Origin: Diphasiastrum complanatum
Taxonomy: Eukaryota > Streptophyta > Lycopodiopsida > Lycopodiales > Lycopodiaceae
Direction of reading: 5' to 3'
Assembly (NCBI GenBank): GCA_029204225.1
Contig: CM055093.1
Coordinates: 29,213,777-29,277,776, forward strand
DNA length: 64,000 bases
Of this stretch, positions 1-64,000 are shown piece after piece; position 1 is the first letter of the stretch, and the number at the start of each line of letters is the position of its first letter. The notes under the pieces are model-generated. The model had not been told where the DNA came from, ran no database searches, and saw only the letters and a list, made by a program, of their open reading frames with translations. Position numbers and translations under genes: made by a program.

Positions 1-2
1 CA

Positions 3-986
3 GAAACTGAATATACTGACACTGCAGGCTACGGCAGTAATACAATCAAAGATCATGGCTTAGATTTAAGAGCAGTACTACTCGAAGCCAATGAGGAGCG
101 AATTCTTCAATTATCGAGTATGTGGAAAGCCTCTTCCTCCCTTGACGGCAAATATATGACTCGTTCCAGTGGGCGCAATATCCTTCCTAAAGAATTCCTT
201 GCAAACATGCCACGTGCGCCACATTTGGAAAACTGCAAGTCTCGATCAATCCAAAATCGGCGGCAAGACACCCGAGACATTGATGGCAAGCGGCCATCCT
301 GGCTACCTTGGAAGGGGCAGTTGGGTGCTGATCTTGGAAAGAACATCGAAGACGAGGATATGGGAGAGGAGATGCTCTATAATGCAACACGAACAATAGA
401 AGGTCCCTATCCGCCATGGGTAGGTCACACAACTCGAATTCTGTGTGTATGTACTGTGTGTATCTGTGAGAGAGAGAGAAAGAGAGAGACCATGTTAACA
501 CTTATAGACAAAACGAGAGTCTGTTGTCACATGTATTTTCGGATTTGAACAATGCAGGTCAACTAGATTCGCTTGATGGAGACGTGCATTTTACTATATT
601 CCATAATGGCACCTGGATATATTGATTGCAGCCCTACCCTTACTCCTTCAATGTATTGGACTAGATAGCAGTTGTTTGAAGGCCCATTGTAAAGATATAA
701 TGGCAAGTCCTCTCGTCGAACAACAGTATTGTGGCATTACCCTGACTTGCGTCGTATAATGGTTGTTTCGAGGCCCATTGTAAGGATAGAGGATGATCCA
801 TTATATCATTACCATAGGACAACAAACACCCATTAGTGTACATAATGTGGGTAGAAAAAATCTTTACAAAATTGAAGCCAAGTTCAATAAGGATGGCATT
901 CCAAATGCATAAGATTCCGGAACGAGCGTTCCGAAAAGTTGGAAGGCGAAAACAAATTCAATAAATAAATAAATAGCTTAACTTCC

Positions 987-1034
<48 letters not shown>

Positions 1035-4000
1035 GAATGTATGTTGTGTTAGAGAAAACATGTTTTGGAGCATTTCATTGGTCCATGTTTGCCCTAAAAT
1101 GTCTTTGAAGGGTAGTTGAAAGGGCAGTAGCTTTATGTGCATCCATCTTGAAAGAAGTTTAAACTAAGTCAGGTATTTCAAATGGATTTACCTATAGTAA
1201 CCAGCCTATTTTGCAACCAAGTCACTATCCATGTATTAGGCCCTGCCTACAAGATTGGAGTATAATGCGCATCAAGGTATCTCACTTAGGACTTGAGCAC
1301 ATTGCACTTTCATGGACAAATCAACCACACTTTATATCCCCTTATCCAACTCAACCAATGCAAGGGATAAACACATTCTACACAATAGATAGTAGTGTCA
1401 GTTGCATACTCAATATCTAATTGTTGAGTGCCAAGGTTGAATGGAATGCAATAGTTTGAAGGAGTGGTGCCTATGAGATGGGATATAGACCATGCCATTT
1501 TTTAAAAATGAGTATATTTGATAGACTGTTGATAAGATTTATTGCAATTGACAAGCAATGTAGTCATGTCCATATAAAACAAGGAAAATATAAGATCATA
1601 AGATACAAAGATAGCTCAAGCCATATGAAGATGCCAAGAATGCCAAGGTAATAAAAATTGGGACAAACTCAAAATAGGCACATAGAGCCTAAACAATGAG
1701 TGTCAACCACATACCATGATATAACAATTGTTGTAGGCTCCAAATAAACCACTATAGCCACAAATAAGAAAATGGCTTCATTGATATGAAAAGAGCTCGA
1801 TATGGCTGTTTAGAACTAGAATTATTTGAAAAATAGCAATGGTGTCCATCGCAGTGGGGTGTATGGGTAGAGTTGTTGATTGCCGCCGGAAAGGTGCAGG
1901 CTCGAATCCCGACCACTGTGTAGTGACATCTAAGAAACTTAGCTCCGTAAATGGCATTGCCAAGTTGTACATGCTGTGTATAATGACCACTAGTTGCTTA
2001 ACATGTTTATAAAAAAGATAGCAATAGATTCCTAAATAGTAACCAGATAATATGCAAAAGGACTACTCTGAATAGAATATTGTTCATATTGTCTAAGAAA
2101 TTGCTACAATAACATGTAAATATTGTAGAGGAAATTGTAGCTTTGCCTGAGCTATAGAAATCTAAGTATCATCTAAATGAGCATGTGCTAATACCTCGGT
2201 TGGACATGCATATGCCTCACGAGATTGACCATGCGCCCCTATACCACAACATCTCTATCAATCTGTGCAAGTGCCTAGTCAATTTTAAAAGCATGCAGTG
2301 TCTCATAACATTGATCTTGATGTCTTGCTTCTCACAACACGGAGCTTATATAGACATAGATATGCCTCATGCCAGTGATGGCTTCTATGTACGTACATTT
2401 CTGAATTGGGCAGGTTGAAGGGGCAGTTGAGGATAACTTACCAATGACCAGACGTGTTCAAAGAGATATCTGGCTGCATCAGCATCCCCAAAACTGCAGC
2501 GATCCAAGAATCAAATTCCTGTTTACAAAATGGGACCAAAGGCCAAATCTGGGACTTGGAGCTCTTATAATTTCCATGTCGGGAATCCTAGCCAATGCAT
2601 TGGAGGATAAAAGAGTGCTTGTCACAGATTACTTGACACGAGCTGACCATGATGGTTGTGAAGGTAAGAACTTGCGAAACTGTAGCTCTTCCATATTTCT
2701 TTAAAGTCATTGGTGAAAAGTGTTGCATTTACGAAAGAGGGCAGTGCCATGGGAGATTATTTACGATGAACAGTGCTCTGAAATAGTCACTCTACAACGA
2801 GCTAATTCCCACCTAAGCTATTCTTTCCTACTAGCCTCCATAATGGACAAATTGCATGAAGCAATTCAACGCCTCGTCAAGTTCTGATTTTGGATCCGAT
2901 AACGTTTCAACAAGTAAACCTAAGGCACACTACTGCTTGTGTAGAATATAAGAGCGACTTTGACCAACCACACAAAACATGGGGAACCACTTAAGAGACG
3001 ACATTGGAAGTAACAAGCAGCCCTGTTATCCTTAAGCTTGCAGTCAGCTCGTAGATTTCTTGCAAATCCTACTCTAAGATTACTCAGATATCTCATCGAG
3101 GTTTCCTTGTAATGTTCGACTCTGTCAATGTATTTATCAACTAAAGTTTGAACAACCACTTTCACATTCTTGAGATTAAGTGTAATATGGGACATGGGCA
3201 TTTTGTGGAGTGCTGATATATTACAACATTTCTTCTGGCTTGAAGGTGCTGCGCGCTCCCAGTGGTCATGCTATTTTTTGCCAGAAACTTCCAAAGAATG
3301 CAGGCAGCGGGCCTTGGATTTATCCAAACAAAAGAAAGCATGGGATGATGGTGTGATAGTCAATGCAGGGGACTTCTCATCTTCAAAGATCTGGTTCAGC
3401 AAGATTCCAGAGTAAGTAATCAGCAACCCAATCTGTTGTAAGACGGTGTTTGTGTCTGTGTATGATCATGAGAGAGAGAGAGAGAGAGAGAGAGAGCCGC
3501 GCTCATCTTTCACACAATACACAGACGAAGCAAATAGCTTTTGCAATTAGTGAGGAACACCTACAACATACTTTTAAAGGACAATGTGATTACAAACTAG
3601 CCCAATCTTTGCATCCCTGAAGGTTTTGAAAATTGTGACTTTGTCATCCTTTTTTCCCCAAAAGTTATCTCGTGGGCCTCATATACTAGATGCATATTAG
3701 AGGCACTTTTAATGATACCGGGTTTTGAATTGGAGAATGGGCTACGTTGTAAGGAATAGAAATTAAGTTACTCAGAATTTTGTTCGATTTATAGAGTTCA
3801 ATGTATCGAAGTAGTAAGCATGTTCAGATAACCTTTAGTTGCATGTACTACAGGTATTGGGGAGAACCTTGGAAACGCATGCATCCAACAACAGAAGTAG
3901 ATGACAAAATCTTGATACACCATAATGCCATGGATAGAAGGTGGTGGAGAGCACAGGTAGGCATATATTTTTCCATATGATCCTCATAGCTTTGTCATAA

Positions 4001-4812
4001 ATGTTTTGCATGTTTTGCTCTTTCTTAATGGTGAGCACAAATAAAGGAGAAATTGTGCACGTGAAGCAAAATCATAGCGTAAACCTTTTCAGAGAACGTA
4101 TCCAATTAATTTATTGGCATATACTTGTTAACAGAGGTTCTCATAAATTTTGTTATAAAACTTCTGCGTAAATCTCTTAACATAAATAGGAAAACCTTTG
4201 TGGTGATCGCATGATAAGTGTCCATCGCGATTGTCATTTTCAATGCATGTTCAATAGGAATTTGAGTAGGCAAGCTTATAGATATGTCTAATGCTCGACA
4301 TGATATCAAGTTTCAACCAGGCAATACGTTATCTAATGCGTTTTCCAAGCGAATACACCTGCAAGCTACTTAACAAAGCCCGACATCAGGCATTTGGTCA
4401 CGAAGCAGCTGCAATGGTTTTGCAATCCATACCAAATGAATGGCCACAGGTGCAATGGGTTTGGTTCTAGTGTTCATGTGAAGCTATTATATTAGTAACC
4501 AAAAGAGCTATATGCTTCAGATTAGATAATTATCTTATTCGATCCATGTAGCTGCAAGACCTTGAATTGATTCAATGGTACATGCTTGATCCACAGAGAA
4601 CTATAGAAAGGAAAGAAGGCCCGATGGAGCATTTACTATGGTCTTCACAACGGCCATGGATTCCGCGACCTCTTACGAGCATTCATGTCAGATTGGGTGA
4701 TAAGGCCTCAGAGATGAAGTTGGTTAGCTTTGATGGTTACATGAAACTTGCCACACGGCTGCGATCTCACTTTCCTCAAGCTAGAAATGTATGGCTCTCA
4801 ACAGAAATGCAG

Positions 4813-4853
<41 letters not shown>

Positions 4854-5336
4854 ATCCCAGGGTAGAGCGAAGGACATAAAAAGTATTTTCAGGGGACTCT
4901 TCTTTATTTCCACCCTAACTTTCTTGGTTGATTTACATTTTGTTCAACCACATAGCCATAGAAAAAGCGGATTCATAGCTCAATGTCTGAAATTAATTGT
5001 ACCAACCTTTTGTTTTCAAGCTCTTTCTATCGAAATAACTATTCTGAAGTGTTTCAGGATGTCATAGAGCAGTCGAAGTTGTATTCTGGATGGAGTTTCT
5101 ATTACAGTAAGGTTACCAGGCAGACAGGAAACACAAGCATGCATTCGTATGAGACAGGTCTAGGGCGCAGAACAAGCACGAACAATGCTTTTGTCAACTT
5201 GCTGATGGCAGCTGACGCAGATTTCTTTATTGGAGCTCTTGGGTCGACTTGGTGTATCTTGATAGATGGTCTGAGGTGTACAGCAGGAAAGGAAATGGCA
5301 GGCTATCTAAGTGTTAACAAGGACCGCTACTGGTGA
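3..5336 (+). CDS. GT23/FUT8-like fucosyltransferase, 5' end outside window
   Basis: Seven exons join in frame with GT-AG borders: 3-419, 2414-2663, 3246-3411, 3854-3956, 4321-4449, 4552-4812 and 5058-5336, giving about 534 visible residues before TGA. Exon 6 holds HVRLGDK (about residue 400), the nucleotide-sugar binding signature of alpha-1,6-fucosyltransferases of the FUT8/NodZ type. The last exon has the family's C-terminal pattern, with NNAFVNLLMAADADFFIGAL then GSTWC. Exon 2 has a Gly-rich stretch (NLGLGALIISMSG) followed by RVLV, as expected for the N-terminal half of the GT-B fold. By family, the enzyme would transfer fucose from GDP-fucose to glycans in the Golgi. No membrane anchor is visible because the start lies upstream. 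Phases are consistent throughout and no stop interrupts the exons, so the gene looks intact. The acceptor substrate cannot be told from sequence. Confidence 0.8.
467..489. repeat. GA microsatellite
   Basis: Short (GA)n tract in the first visible intron of the fucosyltransferase-like gene, interrupted by one AA. Confidence 0.9.
989..1036. repeat. GA microsatellite
   Basis: Long (GA)n tract with one GATA interruption, in the 2 kb intron between exons 1 and 2 of the fucosyltransferase-like gene. Confidence 0.95.
1843..1990 (+). repeat. Possible tRNA-derived SINE in intron
   Basis: A segment with a good Pol III B-box-like sequence (GGCTCGAATCCC at about 1899) lies some 40 bases after a weaker A-box-like stretch (GGGTAGAGTTG). 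The downstream part carries no recognisable tRNA acceptor stem and runs into unrelated sequence, so it is not a functional tRNA gene. A head of this kind is typical of tRNA-related plant SINEs. No terminal tail or target duplication was identified, so the boundaries are approximate. Confidence 0.4.
3470..3496. repeat. GA microsatellite
   Basis: (GA)n tract in intron 3 of the fucosyltransferase-like gene, about 60 bases downstream of the exon 3 donor. Confidence 0.95.
4815..4850. repeat. CT microsatellite starting at a splice donor
   Basis: A (TC)n tract of about 36 bases begins two bases inside intron 6 of the fucosyltransferase-like gene, so the 5' splice site reads CAG|GTTCTCTC. Length variation here would sit directly next to the donor. 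Confidence 0.95.
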
Positions 5337-6337
5337 ACATACTCGCTATGTATATATCCCTGGGACTACTCCCATTGCCGTCTTAAACTGCTTTGCTCAG
5401 TTTCAAGGAACAAGATGGTGAAATGTACAAAACTATAAAAATCGTGCTTTCAACAGCAGACATAAAGACCTTCACAGCTCACGAGTCACCACGTTCATAC
5501 CACTCACTGTAGCTGTCAGTGAATAGAAGGCTACACGAACATGCATATAAGCCTGTTCGATCCTATTAAGAAGTAAGATTCCCTGAATAGCAATCACAAA
5601 GCATGCGCAGAAATCTTATCTCCTGAAATAGCAGTGATAGATTTCTTCACCGATTTAACATGCCTCCAATAGGTATTGAATGTTGTGTAACTTCACTACC
5701 ATTGTAAACACATTGCACATGCTTTAAAATCATAGATTTCTTCAAGTTTTTAATTTATATTGCATTTATTTTGCTAACAAACAAAAAAATAGTTAGCCAT
5801 TGATGTTTTCTCAATCTACCTTTGCTAATAAACATCTCGCTGAATTTTCAAGTCTTCCATATCCACTAGTGAACATAACCCCAGCCTAGAAACTACACCC
5901 AATATTCCAATCGCTGTAATGTACAATCATTTTTCCTTTTTCATGAAGAAAAAGGAGGTGCCTCACACCACATAATTTGTGCATCCAGCTTTTATTTTTT
6001 TTCAAAATTTTTTGTATGCACTTTCTGAGGTGCATGTAAATAAAAAATTATGGCCAAAAAAAAAAAAAGGTTTTCACACCACAACAGGTAGCCCGCCTAT
6101 GCCGAATACTTAGTACATAGCCCTCTTTGATGGAATCTCAAGCAAATGAAGCACTCATGGATGGAAAATAAATAGTTATGTCATATTATGACATTTGTGG
6201 TCCCCACACAAGTCTTTGGAACAAGATCTTCCCTCATGACTATTGTGGCTTGTAGATGATCGCGATAGTTTTCGCTTCGCCGGGCACAGCTCTTGATCTT
6301 GTCTGCACCTGGGTTTTGCTGCCTACTAGGACTAGCT
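5337..6337. other. 3' flank of fucosyltransferase-like gene; no gene seen
   Basis: AT-rich sequence downstream of the TGA at 5336. It contains a small hairpin (TCCTTTTTC/GAAAAAGGA near 5934-5956) and A/T homopolymers around 5995-6070. No coding region, polyadenylation signal or element border can be defended. Confidence 0.5.
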
Positions 6338-6925
6338 TGCGGAATTAATGCAGGATCCTAAGCAAATGACTACTGACCACAGACACAAAATCATTCTATC
6401 AAACAAACGACACAAATAATAAAAGATCAAGAGAAGAGAACAATTGTAATTTGTATTTTCATTATGAGTGAGTTGATCGGTGTCTCACTCGTTGGTTGTC
6501 ACTCCTCTCACGAATCAACTATGTTTTGCTGTTGGCAGACTATCATGCATAGCTCAGAGTACTTGAACGCGACTATCTTCTCTTCTGTATCTCTTGTGTA
6601 TATATTATGTATAGTTTTTGCTCATTCTCTTTTATTGTCTATCTGGGGACATTGTAAGGTTACTAAGTAACAATTTAAAAGACATACTTAACCCTAAATT
6701 GTTAGTTAGTTATCCCTTGAGGATGTGGTCCTTGGCGGCTGAGCGTGGTAGTCCAAGACTCCACGCTCATCAAACTGCCACCTGTCAGATCGATTTGTTT
6801 TCCTTCGGTTCGTGCTCTCTGTCCAGGGTGTCTTTTCGTTGCAGGGACGCACACTTTTCTTTCGTCCTTCGTTTCGTCTTCATAGAGCGCCAGGGAATGG
6901 TTGCATGAGTTCACCATTTCCAACA
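6338..6925 (-). mobile_element. Ty1/copia LTR, minus strand
   Basis: Read on the minus strand this begins TGTTGGAAATGGTGAACTC and ends TTCCGCA. It is a diverged relative of the LTR at 16038-16738, which starts TGTCAGAAATGGTGAACTC and ends with the same TTCCGCA. A polypurine tract (CAAGAGGGAG on the minus strand, 6926-6935) sits immediately before it, so this is a 3' LTR whose internal region has been lost. A plus-strand copia LTR begins only about 17 bases away. Confidence 0.65.
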
Positions 6926-6942
6926 CTCCCTCTTGAACATTG

Positions 6943-7724
6943 TGTTGAAATGGAAAAATATTCCATCTTCACTTTAGGCTTGCTACAAACATTGTACTAT
7001 GCAAGTATGGTGTTCAATAAATGCAAATGCCAAGTTTAGCCTAGATAGAACTCGAGCTATATGGATATGTCATATCTAATTTGATGATTACAACTTGCAT
7101 ATAGATTGTAGACTTAGAATTAGCTAAATTATGCTTGTAGAAACTCGTGGCATTTCACATGCATTAATTGATAGTGATCCATAGTGACATGCAAGGCATG
7201 CACAAAGTGAAATGGACACATGCATGATGATTTGTACATTTCTAGTTAGAACTAGGACACTTGGTAAAAGTAGGTAGAGATTCATGCATGAGATGTGACA
7301 AATGTCACATAGACTCTAGTTTTCACTTTAGATGTCATCAAAAGGTGGATGGATGTGGTTCTACCTCGAGCTACCTCAAACTCCATAAATATGTGTAGCC
7401 ATTCTCATAATTTATGATGAAGAACTAAATCTTTGTAGCTAATTATGCCATTTTGGATCCACACCATTTTTGCTTGATATCTCTCTATCTTTCTCTCTCT
7501 AACTCGTGTTAAGGCTAACGCCAATACATTAATTTCTTATACTTTTGATTCATTGCTATCATTCTCTGTTGCTTAGCATGCTAGATTGTGGTTAAGCCAT
7601 AACTTCTTGTACTAGATCTTGCTATTCAATCTAGAATCAGGTTATTGTGCTAATCATAAAGCTTAATTAGATCTATCATACTTGTGGATCATTCCCACAC
7701 GTGTGAATTCTAGAAATTTTGTCA
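6943..7724 (+). mobile_element. Ty1/copia 5' LTR
   Basis: Starts TGTTGAAATGG and ends TTTTGTCA, directly followed by a primer-binding site. About 782 bp. It is a homologue of the solo LTR at 57425-58219 (about 795 bp, opposite strand); both share the near-terminal CACACGTGTGAATTCT and the terminal TTTTGTCA. The LTR at the other end of this element (10413) is unrelated, so the element is chimeric or rearranged. Confidence 0.75.
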
Positions 7725-7737
7725 TGGTATCAAAGCC
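7725..7737 (+). other. Copia primer-binding site
   Basis: TGGTATCAAAGCC directly abuts the LTR end. It matches, with one change, the TGGTATCAGAGC typical of copia elements primed by initiator methionine tRNA. Confidence 0.8.
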
Positions 7738-8494
7738 AAATTGAGCTTTGCATGCTAACATCTCTGATTGTACAAGAAATTGAGAGCTAAATCAAGCAAA
7801 AAAGCAGTTATACACTTTTTCTCACCTTTCTCTAAAGTGTATTTGGATCAAATCGGATTGGAACTGAATTTTCAGGTCTGAAAAGTGGTAGTACGGAATT
7901 CTGGAATTCGGCACGTGTGAAAATCAGAGATTTTCAGTCCCTTCTAAATCCTTGCTTGTAGATCCAAAGATAGTGGTGTTATAGCTTGATGGAAAGCTTA
8001 TGATGTGTACTTTCCATGGTAATTGAAACCAAATCAACCTGATGTGTCTATAAAGAGTTATAAGCTCTTAAAGAGGGTAGGGAGAGGTCCAAAATCCGAG
8101 TGACCACATTTAGATTTGATTCAACATTGCTTTGTTTTGAGTCCATTGTTTTGAGCATCCTACACAAGAAACTGAAGATCAAGACTAAGTTTGAAGTAAT
8201 TGAACACCCTTTGAGCCTTCTGTGTATCAATAGTGTTTTCTTTTGAAGCATTTCACACGTGCCAAAAGTAGGATTCAAACTTGCCAAACTGTCTCAATCC
8301 ACTTTGTGTGTCTGATCTAAATAATCTTGTTTTGTGGAATATTTGAGATTCATCTCAAATACAGCTGCAAGTGTTTCACATAGGAAGGTAGTACATTCCT
8401 GAAAATACCTATAGTGAAAGAGAGTAGCAATATTAAGTCTGATTGGAACAAGCTCAAACATATTGCAGTCCAATAACTAAGAAGTCTTCACATA

Positions 8495-10400
8495 ATGGCA
8501 CCTCTAGGAGGATATCTTCTAGAAGCAAATGAAAGACTAAATACTTCTAATTACTCAATTTGGAAGTTCAAAATGGAGTCTATTTTGATACTCCAGGATG
8601 TTATGGACATTGTGCTTGGTGTTGAGGAGGAGCCTCAAGCACAGGCTCAAATTCCTAAGTATAGGAAGAGAGTTAGAATGGATCTACATTTCATTAAGAT
8701 GAATGTATCTAGTGAAATTTTGAGAGAGATAGGATCTTGCACCACAACTAAGATGCTTGGGATGCACTTAAGTCCATCTATGAAGCAAAAAATACTTCTA
8801 GAATACTCACTCTTAGGAATTAGATTTTCCAAAGTTTCCAAAGAAGTGAGGAGAGTGCATCAACTATGTTCTGAGTTAAAGATTTACATAGAGAGCTTTC
8901 TTGTGTTGGTGTGACTATTAACCAAGATGAGCTAGCTCAAGTCATTCTAAATGGCTTGAAAGATGACTATGATAATCTTGTTCAGTCCTGTGCCATTAAG
9001 GAGGAATTGCCTAATCTAGAAACTCTCCAAGGAATTCTTATTTCTGAAGAAGCTAGGCAAAGCTATAAACTTTCTAGGATGAACAAACTCGAGCATGGTG
9101 GAAGTGACAAAGCCCTCTTTGTCAAGGACAAGCATAAAGGAAGGAGCAAGAACCAGTTTTCTCAAGCATCCAACAAAGACAAAGCCAAGGATCGAGACAA
9201 AGATGGTGAAGAGGATGATTCATCTCATCCTTCTACTTCAAAGACCAAGAAGAAGGAAGTAAAGGGGCACTATGTCTCTAATTGCTTTAAGAAGAAAAAC
9301 CAACTCAAGTAAGCAAATCTCTCTAAAGAGACTGAAGAAGATTTTGTTCCAAGTGATGGAGAAGGATCACTCATGGTGTCCAGTTTTTCTTCATCACCTT
9401 TCAAGAAAGATCGAGCTTGGTACAAAGATAGCGGAGCTTCTTCACATATGTGTTGTTCAAAGGAGTCTTTTGACTCAATTTTACCTTACAAAGGACTTAA
9501 GAGATCTATTTACACTGCAAATGATCATGAGTGCTCTATAGAAGGAATTGGCAACATTCCATTGAAACTTGCTTCTTCTAAAGTTCTTGCACTTTCTAAT
9601 GTTCTTTTCATTCCAAAACTTACAAAGAACTTGATTAGTGTGGGAAAGTTCCTTGATAGTGGTTGTGATGTAAAATTCAACTCCAATACTTGCTTTATCA
9701 AGAAAAATGATGAGGTCCTAGCTGATGGATCTAGATATGGTGGAATTTTCAGGTTGAATTCTTATGAGATTGCAAACCTTTGTGAAGTTGCTTTTTTATC
9801 TAAGGAGGAGTGGCGGCATAGAAGGTTGGGGCATCTTAACTTTGAGTCTATGTCTTATATGGTCAAGAAAGTGAAGGCTATTGGTCTTCCAAAGTCTCTT
9901 TATCTGTTATGGAGGCAACCAATCTACAAATATTCTCGAAGGCTACACAGATGCAGATTGGGCAGGAGATATCAATACCAAAATGTCAACTTCTGGATTT
10001 GTATTTTTATACAATCAAGGCCCAATTTCTTGGAATAGTCAAAAGCAGACCTCAGTAGCATTGTCATGAAACTGAATCAGAATATATTGCTGCCACAAAT
10101 GCTACCAAGGAGGCAATCTGACATAAATCGATCTTGCACAATCACATCCAACGACCATTTTTTGTGACAACCAAAGCACCATAGCTCTCTCTCTCAATCC
10201 GAGATTTCATTCTTGAAGCAAGCATATCGAAATCAGGTATCACTATTTAAGAGAGAAAGTGCAAATCAAGGAAGCATCATTAGTCTACTGCAAGATAGAA
10301 TTAATGGCGGCATATTACTTCACAAAGGCTCTATCTAAAGAGCACCATCTCAAATCCAACGACATGTTAAATCTGAAGATCAAAGCTTTCCAAGATCCAC
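8495..10400 (+). pseudogene. Ty1/copia gag-pol remnant lacking integrase and reverse transcriptase
   Basis: Gag starts at 8495 with the copia pattern GGYLLEANERLNTSNYSIWK; a frame change near 8911 leads to the second half of gag. The zinc knuckle is reduced to GHYVSNC, its first cysteines lost. From 9373 the protease region shows YKDSGASSHMC (copia aspartic protease, DSGA), then the pre-integrase region with RRLGHLNFESMSYM. At about 9895-9920 the sequence jumps straight into RNase H (YTDADWAGD, GPISWNSQKQTSVALS). Integrase and reverse transcriptase are therefore deleted. Frameshifts and stops follow to 10400. Not functional. Confidence 0.85.
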
Positions 10401-10995
10401 ATTAAGGGGGAGTGTTGAAATTCGATTCTCAGCCTCAAATCCATTCATTAATGAGCATCTTGAAAGCTATACAAAATCCAGAAAAAGAAGGCTTGAATTT
10501 TGAACAAAAGATCGACAAATTCAAGATCAAATTTTCTAGAATTTTTTGATACCGGTTTGACTCGAAAATCCATAATTTTTTGAGTCAGTGTATATTTTTG
10601 AGTCATTGTACATTTTACAATACATTGTAAATTCTGATATTGTTGGTTAGAAATCCGATCTGTGTTAACAGTTTGCCTACTTTGTACATTCAAAAGTGGT
10701 TGTTATAAATGAGGCAGATAGCATTTAATGCTAATTAGATATTTAGCAAGTAGAAGACATTTTGTAATAGACAAGTAAACTATGGATGGGAAGTTAGTTA
10801 AGACTTAATCTTCATTAGAAAACTTCTTCTAGTTTTTTGAGTTTTCCAATAGCCAGCGTTATCATGCTCAACAAGCTTAAGTTATAACTTCATGCCATTG
10901 TACTCATTGTTGAAATTAAGCAGAGTGTAATTTCAGTCCTACTACTATATCATATCATTGTGCATCTGTGAATCATTCATTTTGAATGTTCTGCT
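10401..10995 (+). mobile_element. Copia polypurine tract and 3' LTR
   Basis: ATTAAGGGGGAG (10401-10412) is followed by TGTTGAAATTCG, the expected start of a 3' LTR. Its sequence does not match the 5' LTR at 6943-7724, so the 3' part derives from another copia family. The right border is uncertain and is placed where the sequence loses LTR-like character. Confidence 0.5.
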
Positions 10996-11159
10996 GCTAA
11001 CTGTGGCACTTCTGATCCTACACCAAGCTCGCTCATAAGCTTCCGCTCATTCCCACTGATTTCAGACACTCTCATGATCTCATTTGAAGAACAATGACTA
11101 GCATGCCAATTCACAAGTTTTGCAAGAGACTTGCAACGAAACAATCGTTGCAATCATGG

Positions 11160-12260
11160 GATTATTGGAAAGTGTCAGAACACTTTGCATGGGATAGTGG
11201 TCCCTTGTAAGTCATCTCGATATTGAGGAGTATCACATATAGGACAAGCTTTTAACCCCCGATACTCACCACGATATAAGATGCAATCTTTTGGACAAGC
11301 ATGATGCAATGTATAGTCCATTTCCATTGCACTCAACATTTTTCGTGCCTCACCTCTTGTCTCTAATATAGTGTTTCCTTCGGGGAGTAGTTCGTACAAT
11401 AACCTATACATAATCAAATGAATTTTCATAATATAAAATAAAATCATCTAGCCAACTAAAACTTTTGACTTGAACAACACATTTACTAAAATCTATAAAA
11501 CAAATCTCAATCTTATTTACCCAAATAAGGATGTAACACTTGTATCACTCCATTTATATTTTGCTTGGAGGTTCAATATAAGCAACGAAGTAGCCAAACG
11601 AGATATCTTTGCTCCAGGATATAATGGTGTGTTTGATTCTTCTCTCAATTTTTTTTCCTCAACACTAATGAATGATCCACTATTATATTCAGTGCGTTCT
11701 TCCATGTCATGATGATCAAAGATGTTATTTATCAAGTTGTTCGTGATTTCAACTTCATCTTGAATGCAAAAATCATTTTCAGCACTTGATCTTGATTCTG
11801 ATGAAGAAGAAGAAGTAATTCGAGGCTAATTTGTTTTGGCACATTGTTGTTCATCTATTTTCATCATGGCTCTCAACCTCATACACTCACGATGTGATAG
11901 TTGATTTATGTGTGGCCCATCGTATGCCAATTTTGTTTTGAATATGGAGTGACTGTTGTCATCGTGACTAGAATTCGATTAGTTTTGTAGGACCTATGTC
12001 ATGAACAACTTAAAACAATAGTAATGTGTCATATATTCAAGTCACTGATATGGTCTACCAAAATGTTATGTCACAAATAAATACGGCATACTCACATCTT
12101 TGGGCAAGGTTTCATCTGATAGTGGCAGATCATCTCGTCATTCCATGTGTTCCAATTGAAGGAGTGTTCTTACTTGTGATCTTGTCAAAACCAAGTTGTG
12201 CAATCAACTCATTAGTTATTAGGATAACAATAGTGTGTGGTGCCTATAATACATAATAAT
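11160..12260 (-). pseudogene. CACTA (En/Spm) TNP2-type transposase remnant
   Basis: On the minus strand, 11735-11517 encodes NTPLYPGAKISRL, the TNP2 N-terminal TPLYPG motif. Then 11447-11175 encodes LLPEGNTILETRGEARK, HACPKDCILYRGEY and ACPICDTPQYR, ending GTTIPCKVF. These are hallmark blocks of the plant CACTA transposase (transposase_21). The catalytic core that should follow GTTIPCKVF is absent. Stops break the region between the two blocks. The upstream stretch to about 12260 is probably the degraded N terminus. No CACTA terminal inverted repeats were found. Confidence 0.8.
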
Positions 12261-12536
12261 TCAAAAGTCACTCGTTGATTGATTCCTTGCATCAGTAAAT
12301 AAATCCCTAAGTCTCAAACCACAATATGTTTGTGCATGTACACAATAAGTACACAAAAAAATCAAATAGAATTTTTCTTGCCAACAAGGGCCCTACATCA
12401 CAAATTGGATCATGCACTTCCAACATTAAGTGCAGCAAAAACTAGGTGATTGGATGCAATTATGAAAGGCCCTGCACGTTGTTATGATTTTGTTGCTAAC
12501 TTGTTTTTAACTGGGTGTGAGTTTTTTTTTAATAAC

Positions 12537-12945
12537 AATCTAGTAGAATCGAATCGAATCAAATGTGTCAATGTCGAATCTGTTGAGTTGAGTTTCAATT
12601 GAATGTGTCATGTCAAGTCTTGAATGTGTCAAATTAAATCAAATGTGTTGATTCAAATCTCAAATGTGTCAAGTGGAATCGAATGTGGCGAGTTCAAATT
12701 GAATGTGTTGTGTCAAGTCTCGAATTTGTCAAATCGAATCAAATGTGTCAAGTTTGAATTGAATGTGTCGAGTTTGAATCAAGTGTGTCGATTCGAGTCT
12801 TGAGTGTGTCAAATCAGTTCAAATGTGTCGAGTCGAGTCGAATCAATTGTGTCAAATTGTTTTGAATGTGTCGAGTCTCGAATGTTGAGTCGAATCGAAT
12901 GTGTTGTGCCAAATTGAATCAAATGTGTCAAGTTCGAATCTTCTT
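12537..12945. repeat. Degenerate short tandem repeat rich in GTGTC and CGAAT
   Basis: About 400 bp built of imperfect units around AATGTGTCAAGTCGAATC, with recurring GTGTC, CGAAT and CAAAT. Spacing is irregular, about 18-30 bases. It looks like an old satellite or minisatellite expansion and has no coding potential. Confidence 0.8.
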
Positions 12946-13019
12946 TGGGCCATCGGGGATATTATCTTGGATCTACACAAATCTTGTTGTCTTATTGTTC
13001 TATGCTGTCGGGCAAAAAG

Positions 13020-13570
13020 AATTTGGCCTGGATGTGTTGATCAACCAAAGTGTGGACCCATGGCTAGGCAGAAAACATTTGCTTGGTAGAGCACTATTAG
13101 GCATTGCTCGTCGTCGAGTAATGCTCCTAGGCAAAAAAAAATTGGCCTAGATGTGCTTGTAAATAAAAATATGGAACTGATCAGCGTGACTAGATAGAAA
13201 ACATTTGCTTGGTACAGCACTACTAGACCAGTGTTTTTTGCTTGGCAACATTTCTTGTAGTGAGCAATGCTATCAGGCAAACAAATTTTGGCCTAGATGT
13301 GTTGATCAACCAAAATGTGGCCTGATCATGCGGCTAGGCAAACAACATTTGCTTAGAAGAGCATTGCTAGTCAAAAAAAATTTGTCTGGCAGCATTACTT
13401 GCTAGCAAGCAATGTTGCCAAGCAAAAAATTGGTCGGGTTGATCAACCAAATTGTGGACCTGTGGCTAGACAAAAAACATTTGCTTGGCAGAGTGTTTCC
13501 AGAAAAAAAAAAATTGGCCTAGCAAAATTGCTCACCTGGATGTGTTGATTAACTAAAATGTAGACCTAGA
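13020..13570. repeat. Tandem repeat, period about 105-145 bp
   Basis: Five diverged units begin near 13029, 13145, 13290, 13432 and 13537. Each carries GATGTGTTGATCAACCAAA-like sequence followed by GGCTAGGCA and AACATTTGCTTGG. Short reading frames inside are by-products of the repeat. Related but more scattered pieces (GCCTGGCA, CAGGCAAA) continue to about 14110. Confidence 0.75.
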
Positions 13571-15711
13571 CTAAGCGAGCGATAGGCAACTATATGACCA
13601 TTGATTTTAACTCGACTATGTGAACAACTAAAAGGCAAGGGCTTGTTTAAAGATGAAATGATGATAAGCCTATTGTGTCCAAACCTTAAACCACCCAATC
13701 CAAATGGACATTTTATCTCAAATAATAAATTGAGACAACAACATGTGTATCGAGTGAAAAATATATATATACAGAAAGGCTCACAAGCACAAACTGTTGA
13801 AAAAAGGTGAACTTCGTCACCCTTTCAACATTTCAACCCAAGCAGTAGATCAAGTCGAATCCAGCCATCAATTTTGATTCGCCCACTTATTTGACCTAGT
13901 TATTCGACCCATATAGTGGTCAATCCATCGATTTGACCCAACAATTTGCTTGGAAGAGTGCTAATTAGCACATTTAGGCAAAATTTTTGCCTGGCAATGC
14001 TCTGATCAATGTGGCCAGGCAAACACAAATTTTCCTCATCGTGGCCAAGCAAAAAGTTTGCCTAATAGCACTCTTATCAACATGTCCAGACAAAACGTTT
14101 TGGCTTGGCAGCACTCTAACCAGCATTCCTAGGCTAGAAAATACAAAATTTAGTAGTTAAAAGATGGCACAAAAAGACTAAGTTAGACCTGGAAACTATT
14201 TGTAGAAGCTCATCCTCCATGTAGAAGCTCCTCCTCCATTGCTCTTGAAAATGGAGTTCCTTCACCAATAAGAAAATGGAGAGCCTTGAATGACAAAGGG
14301 AGATAGAAGGAAAAACAGTGAACTAAAACTCTAATACATGGATTCTTTATGAGTAATTGTGCCTACGAACCTATGAACCCTAATCAATACTATAAATTAT
14401 GGAGTTTCAAAGTTGTACTATGCATAGCAAATTTCACAATTGTATCATGAAGTCTAGAATTGCCAAAGCTAATTATGGAGATTTTAACTTTGCGTTGTTC
14501 ACAATTCTACCAACCAGGCATGGCCAATTGCCATAATAGTAGACAAATAAATGTGGTCATCAATGATCTATTTGTGGTGAAGGAAGGAGTAACCTTGTGA
14601 CATTAGGGCTAATACCCTTAGACATCCTTCGGTATATTAATGGGAATGCCCTTGGGTTCTAAGGTCATTGTCTTCATGATGAGAATTGTTTTGTCTAGGG
14701 TCTAAAGGTTGTCTCTCTAATTAATTTAGGGGCATGGCCTTTAACTTCTAAAGACTCTTGATAATGGTTGTCTAGCTCACCTAGAAGCTAGTTCAATTCA
14801 CACTAACTTGTGCTAGCTGAAAGCGGATTTCATAATCAACAAGATGGCCCCATAACTATAGATAACTTTAGGTATCCTAAACTCCATAATTGTAATAAAC
14901 TAGCCGAATTTCATTCAAATTTTGGAAAAGAAATGATCATTGGTATTGGCTTGAAGATTTATGCCTTTTGAAGTAGTATTTCTTTAAATTTTGGTAGAGC
15001 AATATTGGTTGATACAAGCTGAAATGTGACACATACACCATTGGAATCGCGGTTCTCTAAATAAATCTTGCAATTTTATTTGGTTGGATTATCAGATTGT
15101 GTTGTTGCATCTATAGGAATCAATTTATCAACAAGCAAGAATCAACAACTTGATTTAACCTTGACCACCTCTAGTGAGGATGAGAGTATTGTTGACATTA
15201 TAGAGACTATCGTGGGTAAAAATATTGTCGGCTAGCTTGCACTATCAATTTTGCAACTGTTACAAAATTTGCCTATGGCAAGCAAGTTGCAAAGATCGTT
15301 GAAGTTTGTGGAGCTCCCCTGTCATTGAATGAAATGTGAAAAATTCAATTAGTTTAGTTGATCTATTTTGGCAATTTTGAGGCCAACATGAAATTTCAAC
15401 TTAGAGATAGATTTATGTTTGTCAATAAAGGCCTGAATAGTGTTTTACTATTTCTGAAAAGTAGATAAGTGTCTATTCTCCTTAATTAGCCCGTTCCAAA
15501 CTGCAGAATCGCCCCATCCAACTTGAAGATCTTATTAAATCCATCAAGAACTAATTCACATAAATATAACATGTTGTGACTGTACAGGAGTCAACATGTT
15601 CAAAACACATCTTCAAGAACAAAAAATAGTTTGTAGAACCAAGGACGCTCTGAGAAAACGAATCGCATCTGTGCGAGTAACAATGGGATTCACATCAATG
15701 TGCTGAGCATC
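13571..15711. other. Non-coding stretch
   Basis: Apart from decayed repeat pieces at 13940-14110 (TTGCTTGG, AGGCAAA), I see no gene, RNA or element border. Reading frames are short and low in complexity. Confidence 0.5.
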
Positions 15712-16030
15712 AAAAGTGGTGAATGAGGTAGTGTGGCTGCGGATGATGTTGGAGGCAATCGGGATACCACAAGAGAGGCCAAGCATGATGATGATGGACT
15801 CCCAGAGTGTCATCTATCTGTCCCAGGATCTTGTCTTCCATTCAAAGATGAAGCACATTTCTCTGAAGTACCATCACATTCGCGATTTGATCTCGAAAGG
15901 AGAGCTCCAGGCTCAGTTCATAAAATCAAAAAGTATGATTGCAGATCTCCTCACGAAACCACTCGACAAGCCACTCTTTACCAAGCAAAGAGAGACAATT
16001 GGATTGAATGAACAAAGCTGCAAGGTTTAA
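15712..16030 (+). pseudogene. Ty1/copia RNase H C-terminal fragment
   Basis: About 105 codons in one frame: NEVVWLRMMLEAIG, MDSQSVIYL, KHISLKYHHIRDLI and ADLLTKPLDK, the end of copia RNase H and of the polyprotein. The upstream half of pol is missing, since sequence before about 15712 is unrelated. It is immediately followed by a polypurine tract and LTR. Confidence 0.85.
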
Positions 16031-16738
16031 GAGGGAGTGTCAGAAATGGTGAACTCCTGCAACTTTGTCGTAGCACAAACAAGACACGAAGGTCAAACGA
16101 GAACAATTCACAATAGTCAACATGTCTCTGACTCGAAGCACGAATGATTCGCAAATCAATCGCGAATTGTAAACACACCTCCAAGACCACAAACCGCAAA
16201 AGGGGCGCTGAACAAAGACTACAAAAAGAGACGAAAAGAACGAAACAAACAAAGAGAAAGCCTTCACACTGCCAGCTGATAGCTCAACGGGCTTCATGCC
16301 CAGCTGAAACGAATAGCAATGACGGAGACTAACTATTTAGTTGATTAGCATTAACTAGTCTTGTGATTCTACATTTAGCTATCTTGTAAACTCCACATAG
16401 TGGAGGTATAAACGATCCTCTCTAGATCATAACAAAGAAGAGAGATAGTGAATATAGAGATCTGTAAGAAACAGAGAGAGACGTAGCAAATAGAGTAAGA
16501 AAGCAAAAATACCATAGCTATGCATGAAAGTTTGCCAACGAGCAGAACACAGCGAAAGAGCAGAGAGTTATTCTGCCAAAGAGCAAGACACTGACAATCT
16601 CGCTCTAAAACCAAACTGACAATATAGTCGCTCTATTTCGTGTATCTCTTGGCCTTGTGTTGTGTCTCTTGATTGCTAGAATAAAATATGTTCTGTGATG
16701 CATAGTCGAGTGTCTGGGATCCCGTAAGAGCTTCCGCA
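16026..16738 (+). mobile_element. Copia polypurine tract and 3' LTR
   Basis: TTTAAGAGGGAG leads into TGTCAGAAATGGTG at 16038. The LTR end is placed at TTCCGCA (16738), because the related LTR at 6338-6925 ends in the same seven bases. About 701 bp. Only the 3' end of this element survives. Confidence 0.7.
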
Positions 16739-16859
16739 CGAAAAGAAAATTTAAAGACAGAAAATTGTTCGTGAATCAGAAGAGAGGACGAACACGAAAT
16801 AATAAAAAGCTTCCACGACATTAGATGGTCGAAGGTCATCGTCTCTAGGCGAGTTTATA

Positions 16860-18400
16860 AACCTTGGTTTAGACCGTGGTTGTTGTGACTAAGGACATTC
16901 AGCAGTGACATGCCCTTCGCCTTTACAGTTTGCATAGAGAGGCACATATCCTACTGACCTCCTGGGTTCAGGGCAATCAGGCGAATAGTGACCTGAGGCT
17001 CCGCAATTGTAGCACGAATCCCTTAATCTGGGTGGAGGAGTGGAACATCTTGTCCCCTCTCTACGCAAAATAGTGTATTGTTGACCAGTACGCGGTTTTG
17101 TTATAATGTTCTTTTGGTTAGTAGGAGTTGCAGTATAAGCTACCTCCTCATGATTATTAATCGGACAATGGAATAATTTCTCTTCTAAATAATTAGTCTA
17201 TAAACTGGGACAGTTGGTCTTAGAATGACCTTCCTTCCCACAAGTGGTACACCAAACATTGGCGTTAAACTTCGCTTTCTTCCGTTTGGCTTTAACGTCA
17301 GACATTTGGACTTTTAAATCACTCATTTCTTTTGCTAATATCTCAACACTCTTCCTTAATGGACCCATCTTTTCAGATTTCTCCATTCTTTTCTTCCTAT
17401 CTGAGTTCCTACTCTTGGATTTTCTATAAGAAGATTCTTCTTCTAATGAAGAAGAATAAGATGAATACTCTGAATACTCTTCTTCATGTGCAGAATCAAA
17501 TTCTGATTCAGACTCTGTAGATGATTCATATTCTTTTGTACGTTTCGATTTATGCTTTTTACTACTTTTTCTCTCTTTCCTCCATCTACAAGAAATTCGA
17601 GAAGTTTCGTCCAAAGAAGTCATCAATCCCTGTCGACAATAACGATCTATTTTCTTAAGCAAGCCACCCAAGAGCCATTCATTTTGCATAGGAACCGCAT
17701 ACTGGGCTCCTAACTTTCCTATTAAATTCTTAACTCTACAAGTATACTTTGTAAGTGATTCCTTCGACTTCTTCTCAACAGAACTAAGCCAAGCCAACAA
17801 TCTAGTGGAGTATCTTATCTCCCTAAACTGCTTAAGGAATGCTGCTTTTAAAGCGTTCCAAGTATTAACCGTTTTCGGTATCAATTGATTGTACCAAATC
17901 CTAGCCTGCTTCCGTAGAAGACCTAGAAAAATTCTAACTTTTTCCTCGTCTGTATGTTCTTAATTTGCTATAATAATAGATTCAAACTGAGACAAATAAC
18001 TGTCCGCATCTTCAGACAATAATCCCATAAAGAAATCGTGTCTGATTTTTGTAGATGTGGGTGGTGCTGGGTTAGCCATATTATCGAGTGGTAAACTAGG
18101 AGGACTAGGAGGACTAGGAGGATCAAGATCTAGGCTACGCTCAGATGATGGTTCTGATGAAGAAGATTTTGATTCTGAACTTGGTTCGGAAGTGGAATCA
18201 GACGAATCTGATTCTGATGAATCTGTAGAACTTGGTATTTTAACGGATCTTTTTTCAAATGAATCTACAAATGCTGTAGTAGCATTTAGAATATCGTTAA
18301 ACGCTTCAGGTGTTAATCTTGCTCTAACTGACGAATTTCGCAAATTTTGCAAATACAAATCTCTAGATTTCCTATATGCTTCTAATCGTTGTGCATGCTC
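16860..18400 (-). pseudogene. Ty3/gypsy gag with serine-rich N terminus and zinc knuckles
   Basis: Minus-strand gag in two frames. Positions 18358-17960 encode the N terminus with an acidic Ser/Glu/Asp-rich stretch and SPPSPPSLP. Positions 17884-17198 encode the capsid core (WNALKAAFLKQFREI), a Lys/Ser/Glu-rich region and the knuckle CTTCGKEGHSKTNC. Further down, at about 17040-16900, are a second knuckle (CYNCGASGHYSPDC) and a damaged third (NCKGEGHVTAEC, first Cys lost). The frame breaks near 17950 and 17195. It lies just downstream of a tRNA-Asp type primer-binding site, as expected for a gypsy gag, and is cut off by the copia LTR region. Confidence 0.85.
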
Positions 18401-18508
18401 TTAATGTTTTTTTTCAATAATTGCTTGAGAGTATGTTCTTGGCATGCGTTACAAGAGAGATTTGTAGATGCAATACACTTAAAAATATTACAAAAGATGA
18501 AATTCATC

Positions 18509-18526
18509 TCCCCGAGAACGGCGCCA
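18509..18526 (-). other. Gypsy primer-binding site, tRNA-Asp type
   Basis: On the minus strand this reads TGGCGCCGTTCTCGGGGA, nearly identical to the complement of the tRNA-Asp 3' end used by many plant Ty3/gypsy elements. It precedes the gag at 18400-16860. Confidence 0.75.
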
Positions 18527-18531
18527 AATTA

Positions 18532-19547
18532 TGTGGTTGCCTAGTCATTATAGATTTCCACAAAATCAATGAATTAAGTAGTATAAAAGATTTGATCGTT
18601 CCCCGAGAGAGAGAATAATCTCTTCTTTTGTATGATAAGTGTATGTAAGATGGTAAATGGAATGTGATGTGTAATATTCGCAATGAATACTACAGTGACA
18701 TATATGGTTATCCAATGATATTTGGGTAGATTGGCATCCAGGAACACCAATGGTGAAACGATTTGGTGAAGGTCTGTGATTATAAAGATTACTTTATCTT
18801 TTAGGCTCTTCGGATAACAGTAAGCAATAAGATCAGACATCAACTAGCAGATAGATTCATCAAACAGAATTGTGTTGGCTAATGATTCCTCTTAATCGAA
18901 TATAGTGAATTAGTTCTTATCATAGGAAGCAAACAGAACAGAGCATCAAACAAGTTCATTATCTGAACACATAGCTCATTCAAAATTGAAAGAAGTTCTG
19001 CCTATGGTTATGCTTCACAGCTTCACCTAATTCCCTGCACATATTAGTTAGAATTGTCGCTCTCTGGTGATGCCTGAAAATCCACGTTAGAGTAATTGAA
19101 ACTCAGTAAGTCATGAGAAATATGTGTGACGCAGATAGAGAAGTAGCACAAATAGTTACTGATCATACAGAGTGTATTCACTCAATCGATAAGAAGTAAT
19201 ACTATAAGAGATGGTAGAGGAAAAGAACGCTCAAGCTTATAGAAACTGGCTCTCTTCTCTCTCTATTGATACTCAAATCTGTGCAAATGCTATGTACAAT
19301 GGCACGAAGTGTCGACCTTATAGGAACGATCACCGGCCTCAATGTCGTTTACCAACCGTTAAGATGTCGGTTGAGATCCGCTAATGTATCTCTATAGAAC
19401 ATCGCACAAAAAATCGTGAGTTCTAATCTAAAGTGAATTTACAAAGTGCAAATAGGTCTTTACATGAATTTAGGCACTATAGCACATTTACATGTATAAA
19501 AATTGAAAATTTTTACAATATAAACAATAACTTTGGATAATGTGGGA
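18532..19547 (-). mobile_element. Probable Ty3/gypsy LTR
   Basis: The segment between the integrase end of one gypsy copy (19548) and the primer-binding site of the next (18526). In minus orientation it ends ...AACCACA, separated from the primer-binding site by a few bases. It has no coding potential. No second copy exists in the window to confirm its borders, and the outer end is a guess. Confidence 0.4.
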
Positions 19548-20944
19548 TCATGAGGCTCCACACACATTCTGAACTCGTTCAGTCTCGATCAATGAAAGAC
19601 GACAATCCTCCTCCAGTTGCGTCAAAGCTATCATCTGCTCCCGGAGACTATCGTGTTCATCCATTCGCTGTTCATTACTAATGCAAAATGTCCGAACTTC
19701 GAATTCTATTAGTAATATGGGATGCATTCCATACACAAGATAGTATGGGGTCTGCCTAGTTGTGATCTTTTCGACAGTTTTGTATGCCCATAAGACAGAT
19801 GGTAACTTCTGATCCCAATCAAAAGAATGCGCTTCCTTTAGTTTATTCTGAATTTTACACAAAATTTCGTTTGCCCGCTTCGTAAGCCCATTCGCTTTTG
19901 GATTATATGGAGTGGTTTGGCGATGTGTAATGAAGAAGTATGACGACATCGATTAAGGAACTAGATTCCCCTATCGCTAACGAGTTCTAAGGGACATCCA
20001 TAACGTGTGATAATGTTTTGGAATAAAAACTTTGCTATAGTCTTAGTATCGTTTTTAAATGTGGCTTCGGCCTCTACCATCTTGGTAGCATAGTCCGTAG
20101 CAACAAGAATGTAACGTCGACGAGTTTTACGCGTGATCGGTTTGATAGGCCCTGCAAAATCTGTCCCCCACTTCTCAAAAGGTGCTAAGAGAATAATTGG
20201 AGTAAGCGGCCCATGTGTCCCGAAGCTGGGTTTCTCCATCCTCTGACATGCATCACATTTTTAAATGAATAATTTAACATCTCTATAGACGGTAGGCCAC
20301 CAATATTTAGCATTAAGGATCTTTCTTGCAGTATTTTTAAGAGCATAGTGACCCCCTGAATCTTCCTCATATAATGCACTTATTACAGTGGTCATCTCAA
20401 TTGGTTCTAAACATCGGCGAAGACTAGCGGGCTCCTAATTCATACAATATTTTATTTATAATCGTATAAGGTCCTACTTTTGAAAGGAGAACAGTTTTTT
20501 GCTATTTATTAAAATGTTCATGATAAATCTGGTCCTGTAAAAAGTTAATAATGTCCATATAAATTGATGTTTATGATTGAATAAGCATTATATGTTCGTC
20601 CATAAATTCATCAAAAATGGGATCAAACTGATTTTTTGTTTGGAGGAGAGATATATAGTCAACATTTTGATGATCCTTGCCACTTCTTAATTCTGCTTCA
20701 TAATTAAACGCATCTAATAACAATACCCATCTAGCTACCCTACCCGAAAAATCAAGTTTATTCGCTAAATGTTTTAATGCATAGTGATCTACATGAAAAA
20801 CAAAAGGATATCCTAAAAGATAATGTCTACATTTTTTAATTGAATAAATCATTCCTAGTGCTTCACGCTCTATAGTAGAATAGTTCTTTTCTGATGAACT
20901 AAGTTGTCTACCCGCATAATAAATTGGGTATAGGGTTTAGGGTT
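19548..20944 (-). pseudogene. Gypsy pol fragment, copy 1: RNase H to integrase
   Basis: Read 20944 to 19548: RNase H (YYAGRQLSSSEKNYST, FHVDHYALKHLANKL), degraded zinc-binding region, then integrase core ([33 protein letters not shown]), then TPYNPKANG and WAYKT. The integrase DDE residues are partly visible (D in GTDF, D in SDRG). Stops break it into several frames. It is about 90% identical by eye to the copies at 20945-22168 and 22169-22921. Confidence 0.8.
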
Positions 20945-22168
20945 TTTCAAACTAGATGAAATGTGAATAGTATCAAAAATTTCGCATGTTTTGCAAATTT
21001 CTGAACTTGCCATATTTAAAGGAAATTAGTCATAGTAGCGCTTCACTCTTGAGCTATGTACTCGAGTATCAAGTAAATGTCCTTCAAGATCGGCTAATTG
21101 AAGTGATCCATTGTTAAAAACTTCTATGACTTTGTAAGGTCCCATCCATCTAGTATGTAATTTCCTAGGAAACAACATCTGTCTATTATCATACAGAAGC
21201 ACGTAGTCCACTCGTTTAATTTTTATTTTTTTTATAGATTGATCGAAACTTTCTTTTCTTTTATCTTGAACTCGTTCAGTCTCAATCAATGAAAGACGAC
21301 GATCCTCCTCCAGTTGCGTCAAAGCTATCATCCGCTCCTGGAGACTATCGTGTTCATCCATTCACTCTTCATTACTAATGCAAAATGTCTAGTATGGAGT
21401 TTGCCTAGTTGTGATCTTTTCGGCAGTTTTGTATGCCCATAAGACAGATGGTAACTTCTGATCCCAATCAGAAGAATGCGCTTCCTTTACTTTATTCTGA
21501 ATTTTACACAAAATTTCATGTGCCCGCTTCATAAGCCCATTCACTTTTGGATAATATGGAGTGGTTTGGCGATGTGTAATGGAGAAGTAGGACGACATCG
21601 CCTCGATGGTCTGATTAAGGAAATGGATTCCCCTATTGCTAACGAGTTCTAAGGGACATCCATAACGTGTGATAATGTTTTGGAATAAAAACTTTGCTAC
21701 AGTCTTAGTATCGTTTTTAATTGTGGCTTCGGCCTCTACCATCTTGGTAGCATAGTCCGTAGCAACAAGAATGTAATGTCGACGAGTTTTACGCGTGATC
21801 GGTTTGATAGGCCCTACAAAAATTATCCCCCACTTCTCAAAAGGTGCTAAGAGAACAATTGGAGTAAGCGGCCAATGTGTCCCGAAGCTGGGTTTCTCCA
21901 TCCTCTAACATGCATCACATTTTTAAATGAATAATTTAACATCTCTATAGATGGTAGGCCACCAATATTTAGCATTAAGGATCTTTCTTGCAGTATTTTT
22001 AAGAGCATAGTGACCCCCCGAATCTTCCTCATGTAATGCACTTATTACAGTGGTCGTCTCGATGGTTCTAAACATCGGCGAAGACTAGCGGGCTCCTAAT
22101 TTATACAATATTTTATTTATAATCGTATAGGGTCCTACTTTTGAAAGGAGAACAGTTTTTTGCTGTTT
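20945..22168 (-). pseudogene. Gypsy pol fragment, copy 2: integrase with C-terminal domain
   Basis: Read 22168 to 20945: the end of RNase H, the region preceding integrase, integrase core ([15 protein letters not shown], with the first catalytic-region residues altered from GTDF to GIIF), HRQTTPYYPKVNG, and the C-terminal region with LHTRWMGPYKVIEVF and HSSRVKRYYD stop. Compared with copy 1 it lacks about 60 bp near 21390. It includes the true 3' coding end of the element. Confidence 0.8.
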
Positions 22169-22921
22169 ATTACCATCTTGGTAGCATAGTCCATAGCAAC
22201 AAGAATGTAACATCGACGAGTTTTACGTGTGATCGGTTTGATAGGCCCTACAAAATCTGTCCCCCACTTCTCAAAAGGTGCTAAGAGAATAATTGGAGTA
22301 AGCGGCCAATGTGTCCTGAAGCTGGGTTTCTCCATCCTCTGACATGCATCACATTTTTAAATGAATAATTTAACATCTCTATAGACGGTAGGCCACCAAT
22401 ATTTAGCATTAAGGATCTTTCTTGCAGTATCTTTAAGAGCATAGTGACCCCCGATTATTCCTCATGTAATGCACTTATTACAATGGTTGTCTCGATTGGT
22501 TCTAAACATCGGCGAAGACTAGCGGGCTCCTAATTTATACAATATTTTATTTATAATTGTATAAGGTCCTACTTTTGAAAGGAGAACAATTTTTTGTTGT
22601 TTATTAAAATGTTCATGATAAATCTGGTCCTGTACAAAGTTAATAGTGTTCATATAAATTGATGTTTCCGATTGAATAAGCATTATATGTTCGTCCGGAA
22701 ATTCATCAAAAATGGGATCAAACTGATTTTTCGTTTGGAGGAGGGATATATAGTCAGAATTTTGATGATCCTTGCCTCTTCTTAATTCTACTTCATAATT
22801 AAACGCATCTAATAACAATACCCATCTAGCTACCCTACCCGAAAGATCAAGTTTATTCGCTAAACGTTTTAATGCATAGTGATCTACATGAAAAACGAAA
22901 GGATATCCTAAAAGATAATGT
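22169..22921 (-). pseudogene. Gypsy pol fragment, copy 3: RNase H to integrase start
   Basis: Begins abruptly at 22921 within RNase H (HYLLGYPFVFHVDHYALK) and runs through LLDAFNYEVELRRGKDHQN to integrase ([14 protein letters not shown]), stopping at about 22169 in mid-domain. There it joins copy 2 inside a different part of pol. Several stops. Together the three copies show repeated internal duplication rather than three full elements. Confidence 0.8.
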
Positions 22922-23980
22922 CTATATTTTATAATCTGTTTTATCTACCATCCCTTCGATCAGGTTTGCTTTAGTTCCACCTAGAACTTCCCTCGACTCG
23001 GATGTTGTTGGTATTTCATCATCCTCGTCAATCTCATAGCATTCTATGAAATTGATCCAGGATTCAGTAGCTCTGGCTAACTCCTCGCCCCATCTCAAAA
23101 GGTGACCCCCTATTGGACTGACTGTGAAAATGTCTGAAAAAAATATTTGTTTGCTAGACCAGTTTATAATAGCATCTGCTTGATATAGCCACGGTCTTCC
23201 AAATAATATGGAATACGGTGGTGTATCTACTGGGTTTATGACAAAGAAATTCATAACGAACGTATCTGTCTCAATAACTACACTAATACCTTTTAGCTAA
23301 CCTACTGGTATGCATTTGGATGCGTCTGCTAAATGGATTTCATGGTAAGTAATAGGCTGTATCTGTTTTTCTAGTCCTAATTCCTTAACAATTGTTTCTG
23401 TTATTAAATTGACACTGGATTCTGAGTCTATTAGTATTTTAATAGCACTAATCTTTGGGACTCCACAATCTCCTCTATCTACATATTCTACTTTATTACT
23501 GTATGTAGGTATACTTAGGGTGACAAATCTCTCCCCTTCCTCAGTCCGTACGGACTGAAGCTCTTCATCCTCTGAAGTATAGGTCGAGGATGATGTAGGT
23601 GTCTCACCTTCATACTTATCCTCTTCCCAGGATATCGTAATTCTTTTATGACTTTTTCCCATCGGTGTCTCCATCTAATCTCTAAAGGTAATCTCCTTCT
23701 TCTTCCAATGGGTTATGACATCGGCCTGGTAGAGCCATGATCGTCCTAATAATACTTTATACGACGATTCTCTTGTGGTCCTTAATATAATAGAATCCAT
23801 TAGGAACTTATGGTCTCCAATATAGACTGTAACTTTAAACAATTCTCCTATGGGTGATCTTCTAGTTGCATCAGCTAACCTTAAATGTCTTAATGTGGGT
23901 GCTATTCTATGGTGAATGCCTAACTCATATGTTGTGTCTTCAGTCATTATGTTCACGCTAGATCCGTAATCTATGGGCAC
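22922..23980 (-). pseudogene. Gypsy protease region with two tandem retropepsin-like domains
   Basis: Read 23980 to 22922. A first retropepsin-like unit has PIDYGSSVNIMTEDT, then RHLRLADATRRSPIGE and LLGRSWLYQADVITHW. A second has ILIDSESSVNLITETIV, IHLADASKCIPVG and LFGRPWLYQADAIINW. The expected active site is D(S/T)G. Here the first unit has DYG and the second DSE, so at least the second has lost the invariant glycine. Stops lie between the units. Reverse transcriptase, which should follow, is missing; copy 3 RNase H comes directly after. Confidence 0.75.
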
Positions 23981-25901
23981 ACTATCTAAAATGCAGCCAT
24001 TGATTACTACCTGAATCTCGGGTTGACCTTCATCACCGTAGTTAACTAATCCTATATTGAATATTGACTAATGGTAACTTTGCTTTTCTTTTCTTTTTTC
24101 CTTTGCAAAAATTGCTAACAATGTTTGTTTTGTTAACTTAACATATCACTTAAAGAAAAGCAAAAGCAAAGTGCGGCGTGCACGCCACTCTTTTTCCATG
24201 CAAACATGGAATAGCCATGTTAGATTGAGCCTATCAATGATGAGAATAGAAATCTCGTAAACACTTTTCCATTCAAGAAATGTAGTTTGCCATTTTCCAT
24301 GCATGCATGCATGGTCACTTTTACATGTGGGGTAGTTGGGCCCTTAATTACCATTCAAAAAATGTAGTTTGTTATTTTCCTTGCATGCAAGATCACTTAC
24401 TTTACATGTGGTGTAGTCAGGCCCTTAACCAAGGTCCAACCTTAAAAGTTAAGACCGCCTTCACGTTTTAGCCTTTAACATTGACTTTTTTTCATTCTCC
24501 ATTGACCAACCTCAATCCTTAGTATTGTCTTTGCAAAGCAAGGCTAACAAATTTCAATGTGAGAAGATTCAACCCTTGACTCTGCATAATGAATCTTGTG
24601 TCTCCTCCTTATCCCCTGCCCTAGCAACAGCCCACAAATGAGACAAAGGAAGAATTGTTTATAGCACTTACTACTAGAACGGCCCTATCCCAATGCGCCA
24701 CCTAGCAACATATGAGTGGTCAGGCCCTCAAAACCATAACATTGCACTTAGGCCTTACAATTTGAAATAAAACTTATAAGGCACTGTACTCAAGCTCAAC
24801 ACTTAGTATTGCCTTTGCATAAAAGTCCTAACTAAACAAGAAAGCCACAAAGCCAAGGCCCAGCTTCCCACCCTCCACACATGGTTAAAATAAGATGATG
24901 TTTTAGAGGTAATATCAATCAATATTATTAATTAGGCCAATCGTGCTATATCCTCTGCTTTTTTTGGTGGTTCAACCTTCAAACTTTCTAATAGTTATTG
25001 TTATAATCAAGTCCATGGAGGAATCATCATAAGATATGGGGACTAGATTATTACTTTGGAAATTGGGCAACTAGATCTTTGTATTCTTAAATACCTCGAA
25101 GAGCATAAGAGTGAGTGCTCAAGAACCTATTTTGAGTTGTCCTAAGAAAACCTGCATTTTTTGAAGCTTCTTAATTTTTTGAGGACTACCACTCATGAAA
25201 GGGCTTATATGCCTAAAATTTCATGATGCCAACTTTAAGAAATATTGTTGGTTGCCTTCCTATACTTTGCTCCTTTTTGAAGTACTTATAAGAGCCAACT
25301 TCCAAGGTGCATAATAAAAATCCAGATTCTAGCATACACACTTTGACTTATTCCAATGAACAGGTGTCTTATTTGTAGTATTAGGATTAGCATATCCTGG
25401 CTGGCCTTACAGTCACACATAAAAATCCTACATAATCTATTTAACTCTCTCGAATATTCATAAGAAAGCATATTTTTCTAAAAGGGTTACACTGTTCCAT
25501 GATCTTGATACATGCATTCTAGAATGCTTATGACAAATTCAAAAAGGATTGGCAAAGAAGTAAAATCAGTGATGATTGATCACAGAAAGCTGGGACCCAC
25601 ATTGATTGCTGGCATTTGGGAACAGCAAGTGAAGCATCACAATTTACCTGATTGCATATTGGCAATTGCCCCCCCGTGGCTGGTTGGTTATCATGAATTG
25701 ACAAGGAGAATGTTGATGGTAACTCCTTTGGCTTGTGGCAGAAACCCAGAAATGCAGTTTATTTTCATAGAAATCTGAGAAGCTTTTGAAGTATATTCTA
25801 GAATCCATTCCTCCTGCAAATCATCCAAAAAGAAAAGGAACAGCAGCAGCCCATCTCAAAGTCAAATCCCACCTTTCTTCTTATGCTGCTTCTCTCGGGA
25901 T
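23981..25901. other. Intergenic sequence upstream of the DUF1685 gene
   Basis: No convincing coding region. A reading frame of 88 codons at 25512-25778 has no recognisable motif. The DUF1685 promoter must lie in the last few hundred bases, but no clear TATA box could be singled out. Confidence 0.45.
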
Positions 25902-27780
25902 ATGGCGGCTGCTTCCTCTGTTCCCCTCCTTTCTTTCTCGTCCTTCTCCTTCGACGTTCCCACACTACCCTCCCAAACACATGCAATTTTCCCCCTCTTC
26001 TCTTCTACAGATCAATCGGAGCATATCTTAAGCGAAAATGATGCAGCGATGCAGCTGATTGACAAGCTTGATGAGCTATGGTTTTGGGGAAATGTACTCA
26101 CATGGCAGGCCAGTGGGCAATCCCAGGGGCAAGCCGTGCATGCGATGGTGGACGCGCATGTGGTGTCCCATGATGGGATAGATAGGGAGTCGGTGCCAAG
26201 TTCTCCTCTAACAATCTGCAAAGTTCATGATGAAGAGCTTCTCACACCAGGATTCGAAAAATTGAAGCCAAAGGAGGAGGCTTTTGATCCAAGGATGGAG
26301 GATAAAGGGGATAGAGAAGAATGTGAGGAGGAAGTAGCGGGAAATTTGGATTTGGAGCTAAAGACGGAAAAGTCAAATGATCATCCCACTATTAAGCATC
26401 AGGAGGACCAGAAATTACTCATTGAGACTGGGGAAAATGAGAATGAGCAGCAATCTGGGTTAACTTCTCAAAAGGTCAATCTGAAGATCTGAAAAGAGCA
26501 AGAGATCTGTTTTTTAATATTTATCTTTAATACAAAGGAACCTGACAATTAATCATAACCTGTCCTTACGATAAGAAGTTGTAATTGGATTGAACGAGGA
26601 TGGGAGTACGTGTTAGAGGTCTTAATGTACTGCTTTCATTAAATTTCTTAGATCTCATGTTTTGCACTCGCATTCTGGTTTGTATCTGAAAGAGGTTTGG
26701 TAGCAACATGCAATATTTAAAACCAGGTACACAAAAATTTCTAATTAACACATGAATTTGGGATCAAAAGTTTCGACCAACAGTTTTTTAGCACCGTTAT
26801 GCAGCTATATGTGTTTGGTTTGATGACTTTGATCTAAACGTCACAAACCACAATGGATTCTCCCGTCTTAATGAACTGACAAAAGAGGTTAAGTAGGACT
26901 GAGTCTGTTGTTAACTCTTTCTGGGAACATTTTGATGTGTCATGCTTGTTGTTCTGGTAAATTTTTCAAGAGATTTTCATAAACAAGATGGGCTTAAAAA
27001 CACTAGTTGATTGATGATCGATATCAAGTTTCCTGGTCCCCTGGGTGCTGTAAGTTGGTCTCGAATTTTCCTCTTCGGCAGTCTGTACAAATAGCAGGCT
27101 GACAAGAGGCTATGCTCATTAGAGAAAGAGGATCCATTATATTTCCATCCTGAACAATAGTCGTGCACGTTGTACTCTATTTGTGTGATCATGTGTCTCT
27201 TGGCTAGGAGAAAGAGAGGAATGGCCATGCGTTCTATGTGCTTGCAGCGTTTCAATCTGCTCAAACATCTTCATGTCAGTAGCTCAATTCAGATTCTGTT
27301 TGTTTTGTACAGGAGAGGCACAAGGCAGTAACATCGGGAAAACCTCCACTTCAGACCATCAATTCAGGAAGGCAGATATTAACAGAGATGAGGAGTGGGA
27401 TTTCATTGACCAGACGGCGAAGACGTGTGCGGATAAAGCGTATCAAAAGCCAGATAGATCTTGAGTATGATGAAGTAAAAGGTTTCAAGGATCTTGGTTT
27501 TAATTTTAGAGAAGATGAGCTCACTCCTGGCATTGTTAGCTTGGTTCCTGGATTGAAGCCTCATAATAGGGAAAGCACAGAATCAACTAATCTGCAATCT
27601 GAAACATCGCCAATTCAAAGACTCTATCCATCTGAAGATTGGTGGACAAGCAAGAGAAAGAGAGAGCCTCCTTTACAAAATTGGCGAATCCCTGATCCCC
27701 GCGGGGAAGGGATAGACATGAAAGAACAGTTGAAGTTTTGGGCACACATAGTAGCATCCAATGTAAGGCAAGAATGCTAA
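25902..27780 (+). CDS. DUF1685-family protein
   Basis: Two exons, 25902-26474 and 27313-27780, joined in phase 0 with donor AAAAG|GTCAAT and acceptor TTTTGTACAG|GAG, giving about 346 residues. Exon 1 encodes a variable acidic N-terminal half beginning MAAASSVPLLSF. Exon 2 holds the conserved family blocks: EVKGFKDLGFNF, LTPGIVSLVPGL and, at the C terminus, MKEQLKFWAHIVASNVRQEC, corresponding to the usual KFWA..VA..VRQES ending. An Arg-rich patch (TRRRRRVRIKR) precedes the domain and could act as a nuclear signal (inference). The family is plant-specific with no established biochemical function. No stop interrupts the model. The first ATG of the open frame was taken as start, which is not confirmed. 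Confidence 0.75.
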
Positions 27781-28182
27781 GACTGTTATGTATAGATCTT
27801 ATGTTGCTTGGTCATCCTCTTGCATATACTTGTATTCTAGCACTCTATCATTCCTTGATACTTTTATGTCTTTAAGATAAAGACTCACGTTAAATTGCTC
27901 ATTCCAGTGTAGTCTCAGGTAGTTCATCCATACGATCCTGAACGAAAGAGTTCCTTGGCGGATGAAAGTATGACTGCTGGTAGCTATTCAGTTTAATTTG
28001 TATACATTTCTTTCAAGAAGTAGCTGTCATGTGGCTGGTTCCTTGGATTCCAACCTTTTCTGATTGTACCTATGGTTTGATAGCCAGCTGGGTTACTTAG
28101 TGTGAATAGAATCCCTGTGGCTGCTCATTGTACATTAATGAGAGCACACACATATTCTTTGTATGTCAGATGTGCCAAATCT

Positions 28183-28610
28183 CTATTCTCGATGTATTGG
28201 CAGTTTTTCAATAGCCTGCAATTCAGTTCATCAGGCAGATTGGCTTTGCAGCCCAATGCTGGTTGTTGATTATCTTTAGGTTTTGAATGGCATAGACTGG
28301 GAGTTTTTGAAGAGATGAGCCTTTTTTCTCAACGTATTGGCAGTTTTTAATGGCCCGGAATTCAGTTTTTTCAAGCAGATTGGCTTTGCAGTCCAATTTT
28401 GATTGTTGATTATTTTTAGGTTTTGAATAGCATAGACTGCGAGTCTTGGAAGAGACGTGCCATTTTTGGCTTTCAATCTACTTTCAGTTTTTAATAGCCT
28501 GCAATTGAGTTTATCAGGCAGATTGGCTTTGCAGCCCAATGCTAATTTCTGATTATCTTTATGTTTGGTTTAGCATAGACTGCGAGTCTTTGAAGAGATG
28601 TGCCATTTCC
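28183..28610. repeat. Tandem repeat, three units of about 142 bp
   Basis: Units start near 28183, 28325 and 28466. Each contains CAGTTTTT..AATAGCC(T/C)G, then CAGATTGGCTTTGCAG, then GATTATCTTTAGGTTT and AGCATAGACTG. They lie about 400 bp beyond the DUF1685 stop codon. The minus-strand frame through the units is a by-product of the repeat. Confidence 0.85.
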
Positions 28611-31449
28611 TGAATGCTGTAAATAATGTATTTAGCCACTCTTGTCTATGCCTAGACTCCTGACACATTTACGGTGCTTGTAAGGGTATTCAAAAATTTG
28701 TGGCAATAGATGGATGCATCATAGTACAAAGATAGTCCTCATCCATGAATCACAGCCCAAAATTTGAAGTGACAGTCAAAGTTAAGACAGCACTTTCTAG
28801 TCTTGAACAGATTGTTTCCAAATGTGCCTGTCTAGTGGCAAGTATTTGATTTTGGAAGGCACTTCTGCAATTCATTCTCTTCATCTGCATCGGTACTAGT
28901 TCTTATGAATTAAGAGATGCAAGGCTCATTCTGTAGAATATATTTCACTTTCAGGAGCAGCTTACAGTGAAATAGAGGGCAGTGAGTCCTCTACAACCTA
29001 GAGATCTATGTTGTCAGTTGAAAACAGTTCTTTCTATGTGTTGGAGTCCAATGTGTATACAACATAAGTGCAAAGCATTTTTAGATTTTTTTTTTTTGCA
29101 AAAGCATTATTTAGATGTCAAAGATGGCTTAAATGTCAGCACGTATACTGTAAATTGTTATGAACAGCTTGCAACTCAGTCATTTACTCTTTTTCAAATT
29201 CTTCTTCTTCTTTAGGATGATTTCTAGATAAAACTCTGGTTCATGTAGTTTATATGCTTGTAAGCACTTTGAAGTGTTTTGAGCAGCAAAAACAAATAGT
29301 TTTGTTGTATTTTGAGAGCCTGATCTTTAAATCTTTATGTACCTCAGTGTATTTGTGTTCAGAATTCAAAACTCTCAAGAGATGGCTGCCATATATTGTG
29401 CATATATTGTGCAAGACATTGAAGAATTCCTTGTTACATAATGGAACATCAAAGGATTGATATGTACATGCACATCCACCAAATGGGGCTCTATGTTACA
29501 TCACCACTTATTGTTGGTTGATGTACATGCTATGATTGTCTTTTGAACATCAATTAAGCATGTACAGAGAAACAAAACAAAATGCAATCAACCTTCCTCC
29601 AGGGCCAATTATTTGTGTGTTCCATAGTACTTTTAAGAGGATTTGGTGTTTGAGAATCATGGGAATCTCATTATGAAGCTAGTTTAAATTACTAAGTTAC
29701 CTAATGAATTTTGTACTTTGCGAGCATATTACGGAGTGCTCTTCACAAAGGAGGGTTAGTGGGGAAGCTTTCTAAACGTTTCAAGTTGGTTCCCATTTTT
29801 CACACAAGGTGAGACTTTTCCCTCACGTGGTGTCCTTGGTGGTATGAAAGATGCCATTTGTGGGTAAAGTGGGTTGTGGATCCCCACTTACACCCCAATG
29901 AATTGTGTGCCATGTGCTTCATGTAAAACTATACAACTACTATAGCACTCACAGTTGAAAAATTTTCGTCTGGTGCTCTCACCATAGATCTCATTTCCTT
30001 GTAGATGTAGCGCAGGCATCCCAAAGGGAGCCGAGAACTACGACTTAGCTTTCCGGCTTTCAACACTTGTTGTCCAAACCCACTCGACATACAAGCAACG
30101 AACTTGCCAACAAAGATCAAACTTAACTAACTTGAAGTTTTGGAACCAACATAGCACCATCCGTACACTTGTCTTTCGAACCCACTCAACATACAAGCAG
30201 CCAACTTGCCAACAAAGATCATACTTAACCAACTTGAACTTATGGAACCAACATTGAGAGCCAACATAGCGCCATGCTAGATAAGGTCTCGACATGGGTA
30301 ACTTCCCCCCAAGCAAGTCACCCGACCACATCAAACTTAACCAACTTAAAGCTTCAATACAAATTAGTAACATCCATTCCAAGCAAGCCATCTAACTTAC
30401 ATAAGACTTAACCAACTGAAAGCTTTGTCATGAGCGTTGGAAGCCAACTTGGCACCACACCAGACCGGACCATGATAAACAGATAACTTCCACCTAAGCA
30501 AGCCATCCACCTCACCCAACAGCTTAGAGCTCGTTCTCCAAGTGCTTAAACAGTTCACATTCATGCAAAAAACACTCAAAAGCACAAGCCGCAACAAATA
30601 TGACAACAACTAGTTTCTAGACAGAATGGTTCCGACCACATATAGTTGGCTTCATGGATCGAATGGTTCCAACGACATACCACTGGCGTCCCTGAACACG
30701 ACCCTCAGCTAGGTGCCAAATCAAAAAGATTTGAAGTGGCCTTACAACTGGTGCTCTTACCAAACACTGCAACTTGTAAGGTAATCAGAGTTAATTTGAG
30801 AAAAATCTCACTTTATTAATAAATCTACGAAGGTTGCATTTCAAGTGTGTGACTTGGGACATGAGCTTTCTACAGTTAGTTGGTCATCTCACAACTTTTT
30901 CATTATTGAAACAAGACCATGGATTGTAGAAAAATCCCATCTCTTTCAAGAACTCCCGACTTTCCAATTCTTAATGAAGATCAAGGCTTTGAGGTGTGAT
31001 GGAGGAGGAGAGTGTGTACTCCAACAAATTCCATGACTATTGTGAGCAAAAAATCTTATGTGGTGTTCTAACCAAGACCGTCAAGTCCAGTCGATCTGAT
31101 TGGGAACTAAAACTTCACGTTGCTCTATGGGCCTATCGCACTATCCCGAAGTGAGCAATCAAGAAAGGAAGACATTCCACATACATAAAATTTAGAAAAA
31201 TGAATCTATTATATTTTATTTAAAAAATCAATACCAAAAATTCTTCCCACAAATCACATCCAAAGCCTTGGGAGCACACCAAGGTATCTATCATCTATGA
31301 CAGATCAGTAATATCTACAACCAATACTGCTCTATAAGCTTCACTTGGATGCACATGTTGTCATATCATTTTGGCACATTTTCTTTGACATAGACCATTC
31401 AATTATCGAATTTGATTTATATTGAGTCTAGGACTTTTAAATTGTTCAA
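28611..31449. other. Non-coding stretch with a local tandem duplication
   Basis: The only structure found is a tandem duplication at about 30059-30260: a unit of about 105 bp with CATACAAGC, AACTTGCCAACAAAGATCA and TGGAACCAACAT, present twice, with looser relatives to about 30430. A short T9 run lies near 29090. No gene is supported. Confidence 0.5.
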
Positions 31450-32187
31450 TTTAAGTATGTTTGCATCCGTCATCCTCAAAGTTAACAGCATACCCTAACT
31501 TAGCAAAAGAGGAAAATGACAACAGATTCTTCTTCATCCCTGGCACATATAGTACCTCCAAAATGCACAAAACCATCAGCTGTTGTGAGTGTTACCTCAC
31601 CGATGTCTTTGATTGGATAAGAAGCATTATTTGCATAAGTGACTGTCTTTCCTGGTGGGGCTAACTTACTAAATTAAATCCTCTTGGAAGTTATATGTCT
31701 AGAAGCTCCACTATCAAAATACATAATGACTTGTTTTCTGTCTGCATTGAGTGAAAAGTGCATGTGAGAGGCATCATAACTGCAAACAAGAAAAGCCCAA
31801 TCACCATGAACAAGATGAGCTGAATCATCAAAGTTTCTTGTAGGAACAGTAGATGTATGTACTTCCAAACCAGATTCAAACTCTTTTGTTTTCTCCTTGG
31901 TAATTCTCTTTCGACATTCACCAATGTAATGACCTAGCTTTTTGCAGTAGTGACACTTTCCTTCCTTCTGGATGGACCAGCATCATTATTTTCTTTGCTG
32001 AATGAGTTAGTCTTGAACTTAGATTTGTTGCTTTTAACTTTGCCTTTGACTTTGTCCTTAGCAACAAATGCTTGATCATTACCACACATATGAGAAGACT
32101 TATTCTTCTTGGTTTGCTCTTCCCGACACAACAAACTGACCAACTCTTCCCGTAACAACAAACTGACCGAAGCTTGTTGATTACCAC
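31450..32187 (-). pseudogene. Ty1/copia gag-protease fragment
   Basis: Minus strand, read 32187 to 31450. It starts MSGNQQASV at the gag linker, then a zinc knuckle CHYCKKLGHYIGEC, then YFDSGASRHITS (copia aspartic protease, DSGA), then VLYVPGMKKNLLS at about 31560-31520, the block that follows protease in copia. Frameshifts occur near 31930 and 31680. The rest of pol is absent. Confidence 0.8.
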
Positions 32188-32203
32188 TCATTGTTGTCCG
32201 ATT

Positions 32204-32634
32204 CTAGGTATGACATGTAATATTCTAGAATACGGCAAGAGGCTTTTGCAATAAGCCCAAATACTATACAACAAAAGTAGAGAGTCGGAAGTATTAGAAA
32301 TAGGTGACCAGTTGGCATCCTGCGTGTGAATGTGTCTCTTCCCATGAGTGTACAACTATATATAGCAGATCCATAGCTCATTAATGAGTTTGGTTTCCCT
32401 CCATAACAAAAACCCTAGCATTAATGTGGACTAGATTTAAATGTCTCCACATTCAAATTGAATCTTCTAAAACTCATGTATTGCACTTGCCCACACTTTC
32501 AAAAAGTGTTTATTCAAATGCTTTTAGACTATTGCAACTTTGAAAAGTCAAACTCTAAGTCTAATATGAAAATTGGCCTCAATTGCCAAATATACAAACA
32601 TGATCAAAATAGCAAAACTAGTTGAAATTTCTCA
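32204..32634 (-). mobile_element. Probable copia LTR, minus strand
   Basis: On the minus strand, positions 32755-32646 read ADIFKKSLGKDMFMKHRTSL, the last residues of a copia polyprotein. A polypurine tract (AGAGGGAG) and TCTGAGAAATTTC follow, then about 430 bp without coding. A degraded primer-binding-like sequence (TACCTAGAATCGG) lies just before the gag fragment at 32187. This single LTR thus appears to end one copy and begin the next, as after LTR-LTR recombination. Confidence 0.5.
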
Positions 32635-32755
32635 GACTCCCTCTTCAACTAGTTTAAGCATAGACTTTGAGAACAATCAAAGTGAAGTCCTATGCTTCAT
32701 GAACATGTCTTTTCCCAATGATTTTTTGAAGATATCAGCTACACATTCCTTTGAC

Positions 32756-35700
32756 GTGTGGGAAGTCGTCACAGGTGATGAGAGAAGGCCGCCAAATGAA
32801 ACGGAGATCAAAGTGTTCGACAAAAAAGATGAGGAAAGCTTTGACCTTCATTAACTTGTCAATGAAGGATCACATCATTACCCACATTTGTGATGCTGTT
32901 ACACCCAGAAAGGCATGGGATGTGCTAAAGGAGCAGTTCGAGACGTCAAATTTGTCAAGAATCATGTTTCTGAAGTCAAAGTTGAATAGTGCCCGCATGG
33001 AGCAAGGATAGCACATTCAGACATACATGACCAGAATCAAGACAATGAGGGATGAACTGCATTCTATTGGTGAGCGCATACGTGATGTGGAGCTGGTGCA
33101 CAATGCATTGTGCAGCATTGCAGAACCCTATCAGATGTTTGTGAGCGGAATAGCATCAAGAGAAAGATTCCCAACCTTTGACGAGCTCACAGGAATCTTG
33201 ATGCAGGAAGAGCAACGGCGAGAAATGGTGAAAGATAGACGTCAAAATACTGACGATCAGGCACTTGCGACACGCCAAAAACAAGGCAAGGGCAAGGGCA
33301 AGAAGAAGTCTAAACAACAATTTGCCAAGTCTCAGGAGGACGAGGGATCTTCCAATAAGACCAAGAAGATAGGCAAGTGCTTTCATTGTGGTAAAAAGGG
33401 CCATTGGAAGAGTGAATGTCGCAAATTCCTGGCGGAACAAGGCAAGGGAAAACCAAAATAAGCAGGTAACCTTGTCGATGAGGGTGAGATTGAAGACTCT
33501 AACATCTTCATATATGCATTGTCATCTAATCAAGATGATCAAGTGTGGTATATTGACTCGGGAGCCACAAGACACATGACAGGTAACAAGAATTGGTTCA
33601 GTAGCATGAAAGTGTTGGATAATGGAACGTCCGTTTCACAAGCAAATGGCGAGGTGTGCAAGATCAAGAGGATAGGCACCGTTTCAATCCAACTACCTGA
33701 TGGCAAAAGCAGGATGATCAAGAAAGTACTTTACGTACCAGGTTTGAAGAAAAATCTACTTTCTGTTGGAGTCATTACTAATCAAAAGTTGAAAGTAGAA
33801 TTCGCCCATGATCGTTGCTTTGTGATGTGAACCAAAAGTTCAAAGTTATTGCAGATGGAGTAAGAGAGCCCAATACAAAATTGCACAAGTTGATTGCTAC
33901 AATCAAGGGGCAATATGGACTTGTATCGTCCATTCCATCGCAAATTGAGTTGTGGCATAAGAGGCTTGGTCACTTGAACTTGGGAAGCCTCAGTTTGATG
34001 ATAAAATTTGAGATGGTAACAGGATTGCCTACCATAGAAAATCACTTGAAATTGATGTGCGAATCTTGTGTATATGGGAAGCAGCATCGAGAGAAGTTCA
34101 ATAAAGAGGGTCTACAAGATACTAATGATGATACATCTCAAGATACTACTACTCAACCTCCAGAGACAGGTTGGAGAGGTAGGGACAAACCTTTTGGTGC
34201 AAGAAGGATTGAAGTTGCAGGTGACAAATGCAAGGAGAAGGATGTACCGTGGGATACATTTTCACCAGAAAACCGATAACCTGATGGGAAGCTCCCTAAG
34301 TGGTTTGAGAAATTTTTGGAGAGCCGCGACATGGATGACTTTCCAGGATCATCTAGCCAGGGAGAGCTACGAAGATCAACAAGAGAAAAGACACAACCTG
34401 AAAGGTATGAAGCAAATTATGCTCTCTTATCTAGCATTATTCAAAGCAAAGAACCTTCGACTTATGGTGAAGCGAAGGATGATGACATTTGGGTCAAGGC
34501 CATGGGAGAGGAGATGGAGTCAATTTCTAAACATAGCACATGGGACTTAGTAGAACCATCAGTTGGCAAGAAACCCATTGGTTGCAAATGGGTATATAGG
34601 ACTAATTACCATGCAGATGGAAGTATAGCAAAGCACAAGGCAAGATTGGTGATCAAAGGGTATGCACAAAGTAAAGGCATCGACTATGAGGAGACCTTTG
34701 CATCGGTTTGTAAGTGGAATACTCTACGTCTACTTGTTGCTTTAGCTTCACATTTTGGTTGGCCTTTGCATCAGATGGATGTGAAATTTGCTTTTCTAAA
34801 TGGTGAGTTAAAAGAAGAAGTGTTCATGGATCAACCTGAAGGCTTTGTAGCGAAGGGACAGGAAAATAAAGTATGTCGCTTGAAGAAAGCACTTTAGGGT
34901 CTTAAAAATGCACCATGTGCGTGGTATAGCAGGATTGATGCCTACTTTCGTTCAAAGGGGATGGTGAGAACACATTTTGATCCAAATATATATGTCTTAT
35001 GCTTTGATGGTATGGTTGCTTTGATTGCTCTTTACGTTGATGACTTGATTATTACGGGAAATAATCAAGAGATGATAGACATGATCAAGAAAGACCTCAT
35101 GGAACAATTTGAGATGACAAATCTCAGTCTGATGCATTATTGCCTTGGAGTAGAGGTGTGGCAAAAAGGACATGAAGTGGGTTTAACACAGGTGAAGTAT
35201 GTCAAAGAGTTGCTACACAGGTTTAGGTTGCAGGATTGCAAACCAGTGAATACTCTTATTGAACCAAGTAAAAAGCTTTCTAAGTTTGATGAGTCATAGT
35301 CATTTGATGCTACGCTGTATAGACAGTTAGTAGGAAGCTTGATTTACCTTACCACAACTAGACCAAATATATGCTATGTTGTTGGCATTGTAAGTCAGTT
35401 TATGGCAGCACCTACGGAAAGGCATTGAAAGGCAACTAAACACATTTTGTGTTTTGTGAAAGGCACTTCATATTATGGCTTGATTTACAGGAAGCATGAT
35501 GGTTTACCTGAGTTGTGTGGCTATGTGGATGCAGATTGGGGAGGTGACTATGATGATCGTAGATCCACCACAGGGTATGTATTCCAGTTTTGTGGTAGTT
35601 GCTTTTCCTGGTCTAGTAAGAAGCAAAGTACAATTGCTCTATCCACCACAGAAGCAGAGTATAAGGCAATGTGTAGTGCAGCACAAGAAGCTATATGGTT

Positions 35701-35990
35701 GAGACAAATCTTGGAAGAAGTTGGCATGAAGCAGAAAAATCCCACGACTTTACATAGCGACAGTCAAAGTGGCATTCAGCTAGCAAAGAATCCAGTGTTC
35801 CATGCGAGAACTAAACACATTGAGATTTAGTATCACTTTATACGTTAGAGGTTGCTGAGTCGTGAGATTCATGTCGTTCATTGTAGCACAGAAGAACAAC
35901 TAGTTGATATTTTCACTAAGCCACTTGTTGGAGAAAAGTTTGATAAGTTTAGATCAAAGCTTTTTGTACTTAAAGTTTGTTAACTTTGAA
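32756..35990 (+). pseudogene. Ty1/copia gag-pol remnant, integrase deleted
   Basis: Gag from about 32756 (WEVVTGDERRPP), through FINLSMKDHI and AWDVLKEQFETSNL, to a perfect zinc knuckle CFHCGKKGHWKSEC at about 33380. Protease has WYIDSGATRHMTG; the pre-integrase block has ELWHKRLGHLNLG and CESCVYGKQHREKF. At about 34100 it jumps to the pre-RT region, so integrase is missing. Reverse transcriptase follows with HKARLVIKGYAQ, LHQMDVKFAFLNGEL and the catalytic LYVDDLIITG near 35030. RNase H has YVDADWGGDYDDRRSTTGYV and STTEAEYKA. Several in-frame stops (34895, 35297, 35426, 35828) make it dead. Confidence 0.9.
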
Positions 35991-36028
35991 GCTATGTATA
36001 TGACTGTATTAAAAAACAAAAGTAGACT

Positions 36029-36310
36029 CTACTTTAAGGGAGAGAGTTAAAATTAAAGTAGAATAACTATGCTACTGTATTGTGGGTCCTATCAATGGAT
36101 AAGGATCAGTTGACCTCGCCACAAGGCAAGTCGACAGGACACGCGTCCCGGCAACGACAACCTGGGTCATGCATGGGTTGCCTGAGTGAACAACTATATG
36201 TATAGTGTAATTTCATTTTGAGAAATACAGTTGCTATGTGAGCTTGTAGTGGAGAGTGTTTGTTGTCTGTATTACTATGTAGCATGATCTGTGTTCCTGT
36301 GCAAAGCAAA
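36029..36310 (+). mobile_element. Copia 3' end and possible short LTR
   Basis: A purine-rich tract TTTAAGGGAGAGAG follows the last pol codons, then AATTAAAGTAGAATAACTATG. This is where a short 3' LTR should begin. A TG start is not clear and no second copy is present, so borders are approximate. Confidence 0.4.
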
Positions 36311-37442
36311 TTCTAAGTCCATCTTCTTCATCAAAGTCAACTAGCATATCTTCCTTAGAATCCGTTGTAATATTGACAAAAAACCTTGTAAGTCAGCTTT
36401 TCTTTGTTGATGACGAGTAGAGGATGATGATTTTTCCATTAATCCAAGTTGTTCTTTCAATATAGATATAGTTGACTTTCTTAGATGATTGGTCATTGTT
36501 AACTCAAAATTAAACGCCAAAACATCTACATCTTGTAAATTCAAATCGTCGACTCTTGGTTGATTTTTTGACAATCTCTTTCTCTTGCCCTTTGGATCTA
36601 CTTGCAACATTTCGAGTTCATACCTTCCCCAAGAAGCATTCGTTGAAGTGGTGCACAACCAATGGACACGTAGTACTTTTGTCTGATTGCCACTTTGAAT
36701 AAAACCAAGTACTTTGGCAATCCAAAATGGATGTCCTTAAGGCATTGTTTTCTGAAGCTAGAAGTGCAACAAGGCTTGCAATCTAGATTTCATTCAAATT
36801 ACCGCGCCATTTCATTTTTGTAGCTTTTACACTTTGCCTATTCTTCCTTGAGCCCACACAAATTTCACGTTCCTCACCTTGCACAAGCTGCAACAAATCA
36901 TTATCTCAAGAAAGATTTGAAGGTTCGTCGACAATTGTAGTTGAAATTCCCAAATTATGAGGCCAATGAAATTCTTCGGTTGTTGATGCATGTTCGAGAT
37001 TGAGCAAACTGATTTTTTGTTCCTCAAAAAGTTCATCCATCAATGTTTTTCAAACTCATCAAAAAAATTATAAGTTGTTTGAATATTTGATTCCAAAAAA
37101 ATTAATAAAGCAAATAGATCAATCTCACGATGTTCTCTTTGCGCCTTTTGTTCTTCTAGCATGGACTTCAAGGGAGACAACACAACAAGTTTGATTTGAG
37201 TCGATGAAATGTTAAGCAAAAATCAAACTCCTTCAAGAGGCAGCCATGAAACTGAATTTGAAAATAGTTTTCCCATAATAATATAATGTCTGATTCATTA
37301 CATTTGATTTTAAATTGATGATGGAAGCTAATATCATTAATATTAGCTATGCATCATTCTATTTCATTGGATGCCTTAATAGAATCACGAAAATCATATG
37401 TGTGTATGATTAAAGACATGTTTGGCTTTGGCACATACAATT
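36311..37442. other. No recognisable gene
   Basis: Minus-strand frames at 36341-36658 and 36827-37036 contain a basic stretch (KGKRKRLSKNQP) but no domain I recognise; they may be remnants of a DNA transposon. Nothing firmer can be said. Confidence 0.35.
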
Positions 37443-37789
37443 TGTGAAAGTACTGTACTTTAGGACCATAAATGGATCTACAAAAGATCCACAAGAGTGA
37501 TTGGATGCTTGCTTAACAATCTATCAAAAAACTAGACACAAAAAAATTGATCTAGATTGGCAATTTGACAAACAACAAGCATTAACAATCAAAAGCATTG
37601 ATAAACATTGAAATCCGAGCCCACACGTGTGTACTACAGGCTGTAGTATGGCCTTCAACCTGAGAAACAAGTAGAAATTGATTTGGTTTCATTTGGATCA
37701 CAAAACTCAATGTACATAGCGAACTAGCTTGAGATTGCCAATGAGCTCCAAAAATTTTCTATCTTCTCACTATGGGAGCTTGGAATACA
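37443..37789 (-). mobile_element. LTR of a minus-strand copia derivative, 3' copy
   Basis: About 347 bp shared with 39535-39867 at over 95% identity by eye. Both start TGTGAAAGTA(C/T)TGTACTTTAGG and end near CTCACTATGGGAG. It contains CCACACGTGTGTACTACAGG, a motif type also seen near the ends of the LTRs at 7700 and 57450. Confidence 0.7.
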
Positions 37790-38264
37790 TAGCAAATTCG
37801 ACTTCCTTTGTGAAGTTAGGTATATTTCCAGCATGTAATAAGGATGTTAACTCAGCCTTTTTGCCCTAAAATGAAACCCTAGCCTATTTCCTAGAGTTAT
37901 GCTTGGTAGGTAGCTAGTTGGTCAAATTTTCACCTCAAACTTAGGTGTAGGTCCTATAAAGTAGGGATGACCACCAAATAGACATGACCAACTCTCTTGA
38001 CTTGAACTAACCTACATTAGGAGTGGGTTTCCATGTGGCATTTTGGCCTTACATGTGTGTAACCCAATTATACACAATATTTACAAAGTTCTACAGGACT
38101 AGATTTGCCAACATAGGCTATTTTTCACACTTCTCCTCATATCTAGCCTTGGAAACAACAATGTATCTATATACAATTCTAAGACCTGATCTTAACATCA
38201 GAAATGAATCATATTCAGGTTTAGAAGATGACTAATGAGCCCCCTAAGATGAGGACATGATCTA

Positions 38265-38759
38265 TCACCATATCCAAGATAGAGCTTCTTTGATCTTGAT
38301 CTCCTCCAAGATGAATTGAAGAGTCTTGATTCTTCCTTGCACCTTTGCACTTGATTTCTTCCATGTTGAGTGAAGATGCATGAACTTGAAACTTGCTCCT
38401 CCTTGATCTTGATGCTTCTCTTTGAAGTTAATTTGTTGTCTCCATGTCTTGTGAAAATCACATTGATCAAGATCACAAAACATGTACTTGCTACTATTGC
38501 CAAGATTTATCATGCTAGAATGACTAGTCCACAAACCACAATGAAGTGCAAGCCTGGATCTCTTCTTGTATCTAGCTAACTCATGTTCACCTAGAGGTTC
38601 ATTTTTATTTTCAATCAAGAACTCATAAAGCTCTTGGAGCACCAAGAGTGACTCCATCCTAAACTTCCAAATAGCATAATCTGTACAATCCAATCTCTCA
38701 CTAGCTTCTAGAAGGTATGCTCCAACAGATCTCATCTTACTAGTGATTTCTACAAACAA
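38265..38759 (-). pseudogene. Ty1/copia gag N-terminal fragment
   Basis: Minus strand: GAYLLEASERLDCTDYAIWK, then FRMESLLVLQELYEFLIENK and ARYKKRSRLALHCGL, the N-terminal pattern of copia gag, very like the gag at 8495. The frame then degrades. It lies between the two LTR copies, so the element is a short derivative with only the start of gag. Confidence 0.8.
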
Positions 38760-38762
38760 GAA

Positions 38763-39100
38763 ATAGATTTGATTGACTTGAAACTCACAAAGGTCTCACA
38801 CTTGTAGTGTTTCACTCAAATTTGATTTCTAATCCAACAAATGGACTTATAATCACAGTTCTATCACTCCCTCACAAAGCTAGAATGAAGATAAGATGAA
38901 GTGAAAACTACTTTCAAACAAATCTTGCCAAGAAATGGATTTGATTCTCTAGAAACTCACTAAGGTCTCTCTCTTGTACTGTTTCACTCAAATTAGATTT
39001 CTAATCCAACAAATGGACTTATAATCTCAGTTCTAGCACTCCCTAGATAAGATGATGTGAAATCTACTTAAAATCAAATCTTGCCAATTTTGGCTATTTT
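38763..39100. repeat. Tandem duplication of about 172 bp in the copia leader
   Basis: Two units start near 38763 and 38935. Both contain CAAATT(T/A)GATTTCTAATCC, ACAAATGGACTTATAATC and AAATCTTGCCA. The second unit is slightly shortened. Confidence 0.8.
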
Positions 39101-39358
39101 TGTACAAAAAAAATGACTTAATTTTCCTCACACTTTTTGATGTACTTTCAAGACCTGTAAAACAAGACTAGAGGACCTGATTTCAGCCTAGATTAATTAG
39201 ATCTCATGACCCTATGTCAAATCTAATCAGTGTGGCACTTAATCTTGGTAGCTTATCCTAAGATTTCCACCAAAAATTACATCAAAAGCTCACAAATTGA
39301 ATTTCTTTGGATCAAATGAATACCATGCATTAAATGCAGGTTCAGAGGTGCTCACACA

Positions 39359-39400
39359 TGTGGATAGTACAGATTTGGGATCAAATCTGTACTATCCACA
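39359..39400. repeat. Perfect 19-bp inverted repeat with 4-nt loop
   Basis: Arms 39359-39377 and 39382-39400 are exact reverse complements around the loop GGAT; the arm core reads GGATAGTACAGATTTG. It lies in the leader between primer-binding site and gag of the minus-strand copia derivative, where retroelement RNAs often carry packaging or dimerisation hairpins. Confidence 0.9.
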
Positions 39401-39521
39401 CCAAAATCAAATCTCCTCACCAAAATCAAGATTCTAACTTACCCTCTCAATACTAGTTCTTAGCACCAAAACTTGCTAAAAATGGATTTGCATTAGATCA
39501 ATGGCTTATGTTCTTGTACTT

Positions 39522-39534
39522 GACTCTGATACCA
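39522..39534 (-). other. Copia primer-binding site
   Basis: On the minus strand this is TGGTATCAGAGTC, immediately next to the LTR end at 39535. It fixes the orientation of the element. Confidence 0.85.
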
Positions 39535-39867
39535 TGTGAAAGTATTGTACTTTAGGACCATAAATGGATCTACAAAAGATCCACAAGAGTGATTGGATGC
39601 TTGCTTAACAATCTATCAAAAAACTAGAAAGTTGATCTAGATTGGCAATTTGACAAACTACAAGCATTAACAATCAAAAGCATTGATAAACATTGAGATC
39701 TGAGCCCACACGTGTGTACTACAGGGTGTAGTACGGCCTTCAACCTGAGAAACAAGTAGAAATTGATTTGGTTTCATTTGGATCACAAAAACTCAATATA
39801 CATAGTGAACTAGCTTGAGATTGCCAATGAGCTCCAAAAATTTTCTATCTTCTCACTATGGGAGACC
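39535..39867 (-). mobile_element. LTR of a minus-strand copia derivative, 5' copy
   Basis: Matches 37443-37789 and directly abuts the primer-binding site. Homology between the two copies stops at about 39867, so the outer border is placed there. No 5-bp target duplication could be confirmed. Confidence 0.7.
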
Positions 39868-42461
39868 CTTGGAGTTTGGCTATATAAGAGAGGCCACTCT
39901 TTGTATCAAAAACATAATGGAAGATGGTCGAAGAATCGAATGGTTGAAGAGTTGAATAGTCAAATAGTGGGATAGTCGAATAGTTTTTCGATGATTGATA
40001 GTGAAGAGTCATTATGAGAGTATTTGGATTGAGTATTTTGGAGCTTGAAAGTCATGTTGCTAATTTGTGAGAAATCGTTCATTTAGAGCTAGGGATTTAT
40101 GGATGCCTATCTATCCCTTCTTTTATTACTTTTAGGATGTGAGATGTCGAAATAAAAAATCATAAGAGCCTTATGGGAGTTTCTAAATGAGAGAGAAGAA
40201 TGAATCCATCAATCTAATCTTTGAGAGTTTGCTTGTGTGAGAGAGAGTATTCGTGGGGTCATAGAGATCTTCAATATGGGGTGTTTTTATATCCCTCCAT
40301 AAACTTCATGATTAAGAGAGAGCGCTAAGTATTGAAAGTCATTCTATTGTGGAGGGAGTCTCGAAAAGAAGGATTCATATACATTAAAGGAGCCTCAATG
40401 GAGCATCTGCCATCTTGGAGTATGCCTACTTGATTGACATAATCATAATGTAAAGAATGGCAACATTGTGGCTAAATGAGCGCGCTTTAATGCTGTGAGC
40501 CAACAATCACTGACCAAGGCATCTACGTGGCAGAAATCAAACGCATTTCAGAGAGAGACTACAATGAATTCTACTGAGATATCAATCACGCTTCTGCTGC
40601 CAGCGAGCAATCCATTTAGGTGGTAGGAACTGAAGCTATGGGTGCAATCTTGGTGGATCCTGAGCGGCAGTCTACTACACTTGTTGTCAGTGATTTATCA
40701 TTGCTTCTTTGAGGATATATAGAGACATGTGGAGGCTCTTGGAGATCTATAGTCGCTAACTGAGAACCACCGTGGGAGAGCCATTTGATTCTGTACGAGC
40801 TAGTCCATCGCTTCATTCAGAGCCCTTTCTGAGAAAAAAATACTATCAGAAGGTTCGATAGGAAGCTCTGCTCCAGCACTACCTCCATTGACAGTTGTCA
40901 AAGCTAAATACCATCTCTCGGAAGATGAGGACAACATTTCTAAGTATGAGTCTAGAAGGAAATAGTATGGCACCCTATCTGTCAGTATACTAATCCACGG
41001 GTTTCCTTACATGCATTCTGAACTATGACATGCTAATAATCTGAGCTCTGGCTCACCCATTTGTGGAATAATATCATGATCTTCCATCATTGCTGCCATC
41101 ATTGGTAGTGAAGCATTCATCAGAACTGACCATCGTTGACAGAGATGAGAGTGAAGTATTACTATCAATCGATGCTCTAGAAGACAACACACTATCTACG
41201 ATGGGTCTGGACCGCCATCATTGCCAGAAGAGAGATTTCTCCTTACCTGTTTGAAGGTTCATACCAATATAATGGTGAAAGCAAGACAAACTGCCAACGG
41301 AAAGCTGCATTCATGACTAGGCACCTCTTGTGATAAGCTGATTTTTCTCAATCACACTTGAGGTAATGTTTCTTCTTAAAATTGCTATTTGTATGATGAA
41401 TATAATCTCAATGAAATGCTTACAATGGTACATGTGCATGCTTTCAATTATGCATGATGAAGCACTGCTAACGGGTTAGACTAAAGGATGAAGAGATGTA
41501 AAGTGATGCATGAAGGGTTGGTAACTGCAATAAATACAATCGGTCTATCTTAGCTTGTATGGGCCTTTGATGTTTAGAAACATGTACTTGTTATCCACTT
41601 GAGTTAACAAGCGTGTAGCTTTGCTGAAGTATGTAGAACGTGATGATATGCATGTTGAAAGTTTGAATCGTATCATTATTAGCATGCTAGTTGTTATGTT
41701 CATGACCAGTAAGTAGGATTCAGTATACTCCTAGTCTTGGATACACACTACTCTAGTAAATCAAGCTGTTAGTTGTGCCACATCATACTGGATGTGACCC
41801 AAAAGTAACTAATATCCTTGTGAGGCCCAGAATACACTAAATGGAGTTTAGACAAGGTATGAGACAGTGTATGCATGTGTAGAGTTATCAATAGCAATTC
41901 TATGAATAATTGGTCCATGCATAGGACTCTATTCTAGGTGAATCTATGTATAGGGAACTTATGGCTATGTGCCCAGGTTGCTTTTGGCTCTATAAGAAGG
42001 GGCCAAACTCACCCTACTCCTCATTGTGATCATGGATTCATTGCCAGGGTTTCACTCTACATTCATGCCTCTTGTTCCTTGGCTTGGGGGTGAAGCTTCT
42101 AGAGTTGATTGGTTGCTTCTACTTGTTGGGTGGTTGCTCCATAGTGTGTTTTCCATTGTGTTTTGTCTTGTAAGCAGGATCTTAGGGAGCATTACAGGAG
42201 TTCTCAAATTTAGAAGGGTCATTTGATACGAGTTTTTTTTTTCCTCGTTGTTTATGTCCATGTGGCCCAATCGGTTTTTGACATAGTGGCTTCTATGTAA
42301 CATAACTCGCCTGACCCGAAAAATACAATTCATGTTTGGGCAAATTTGAATTTCCGGTCCGGTAGATTGGAAGCATACTATTGGCTAGCGTGCACGACGA
42401 CTGGTTGACTAAACTACTTGGGCTAACCTCAAGTTAAAATTATCTTGGGACTCACAAATAG
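39868..42461. other. No recognisable gene
   Basis: Mixed sequence without convincing reading frames or homology that I can identify. It leads into element A, whose left border could not be located. No terminal inverted repeat was found. Confidence 0.45.
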
Positions 42462-42473
42462 GTTTGGCGCCTA

Positions 42474-43839
42474 TTATACTCTGGACTCTCATATTGACAA
42501 GTTCAAACGTGAACTCTTCAAGTTATGGCAATGAGAAGGAGACTGAGATCCTTGATATGCTCTGCAATTTTTTATAATGAGAGGGAAGACGATGGCACAT
42601 GGATTGCTCATGAATATCATAAGGCTTCTTGGGTACTGATGCATCCATCAGCAAAAAAGGCTTTTTGCCAAAAGAAAAAGGCCAAGTATACATATAGATC
42701 TTATTGGAAAGGGCCAATTATTGATTTCAAAGTTTCTCCAAGAGAACGAACCATTTCAGAGGTGCTTATTCAACATGTTTATATGCATTCAGAACTTAAT
42801 GTGGAGGCTGTAAATCCACATGATTTTCGAAAGTGTAATTGTAAGTATCTTAATTTTTTGGATTGCTTGTCATTTTTAAAACGTAATCGTATTTATGAAT
42901 CAGAGCTTATAATGATTTTGTATTGCAGATCTATATCCTTCAAATATACATGAATGGGAACTTGTGGCGTCTCTTTCAGGTATTATAGATGTCATCCATT
43001 CAAAAATTGGCAAATTGCAATATAGAGGACGAACGGTAAAAGAACTTGCAGATTTTAAAATATTTTTTTTATGTATATTCCAGACACAAATGGAGGAATG
43101 GAAAAACTAGAGTGTATACCTCTACCTAATTTAAAAGATAACGTGTGGTGGATTGCAGTCAACGACAATACAATAAAATGTTTTCGTTACAAGCTATATA
43201 ATGATGTACAAAAGTCACTCAAAACTAGTACTGGATCAAGAAATGTGCACTTAAGTTGGTTTGTTCCAATGTCATTATTTGTCAACTCTTTTCAAACACG
43301 GAGGTGCATTGAACTCCCACATTGTTTGTTTGCAAAAATCTATCAGATGATTTTTTATTCAAATTCATGGACAAAGGTTGGGATATAAGATCCACTGCAA
43401 ATATTGCTTATAGAATCAAACATTCATTCATATCATTTAGATACAGTATAGAAAAGCAAATTCTAAGTATGGTGTTTCATTATCAGAGATGGAAAGAACC
43501 CAATGGTACTTGGGCCCCATTAGATCAAGATCTAGACAACATTGGACACACTAATCATATATGTGTTGATATCATGGCAAATGGGGATCTACTTACTACT
43601 ATTGAGGTTGAACAGGACTGGACCTTATTCTACATTAGAACGGAACTAACACTTTTACAACAAGATATATCGGAATATTTCAGTTTTATATTGGATGGAA
43701 AATTGGTATGTCAAATTTATGAATTTGTATATTAATTTGTATTCATTATCCTTTCTATCAATATTCGGATCACTAACTATAATTTGATTAATGTATGTTT
43801 GTGCAGATACGTAAAAGACATGAAGAGAAATTCAAATGA
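42474..43839 (+). pseudogene. Element A gene 1: unrecognised spliced gene, possible ubiquitin-like C terminus
   Basis: Exons are inferred at about 42474-42840, 42929-43705 and 43807-43839, with clean borders (AATT|GTAAGT, TATTGCAG|AT, AAATTG|GTATGT, TTGTGCAG|ATACG). The product includes KKKAKYTYRSYWKGPIIDF, LPNLKDNVWWIAVNDNTIKC and, at the C terminus, DWTLFYIRTEL, EYFSFILDGKLI and RKRHEEKF. The last part resembles a ubiquitin-like fold ending (W..IR.E...F.F.LDGK.I...E), but this is weak. Breaks are a frameshift near 42530, one in a T8 run at 43063-43070 and one near 43320. It lies tail to tail with the histone-protease gene, 480 bp away. Confidence 0.5.
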
Positions 43840-44319
43840 AAAGATTTGGGAGGAATTGTTCAGATAATAGAGCAATCATAATACAAGATTTGTAAAAACT
43901 CTCATAAGCATCAATATATTTCTCATTTTATGAGAATGTACATGTGCGTCCTGTATTTTACAATGGATGCTTTTACCCCATTGTCTCTATCTTTCTATAT
44001 GCCCATAATTATTCACAGGGCATTACATCAAAAATCTATATATCTATTTTATCTATTATTTACAACTCAAAGTAATATAAATTACCTCCACCCTGTACTA
44101 GTGTCAGTTGTGGACTTGATTGTCCTCTCGTATCCGCAGCTGGACTGGGTGTTGCATGAGATAATAAGTTCACCAACATTTGTTGACAAAGCTCATATAT
44201 CTCATTCATTGTAAATGCTCAACATTTATACTGCAAATCCAAAATAACCGAGTCAATTGACTGATCATGAACCAAATCGAAAATAATTTACTTAGGCCAT
44301 TCAGTAGTCTATTTACCTT

Positions 44320-45877
44320 TCATATATTAGGAGCCCCGGATTGCATGATGTACCACTCTAAGAAGTCCTGTATATTGCGGATGGAAAACCATCCACAACT
44401 ATGTCCATCATCTTGCTGAGCTGACTTCAATCACAAAACGTATAATAGGTTAGTTGTGCACTCTGAAAAAAACAAATCATATTACCTATCAGATACTTGA
44501 TGAGAAATATTTACTTCTGCATCAACAATCTCCAAGTGGCTATTTACAGTGGCCCCATCCGGCCTTGGCAAAAATGGCAACATTCTGCTGTACATCACGT
44601 CCATTTCGGCATGGGTAGAGCTCAAGGAATTCATCTTTAAACAGATGGGATTAATGATCCCATCTGAATCTTCCCTAAGGGAGATTGTATGCATACTCCA
44701 ATGCTTACTGGAAACAAGAGATAATTAGTTAAACTGAAGGAATTACAATACCTATTTAAAATATTATTTGAATATATTCTACATAATCACTTACTTTTGG
44801 CAGTATGGAATAATAAAGACTTTGGTCTCCGAGGTTGTATGGAGAAGATACTTCGTCGCCTTAGTTGGACTATGAAGGCTGTGTGCAAAAAAAGACAGCA
44901 CAACTCCAATGTCCTTAGTATCATCGCATTTACACCTATTTACAAAATACATCAAACCAGCCTCCACAACTGGATCTGATATATCTGATGTCTTCTCTTT
45001 CAAGGCATCACAAAAGTCTTTATTTATGTGATTTACATAATTAATTGAACTTAGACAAAAAGAAAATTGACCTCCTAGCTTATCAATCTCTTTGGCAACA
45101 TACTCACCAAAAACTATATACCTCTCAGAATCCAAAAATGAATCTTTGGGATCAACAGGAAATCTTACACAAAGATCCTTATAAAAATCACCTATTAAAC
45201 TTATATCTAGATCTGATATTATTTTATCTACAGTAGAGGTCATATCCTCGTTATTGTGGGATGGAATGGAGGGAATGGAAGATGAACTACTTGAATAGTT
45301 AGGGGTGGTGGGAGGAGAAGAACGCACTGCAAACTAGTGTGATGGTCCAACCAAAGGATGAGAGATGTGAGGGGGGGATGGTGATTCGCTGAGTACCACC
45401 CTTTGTCTGGCAGGCCTGGTGGGCTTGGTCTGCTTTCTCCTTCTTCATTGAGGAACAGGCCCTCTCTCTGTAGGTGGTGGCCTAGAGGTGAAGCCACTCT
45501 TAAAGACTTGATCGTATCATACTCCTCAGCCTCATGACAAGATGCATGTCCTGAGGCATGAGGGTAACTCTCTTAGCGTGCACTGTGCAAAGCGTGGAGT
45601 CCTCAAAGAATTTGACTTAGGCAATATGGAGGGCTTCCAGGGCTGTTATGTTCTAGCGAACATCATGTGGGAGTGACCTTGTCACTACTCTCATAGACCT
45701 ATAGAAAAGAGCACGGGGAATCAGAAGATTCGTTGTCCTCTGAAGTCTCCTGATATCCCTTAACCATGGTCTTCTGGGCCGACCTACTCTCCTACCAGTG
45801 CCCACTGCCCTTTGTACAGGAGGGCGAGGAGGCGGGGCAAATGTGGTAAGGCATGCTGTCTGTTTGGTATGGGCCAT
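44320..45877 (-). pseudogene. Element A gene 2: CENH3-like histone H3 fused to Ulp1-like protease (broken)
   Basis: Exons 45877-44795, 44707-44515 and 44415-44320. The start is set by an H3-like N terminus, MAHTKQTA (H3: ARTKQTA). The histone core follows: LRDIRRLQRTTNLLIP, ALFYRSMRVVT, then FEDSTLCTVHAKRVTLM. NLLIP, the FEDS segment and RVTLM are closer to plant CENH3 than to canonical H3 (ELLIRKLPF, FEDT, RVTIM). Two stops (TAG 45649-45647, TAA near 45611) and a four-residue gap damage helix 2. A basic linker (RRRKQTKPTRPARQR) with two more stops leads to a protease-like domain: KVFIIPYCQ, then HW (His codon 44703-44701), KMNSLSSTH, and in exon 3 QDDGHSCGW (Cys codon 44397-44395). This matches the order of Ulp1/C48 peptidases, with Asn where Asp is usual. 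The stop at 44322-44320 is followed by a donor-like AAAG|GTAAAT, so the true end may be further on. Confidence 0.8.
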
Positions 45878-46718
45878 TTCAAGCTAAGGTATCGATATGA
45901 CGTGCCAATGAGAAAGAAAAGTGCATATCCGATAGGGGAGGCGCGTGACAACGATATGGCAGCTGGCGTATCGCCACGACGCACGGAGGGGAAAGTTGTA
46001 CTGGTATGTGAGACTCTGGGCACGTGGTAGCGATATGCATATAGCAAGGAGCGGAATTTAACGAAGAAAGTTGAGGAGAGCTAGGGAACGAAGAAATCCG
46101 AAACTGAAATATGAGCCGAAAATATTCTTTTATACCTGTAGAACATCCCATCATATTCACACATATGATGTGACACCTCCCCGCACGTGTGGTCACACGT
46201 GTCATCACATGGACCTATCACGTGTCAGGACATCAGCCATTCGTACGATCATACGGCTGGCATGCACGTGCGAGGACACGTGTCATGATCTGGGCCACAC
46301 ACGCGTCATGGGACGACTGCTTCGTACGATCGTACAGTTGGCATACATGTGCAAGCACACATGTTAGGATCTGAAGTGTACACGTGTCATGCCAATGATT
46401 GGGCCGTCGTTTTCACAGGTGTGGCAATTTTGACGACACGTTTCCAAAACATGTGTACGGTTCAGATGCTCTGAATTAGACTATCTATATGGGTGTCATT
46501 TTAGGAATTGAATTTCGCATATTGAGTCTAGGAAACCGACCTGCTGCTAAATCAGTACATACAATATCGCTAGCACGTGCCCAACAGATCGTTCCATAGT
46601 AGCGCTGCTCCCCTGGCGCGTAGTATTGATATCCAGCATCATGTAAAGTGTATATTGCCATCACACGCCTAGGATTACACTGTTGATTTTCCCTTGCTAA
46701 TTGGCGCCTCATATCGAT
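45878..46718. promoter_or_regulatory. Element A bidirectional promoter region with eight G-boxes
   Basis: Region between the divergent starts at 45877 (minus) and 46719 (plus). Perfect CACGTG hexamers begin at 46021, 46184, 46196, 46219, 46265, 46277, 46381 and 46574, often as ACACGTGTC. Also present are recurring CGATAT/ATATCG elements (about 45889, 45953, 46032, 46565 and 46715). Plant bZIP and bHLH factors bind G-boxes, so clustered binding sites are likely (inference). The same arrangement occurs in element B. Confidence 0.7.
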
Positions 46719-47708
46719 ATGGCCTCCTCTTCTAGTAGTTAGATCTATGATAGAGCTCTTAGTTCTTTCCTTGTTGATGCTGCGGTTAGCGATAGACAGG
46801 CCCATTTTTTGTCCTATTTCGATTTTCAGTTTGACATAGAGAGATTTGTTATTGAGCACAAGGAAATTTTTTCCAAACTATACAAGGATTTTTTATTAGT
46901 GCTTGCAATAGGGTACCCTTCTGATGGACGGCCTGAGATTTGTGCATTTCACATATTTGACTCATGCTCAGCCTAGTGCCAAGCAAAGGCATGACCGTAA
47001 GTTTGTCAAACTTATCGATCTGTTTAAACATGTCATACCCTGTGAGGAACACAATCGAGTATGTCGCTTCGTTCAGGAGGATATGGCCTTCGTGTTTTTC
47101 TTATCTGCTCTTATTCCTGACGAGGCAGATTCTTCTGGGTTGTCCATGATTGGTTTGTCTGCCCCTACCACTCATGTGGCTTTAGAGGTTTCCATTACTG
47201 ATGAGGTTTTAGAAGATGTAGAGGAGGCCAGACAAGCACAACAATATGATCTTACCAAGGCTCGTTCTTTGTCTATCTCTCCCTTATCTACCGTGAGCGA
47301 GATTGACCAGAGCGAAACCCTGATGGACCTCCTTGTGTACCATATGGATGATATTGCATTCTTGTCCATTAGCGACATCGGAGACGTAATGGATCTCATA
47401 GAAGATGAGATATTATCTCTTATGTCAAGAATGATTTCTGAATTTAATGATTTTATTGACTTTGATGATGACGACCTCATAGATGGCATCGACTATGAGG
47501 ATCAGGTAGAATGGGCAAGTGGCATAGATGCCCTTCAAAGGATGCTATCTACGAGCAGGGCATATGAGGCTAATATGCCAAGTGAGGAGGAGTTTTTGGC
47601 TTTTCAGAAAAAGTATCCGCCACCTCTCATATATACTATTCCAGCTGACTAGCAATCCACCATTATTGCTGGTTTGCTGGTGTGATCCAAGCTGACGAGG
47701 AGGATTTG
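46719..47708 (+). pseudogene. Element A gene 3: large acidic partner protein, exon 1 (broken)
   Basis: Starts MASSSSS at 46719, like MASSSKFS in element B. A TAG follows at 46740, then LSSFLVDAAV. The frame changes near 46930-46980 to KFVKLIDLFKHV and continues with a long acidic region (DDDDLIDGIDYEDQ, MPSEEEFLAFQKKYPP). After another frame change near 47655 it reads FAGVIQADEEDL up to the donor GG|GTAAGT at 47709. Each block aligns with element B (KLFDLFKS; DNLVAGIDFDDEE; LSDEEFTAFQSQ; FDLVAVVDEEC), and the intron lies at the same place. The exon that in element B encodes the histone-fold-like part is missing here. Confidence 0.65.
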
Positions 47709-47739
47709 GTAAGTACTTGAATGCTTGAATCCTTTTTCT

Positions 47740-48054
47740 CTATTGGCCTCCATTTAGCGAAAGCTCATCAATGTCCTTTAGAATTCTTTTTCGCTTGTTT
47801 CTTTTTAATTTCTTATCTAGTATGCAAATTTCTTCTTTTAACTGGTCATCTGATATACGTAATGTCTGAACAACTTGTCGGAATTGATCATTACTTGCAT
47901 TCAAATTTAACATAATGTTATTTAGACGTGCATTATCTTCTTCTTTTTGTAATAATGTGGTCTCTTTTTCTCTATAGTCAGCAAGCAAACCATTTAACAT
48001 ACATTCTAAACTCTGTATTTTCTGAACCGAGTTTGCAACACTGTCGTCAATCTT
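47740..48054 (-). CDS. Small coiled-coil protein, possibly partial
   Basis: About 105 codons open on the minus strand from after a TGA near 48060 to a stop at 47740; the first Met codon is at 48000. Heptad-like spacing of Leu/Ile/Val is clear (SVQKIQSLECMLNGLLADY, then DQFRQVVQTLRISDDQLKEE), followed by a basic end KKLKRNKRKRILKD. No family recognised. It lies directly beyond the intron donor of element A gene 3, where that gene's second exon would be expected, so it belongs either to element A or to an insertion that replaced the exon. It could also be a retroelement gag fragment. Confidence 0.4.
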   Translation of the reverse strand, partial: KIDDSVANSVQKIQSLECMLNGLLADYREKETTLLQKEEDNARLNNIMLNLNASNDQFRQVVQTLRISDDQLKEEICILDKKLKRNKRKRILKDIDELSLNGGQ

Positions 48055-48641
48055 TCACAATAACCCAGTAAACCGTTTTCTCCGTCACACAAAAACTTTA
48101 TTAACTGTGTGATGGATTGGAATTGTGGAGCTTGCATCGAGCTCGGATCCAATTGTTACAAATTTTCGTCAATCCACAAATCGTAATTCTTTCTTTGGTT
48201 GATTCTGTGACTGATCATATCAAGTGGAGAAACTGTGGATTCCTTCACTACTCCTCTTTTAGCTATCGGAGCATTCTCGGCAGGGAGAACAATGTGTAGA
48301 TAAAACTGAGACTTCTCCGCAAACATCAACTGATAGACCAAACACTATTCTTCATCCATGGCGTACCTGAGATTCTATGTTTATTCTCTCGCTAGTTGAA
48401 ACGAGGGACACAATCTCATTTTCAAATTTGCAAAAGCTAGTTAATGAGCATCATAGGTTCTTGAAGTCGCAGTTGCATGTGTCATAATCGTGTCATGTTA
48501 ACTACACATTACTAGTAAGGTTAAGCTAAACTAGACCTGAAAATCCGTCGGAGTTTTAAAGCTGGAGTTTTTTTTGTCCTACATGGAATTTCTTAGATGA
48601 CCCTTTTGATGTTTGTAACTCCTCTAATGCTTCGCTTATAG
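48055..48641 (+). mobile_element. Possible LTR upstream of a primer-binding site
   Basis: Non-coding sequence ending directly at a copia-type primer-binding site (48642). The position suggests an LTR, but no matching copy or TG...CA ends were found. Confidence 0.3.
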
Positions 48642-48653
48642 TGGTATCAAAGC
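48642..48653 (+). other. Copia-type primer-binding-site-like sequence
   Basis: TGGTATCAAAGC within TATAGTGGTATCAAAGCAAGG, matching the copia consensus with one change. It is not followed by any gag reading frame. Confidence 0.5.
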
Positions 48654-51600
48654 AAGGCTTACGAAGATTGGAGAACATGGAGAAGGGGTAATTTGCATCG
48701 AAATTCTGAATTGGATCCATGGGAATTCTCTTCCAAGGTGGATAGCAAGGGTAAAAGTGGGTGTACTATCCCAATTTCAATTTGGATGTTGCTAAGATCC
48801 ATTACTCTTGGGATTCTTTGTGGTTTTATGGAGAATTGTCCTTGAAGGCCAATTTGTGATGCTTTTTTGGAGCTTTTTCTTGTGTAAATCAAATCTTTGG
48901 TAGATCTGAATTTTTCAGCAAGTGTATTTTTGTTTTAGGGTTCATCAATGATGAAATTAATGATGCATGCCAGTCCTCTCCAATGACTTATGATTCTAGG
49001 CTATGTTTTGGTCAAAATTGCTTGGTTTTTCATGCTTTTTGACAGAAAATATATAGTAAGAACCAAAATTCAGCAAGATCATATCAATTAGATGGTTGTA
49101 ATTCTGTAAATTGGTTTGCATGTGTTAGAGAAAGAGTTGTATGTCATGAATCTCCACTTTATGGTGATGAAAAAACTGGAAAATAGCCAAAAATCATCAT
49201 TTTTGCCTGTTTTTTCATAAAGTTGGATAGTAGATGGCTGTAAAACACCATGTAAATTTTTTATAGAGGTGAACCAAACTCTTTTGAAACTTTCCCTGAA
49301 GCTAGAACCAAGAATTCTAGCAATGAACTTGTAGGACGTCAAAAAAGTTCAAAAAATGACCATTTTTGGTGATTTTTGGGGGATGGATTTCTCCGAATCC
49401 ATAAGGAGATCATTCTAGAGTTAATTATAGCATGATTAGTATTTCTTTTTACCTTCCCAGCAAGCTATCAGACCTGTGAATTGATGGCCGGTGGCTTATG
49501 CACCATCTCCATGTTTTTGCATGATTCTTTCTTGTGGAAGTGCGTCCTACTACAGTTTTCTGGCAGCTCTGATCCCACACGTGTGAAGCCTAGATGGTAG
49601 GCTGACATAGCAAGCATCTTGTTCACTTGGTCTCCCTTTGTACTGAGCTTTACAACACCCAATGTGGTGTCTTGTAGCCAAAGTTATGATTATCTAAAGT
49701 TTTGCAGTTTTGTGAGTAAAATTGGCAAAATTTTTGAATTGTTCTGATTGCATGCCAGTCATTTGTAGTACTGCGCTTGCATGGATTGGTTGCATGCTGA
49801 TTCTCAGAGTGGTTCTGACATACATGAGGGATTTACAATCGATTTGAGTGGTCACACGCATGTGCTCTGATAGTTGGGTCACAAATCAGTCTTAATGGTT
49901 GACAAATTCTATAAAACTGAAGTTTACGTAAAAAATTTTGTAACGATGTTTATGACTGATGTAGTGTGCTTTGGATGCCAGTTTGACATTGGGTTAGCGA
50001 CATTAGGAATCAGACAGTGTTTTGATTTTTTTGATTCCGATTGTCTTTTAAACTAACAGTATTTTCGTTAGAATATTTGGAGTTTTTCAGAAAAAATTAA
50101 AATTTCGGTCATTTTTTCATTATCAATGGAATCAGTTTAGATTAGTGAATTGATCAAACTAAGTTTATCAGCTAGAAATTGATCACAGTGTTTTCACTAA
50201 GTCTAAATTATTTCTCCGTGGTAGATAAGTTAAAATTTACAAAAGGAACCGCATTGAATTGTCGACAATTTTTCACTATGTTTCTTTTAACTTTTGGAGT
50301 TTGGAACTCCCAGATTGAAAGTTAAAATTTGATTTTTTTTTTTTTTTTATTTTCAAATTGGTTAAAATTTGAAATCAGTTACTTGTGTGATAGTTTTCTA
50401 ATCGATGTATCGATAGAAATCAGTCAAGTGAACATTTGTGTAAGATACTCATTAAATTTGACTAAAATTGTCAAACAATATGAAATGACCAGGTTGAATG
50501 AGTGGCAATAGTATTCTTTATCTAGTCAGTAAATCTGACAGGATACGGCTCAAGAATTACTGAAATCCTGTTGGTGGGATTTCCATTCATGTAATTTCAT
50601 ATTCTATGTTTGGATTAGTTTTGTCAATATTAGCGGAGTAATGCCAAACCAGTCAATAAAAAGAAAAAACAGTCCAATTTTATTGGAAAATTTGTAATAA
50701 TAGGAATTACATAACTGGTTTCATTTCTAGTAAAATCCTATGGTGAATTATATTCAGCCCAGGTATAGGATAGAAATAAAATTGTTTTGAATTTTTTCCT
50801 ATAGTAATTAGTTTTTAAACATTTACTAAAGTCATTACGTCTTCTTGGTACCTTAGCTGAAATAGATTTTTAGGGAACTGAAAATTCTAAAGAGGGAAGA
50901 AGAGTGGACATCAGAGGTAGTAAGAGTGATCGGAAAATGTATTTTACAGTTAGGATTTTGGTAATCCCTGTAAATAATTGCTTAATACTGGTTATTAATT
51001 TCCAGGTTAGAATTCATTCAGTTGAATTTGTAACTGATATGATGTAACCATTGAGTTATCCACAGTTTGGATGTCAATTGTGAGGTTTAGAAGTGGAATT
51101 TGATACGTGGATTACATTGGATCTGTTAGTTGACAGAAGCTTGTCCCTAGATTTGATGCATCAGTAGGGTTTTGAAGCTTGTCAATAACCAGAAAGCTTC
51201 TGAGTGTAATAGTGAACCATGTTAATTCTTCTGTCTAAGTCACATAATCAGATGTGGATTTTGGGTATCCATCTGAGAGGCATGTCAATCATCCAAGTAA
51301 AAGGATTCTCCAGTGTTTGGGAACAAGAGATAATTTCCTATAGTGATTATAGGACAACTAGATCATCAATGGATCTCTAGAATATCAGATACGACGGTTA
51401 AGGGTTTTTTGGAAGGAAAAGTTGATGGTATGGGACATCAGTAATTTTGAAAAGAAAATTTTAGGACTATGAAGATCTAATGATCAATAGTGTGTTTTAG
51501 TACCTAGTCGCGATATGGGAAAAAAGAAAACCATTCTATCAAATGTGGGGTATTTTGAAAAAATTTGAGGTTTAATCTAGATCCCAATGTGGTATCTCAT

Positions 51601-52860
51601 TATTTACAAAATCAGAGGCCCTCAAATCTATTTCTCGCTTTCTTAATTAATCCTTTACTTCTTAGTAATTTCTCAAATATGGGATATCAGACTGAATTAT
51701 ATGATTCTTTCCAACATGAAGTTATTCTTCTGAAAGACTGCTATGTCATATAAATTACTAGTTGTGTGAATAGACTTGGAATTTAGATAAATTCTAAGGT
51801 TAAAATGTTTAAATTTTTTAAACCTAGAATATCTCTGGTGCATAAATGAATTTCGATGGAATAGTAGTTTTTATCACTCAAAGTGAAAATATTTGAAGGA
51901 GAAGTCCTGTTGTGTAATAGGGTGAATCCTTTAGTAGAAACACTTATTACTGAATTTTTTAGGATTTAGATATTTTCATATATCATCTTTCCAGTTAACT
52001 TTTATGGAAAGTTATAATTTCCTTAAAAGGAGGGGTGAAGTGGTGGGATAAAATTCTATTTGGGAATCTGTTGATTGCATAGCTTTCGGAAGAGAACCAG
52101 CTAGGGTATAGAAATGAGATTGGATCTGAATGAAATTTCGGATAGATTCAAAGTAAGATGCCTACTTGGAATTTTTCGAATATGAGAAATTCTTTAGGGA
52201 TTGTGTGGACAATCTGAAACTAGAACAGGTTTGGAATTTGAATCATTATCTATAAGTAGTACATTATAAGGTCAAAGGTTACCAATTCCATTTTGATTGG
52301 AATAGGAGTAAGTGATCAGAATCTAAGTCTGAAAGTTCTATATTGGATCAACCTAATCTTAGTTTAATTACTAGGATCAAAGAGGGGTTAATCAGTGGGA
52401 GAAATTATGTAATTAGAGGTGAGTGGGATTGGAAAACTGCTTAGAGTGAATTTTATTCGTCTCAGAGATTTCCCGGAGATGTTATTTACTCATGAGAAGT
52501 AGAAACTATTTTGTAGCTGAGTTACAAGATCTCAGTGAGGTGTCATGATATACTTGTTTTAAAAATATGGATATGTAGCATAAAAGATTATCGTTTCCCA
52601 AAGAGATTGCTTATTGTTGTGATTATAGATGATTTTAAATCATTTATTGTCCTTGGTACAAAAACTGGTTGTCAACATACATTTGATGAATCGGCGACCA
52701 ATATCACCAGTTAAGGTGTGGTTTCAAGCATGCAATAACATAAAGATATTTGATCCCGACAGTTCTCATATCGAACATATTTCATTACTGATTAAAGCAT
52801 TTGACTTATCGGCCATAATGATTTATTGTTTGTCAGACAAGTATAACTTTGTTGCATAAG
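48654..52860. other. Long AT-rich stretch without genes
   Basis: About 4.2 kb in which reading frames are short and no motif is recognisable. A CACACGTGTG near 49576 recalls the copia LTRs in this window. It could be the internal part of a non-autonomous LTR element (LARD-like) starting at the primer-binding site at 48642, or simple intergenic DNA. Confidence 0.35.
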
Positions 52861-55173
52861 TAAAGCCGCCAGAGAAACTTACAAACGTCTCAGCACAAAC
52901 TGGATGTGATCCAACAATCTGTCCTCAACAACTGATCATTGCTCATTTAACCAAACAATTGACCACAAGTCTAGATTTCACGTGTATCCATAAGCAAGAT
53001 TCAAAGTATTGACCCACAACAACACAATATACTTTAGGACGTGTAAGTATGAATCAAAGCAAATGAAATAGTGATTCTGAATGTCATTATCACAGTTAAG
53101 TTCCGAACAATTGATTAGTTCAATTATACATGCAACCAAAGAACCAATGAGTTTTAAGACAATTTTCAACAATTAATTTACGGTTGCATAAATACAAATA
53201 TAAGTGATGACGCAAATCATTAATACTACTTTTTTTTACGACATATGGTGACACGTATTGCTATTTTTTTTTACAACATGTGGTGATACATCTTGCTACT
53301 TTCCATACTTGTGAGAGAGAGAATACACGAGATTTTGACACAAAAACCATTCTATCTCTCAAAATTATTTAAAGTACAATGAGAGCTCACATTCATATAG
53401 TGGTCACCTGAGTTTCCTACTCAATAAAACATGTGGTGACCTCTAAACATGATTGGAGCCATGATTTGCACCTCTTAATTTGATTGGACCTCAAAAGCCA
53501 ATAGGATAAGGATTTTGGATTATGGTGCACCACTTGCAATTTTGCATTCCTACAATCTATGACATGTGTCAACACCTCATAGGACAGGTGTTGACATGTG
53601 TCAACACCTCAAACCCTAAAGCATTTGTATGAAACTTGCCTTGTCTTTTTTCTACATGAAAGATAAATTCTTGTAACAATAATACCCATCGAGCAATTCA
53701 TCTTGATAGATCGACTTTATTTACAAGGTATTTCAATATAAAGTGATCAAAATGGAACATGAATTGCCAGTCGAGTAAATAATGTTAGAATCTCTTCATA
53801 GTGTACATCAATCCCTATCAAATTTTATCAAGGTGCAACCTCTTGGATGTGATTGGTCCACATGTATGGCATAGATTAAGAGGTGCACCATTTGCACTCT
53901 AGATCTCCTAAGATGTAGGCATTGATTTTGGCTCTCCATGGAGGTTGAGCTGTAATCATTAATATCTAAGCTTAGTTAAGACTAATTAGCATGAAAGTAT
54001 TGTTGGAAGTATTTCTAGGGTGTGCGGTGGCTAGATCTACTTACGGGTGTAGTATAGGGATGTAGAGATTCGTCCACTTTTTAAGTTTCTACAACAAGCT
54101 TCCACGGAAATACCGAAAGAATCAACATGAATGAGAGCACTAAGGCTTACCTAACTAGTGCCAAAAACGAAAATAAAGCTGATTAGTAACAACAATAAAA
54201 TTCCTTGCTAAGGCAGACCCAACTAGCAAGATTGCTAAATCCTACTTAACACCCAAAGGGAGATAATAAGAATTGCGACTAAACTAAGCAATAAAAAAAT
54301 AAAACCATGCCACAATTAAAGGCCAATGAAAGGAGGCAAGAGGAGTCCCGAGCACCTTCTCTCAAGCTATGCACCTTCCAATAGGAACACAATGAAATGC
54401 AAGATAATCACAATAGTAATTTGTCTTAATCACAAAGTGTTGTTTACAATGCAAATACCTCTCCTTTTATAGCAAGGAGGGTCTTCCATAAGTGTCTACT
54501 AACTTATGGGACTAATATGTTTCTAGCCTTTCTAGAACTTCTAGCTTAGGATTTAGAACTTCAAAGTTTCTTAGCTTAGAAAAACTTAAGATAAAATATT
54601 TCTAATCTTAAGTTTCCTAAGTCTAAGTTCTAAATCTAAGTTTAAGCTATTTTATTATTTTTTAAGCTTCTACTCATGGGCTTACAAAACACATGCCATG
54701 GTTGAAGTTTATTAACAGATACTCATACGTGGACTCACAAAACACATGCCACGAAGTTTTATTTATTTCTTTTTTATTTTCTCTGTGTTAGCACAATTGC
54801 TAACATTATCCCCCTCCTTATTGGATTGGTGGTCCCACACCAATCGACGTCTTTTCGTCCTGGATCTTTTGTGCTTCTTGGAGGCGAGACTATTGTTGTC
54901 ATGAGTGGTAGATTGTCATGCCGATGCCTTCCATCATTTGCCACCATAATTTGTTCAGGAAGGGCATGGGTTTGTAGTATTGGAGCATACCCTGTAAAAA
55001 ATTATGGGTCTTTCATAGCTCCACCATATCAACGTGCAGGACGGAAGTGAGTGCAGCACAATAATAGAGCCTTGCTACGCTGATATGGTCATCTTGCGTT
55101 CACAGGGGTTTATTGATATCAAGGGCGATTGGGGGTGTGAAGTTTTTAGCATGTGTGAACTTCACCACACACC
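52861..55173. other. Non-coding stretch before a copia remnant
   Basis: Contains a perfect inverted repeat (53587-53596 with 53599-53608), partly repeated just upstream (ACATGTGTCAACACCTCA at 53551 and 53594), and a duplicated T-run motif at 53229-53300. From about 54690 there are repeated CACAAAACACATGCCA segments. No gene seen. Confidence 0.4.
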
Positions 55174-57190
55174 CTACAGGATCTTACTGAGGTGTTGTGA
55201 TTGCACAAGATTGTGTCTTTCATTCCAATGAAGGTGGTCTATAGCATCCTCTTGCCAATCAGGTCCCTGATCAAGTGGTACTTGATCGCAATGCGTTTCT
55301 TTTTTGAGTGAAACACAAGGTCTTTCATCAGATGTATTGCAGATGTGTTGTCCATATGCAAAACTAGAGGTTCGTTGTTCGTTTCGCCCAATTTGTCTAG
55401 GAACTGTTTGAGTCAAATTATCTCGTTGGCCATCTTTGCTGCTACGACATACTCTGCTTCGTAGGATGACTGGGCCACAATGGTCTGTTTCTTGCTGACT
55501 CAGAGAATTGTCACTCTAGACGCGATGATGCATCCTCCTAAGACACTTTTACAGTCGTCTTTGAGGGATGTCCAGCTAGCATCACTGTAGGAAAGCATAT
55601 GAAAAACCTGCATCATGATAATAACATAAACCATAATTTTTTTTTAGTTGAAGGTATTGCAAAATTTGCTTTGCAATCTTTCAATGTGTCGAGCCAGGAT
55701 TCGTGCAGAATTGACTCATCCTGAACACTACATAGGCAATGTCATGGCGTGTATTGTCTACAAGGTACATCAGCAATCCTATCAGCTTCTTGTAAGGTGT
55801 GAGCTGCATCAATTCTCTCTCTGTCTTAGTCCTCGAACAATTTTCGTTCGTCAGCACTATGTCTGCGAGCATTGGAGTATTTGCTCCTTTACAATTTAGC
55901 ATTCTGAAATCCTCCAGGATTTTTTGGGTGCATTTGACTGGTGAAGGTACAGCTTATCTCCCTCATTGTCCCTTTCAATTTGCAAGCCAAGGTAACAACT
56001 GGCCTCTCCCAGATCCACGATCTCAAAATGTTTCAAGATGTCTGTCTTCATTTCAACAGTCAGCTTCTCACTCGTGTAGAGTATCAGAGTGTCGTCCACA
56101 TACACAACCACGATAATGATCTTCCCATCTGTAATTCTGACATACACATTGGAATCAACCATAAGTGGTTTGAATCCCAATGATTTTAGGGCTTGATCCT
56201 TCTTTTTATACCATTGTTGAACTGATTGTTTCAGACCATAGATACTCCTATGCATTCTGCATGCATAATCAGGAAGTGAATTCGAGACATAACTTGGGGG
56301 TTGATCCATGTAGATCTCCTCGTCTACATCACCATGCAAGAAGGCTGTCTTCTTGTCCACAATGTGGATCCTGAGGTCATAAGCAACTGCATATGCAAAT
56401 AACAAACGTAGGGACGAATGTTTGATGACAGGAGAGAAGGTTTCAGAATAATCAATACCATATCTTTGAGAGAAACCCTTTGCTACCAGTCTTGTCTTAT
56501 ATTTCAAGACATCCCCATCTGGTCCATACTTGAGCTTGTAAACCCATTTGTATTTGACAGCCTTTCACTTATCAAGTAATGGCTCCAACATCCATACCTG
56601 GTTCTTCCTCATGGACTGCATCTCTTTGTTCATGGCTTGGATCCACTTGTCCTTCTCTGGACATTCAATTGCCTCCTCAAATGTTTGTGGTTTGCCACTG
56701 AATCCACAGAATTCTTCTGATGTGAAAGCTGAGCTGTCTGGCACATATCTTGCTGGCGTTTTTCATGGTCTTGTCGACCTTCTAGGAGAACCTCCTGGGA
56801 CAACAATGCCTTTGTCTTTGTCTGCTCTACTAGGTCCGGAACCATCTTGGTTTACAGGCACTATAGCATAAGGTTGTCTCTCGAATCTTTCGTCTTCTGA
56901 TTCATCAATTAAATGCAAAGCGACTCAAAAATCATCGTTTTCGTGTTCGTCTTCTGCTCCCTATGTCGTTGGTGACAGATCATAGTACTGTCTTTCCAGA
57001 ACTTCATAGCTGACAGGATCGTCATTGGCCATTGTCTTGTTCTCATCGAATCTGACATCTCTCACTGTTTTTATAGTGTTCGTGTCTGGCATGTAGACTC
57101 TATAGTATAACAAATTTTTGTCATAACCTACCAAAAATCTCTGTTTAGCCTTCTCACCAGCAATCATATCTAAAATCCATCCGAATTGCT
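55174..57190 (-). pseudogene. Ty1/copia pol remnant: integrase end, reverse transcriptase, RNase H
   Basis: Minus strand, read 57190 to 55174. First the block after integrase (RFLVGYDKNLLYYRVYMPDT), a degraded linker, then reverse transcriptase with KYKTRLVAKGFSQRYGIDYS, DKKTAFLHGDVDEEIYMDQ and the catalytic YVDDTLILYTSEKL. Then the RNase H region with NTRHDIAYVV, SDASWTSLKDDCKSVLGG and LHMDNTSAIHLMKDLVFHS. Many frameshifts. The 5' part of the element is missing at about 57190, where the orientation of copia sequence flips. Confidence 0.85.
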
Positions 57191-57219
57191 TTGTTTCACG
57201 TTTTCTTCTTTCGCATCAG

Positions 57220-57232
57220 TGGTATCAGAGCC
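57220..57232 (+). other. Copia primer-binding site
   Basis: TGGTATCAGAGCC, a perfect copia primer-binding site on the plus strand, just after CGCATCAG. The LTR expected before it is truncated to fewer than about 30 bases by the junction with the minus-strand copia remnant. Confidence 0.75.
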
Positions 57233-57330
57233 TACCTTGTCATAGTCTGACATAGCCAAAAGGCTATTAGAACCAAGAGGCCAAGCATTCAAACAAACAA
57301 CCATCAACAAGAGAACAGACTTCAGAAACA

Positions 57331-58310
57331 ATGGCTTCAATCAGCAACATATAGAGCAAGATTTGTACAGTTCTTGATTCTTCAGGATCTAACTTTCTAG
57401 CCTAGAAAGTTAAGACATCATTGATGACAAAATTTCCAGAATTCACACGTGTGGGGAATGTCCACAAGAGTGACTGATCTTAATTAAGCTTTGTGATTGG
57501 CACTATAACCTGATTCTAGATTGATCAACAAAATCTAGTTGAGAAGAAATGGCTAATCCACAATCTAGCATTCTAATCAACAGTATATAATAGCAATGAA
57601 TCAAAGAATGAATACAAATACAAGATTTTAATGTATGAGCATTAGCCTCAACACGAGTTAGAGAGAGAGGGCTAGAGAGATAACAAGCAATATTTGTTTA
57701 GATCCAAAATGGCATGAGATAGCTACAAAACTTTGGTTCTTCAACATTGATTGTGTGGAGAGATACACATATTTATGGAGATTGAGGTAGCTCGAGGTAG
57801 AACCATATCTATCCATTCAAAAAAGACATCTAAAGTGACATCTAGAATCTATGTGACATTTGTCACTTGTCATGCATGAAATTCTACCAACTTTTTACAA
57901 GTGTACTAGTTCTAACTAGAAATGTCCAAATCATCATACATGTGTCCATTAAACTTTGTGCATGCCTTGCATGTCACTATGAATCACTTACAATTAATGT
58001 ATGTGAGTTTCCACGAGTTTCTACAAGCATAATCATGTTAATTCTATGTCTACAAACTATATGCAAGTTGCATTTATCAAACTAGATAATACATAATCAT
58101 GTAGCTCGAGTTCTATGTAGTCCAAACTTGGCATTTTGTATTAATGAGCTACATACTTGCATGGTACAACATTTGTAGCAAGCCAAAAAATCAATATGGA
58201 TTGTTTTTCAATTTTAACAATTGATACTCAAGGGCAAAGGTTTATTCCCTTGGGTGGATGGCACAGAGGAGATGCCTACGACATCAGGCAAAGAGCTACG
58301 CGAGAATTTA
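57331..58310 (+). pseudogene. Copia gag 5' fragment split by a solo LTR
   Basis: ATG at 57331 gives MASISNI, stop, then SKICTVLDSSGSNFLA, a copia gag start. The frame continues (KVKTSL) up to the solo LTR at 57425 and resumes after it at 58220 as LKGKGLFPWVDGTEE, the next gag block. It ends at about 58306-58311, where it meets the second exon of the element B histone-protease gene. Confidence 0.65.
57425..58219 (-). mobile_element. Solo copia LTR with 5-bp target duplication
   Basis: 795 bp, TG...CA ends, homologous to the LTR at 6943-7724 in inverse orientation. It is flanked by the exact duplication ATTGA at 57420-57424 and 58220-58224. No internal sequence remains, so the element was reduced to one LTR by recombination. 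It interrupts an older copia gag. Confidence 0.9.
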
Positions 58311-58311
58311 C

Positions 58312-59614
58312 CTCCAAACTGACGATTTTCCAATCCACGGAATGGAGAACATCTGTAAGAATATATTTACTTAAATATGGAAGGTATATATCTACATCCT
58401 TATGCGTATTGCTCGCCGAATTCATCTTGACAGAAAAACCTTTAATACTATTATCTACAGATCTCTTAATAGAGATTAGGTTTAAACTCCAGTGGTCACT
58501 GCAAAATAAGATTGAAATTTCTTTAGCTACAATTCTGAGAACTATTTCCATTGACAATGCCAATGTTAAAGCATAAAATAGCAAGAAGCATTTAATATAT
58601 CTTACTTGGTATGATAAGAGATGAGCAAATACTTGGTTGCTGGTGTGAATCCACTAGTCAGACACTGTGACAATGTGTCATTATTCTCCTTGAAGGCCTG
58701 AAGCAAAAAGTTACTCAGCACTAGCAACTCATTGGATGAATCTCTTGCAATGTCATATTGCAAAAGTGTATGCCCGGACTCTATCACAGGATCACTAATA
58801 GAAGCCCATCTGTCTTTGAGATTCAAACAATCAAGAACTCTATAATTTATACTAAAATCAAGTTCATCTAGTCTAAAACAAAAAGGAGTACCAACTATAT
58901 CTATAGCATTGGATATGTCCTTCTCAAATTTAAGGTAATCATCGGAATCTATATATGTATAAAGATTTGGAGGAGGAGGAAGAGGTGGATGTGTAGTATC
59001 TACAGGAATTAAAGGGGTATCCAAAATAGATGTAGCTATATTTACAACAGTATCAAGAGCAGTGTTATCTATAATTAATTCTAGGTTAGGCTTCACAGAT
59101 TCTGTGGTGTCTACCCTCCTTACTTTTTTTGGAGCTCTCTTGGGTGCTGCCTGTTTCCTAGGACCTTGTTAGGAAGATCAGTCATATCTAGAGGAGTTGG
59201 TCTGGGAGCATCAAGCTGAGATACGTGTAATTTGAAAAACCTCTCTCTCATTCTCATCAGGAGCTGAAAATCCTTGGACATTATGGTGACTCTCTTGGAA
59301 TGGATTGCAAGCAAAAATGAATCTTAAAAAAAAAGACTCATGTAGTCTTCAGCAGCCTCTTGAAGGCACGGAAGAGCACTGGGTGTGAATCTAACCAACT
59401 GTCGGAGATCATTTCTAGTTATGTTTCGGACAACACGGTAGAATGGAGCTCTTGGAATCAACCTAGTGGTTGATCTCTGATACTTATGTATTTCAGAGAG
59501 CCGTCTATTGTGGTTGCACATCCTAGGTCTAGCGGGAGGTGTAATGGCAATAGCAGGAGCTGAGGACGAGCCAGTAGAGAAGAATTCTCTCCTTGTCTGC
59601 TTTCTCCTATCCAT
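58312..59614 (-). pseudogene. Element B gene 2: CENH3-like histone H3 fused to Ulp1-like protease (broken)
   Basis: Exons 59614-58606 and 58498-58312. The N terminus is MDRRKQT (compare H3 ARTKQT). The histone core has EIHKYQRSTTRLIPRAPF, YRVVRNIT, ALPCLQEAAEDYMSLFF, then in-frame TAA at 59326-59324, then DSFLLAIHSKRVTIMSKDF. LIP.APF..VR.IT, AAEDY, KDF and the one-residue-longer loop 1 point to plant CENH3 rather than canonical H3. A one-base frameshift near 59150 precedes the basic linker (PRKQAAPKRAPKKVRR). Then follow a proline-rich stretch and the protease-like domain: SISDPVIESGH, TPATKYLL, HWSLNLISIK and KMNSASNTH. Intron 1 falls in phase 2 before HW exactly as in element A, and the next donor (GAG|GTAAAT) also corresponds. 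The exon with the catalytic Cys is missing, because copia sequence begins at about 58310. Confidence 0.82.
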
Positions 59615-60443
59615 GGAAGGCACTATGGAATAGCGGACTTGTGCGTGATGGCTAGGATGAGCAGGGAAGGATGATAAAGCCCTCGCAGAGGACCGATATG
59701 TACGGACAGAATGTACGGTATATCGGACCTGTGCAAGTCGAATATAAGAGAGATAGATTAGTATAGAAGAAAGACGCACAAGTGCGATACGAGGAGACAC
59801 GTAGGCAGATGTATCGGACTTGTGCGCATGGAAGGCGGTAGGAAGAATATTGATTGTGAAGGATGCGCACAAGTGCGATATGCGGAGCGAAAAAAAACGT
59901 GAAAAAAATTCATCGAAGTTTGTGATTTTATATCGCGGTTCGCACGTGCGAAAGAACGTCCTATCACAGGTGTGAAACTTGTACGGTCAAATGCGAGAGT
60001 GACATGTGTCACCCAGTCACTTTACACGTGTGGGATTTGTACGAGCAAATGTGAGAGCGACACGTGTTTTCGAACAAACGAATGAACACGAGACACGTGT
60101 ACAGGTGTCATTTCACACATGTCCAAGTGTCACCTCACACGTGCCAGTGCCTGTAGTCCAATTGAAAGTAGACACGTGTCCTTTGACCGTTGACCACACG
60201 TGTGAAAATTTAGTATAAATGGCACGAAACCCGATTAATTTTTTTGTTTTCATTCTTGAAATTCACGGCATATCGCTATTGTGTGCGTGCATTGTTGTCT
60301 GTTTGTTTGCAACGATACCTACTTGCGCACAAGTGCGATATTCAGCATCTACCTGTCGTACATATCCCTCTTGTGTGCGATCTTGAGAGTTAGTTTTGTT
60401 TCAGTTCTCCCTCGCGGACAAGTGCGATATCTATGTTACTTCC
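59615..60443. promoter_or_regulatory. Element B bidirectional promoter region with G-boxes and a second iterated motif
   Basis: Between the divergent starts at 59614 (minus) and 60444 (plus). Perfect CACGTG begins at 59943, 60025, 60061, 60094, 60138, 60173 and 60197. A second motif, CGCACAAGTGCGATAT in either orientation with variants, recurs about ten times near 59625, 59695, 59715, 59772, 59808, 59861, 59932, 60270, 60322, 60365 and 60411. A TATA box (TATAAAT, 60214-60220) faces the plus-strand gene. Reading frames through this region are produced by the repeats and were not counted as coding. Confidence 0.75.
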
Positions 60444-61958
60444 ATGGCCTCTTCCTCAAAATTCTCACGAGATTCAGGCTTGAGTTCATTTCTTACTGAA
60501 TTTGGGATTACTAAAAATCTAGACTACTTCCACAACCTATTCAGGCCATATCTACATATTTTCAAGACTGCACAACCAAATTCTAACGTATTTTATGAAC
60601 ATTATGTTAGATTCAGAGATATACTTAGTAGGCCTATTTTCTCCATAGATTCACTCCATACATGCATTATACTGATCTTGTTCATTTCTTCTCACCTTCA
60701 GACATACACTAGATAGAATGTTCACCAAATTGTTTGATCTTTTCAAAAGCAAATTCAATGTATTCTTATTGCAACAAGAAATGTTGATTGGTTGAATATC
60801 AAAGTGGTTTCATACTTTTTTAGTTAGTTTAGATCCCTAAGGATGAGGAAGTTTCTGTTGCTGACCCTCCTTTTGCATCACCCTCTGTTCAGTCAGCTAT
60901 TAAGGATATCAGTCACTTCCTTATCGACACTCATGATAAGGAAAGTGACTTTATTGATGTAAATATTGATGTTATCCATGATTCTTTTAATGGCCAAAAT
61001 ACATTTGTTGATGAATCGATCCCTATAAAGGAGTCTAAATGTCTTTTCAATTTGTCTGTATATTATATTAATGACGATGTATATTTTACTACTGCTGATT
61101 TATGTACATTTTTTTACTATCGTGAAGATGAGGTTCTATGTTTATTATCTAGCACAATTTTCAAATTCTCCAACTTTGTAGATTTTGAAACAGATAACCT
61201 TGTTGCTGGTATTGATTTTGATGATGAGGAGGGACTTATGACCGGTGAAGAATGTCTGACTAAGATTTTATCAAATATTGCTGAGGATGGGCGAGGCAGC
61301 TATCCGATGAAGAATTCACGGCATTTCAATCCCAGATGGGCTTCCCTCGTCCATCATTAATGCATTTCACTGATGATTTCACTTCAGTATGTGGTCATTA
61401 TATTGATTATTTTGATCTGGTTGCTGTTGTTGATGAAGAATGTGTAAGTATTTAAACTTCCTTGTATTAGAATGTTTTTAATCACTGAATGTGTTTTTGC
61501 TAGCATATTTCCTATTGTAGGATGCTCTCATAATTGATAATTTTGCTGCGAGACGAGGTGGTTTCAAACAATACGCATCCTCGTTCCAGAGGGATAGTGG
61601 ACTTGGCCACTATCTTAGGCATTTATTGAAGAATGAGATCTGTATTGCTCATTCCAAGCTGAGCCCAATTGGGGAGAGTCTTATAATGGCAGTTAAAGCT
61701 TTATCATTTAACCTAGGAAGACATAAATTTGTTAAGACAAATAAGATCATTTTTGTCAAAAGATCTTATGTTTTGAACATTTTAGGTCTTACTGATGGGA
61801 ATGTTCATTTAAGGAGCTCCCATTATTCATTGTATTTCACTTATATTGAGCTTAGTGGAAATAAAGATAATGCACATCTACTAGATGCATACGCTAGCAG
61901 AGAATTTCTTCATAACAATACTGCCATAGAATCTGACACACGATCTAATGATGAATAG
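60444..61958 (+). pseudogene. Element B gene 3: acidic protein with H2B-like histone-fold exon (broken)
   Basis: Exon 1, 60444-61443, starts MASSSKFS. Frame breaks occur near 60715-60790 and near 61280, and an in-frame TGA follows MLIG near 60800. Conserved blocks are KLFDLFKS, YYINDDVYFTTADL, DNLVAGIDFDDEE, LSDEEFTAFQSQ and FDLVAVVDEEC. Donor TGT|GTAAGT (61444), acceptor TTGTAG|GATGC (61521), phase 0. Exon 2 is open to 61958. After a short basic start (AARRGGFKQY) it reads YLRHLLKNEICIAHSKLS, a long helix-like stretch, then TNKIIFVKRSYVLNILGL. Spacing and hydrophobic pattern resemble H2B (YI.KVLKQ..GISSKAM ... NKK.TITSREIQTAVRLVL). Identity is low, so the histone fold is an inference. Confidence 0.55.
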
Positions 61959-62092
61959 TTGACACTTTGTATTTTGTTATAATACAATCAATACATTTAC
62001 ATTGAGTATTTCTCCTCTCTTGTTCAAAGAATTTGCAAAGTAATTCTGAACATGTCATGATTTGATGACAATGATGATCTTCTACTCAACAA

Positions 62093-64000
62093 TCATCTAA
62101 GTTTCTCTTCCTGTATGAACTTGCATGCTTTTCTAAACTTGCTGTATTGTGTGGACTTTGTTATATGTCGAATCTGAACTCTGCGGTAGAACCACTGAAC
62201 CAATTGACAAATGTAGTTTCGTTTTTCATTGGTTCCTCCATATTGTGTATTTCGATGAAATGTTGTTCGTGCTTGCCAGTGTGACTTCTCCATCCCTTGT
62301 GATGACCATACACTCAAGCTTCCATATGTGTTTGCAAAAAATATTGTATGATCTCTTAGTATGTGCTGCATATGTCAAAATCATAATGTTAGTCTTATGT
62401 TTGGATCTAAATATATATGAAAAATTGAAAGCATCTTGAAAATTTTATACTAGCCATGTAATAAGTGATGTGATCTTCCTCTCATGCTTTTGATACTGCA
62501 TTAACAAACTCGACACAAGTCCTTTGGATAGCGTTCTTATTAATATCAGAGTATTTTTTTTTTTAAATAGCAATCATACTATCAAGCTTCTTCCATACAT
62601 CAACTTTTAGTACTCTGATTTTGCCGTCTTTTTCGAATCCTGAGTGGTAGAAATAATATATGTCCAAACTGAGTGTTGAATAATAGAAGCCTTATCAGTA
62701 TGATTTGATAGCAAACGACGTGCTTTTGCTCCTCCTATGCTTGGCTTAGTTGGCATGTTCCCATTCTTTCTTGAAAGCTTTTCATCATTTTGAATTTTAA
62801 CATGTCCCTTATGGAGTCTTGCTTTTGATAAAACATCTTCTAATCGAGAGATAGCTTCCTTTGCTAATAATGTTGGCTTAGTATTCCAAGCAGAAACTAT
62901 ATGAAGATAAATGATCTTTTTTATTAATCTAACTTTTGCATGAAGAGTGCAAACATGCACATTTTTCAAGGGGATAGGCAGTACAGGCTTCTAGTTTGGA
63001 TCTGCATATTCTCTAGTAATTCTTGTACTCCTAGTAACATCTTTTGTCATTTTCATGCAGTACAAACAAGGTTGTTTTGATGTAGCACCGTGAGAGACAT
63101 TATACATAGATTTCAATGTTTTCAAATCACCTGCTAAGTGCCATTCAACATTGAAGTCTCCAACTCCTGGAACATTGAGAAATTCTCCATCCATATGGTC
63201 CTTGATGATTCTAGGATAAGATGTCCTTGAGAATATCCATGATAACATATCACGATCCTCCTTCAGCACCTGTCCAAAGAATTAATCAGACTTAGTTTAC
63301 AATGAATTAATACTATTCAATGAATGTAATGTCATAATGAGGCTAGTTACATGAAACGCTGCCAACCACCATATATCATTTTTTGACTGGACACTGAATC
63401 TGAAATCTTATTGGTTCTCTGTTTGTGATAGAGCACCATTCATGAGAGTTATACAAACTCTCTCCATCTTCTGCCCTTTCACAATTTCTGACTCATCACT
63501 TAAATACTATGATTATTTTGCCATTCATCTTTTCATAGGTTATATCATAGAATGGGACGATGTATCTCAGCAAGTAATTTAGATCAACAAATAAGTTGTT
63601 TGATGAATTATAGAATATCGATCTTCCATCAATCTCATACACCTCCTCAATATGAAATGGAGTTCCAATGATCTTATGCATACCTATGTTTTATGTATTC
63701 CTCTCTTTCTTCAAGTGATATGTCCTAGGGATTGGGACTTTTCTAATTTGAACTTGCTTAAAAGCTTCTCTAATTAGTATAAATATTGTTGCATATGCTT
63801 CCCTGCTAATACCTACAAAATCACAAGCACCTTGAACTATAGTCTTATCTAAAAAAATTTGAAAGTCCACCATCAAAGACTCTGCTATTTTACACTTTAC
63901 ATTTGAACTCCTATTGTTCATTATGATACGCTCAGTGGATTTGCAAGTCAATATTGTGCCCAATGACATTCTTAGTGAAGCATTGTCTTTAATATTCCGA
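62093..64000 (-). pseudogene. Transposase-like gene of element B, partial and broken
   Basis: Minus strand, entering from beyond 64000. Blocks in order: FVGISREAYATIFILIREAF; in-frame TAA near 63690; HKIIGTPFHIEEVYEIDG; more stops; intron ending CTTTGGACAG|GTGCTG (63269); FNVEWHLAGDLKTLKSMY followed by GATSKQPCLYCM; stop at about 62991; PLKNVHVCTLHAKVRLIKKI; NGNMPTKPSIGGAKARRLL; and after a gap SSQGMEKSHWQARTTFHRNT to a stop at 62093. The order (G)GDLK-L...PC-YC, CTLHA, and SQG-EKSH is what I recall from a widespread transposase-like family of protists, animals and plants with an RNase-H-like core; the Asp of GDLK and Glu of GMEKS would be candidate catalytic residues. The family name is not certain. 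It lies tail to tail with gene 3. Confidence 0.55.

Follow-up and report, generated by a model that had tools for sequence, protein, structure and literature searches.

Two decayed copies of a putative histone H3-Ulp1/C48 protease fusion gene in Diphasiastrum complanatum

Main finding

The stretch of Diphasiastrum complanatum DNA analysed here (the window, 64 kb) exhibits two broken, strongly diverged loci in which a histone H3/CENH3-like domain precedes a basic linker and a spliced Ulp1/C48-like cysteine protease. The ancestral gene was very probably a single H3-C48 fusion. On balance, we favour the view that these loci are decayed old copies of a mobile-element module encoding a chromatin-binding H3/C48 fusion, with a divergent acidic gene opposite. 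To our knowledge, transposons seldom carry histones, which are also uncommon as fusion partners of enzymes. A fusion of this kind, kept as protein in two very diverged copies, would suggest that a nucleosome subunit can serve mobile elements as a targeting device. It would also provide a natural means of asking whether the silencing of transposons is relieved when SUMO is removed at chromatin and, if the histone part came from CENH3, would bear on how elements settle in centromeres. The features of both copies are listed in Table 1.

Table 1. Positions in the window of the features of copies B and A
Feature	Position	Strand	Basis or remark
Copy B histone H3/CENH3-like domain, basic N-terminal tail MDRRKQT...	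59171..59614	-	Pfam Histone, PDB, sequence
Copy B basic linker GPRKQAAPKRAPKKVRR and N-terminal half of C48, exon 1	58606..59168	-	homology to copy A
Copy B intron 1, GT-AG, phase 2	58499..58605	-	splice sites, same place in copy A
Copy B C48 exon 2, His (NDHWS) and Asn (KMNS) sites	58312..58498	-	homology to copy A; GTAAAT donor at end
Solo Copia-type LTR inside copy B intron 2	57425..58219	-	TCAAT on both sides
Retrotransposon pieces past the solo LTR	55174..57340	-	Copia reverse transcriptase RVT_2 at 55899-56564
Copy B bidirectional intergenic region, 7 CACGTG (59943-60202)	59615..60675	.	TATAAA on - at 59927, on + at 60214
Copy B gene 2, divergent, acidic, frame-broken	60676..61455	+	homology to copy A gene 2
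Copy A histone H3/CENH3-like domain, starts MAHTKQTA, two in-frame stops	45521..45877	-	Pfam Histone, E-value 2.5e-16
Copy A basic linker RRRKQTKPTRPARQR and C48 exon 1; two stops in linker, open from 45333	44795..45450	-	
Copy A intron 1, GT-AG, phase 2	44708..44794	-	
Copy A C48 exon 2 (HWS, KMNS)	44515..44707	-	Peptidase_C48 with exons 1 and 3
Copy A C48 exon 3, bearing the Gln and Cys sites (QQDDGHSCGWF), one stop close to its end	44317..44424	-	
Copy A putative exon 4 (YKCxAFTMNEIYELCQQMLVNLL...), one stop	44063..44230	-	splice sites and frame
Copy A bidirectional intergenic region, 8 CACGTG (46021-46579)	45878..46911	.	TATAAA on - at 46129
Copy A gene 2, divergent, acidic	46912..47652	+	homology to copy B gene 2

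The histone and protease domains

With its stop read as X, the histone part of copy B exhibits a high scoring match to the Pfam Histone family (PF00125; E-value = 4.7e-25, 88.7 bits against a cut-off of 26.4). The sequence-only reading had reported a single stop at 59324 with the frame continuing beyond it. This is confirmed: a real TAA at 59326-59324, the sole in-frame stop of this histone part, is followed in the same frame by DSFLLAIHSKRVTIMSKDFQLLMRMR. The best matching PDB entry is a canonical H3.1 (8kcb, 77.4 bits), fission-yeast Cnp1 scoring 73.5. The structure models obtained for the copy B histone piece (pLDDT 52.4) and for C48 exon 1 (pLDDT 38.5) were of insufficient quality for fold searching. 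A frame change near 59169 puts the C48 part (from 59168) in a frame other than that of the histone.

A tBLASTn search within the window revealed the second, very diverged copy with the same order at 45877-44063 on the minus strand. It is mainly this copy, at 45.9-44.1 kb, that supports the proposal of H3 and C48 joined in one protein. Its histone part scores 60.5 bits against the Pfam Histone cut-off of 26.4 (stops as X). Its exons 1 to 3, joined with X, match Peptidase_C48 (PF02902) with an E-value of 6.4e-7 (29.9 bits against a cut-off of 20.7), covering profile positions 78-182 of 217. In copy A, the motifs HW, MNS and QQDDGHSCGWF stand where C48 has its His, Asn, Gln and Cys; the catalytic set of this family is His, Asp/Asn, Gln and Cys. 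The only PDB matches of the copy A C48 part were five adenylate cyclases (E-value 0.21-0.26), which we judged to be due to chance.

The Pfam search that had been proposed as a check on the protease is thus positive for copy A, whereas the C48 region of copy B, submitted alone, gave no match. In tblastn within the window, copy B aligns with the C48 part of copy A with 30% identity over 116 columns (E-value = 3.8e-8) and 36% over 72 columns (E-value = 1e-7). The copy B region can be taken as a C48 protein because both of its C48 exons are homologous to copy A; the earlier assignment to Ulp1/C48 is supported on these two grounds, the Pfam match of copy A and the homology of copy B to it.

As it stands, copy B C48 retains the His and Asn of the catalytic set only. 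Position 58312, given earlier as the end of the gene, is the exact final base of its exon 2, before the GTAAAT donor. The catalytic-Cys exon of copy B was not found past the solo LTR or elsewhere in the 64-kb window; the best other tblastn matches to copy A exon 3 in the window (E-value 0.02-0.04, uncorrected) were judged to be chance. We rejected the missing exon as an argument against the fusion, as the solo LTR and retrotransposon pieces occupy its expected place. The TCAAT flanks of the solo LTR are at 58224-58220 and 57424-57420. Another LTR, at 6943-7725, exhibits 82% identity to it and is followed by a primer-binding-site-like TGGTATCAAAGCC.

One protein or two neighbours

The sequence-only reading described a single gene running from H3 tail through histone core and Lys/Arg linker into the protease. 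The order and the linker are as described; the frame change near 59169 and the intron at 58605-58499 had gone unmentioned. The histone and C48 frames differ in both copies, by different shifts, which we read as decay. The single ancestral reading frame is thus a reconstruction, as the two parts are in different frames and no intact copy was seen.

The difference in frame would also suit an H3-like gene lying beside a same-strand C48 gene, the two encoding separate proteins. Two further observations are in line with such neighbours: exon 1 of copy A contains two Met in 179 codons, and each C48 part contains a single minus-strand TATAAA (58846 in copy B, 44225 in copy A), which in neither case is in front of it. 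Against them, exon 1 of copy B exhibits no Met in the 187 codons before intron 1, and its protease therefore seems to need an upstream start. No CACGTG was found within either fusion, and in neither copy does a minus-strand TATAAA separate the histone part from C48. In both copies the basic linker is in the C48 frame; a stretch rich in Pro, Ser and Thr comes after it, still between the two domains. The Met count and the placement of CACGTG and TATAAA favour one protein, and we regard two separate neighbours as improbable.

Similarity to H3 and CENH3

The histone part had been assigned to plant CENH3 rather than canonical H3 on account of LIPxA-type core residues, AAED, KDF and a longer loop 1. 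In comparison with three plant CENH3 sequences, the first of these stands in both copies: LIPxA (P63, A65) and Thr75 are shared with plant CENH3 (HTR12 type). AAED (D98) and KDF are present in copy B and match Arabidopsis CENH3 only, rice and maize CENH3 being different. Counted on the alignment, loop 1 is one residue longer than that of H3 in copy B and of H3 length (+0) in copy A, against +2 in Arabidopsis CENH3. Both copies further differ from plant CENH3 by an H3-like R131, by LVMRLR/LLMRMR in place of LARRLGG at the C-terminus and by the fused protease.

The alignment scores give no preference to CENH3. Copy B scores 188 against Arabidopsis H3 versus 172-179 against the three plant CENH3, and copy A 156 versus 118-149. 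Identities amount to 46 with Arabidopsis H3 versus 44-46 with plant CENH3 for copy B. For copy A they are 36 with H3 versus 41 (Arabidopsis), 41 (rice) and 32 with the CENH3 sequences. The top PDB matches of both histone parts are canonical H3. A tree built with nine references unites the copies with plant CENH3 at 44/88, and the AU test retains a grouping with H3 as an alternative (p-AU = 0.101). Both copies form long branches, and neither was placed when analysed without the other. As scores do not favour CENH3, identities are mixed, tree support is low and the H3 grouping is not rejected, a CENH3-like origin is only possible, the shared residues being suggestive of it.

Likeness to canonical H3 lies in the Pfam Histone match, in the start of copy A (MAHTKQTA versus MARTKQTA) and in several nucleosome contact residues. 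R69, R72, R83, R116, T118, H113 and D123, which in H3 serve DNA and H3-H3 contacts, are kept in both copies. R63 is replaced by P in both, as in plant CENH3, and R49 by S in copy B. The kept residues would be compatible with nucleosome assembly, and we read nothing further into them. The copies differ from canonical H3 by their much diverged core, the CENH3-like LIPxA and the C48 fusion.

Age and decay of the two copies

Besides the order of domains, the copies share the position and phase 2 of intron 1 (before N-D/K-HWS) and the place of the intron 2 donor GTAAAT. Residue identity amounts to 46 of 93 aligned codons for the histone and 53 of 156 for C48. Since introns, intergenic region and gene 2 are held in common, the histone and protease were together before the copies diverged. 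That copies so different keep the order, introns and gene 2 would suggest an old H3-C48 combination. Both are now broken by stops and frame changes, no catalytic-Cys exon being found for copy B in the window, and they lie about 14 kb apart among retrotransposons.

In protein-guided alignments, the identities at codon positions 1, 2 and 3 are 0.548/0.699/0.290 (histone part, p = 1.2e-7) and 0.494/0.628/0.385 (C48, p = 9e-5). Third positions differ most, and therefore both parts look kept as protein. A DNA-guided, codon-blind alignment yields the codon signal in the histone part (p = 1e-4), a marginal one in exon 1 (p = 0.046) and none in exon 2 (p = 0.44). The DNA identity between the copies is 0.503 for the histone part, 0.470 for exon 1, 0.566 for exon 2 and 0.527 for intron 1. 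Sixty pairs of random stretches gave a mean of 0.456, with a maximum of 1.0 from same or overlapping stretches drawn at least once. The coding DNA identity being near that of intron 1 and near this background, the case rests on protein-level similarity. A chance resemblance was rejected given the Pfam values and the second copy.

Intergenic regions and gene 2

Both fusions are separated from a divergent gene by an intergenic region rich in CACGTG. In copy B all seven sites lie between the minus- and the plus-strand TATAAA. The minus-strand TATAAA of copy A (46129) stands before the histone start, and no plus-strand TATAAA was found in the copy A intergenic region. CACGTG occurs 26 times in the 64-kb window versus 4.6 expected, and 15 of the 26 are in the two intergenic regions. 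None of 20000 random placements matched this clustering, for regions picked after seeing the sites.

The divergent genes 2 of the two copies align in three co-linear blocks (composition-corrected E-value = 6.5e-7, 3e-4 and 0.003). We use the corrected value of 6.5e-7 for BLASTP, the uncorrected one being 6.8e-17; in tblastn of the window, the main block has an E-value of 4.9e-5.

Within 59690-60430, repeated words around ATATCGCACTTGTGCGCA flank the CACGTG array on both sides, and GCACTTGTGCG occurs on the minus strand at 59775, 59866 and 60326. The words around ATATCGCACTTGTGCGCA are possible candidate binding sites of an element protein.

Relation to mobile elements

C48 genes are a common cargo of plant transposons. 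ULP1/C48 genes are carried by the KI-MULEs "Kaonashi" and by CACTA elements. The loci described here resemble these in exhibiting a C48-type protease on what would be a plant mobile element, in decayed copies among other repeats. They differ in that an H3/CENH3-like fold and a basic linker precede the protease, in that a divergent acidic gene lies across a shared intergenic region, and in that no MULE or CACTA transposase was found in the Pfam frame scan. We consider it likely that the H3-C48 gene belonged to a mobile element, because two diverged broken copies with a shared module lie among retrotransposons and C48 is such a frequent transposon cargo.

The same two points weigh against a lineage-specific CENH3/H3-protease host gene that was duplicated with its promoter and divergent neighbour and then pseudogenised, no mobile element being involved. 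Such a pair would account for the joint duplication of genes and intergenic region. It would also fit the search for termini and transposases. Ten inverted pairs were found in 40000-64000, none a convincing terminus. No Pfam transposase was detected in the six frames of 59701-64000, the plus frames of 46501-54700 or the minus frames of 39001-46200, by a scan of limited sensitivity, which failed to pick up the C48 domain of copy A as well. The window end at 64000 is perhaps inside element B. We hold the host gene pair to be unlikely.

Two broken genes lie near the copies. The one at 62607-63999 (minus strand) has a transposase-like look (DESEIVKGQKMERV, WHLAGDLKTLKSMYNVSHGATSKQPCLYC, PLKNVHVCTLHAKVRLIKKIIYLHI) and may be the element B transposase. 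It gave no Pfam match above cut-off, and a 96-residue piece of it yielded 11 pattern matches and no relative in IMG/VR. The other, a frame-broken gene at 42513-43735 (plus strand) convergent to the copy A fusion and ending in ...IEVEQDWTLFYIRTELTLLQQDISEYFSFILDG, is a candidate for a third element A gene.

Possible function of the fusion

The mobile-element reading suggests a plant element module of two or more genes, in which a shared divergent promoter region would serve the fusion gene and the acidic gene 2. The predicted fusion protein would comprise a tail and a histone fold of H3/CENH3 type, then a basic linker and a spliced Ulp1/C48 cysteine protease. Its histone fold would pair with H4 and thereby place the protease in chromatin. 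The protease may then act on silencing or chromatin proteins in its vicinity, stripping them of SUMO or of a SUMO/ubiquitin-like tag, and the element could thereby be expressed or able to move. We put forward this local deSUMOylation against silencing tentatively, as a possibility short of even. The VANC protein of VANDAL elements, a transposon anti-silencing factor, offers a parallel in the proposed outcome, relief of silencing; unlike the H3-C48 fusion, it is a DNA-binding protein devoid of histone fold and protease. In a more specific form, related to the suggestion of the sequence-only reading, a CENH3-derived histone-SUMO protease would enter centromeric or element nucleosomes and strip SUMO there, the element targeting or derepressing chromatin from inside. 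This form we find distinctly doubtful.

The main rivals of the local deSUMOylase reading are the duplicated host gene pair discussed above and self-processing. In the latter, C48 would cut the fusion, and perhaps the gene 2 product, to free a histone-like part that coats or packages the element DNA. The adenovirus protease, which belongs to the clan of C48, processes histone-like core proteins, and the identical polypeptide order in both copies, with a basic linker and then a Pro/Ser/Thr-rich stretch between the domains, would suit such a role. Introns argue for a nuclear gene over a virion polyprotein, and self-processing seems to us not very probable.

Histones and clan CE proteases are known from large DNA viruses, yet an endogenous remnant of such a virus, with a viral H3-like histone and an adenain/Ulp1-like protease gene, is highly improbable given the spliceosomal-type introns of the protease and the IMG/VR scans, which gave no accepted relative.

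In these IMG/VR pattern scans, two runs gave 13 and 5 matches with no relative. Another gave 56 matches with two "relatives" of equal scores, of which one, a 473-residue ORF on a phage-like contig, was judged to be chance. Among genome contigs, 17 pattern matches were obtained, nine loci being H3-like; these are in bacterial MAG records and were judged to be eukaryotic contamination. Over all 11 loci (L001-L011), the C48 Cys motif occurs once, in a match containing a stop (locus L008).

Other repeats and genes in the window

The window contains Copia- and Gypsy-type repeats, with RVT_2, rve and a sub-threshold DUF4219 match. Three candidate host ORFs in the window gave no Pfam match. At 19570-22935, direct repeats of 0.77-0.96 kb (89-95% identical) in a retrotransposon polyprotein, with rve at 21389-21904, are duplicated pol segments. 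A further pair of direct repeats, at 37443-37784 and 39535-39873, is 94% identical and about 2.1 kb apart, possibly representing the LTRs of a short element.
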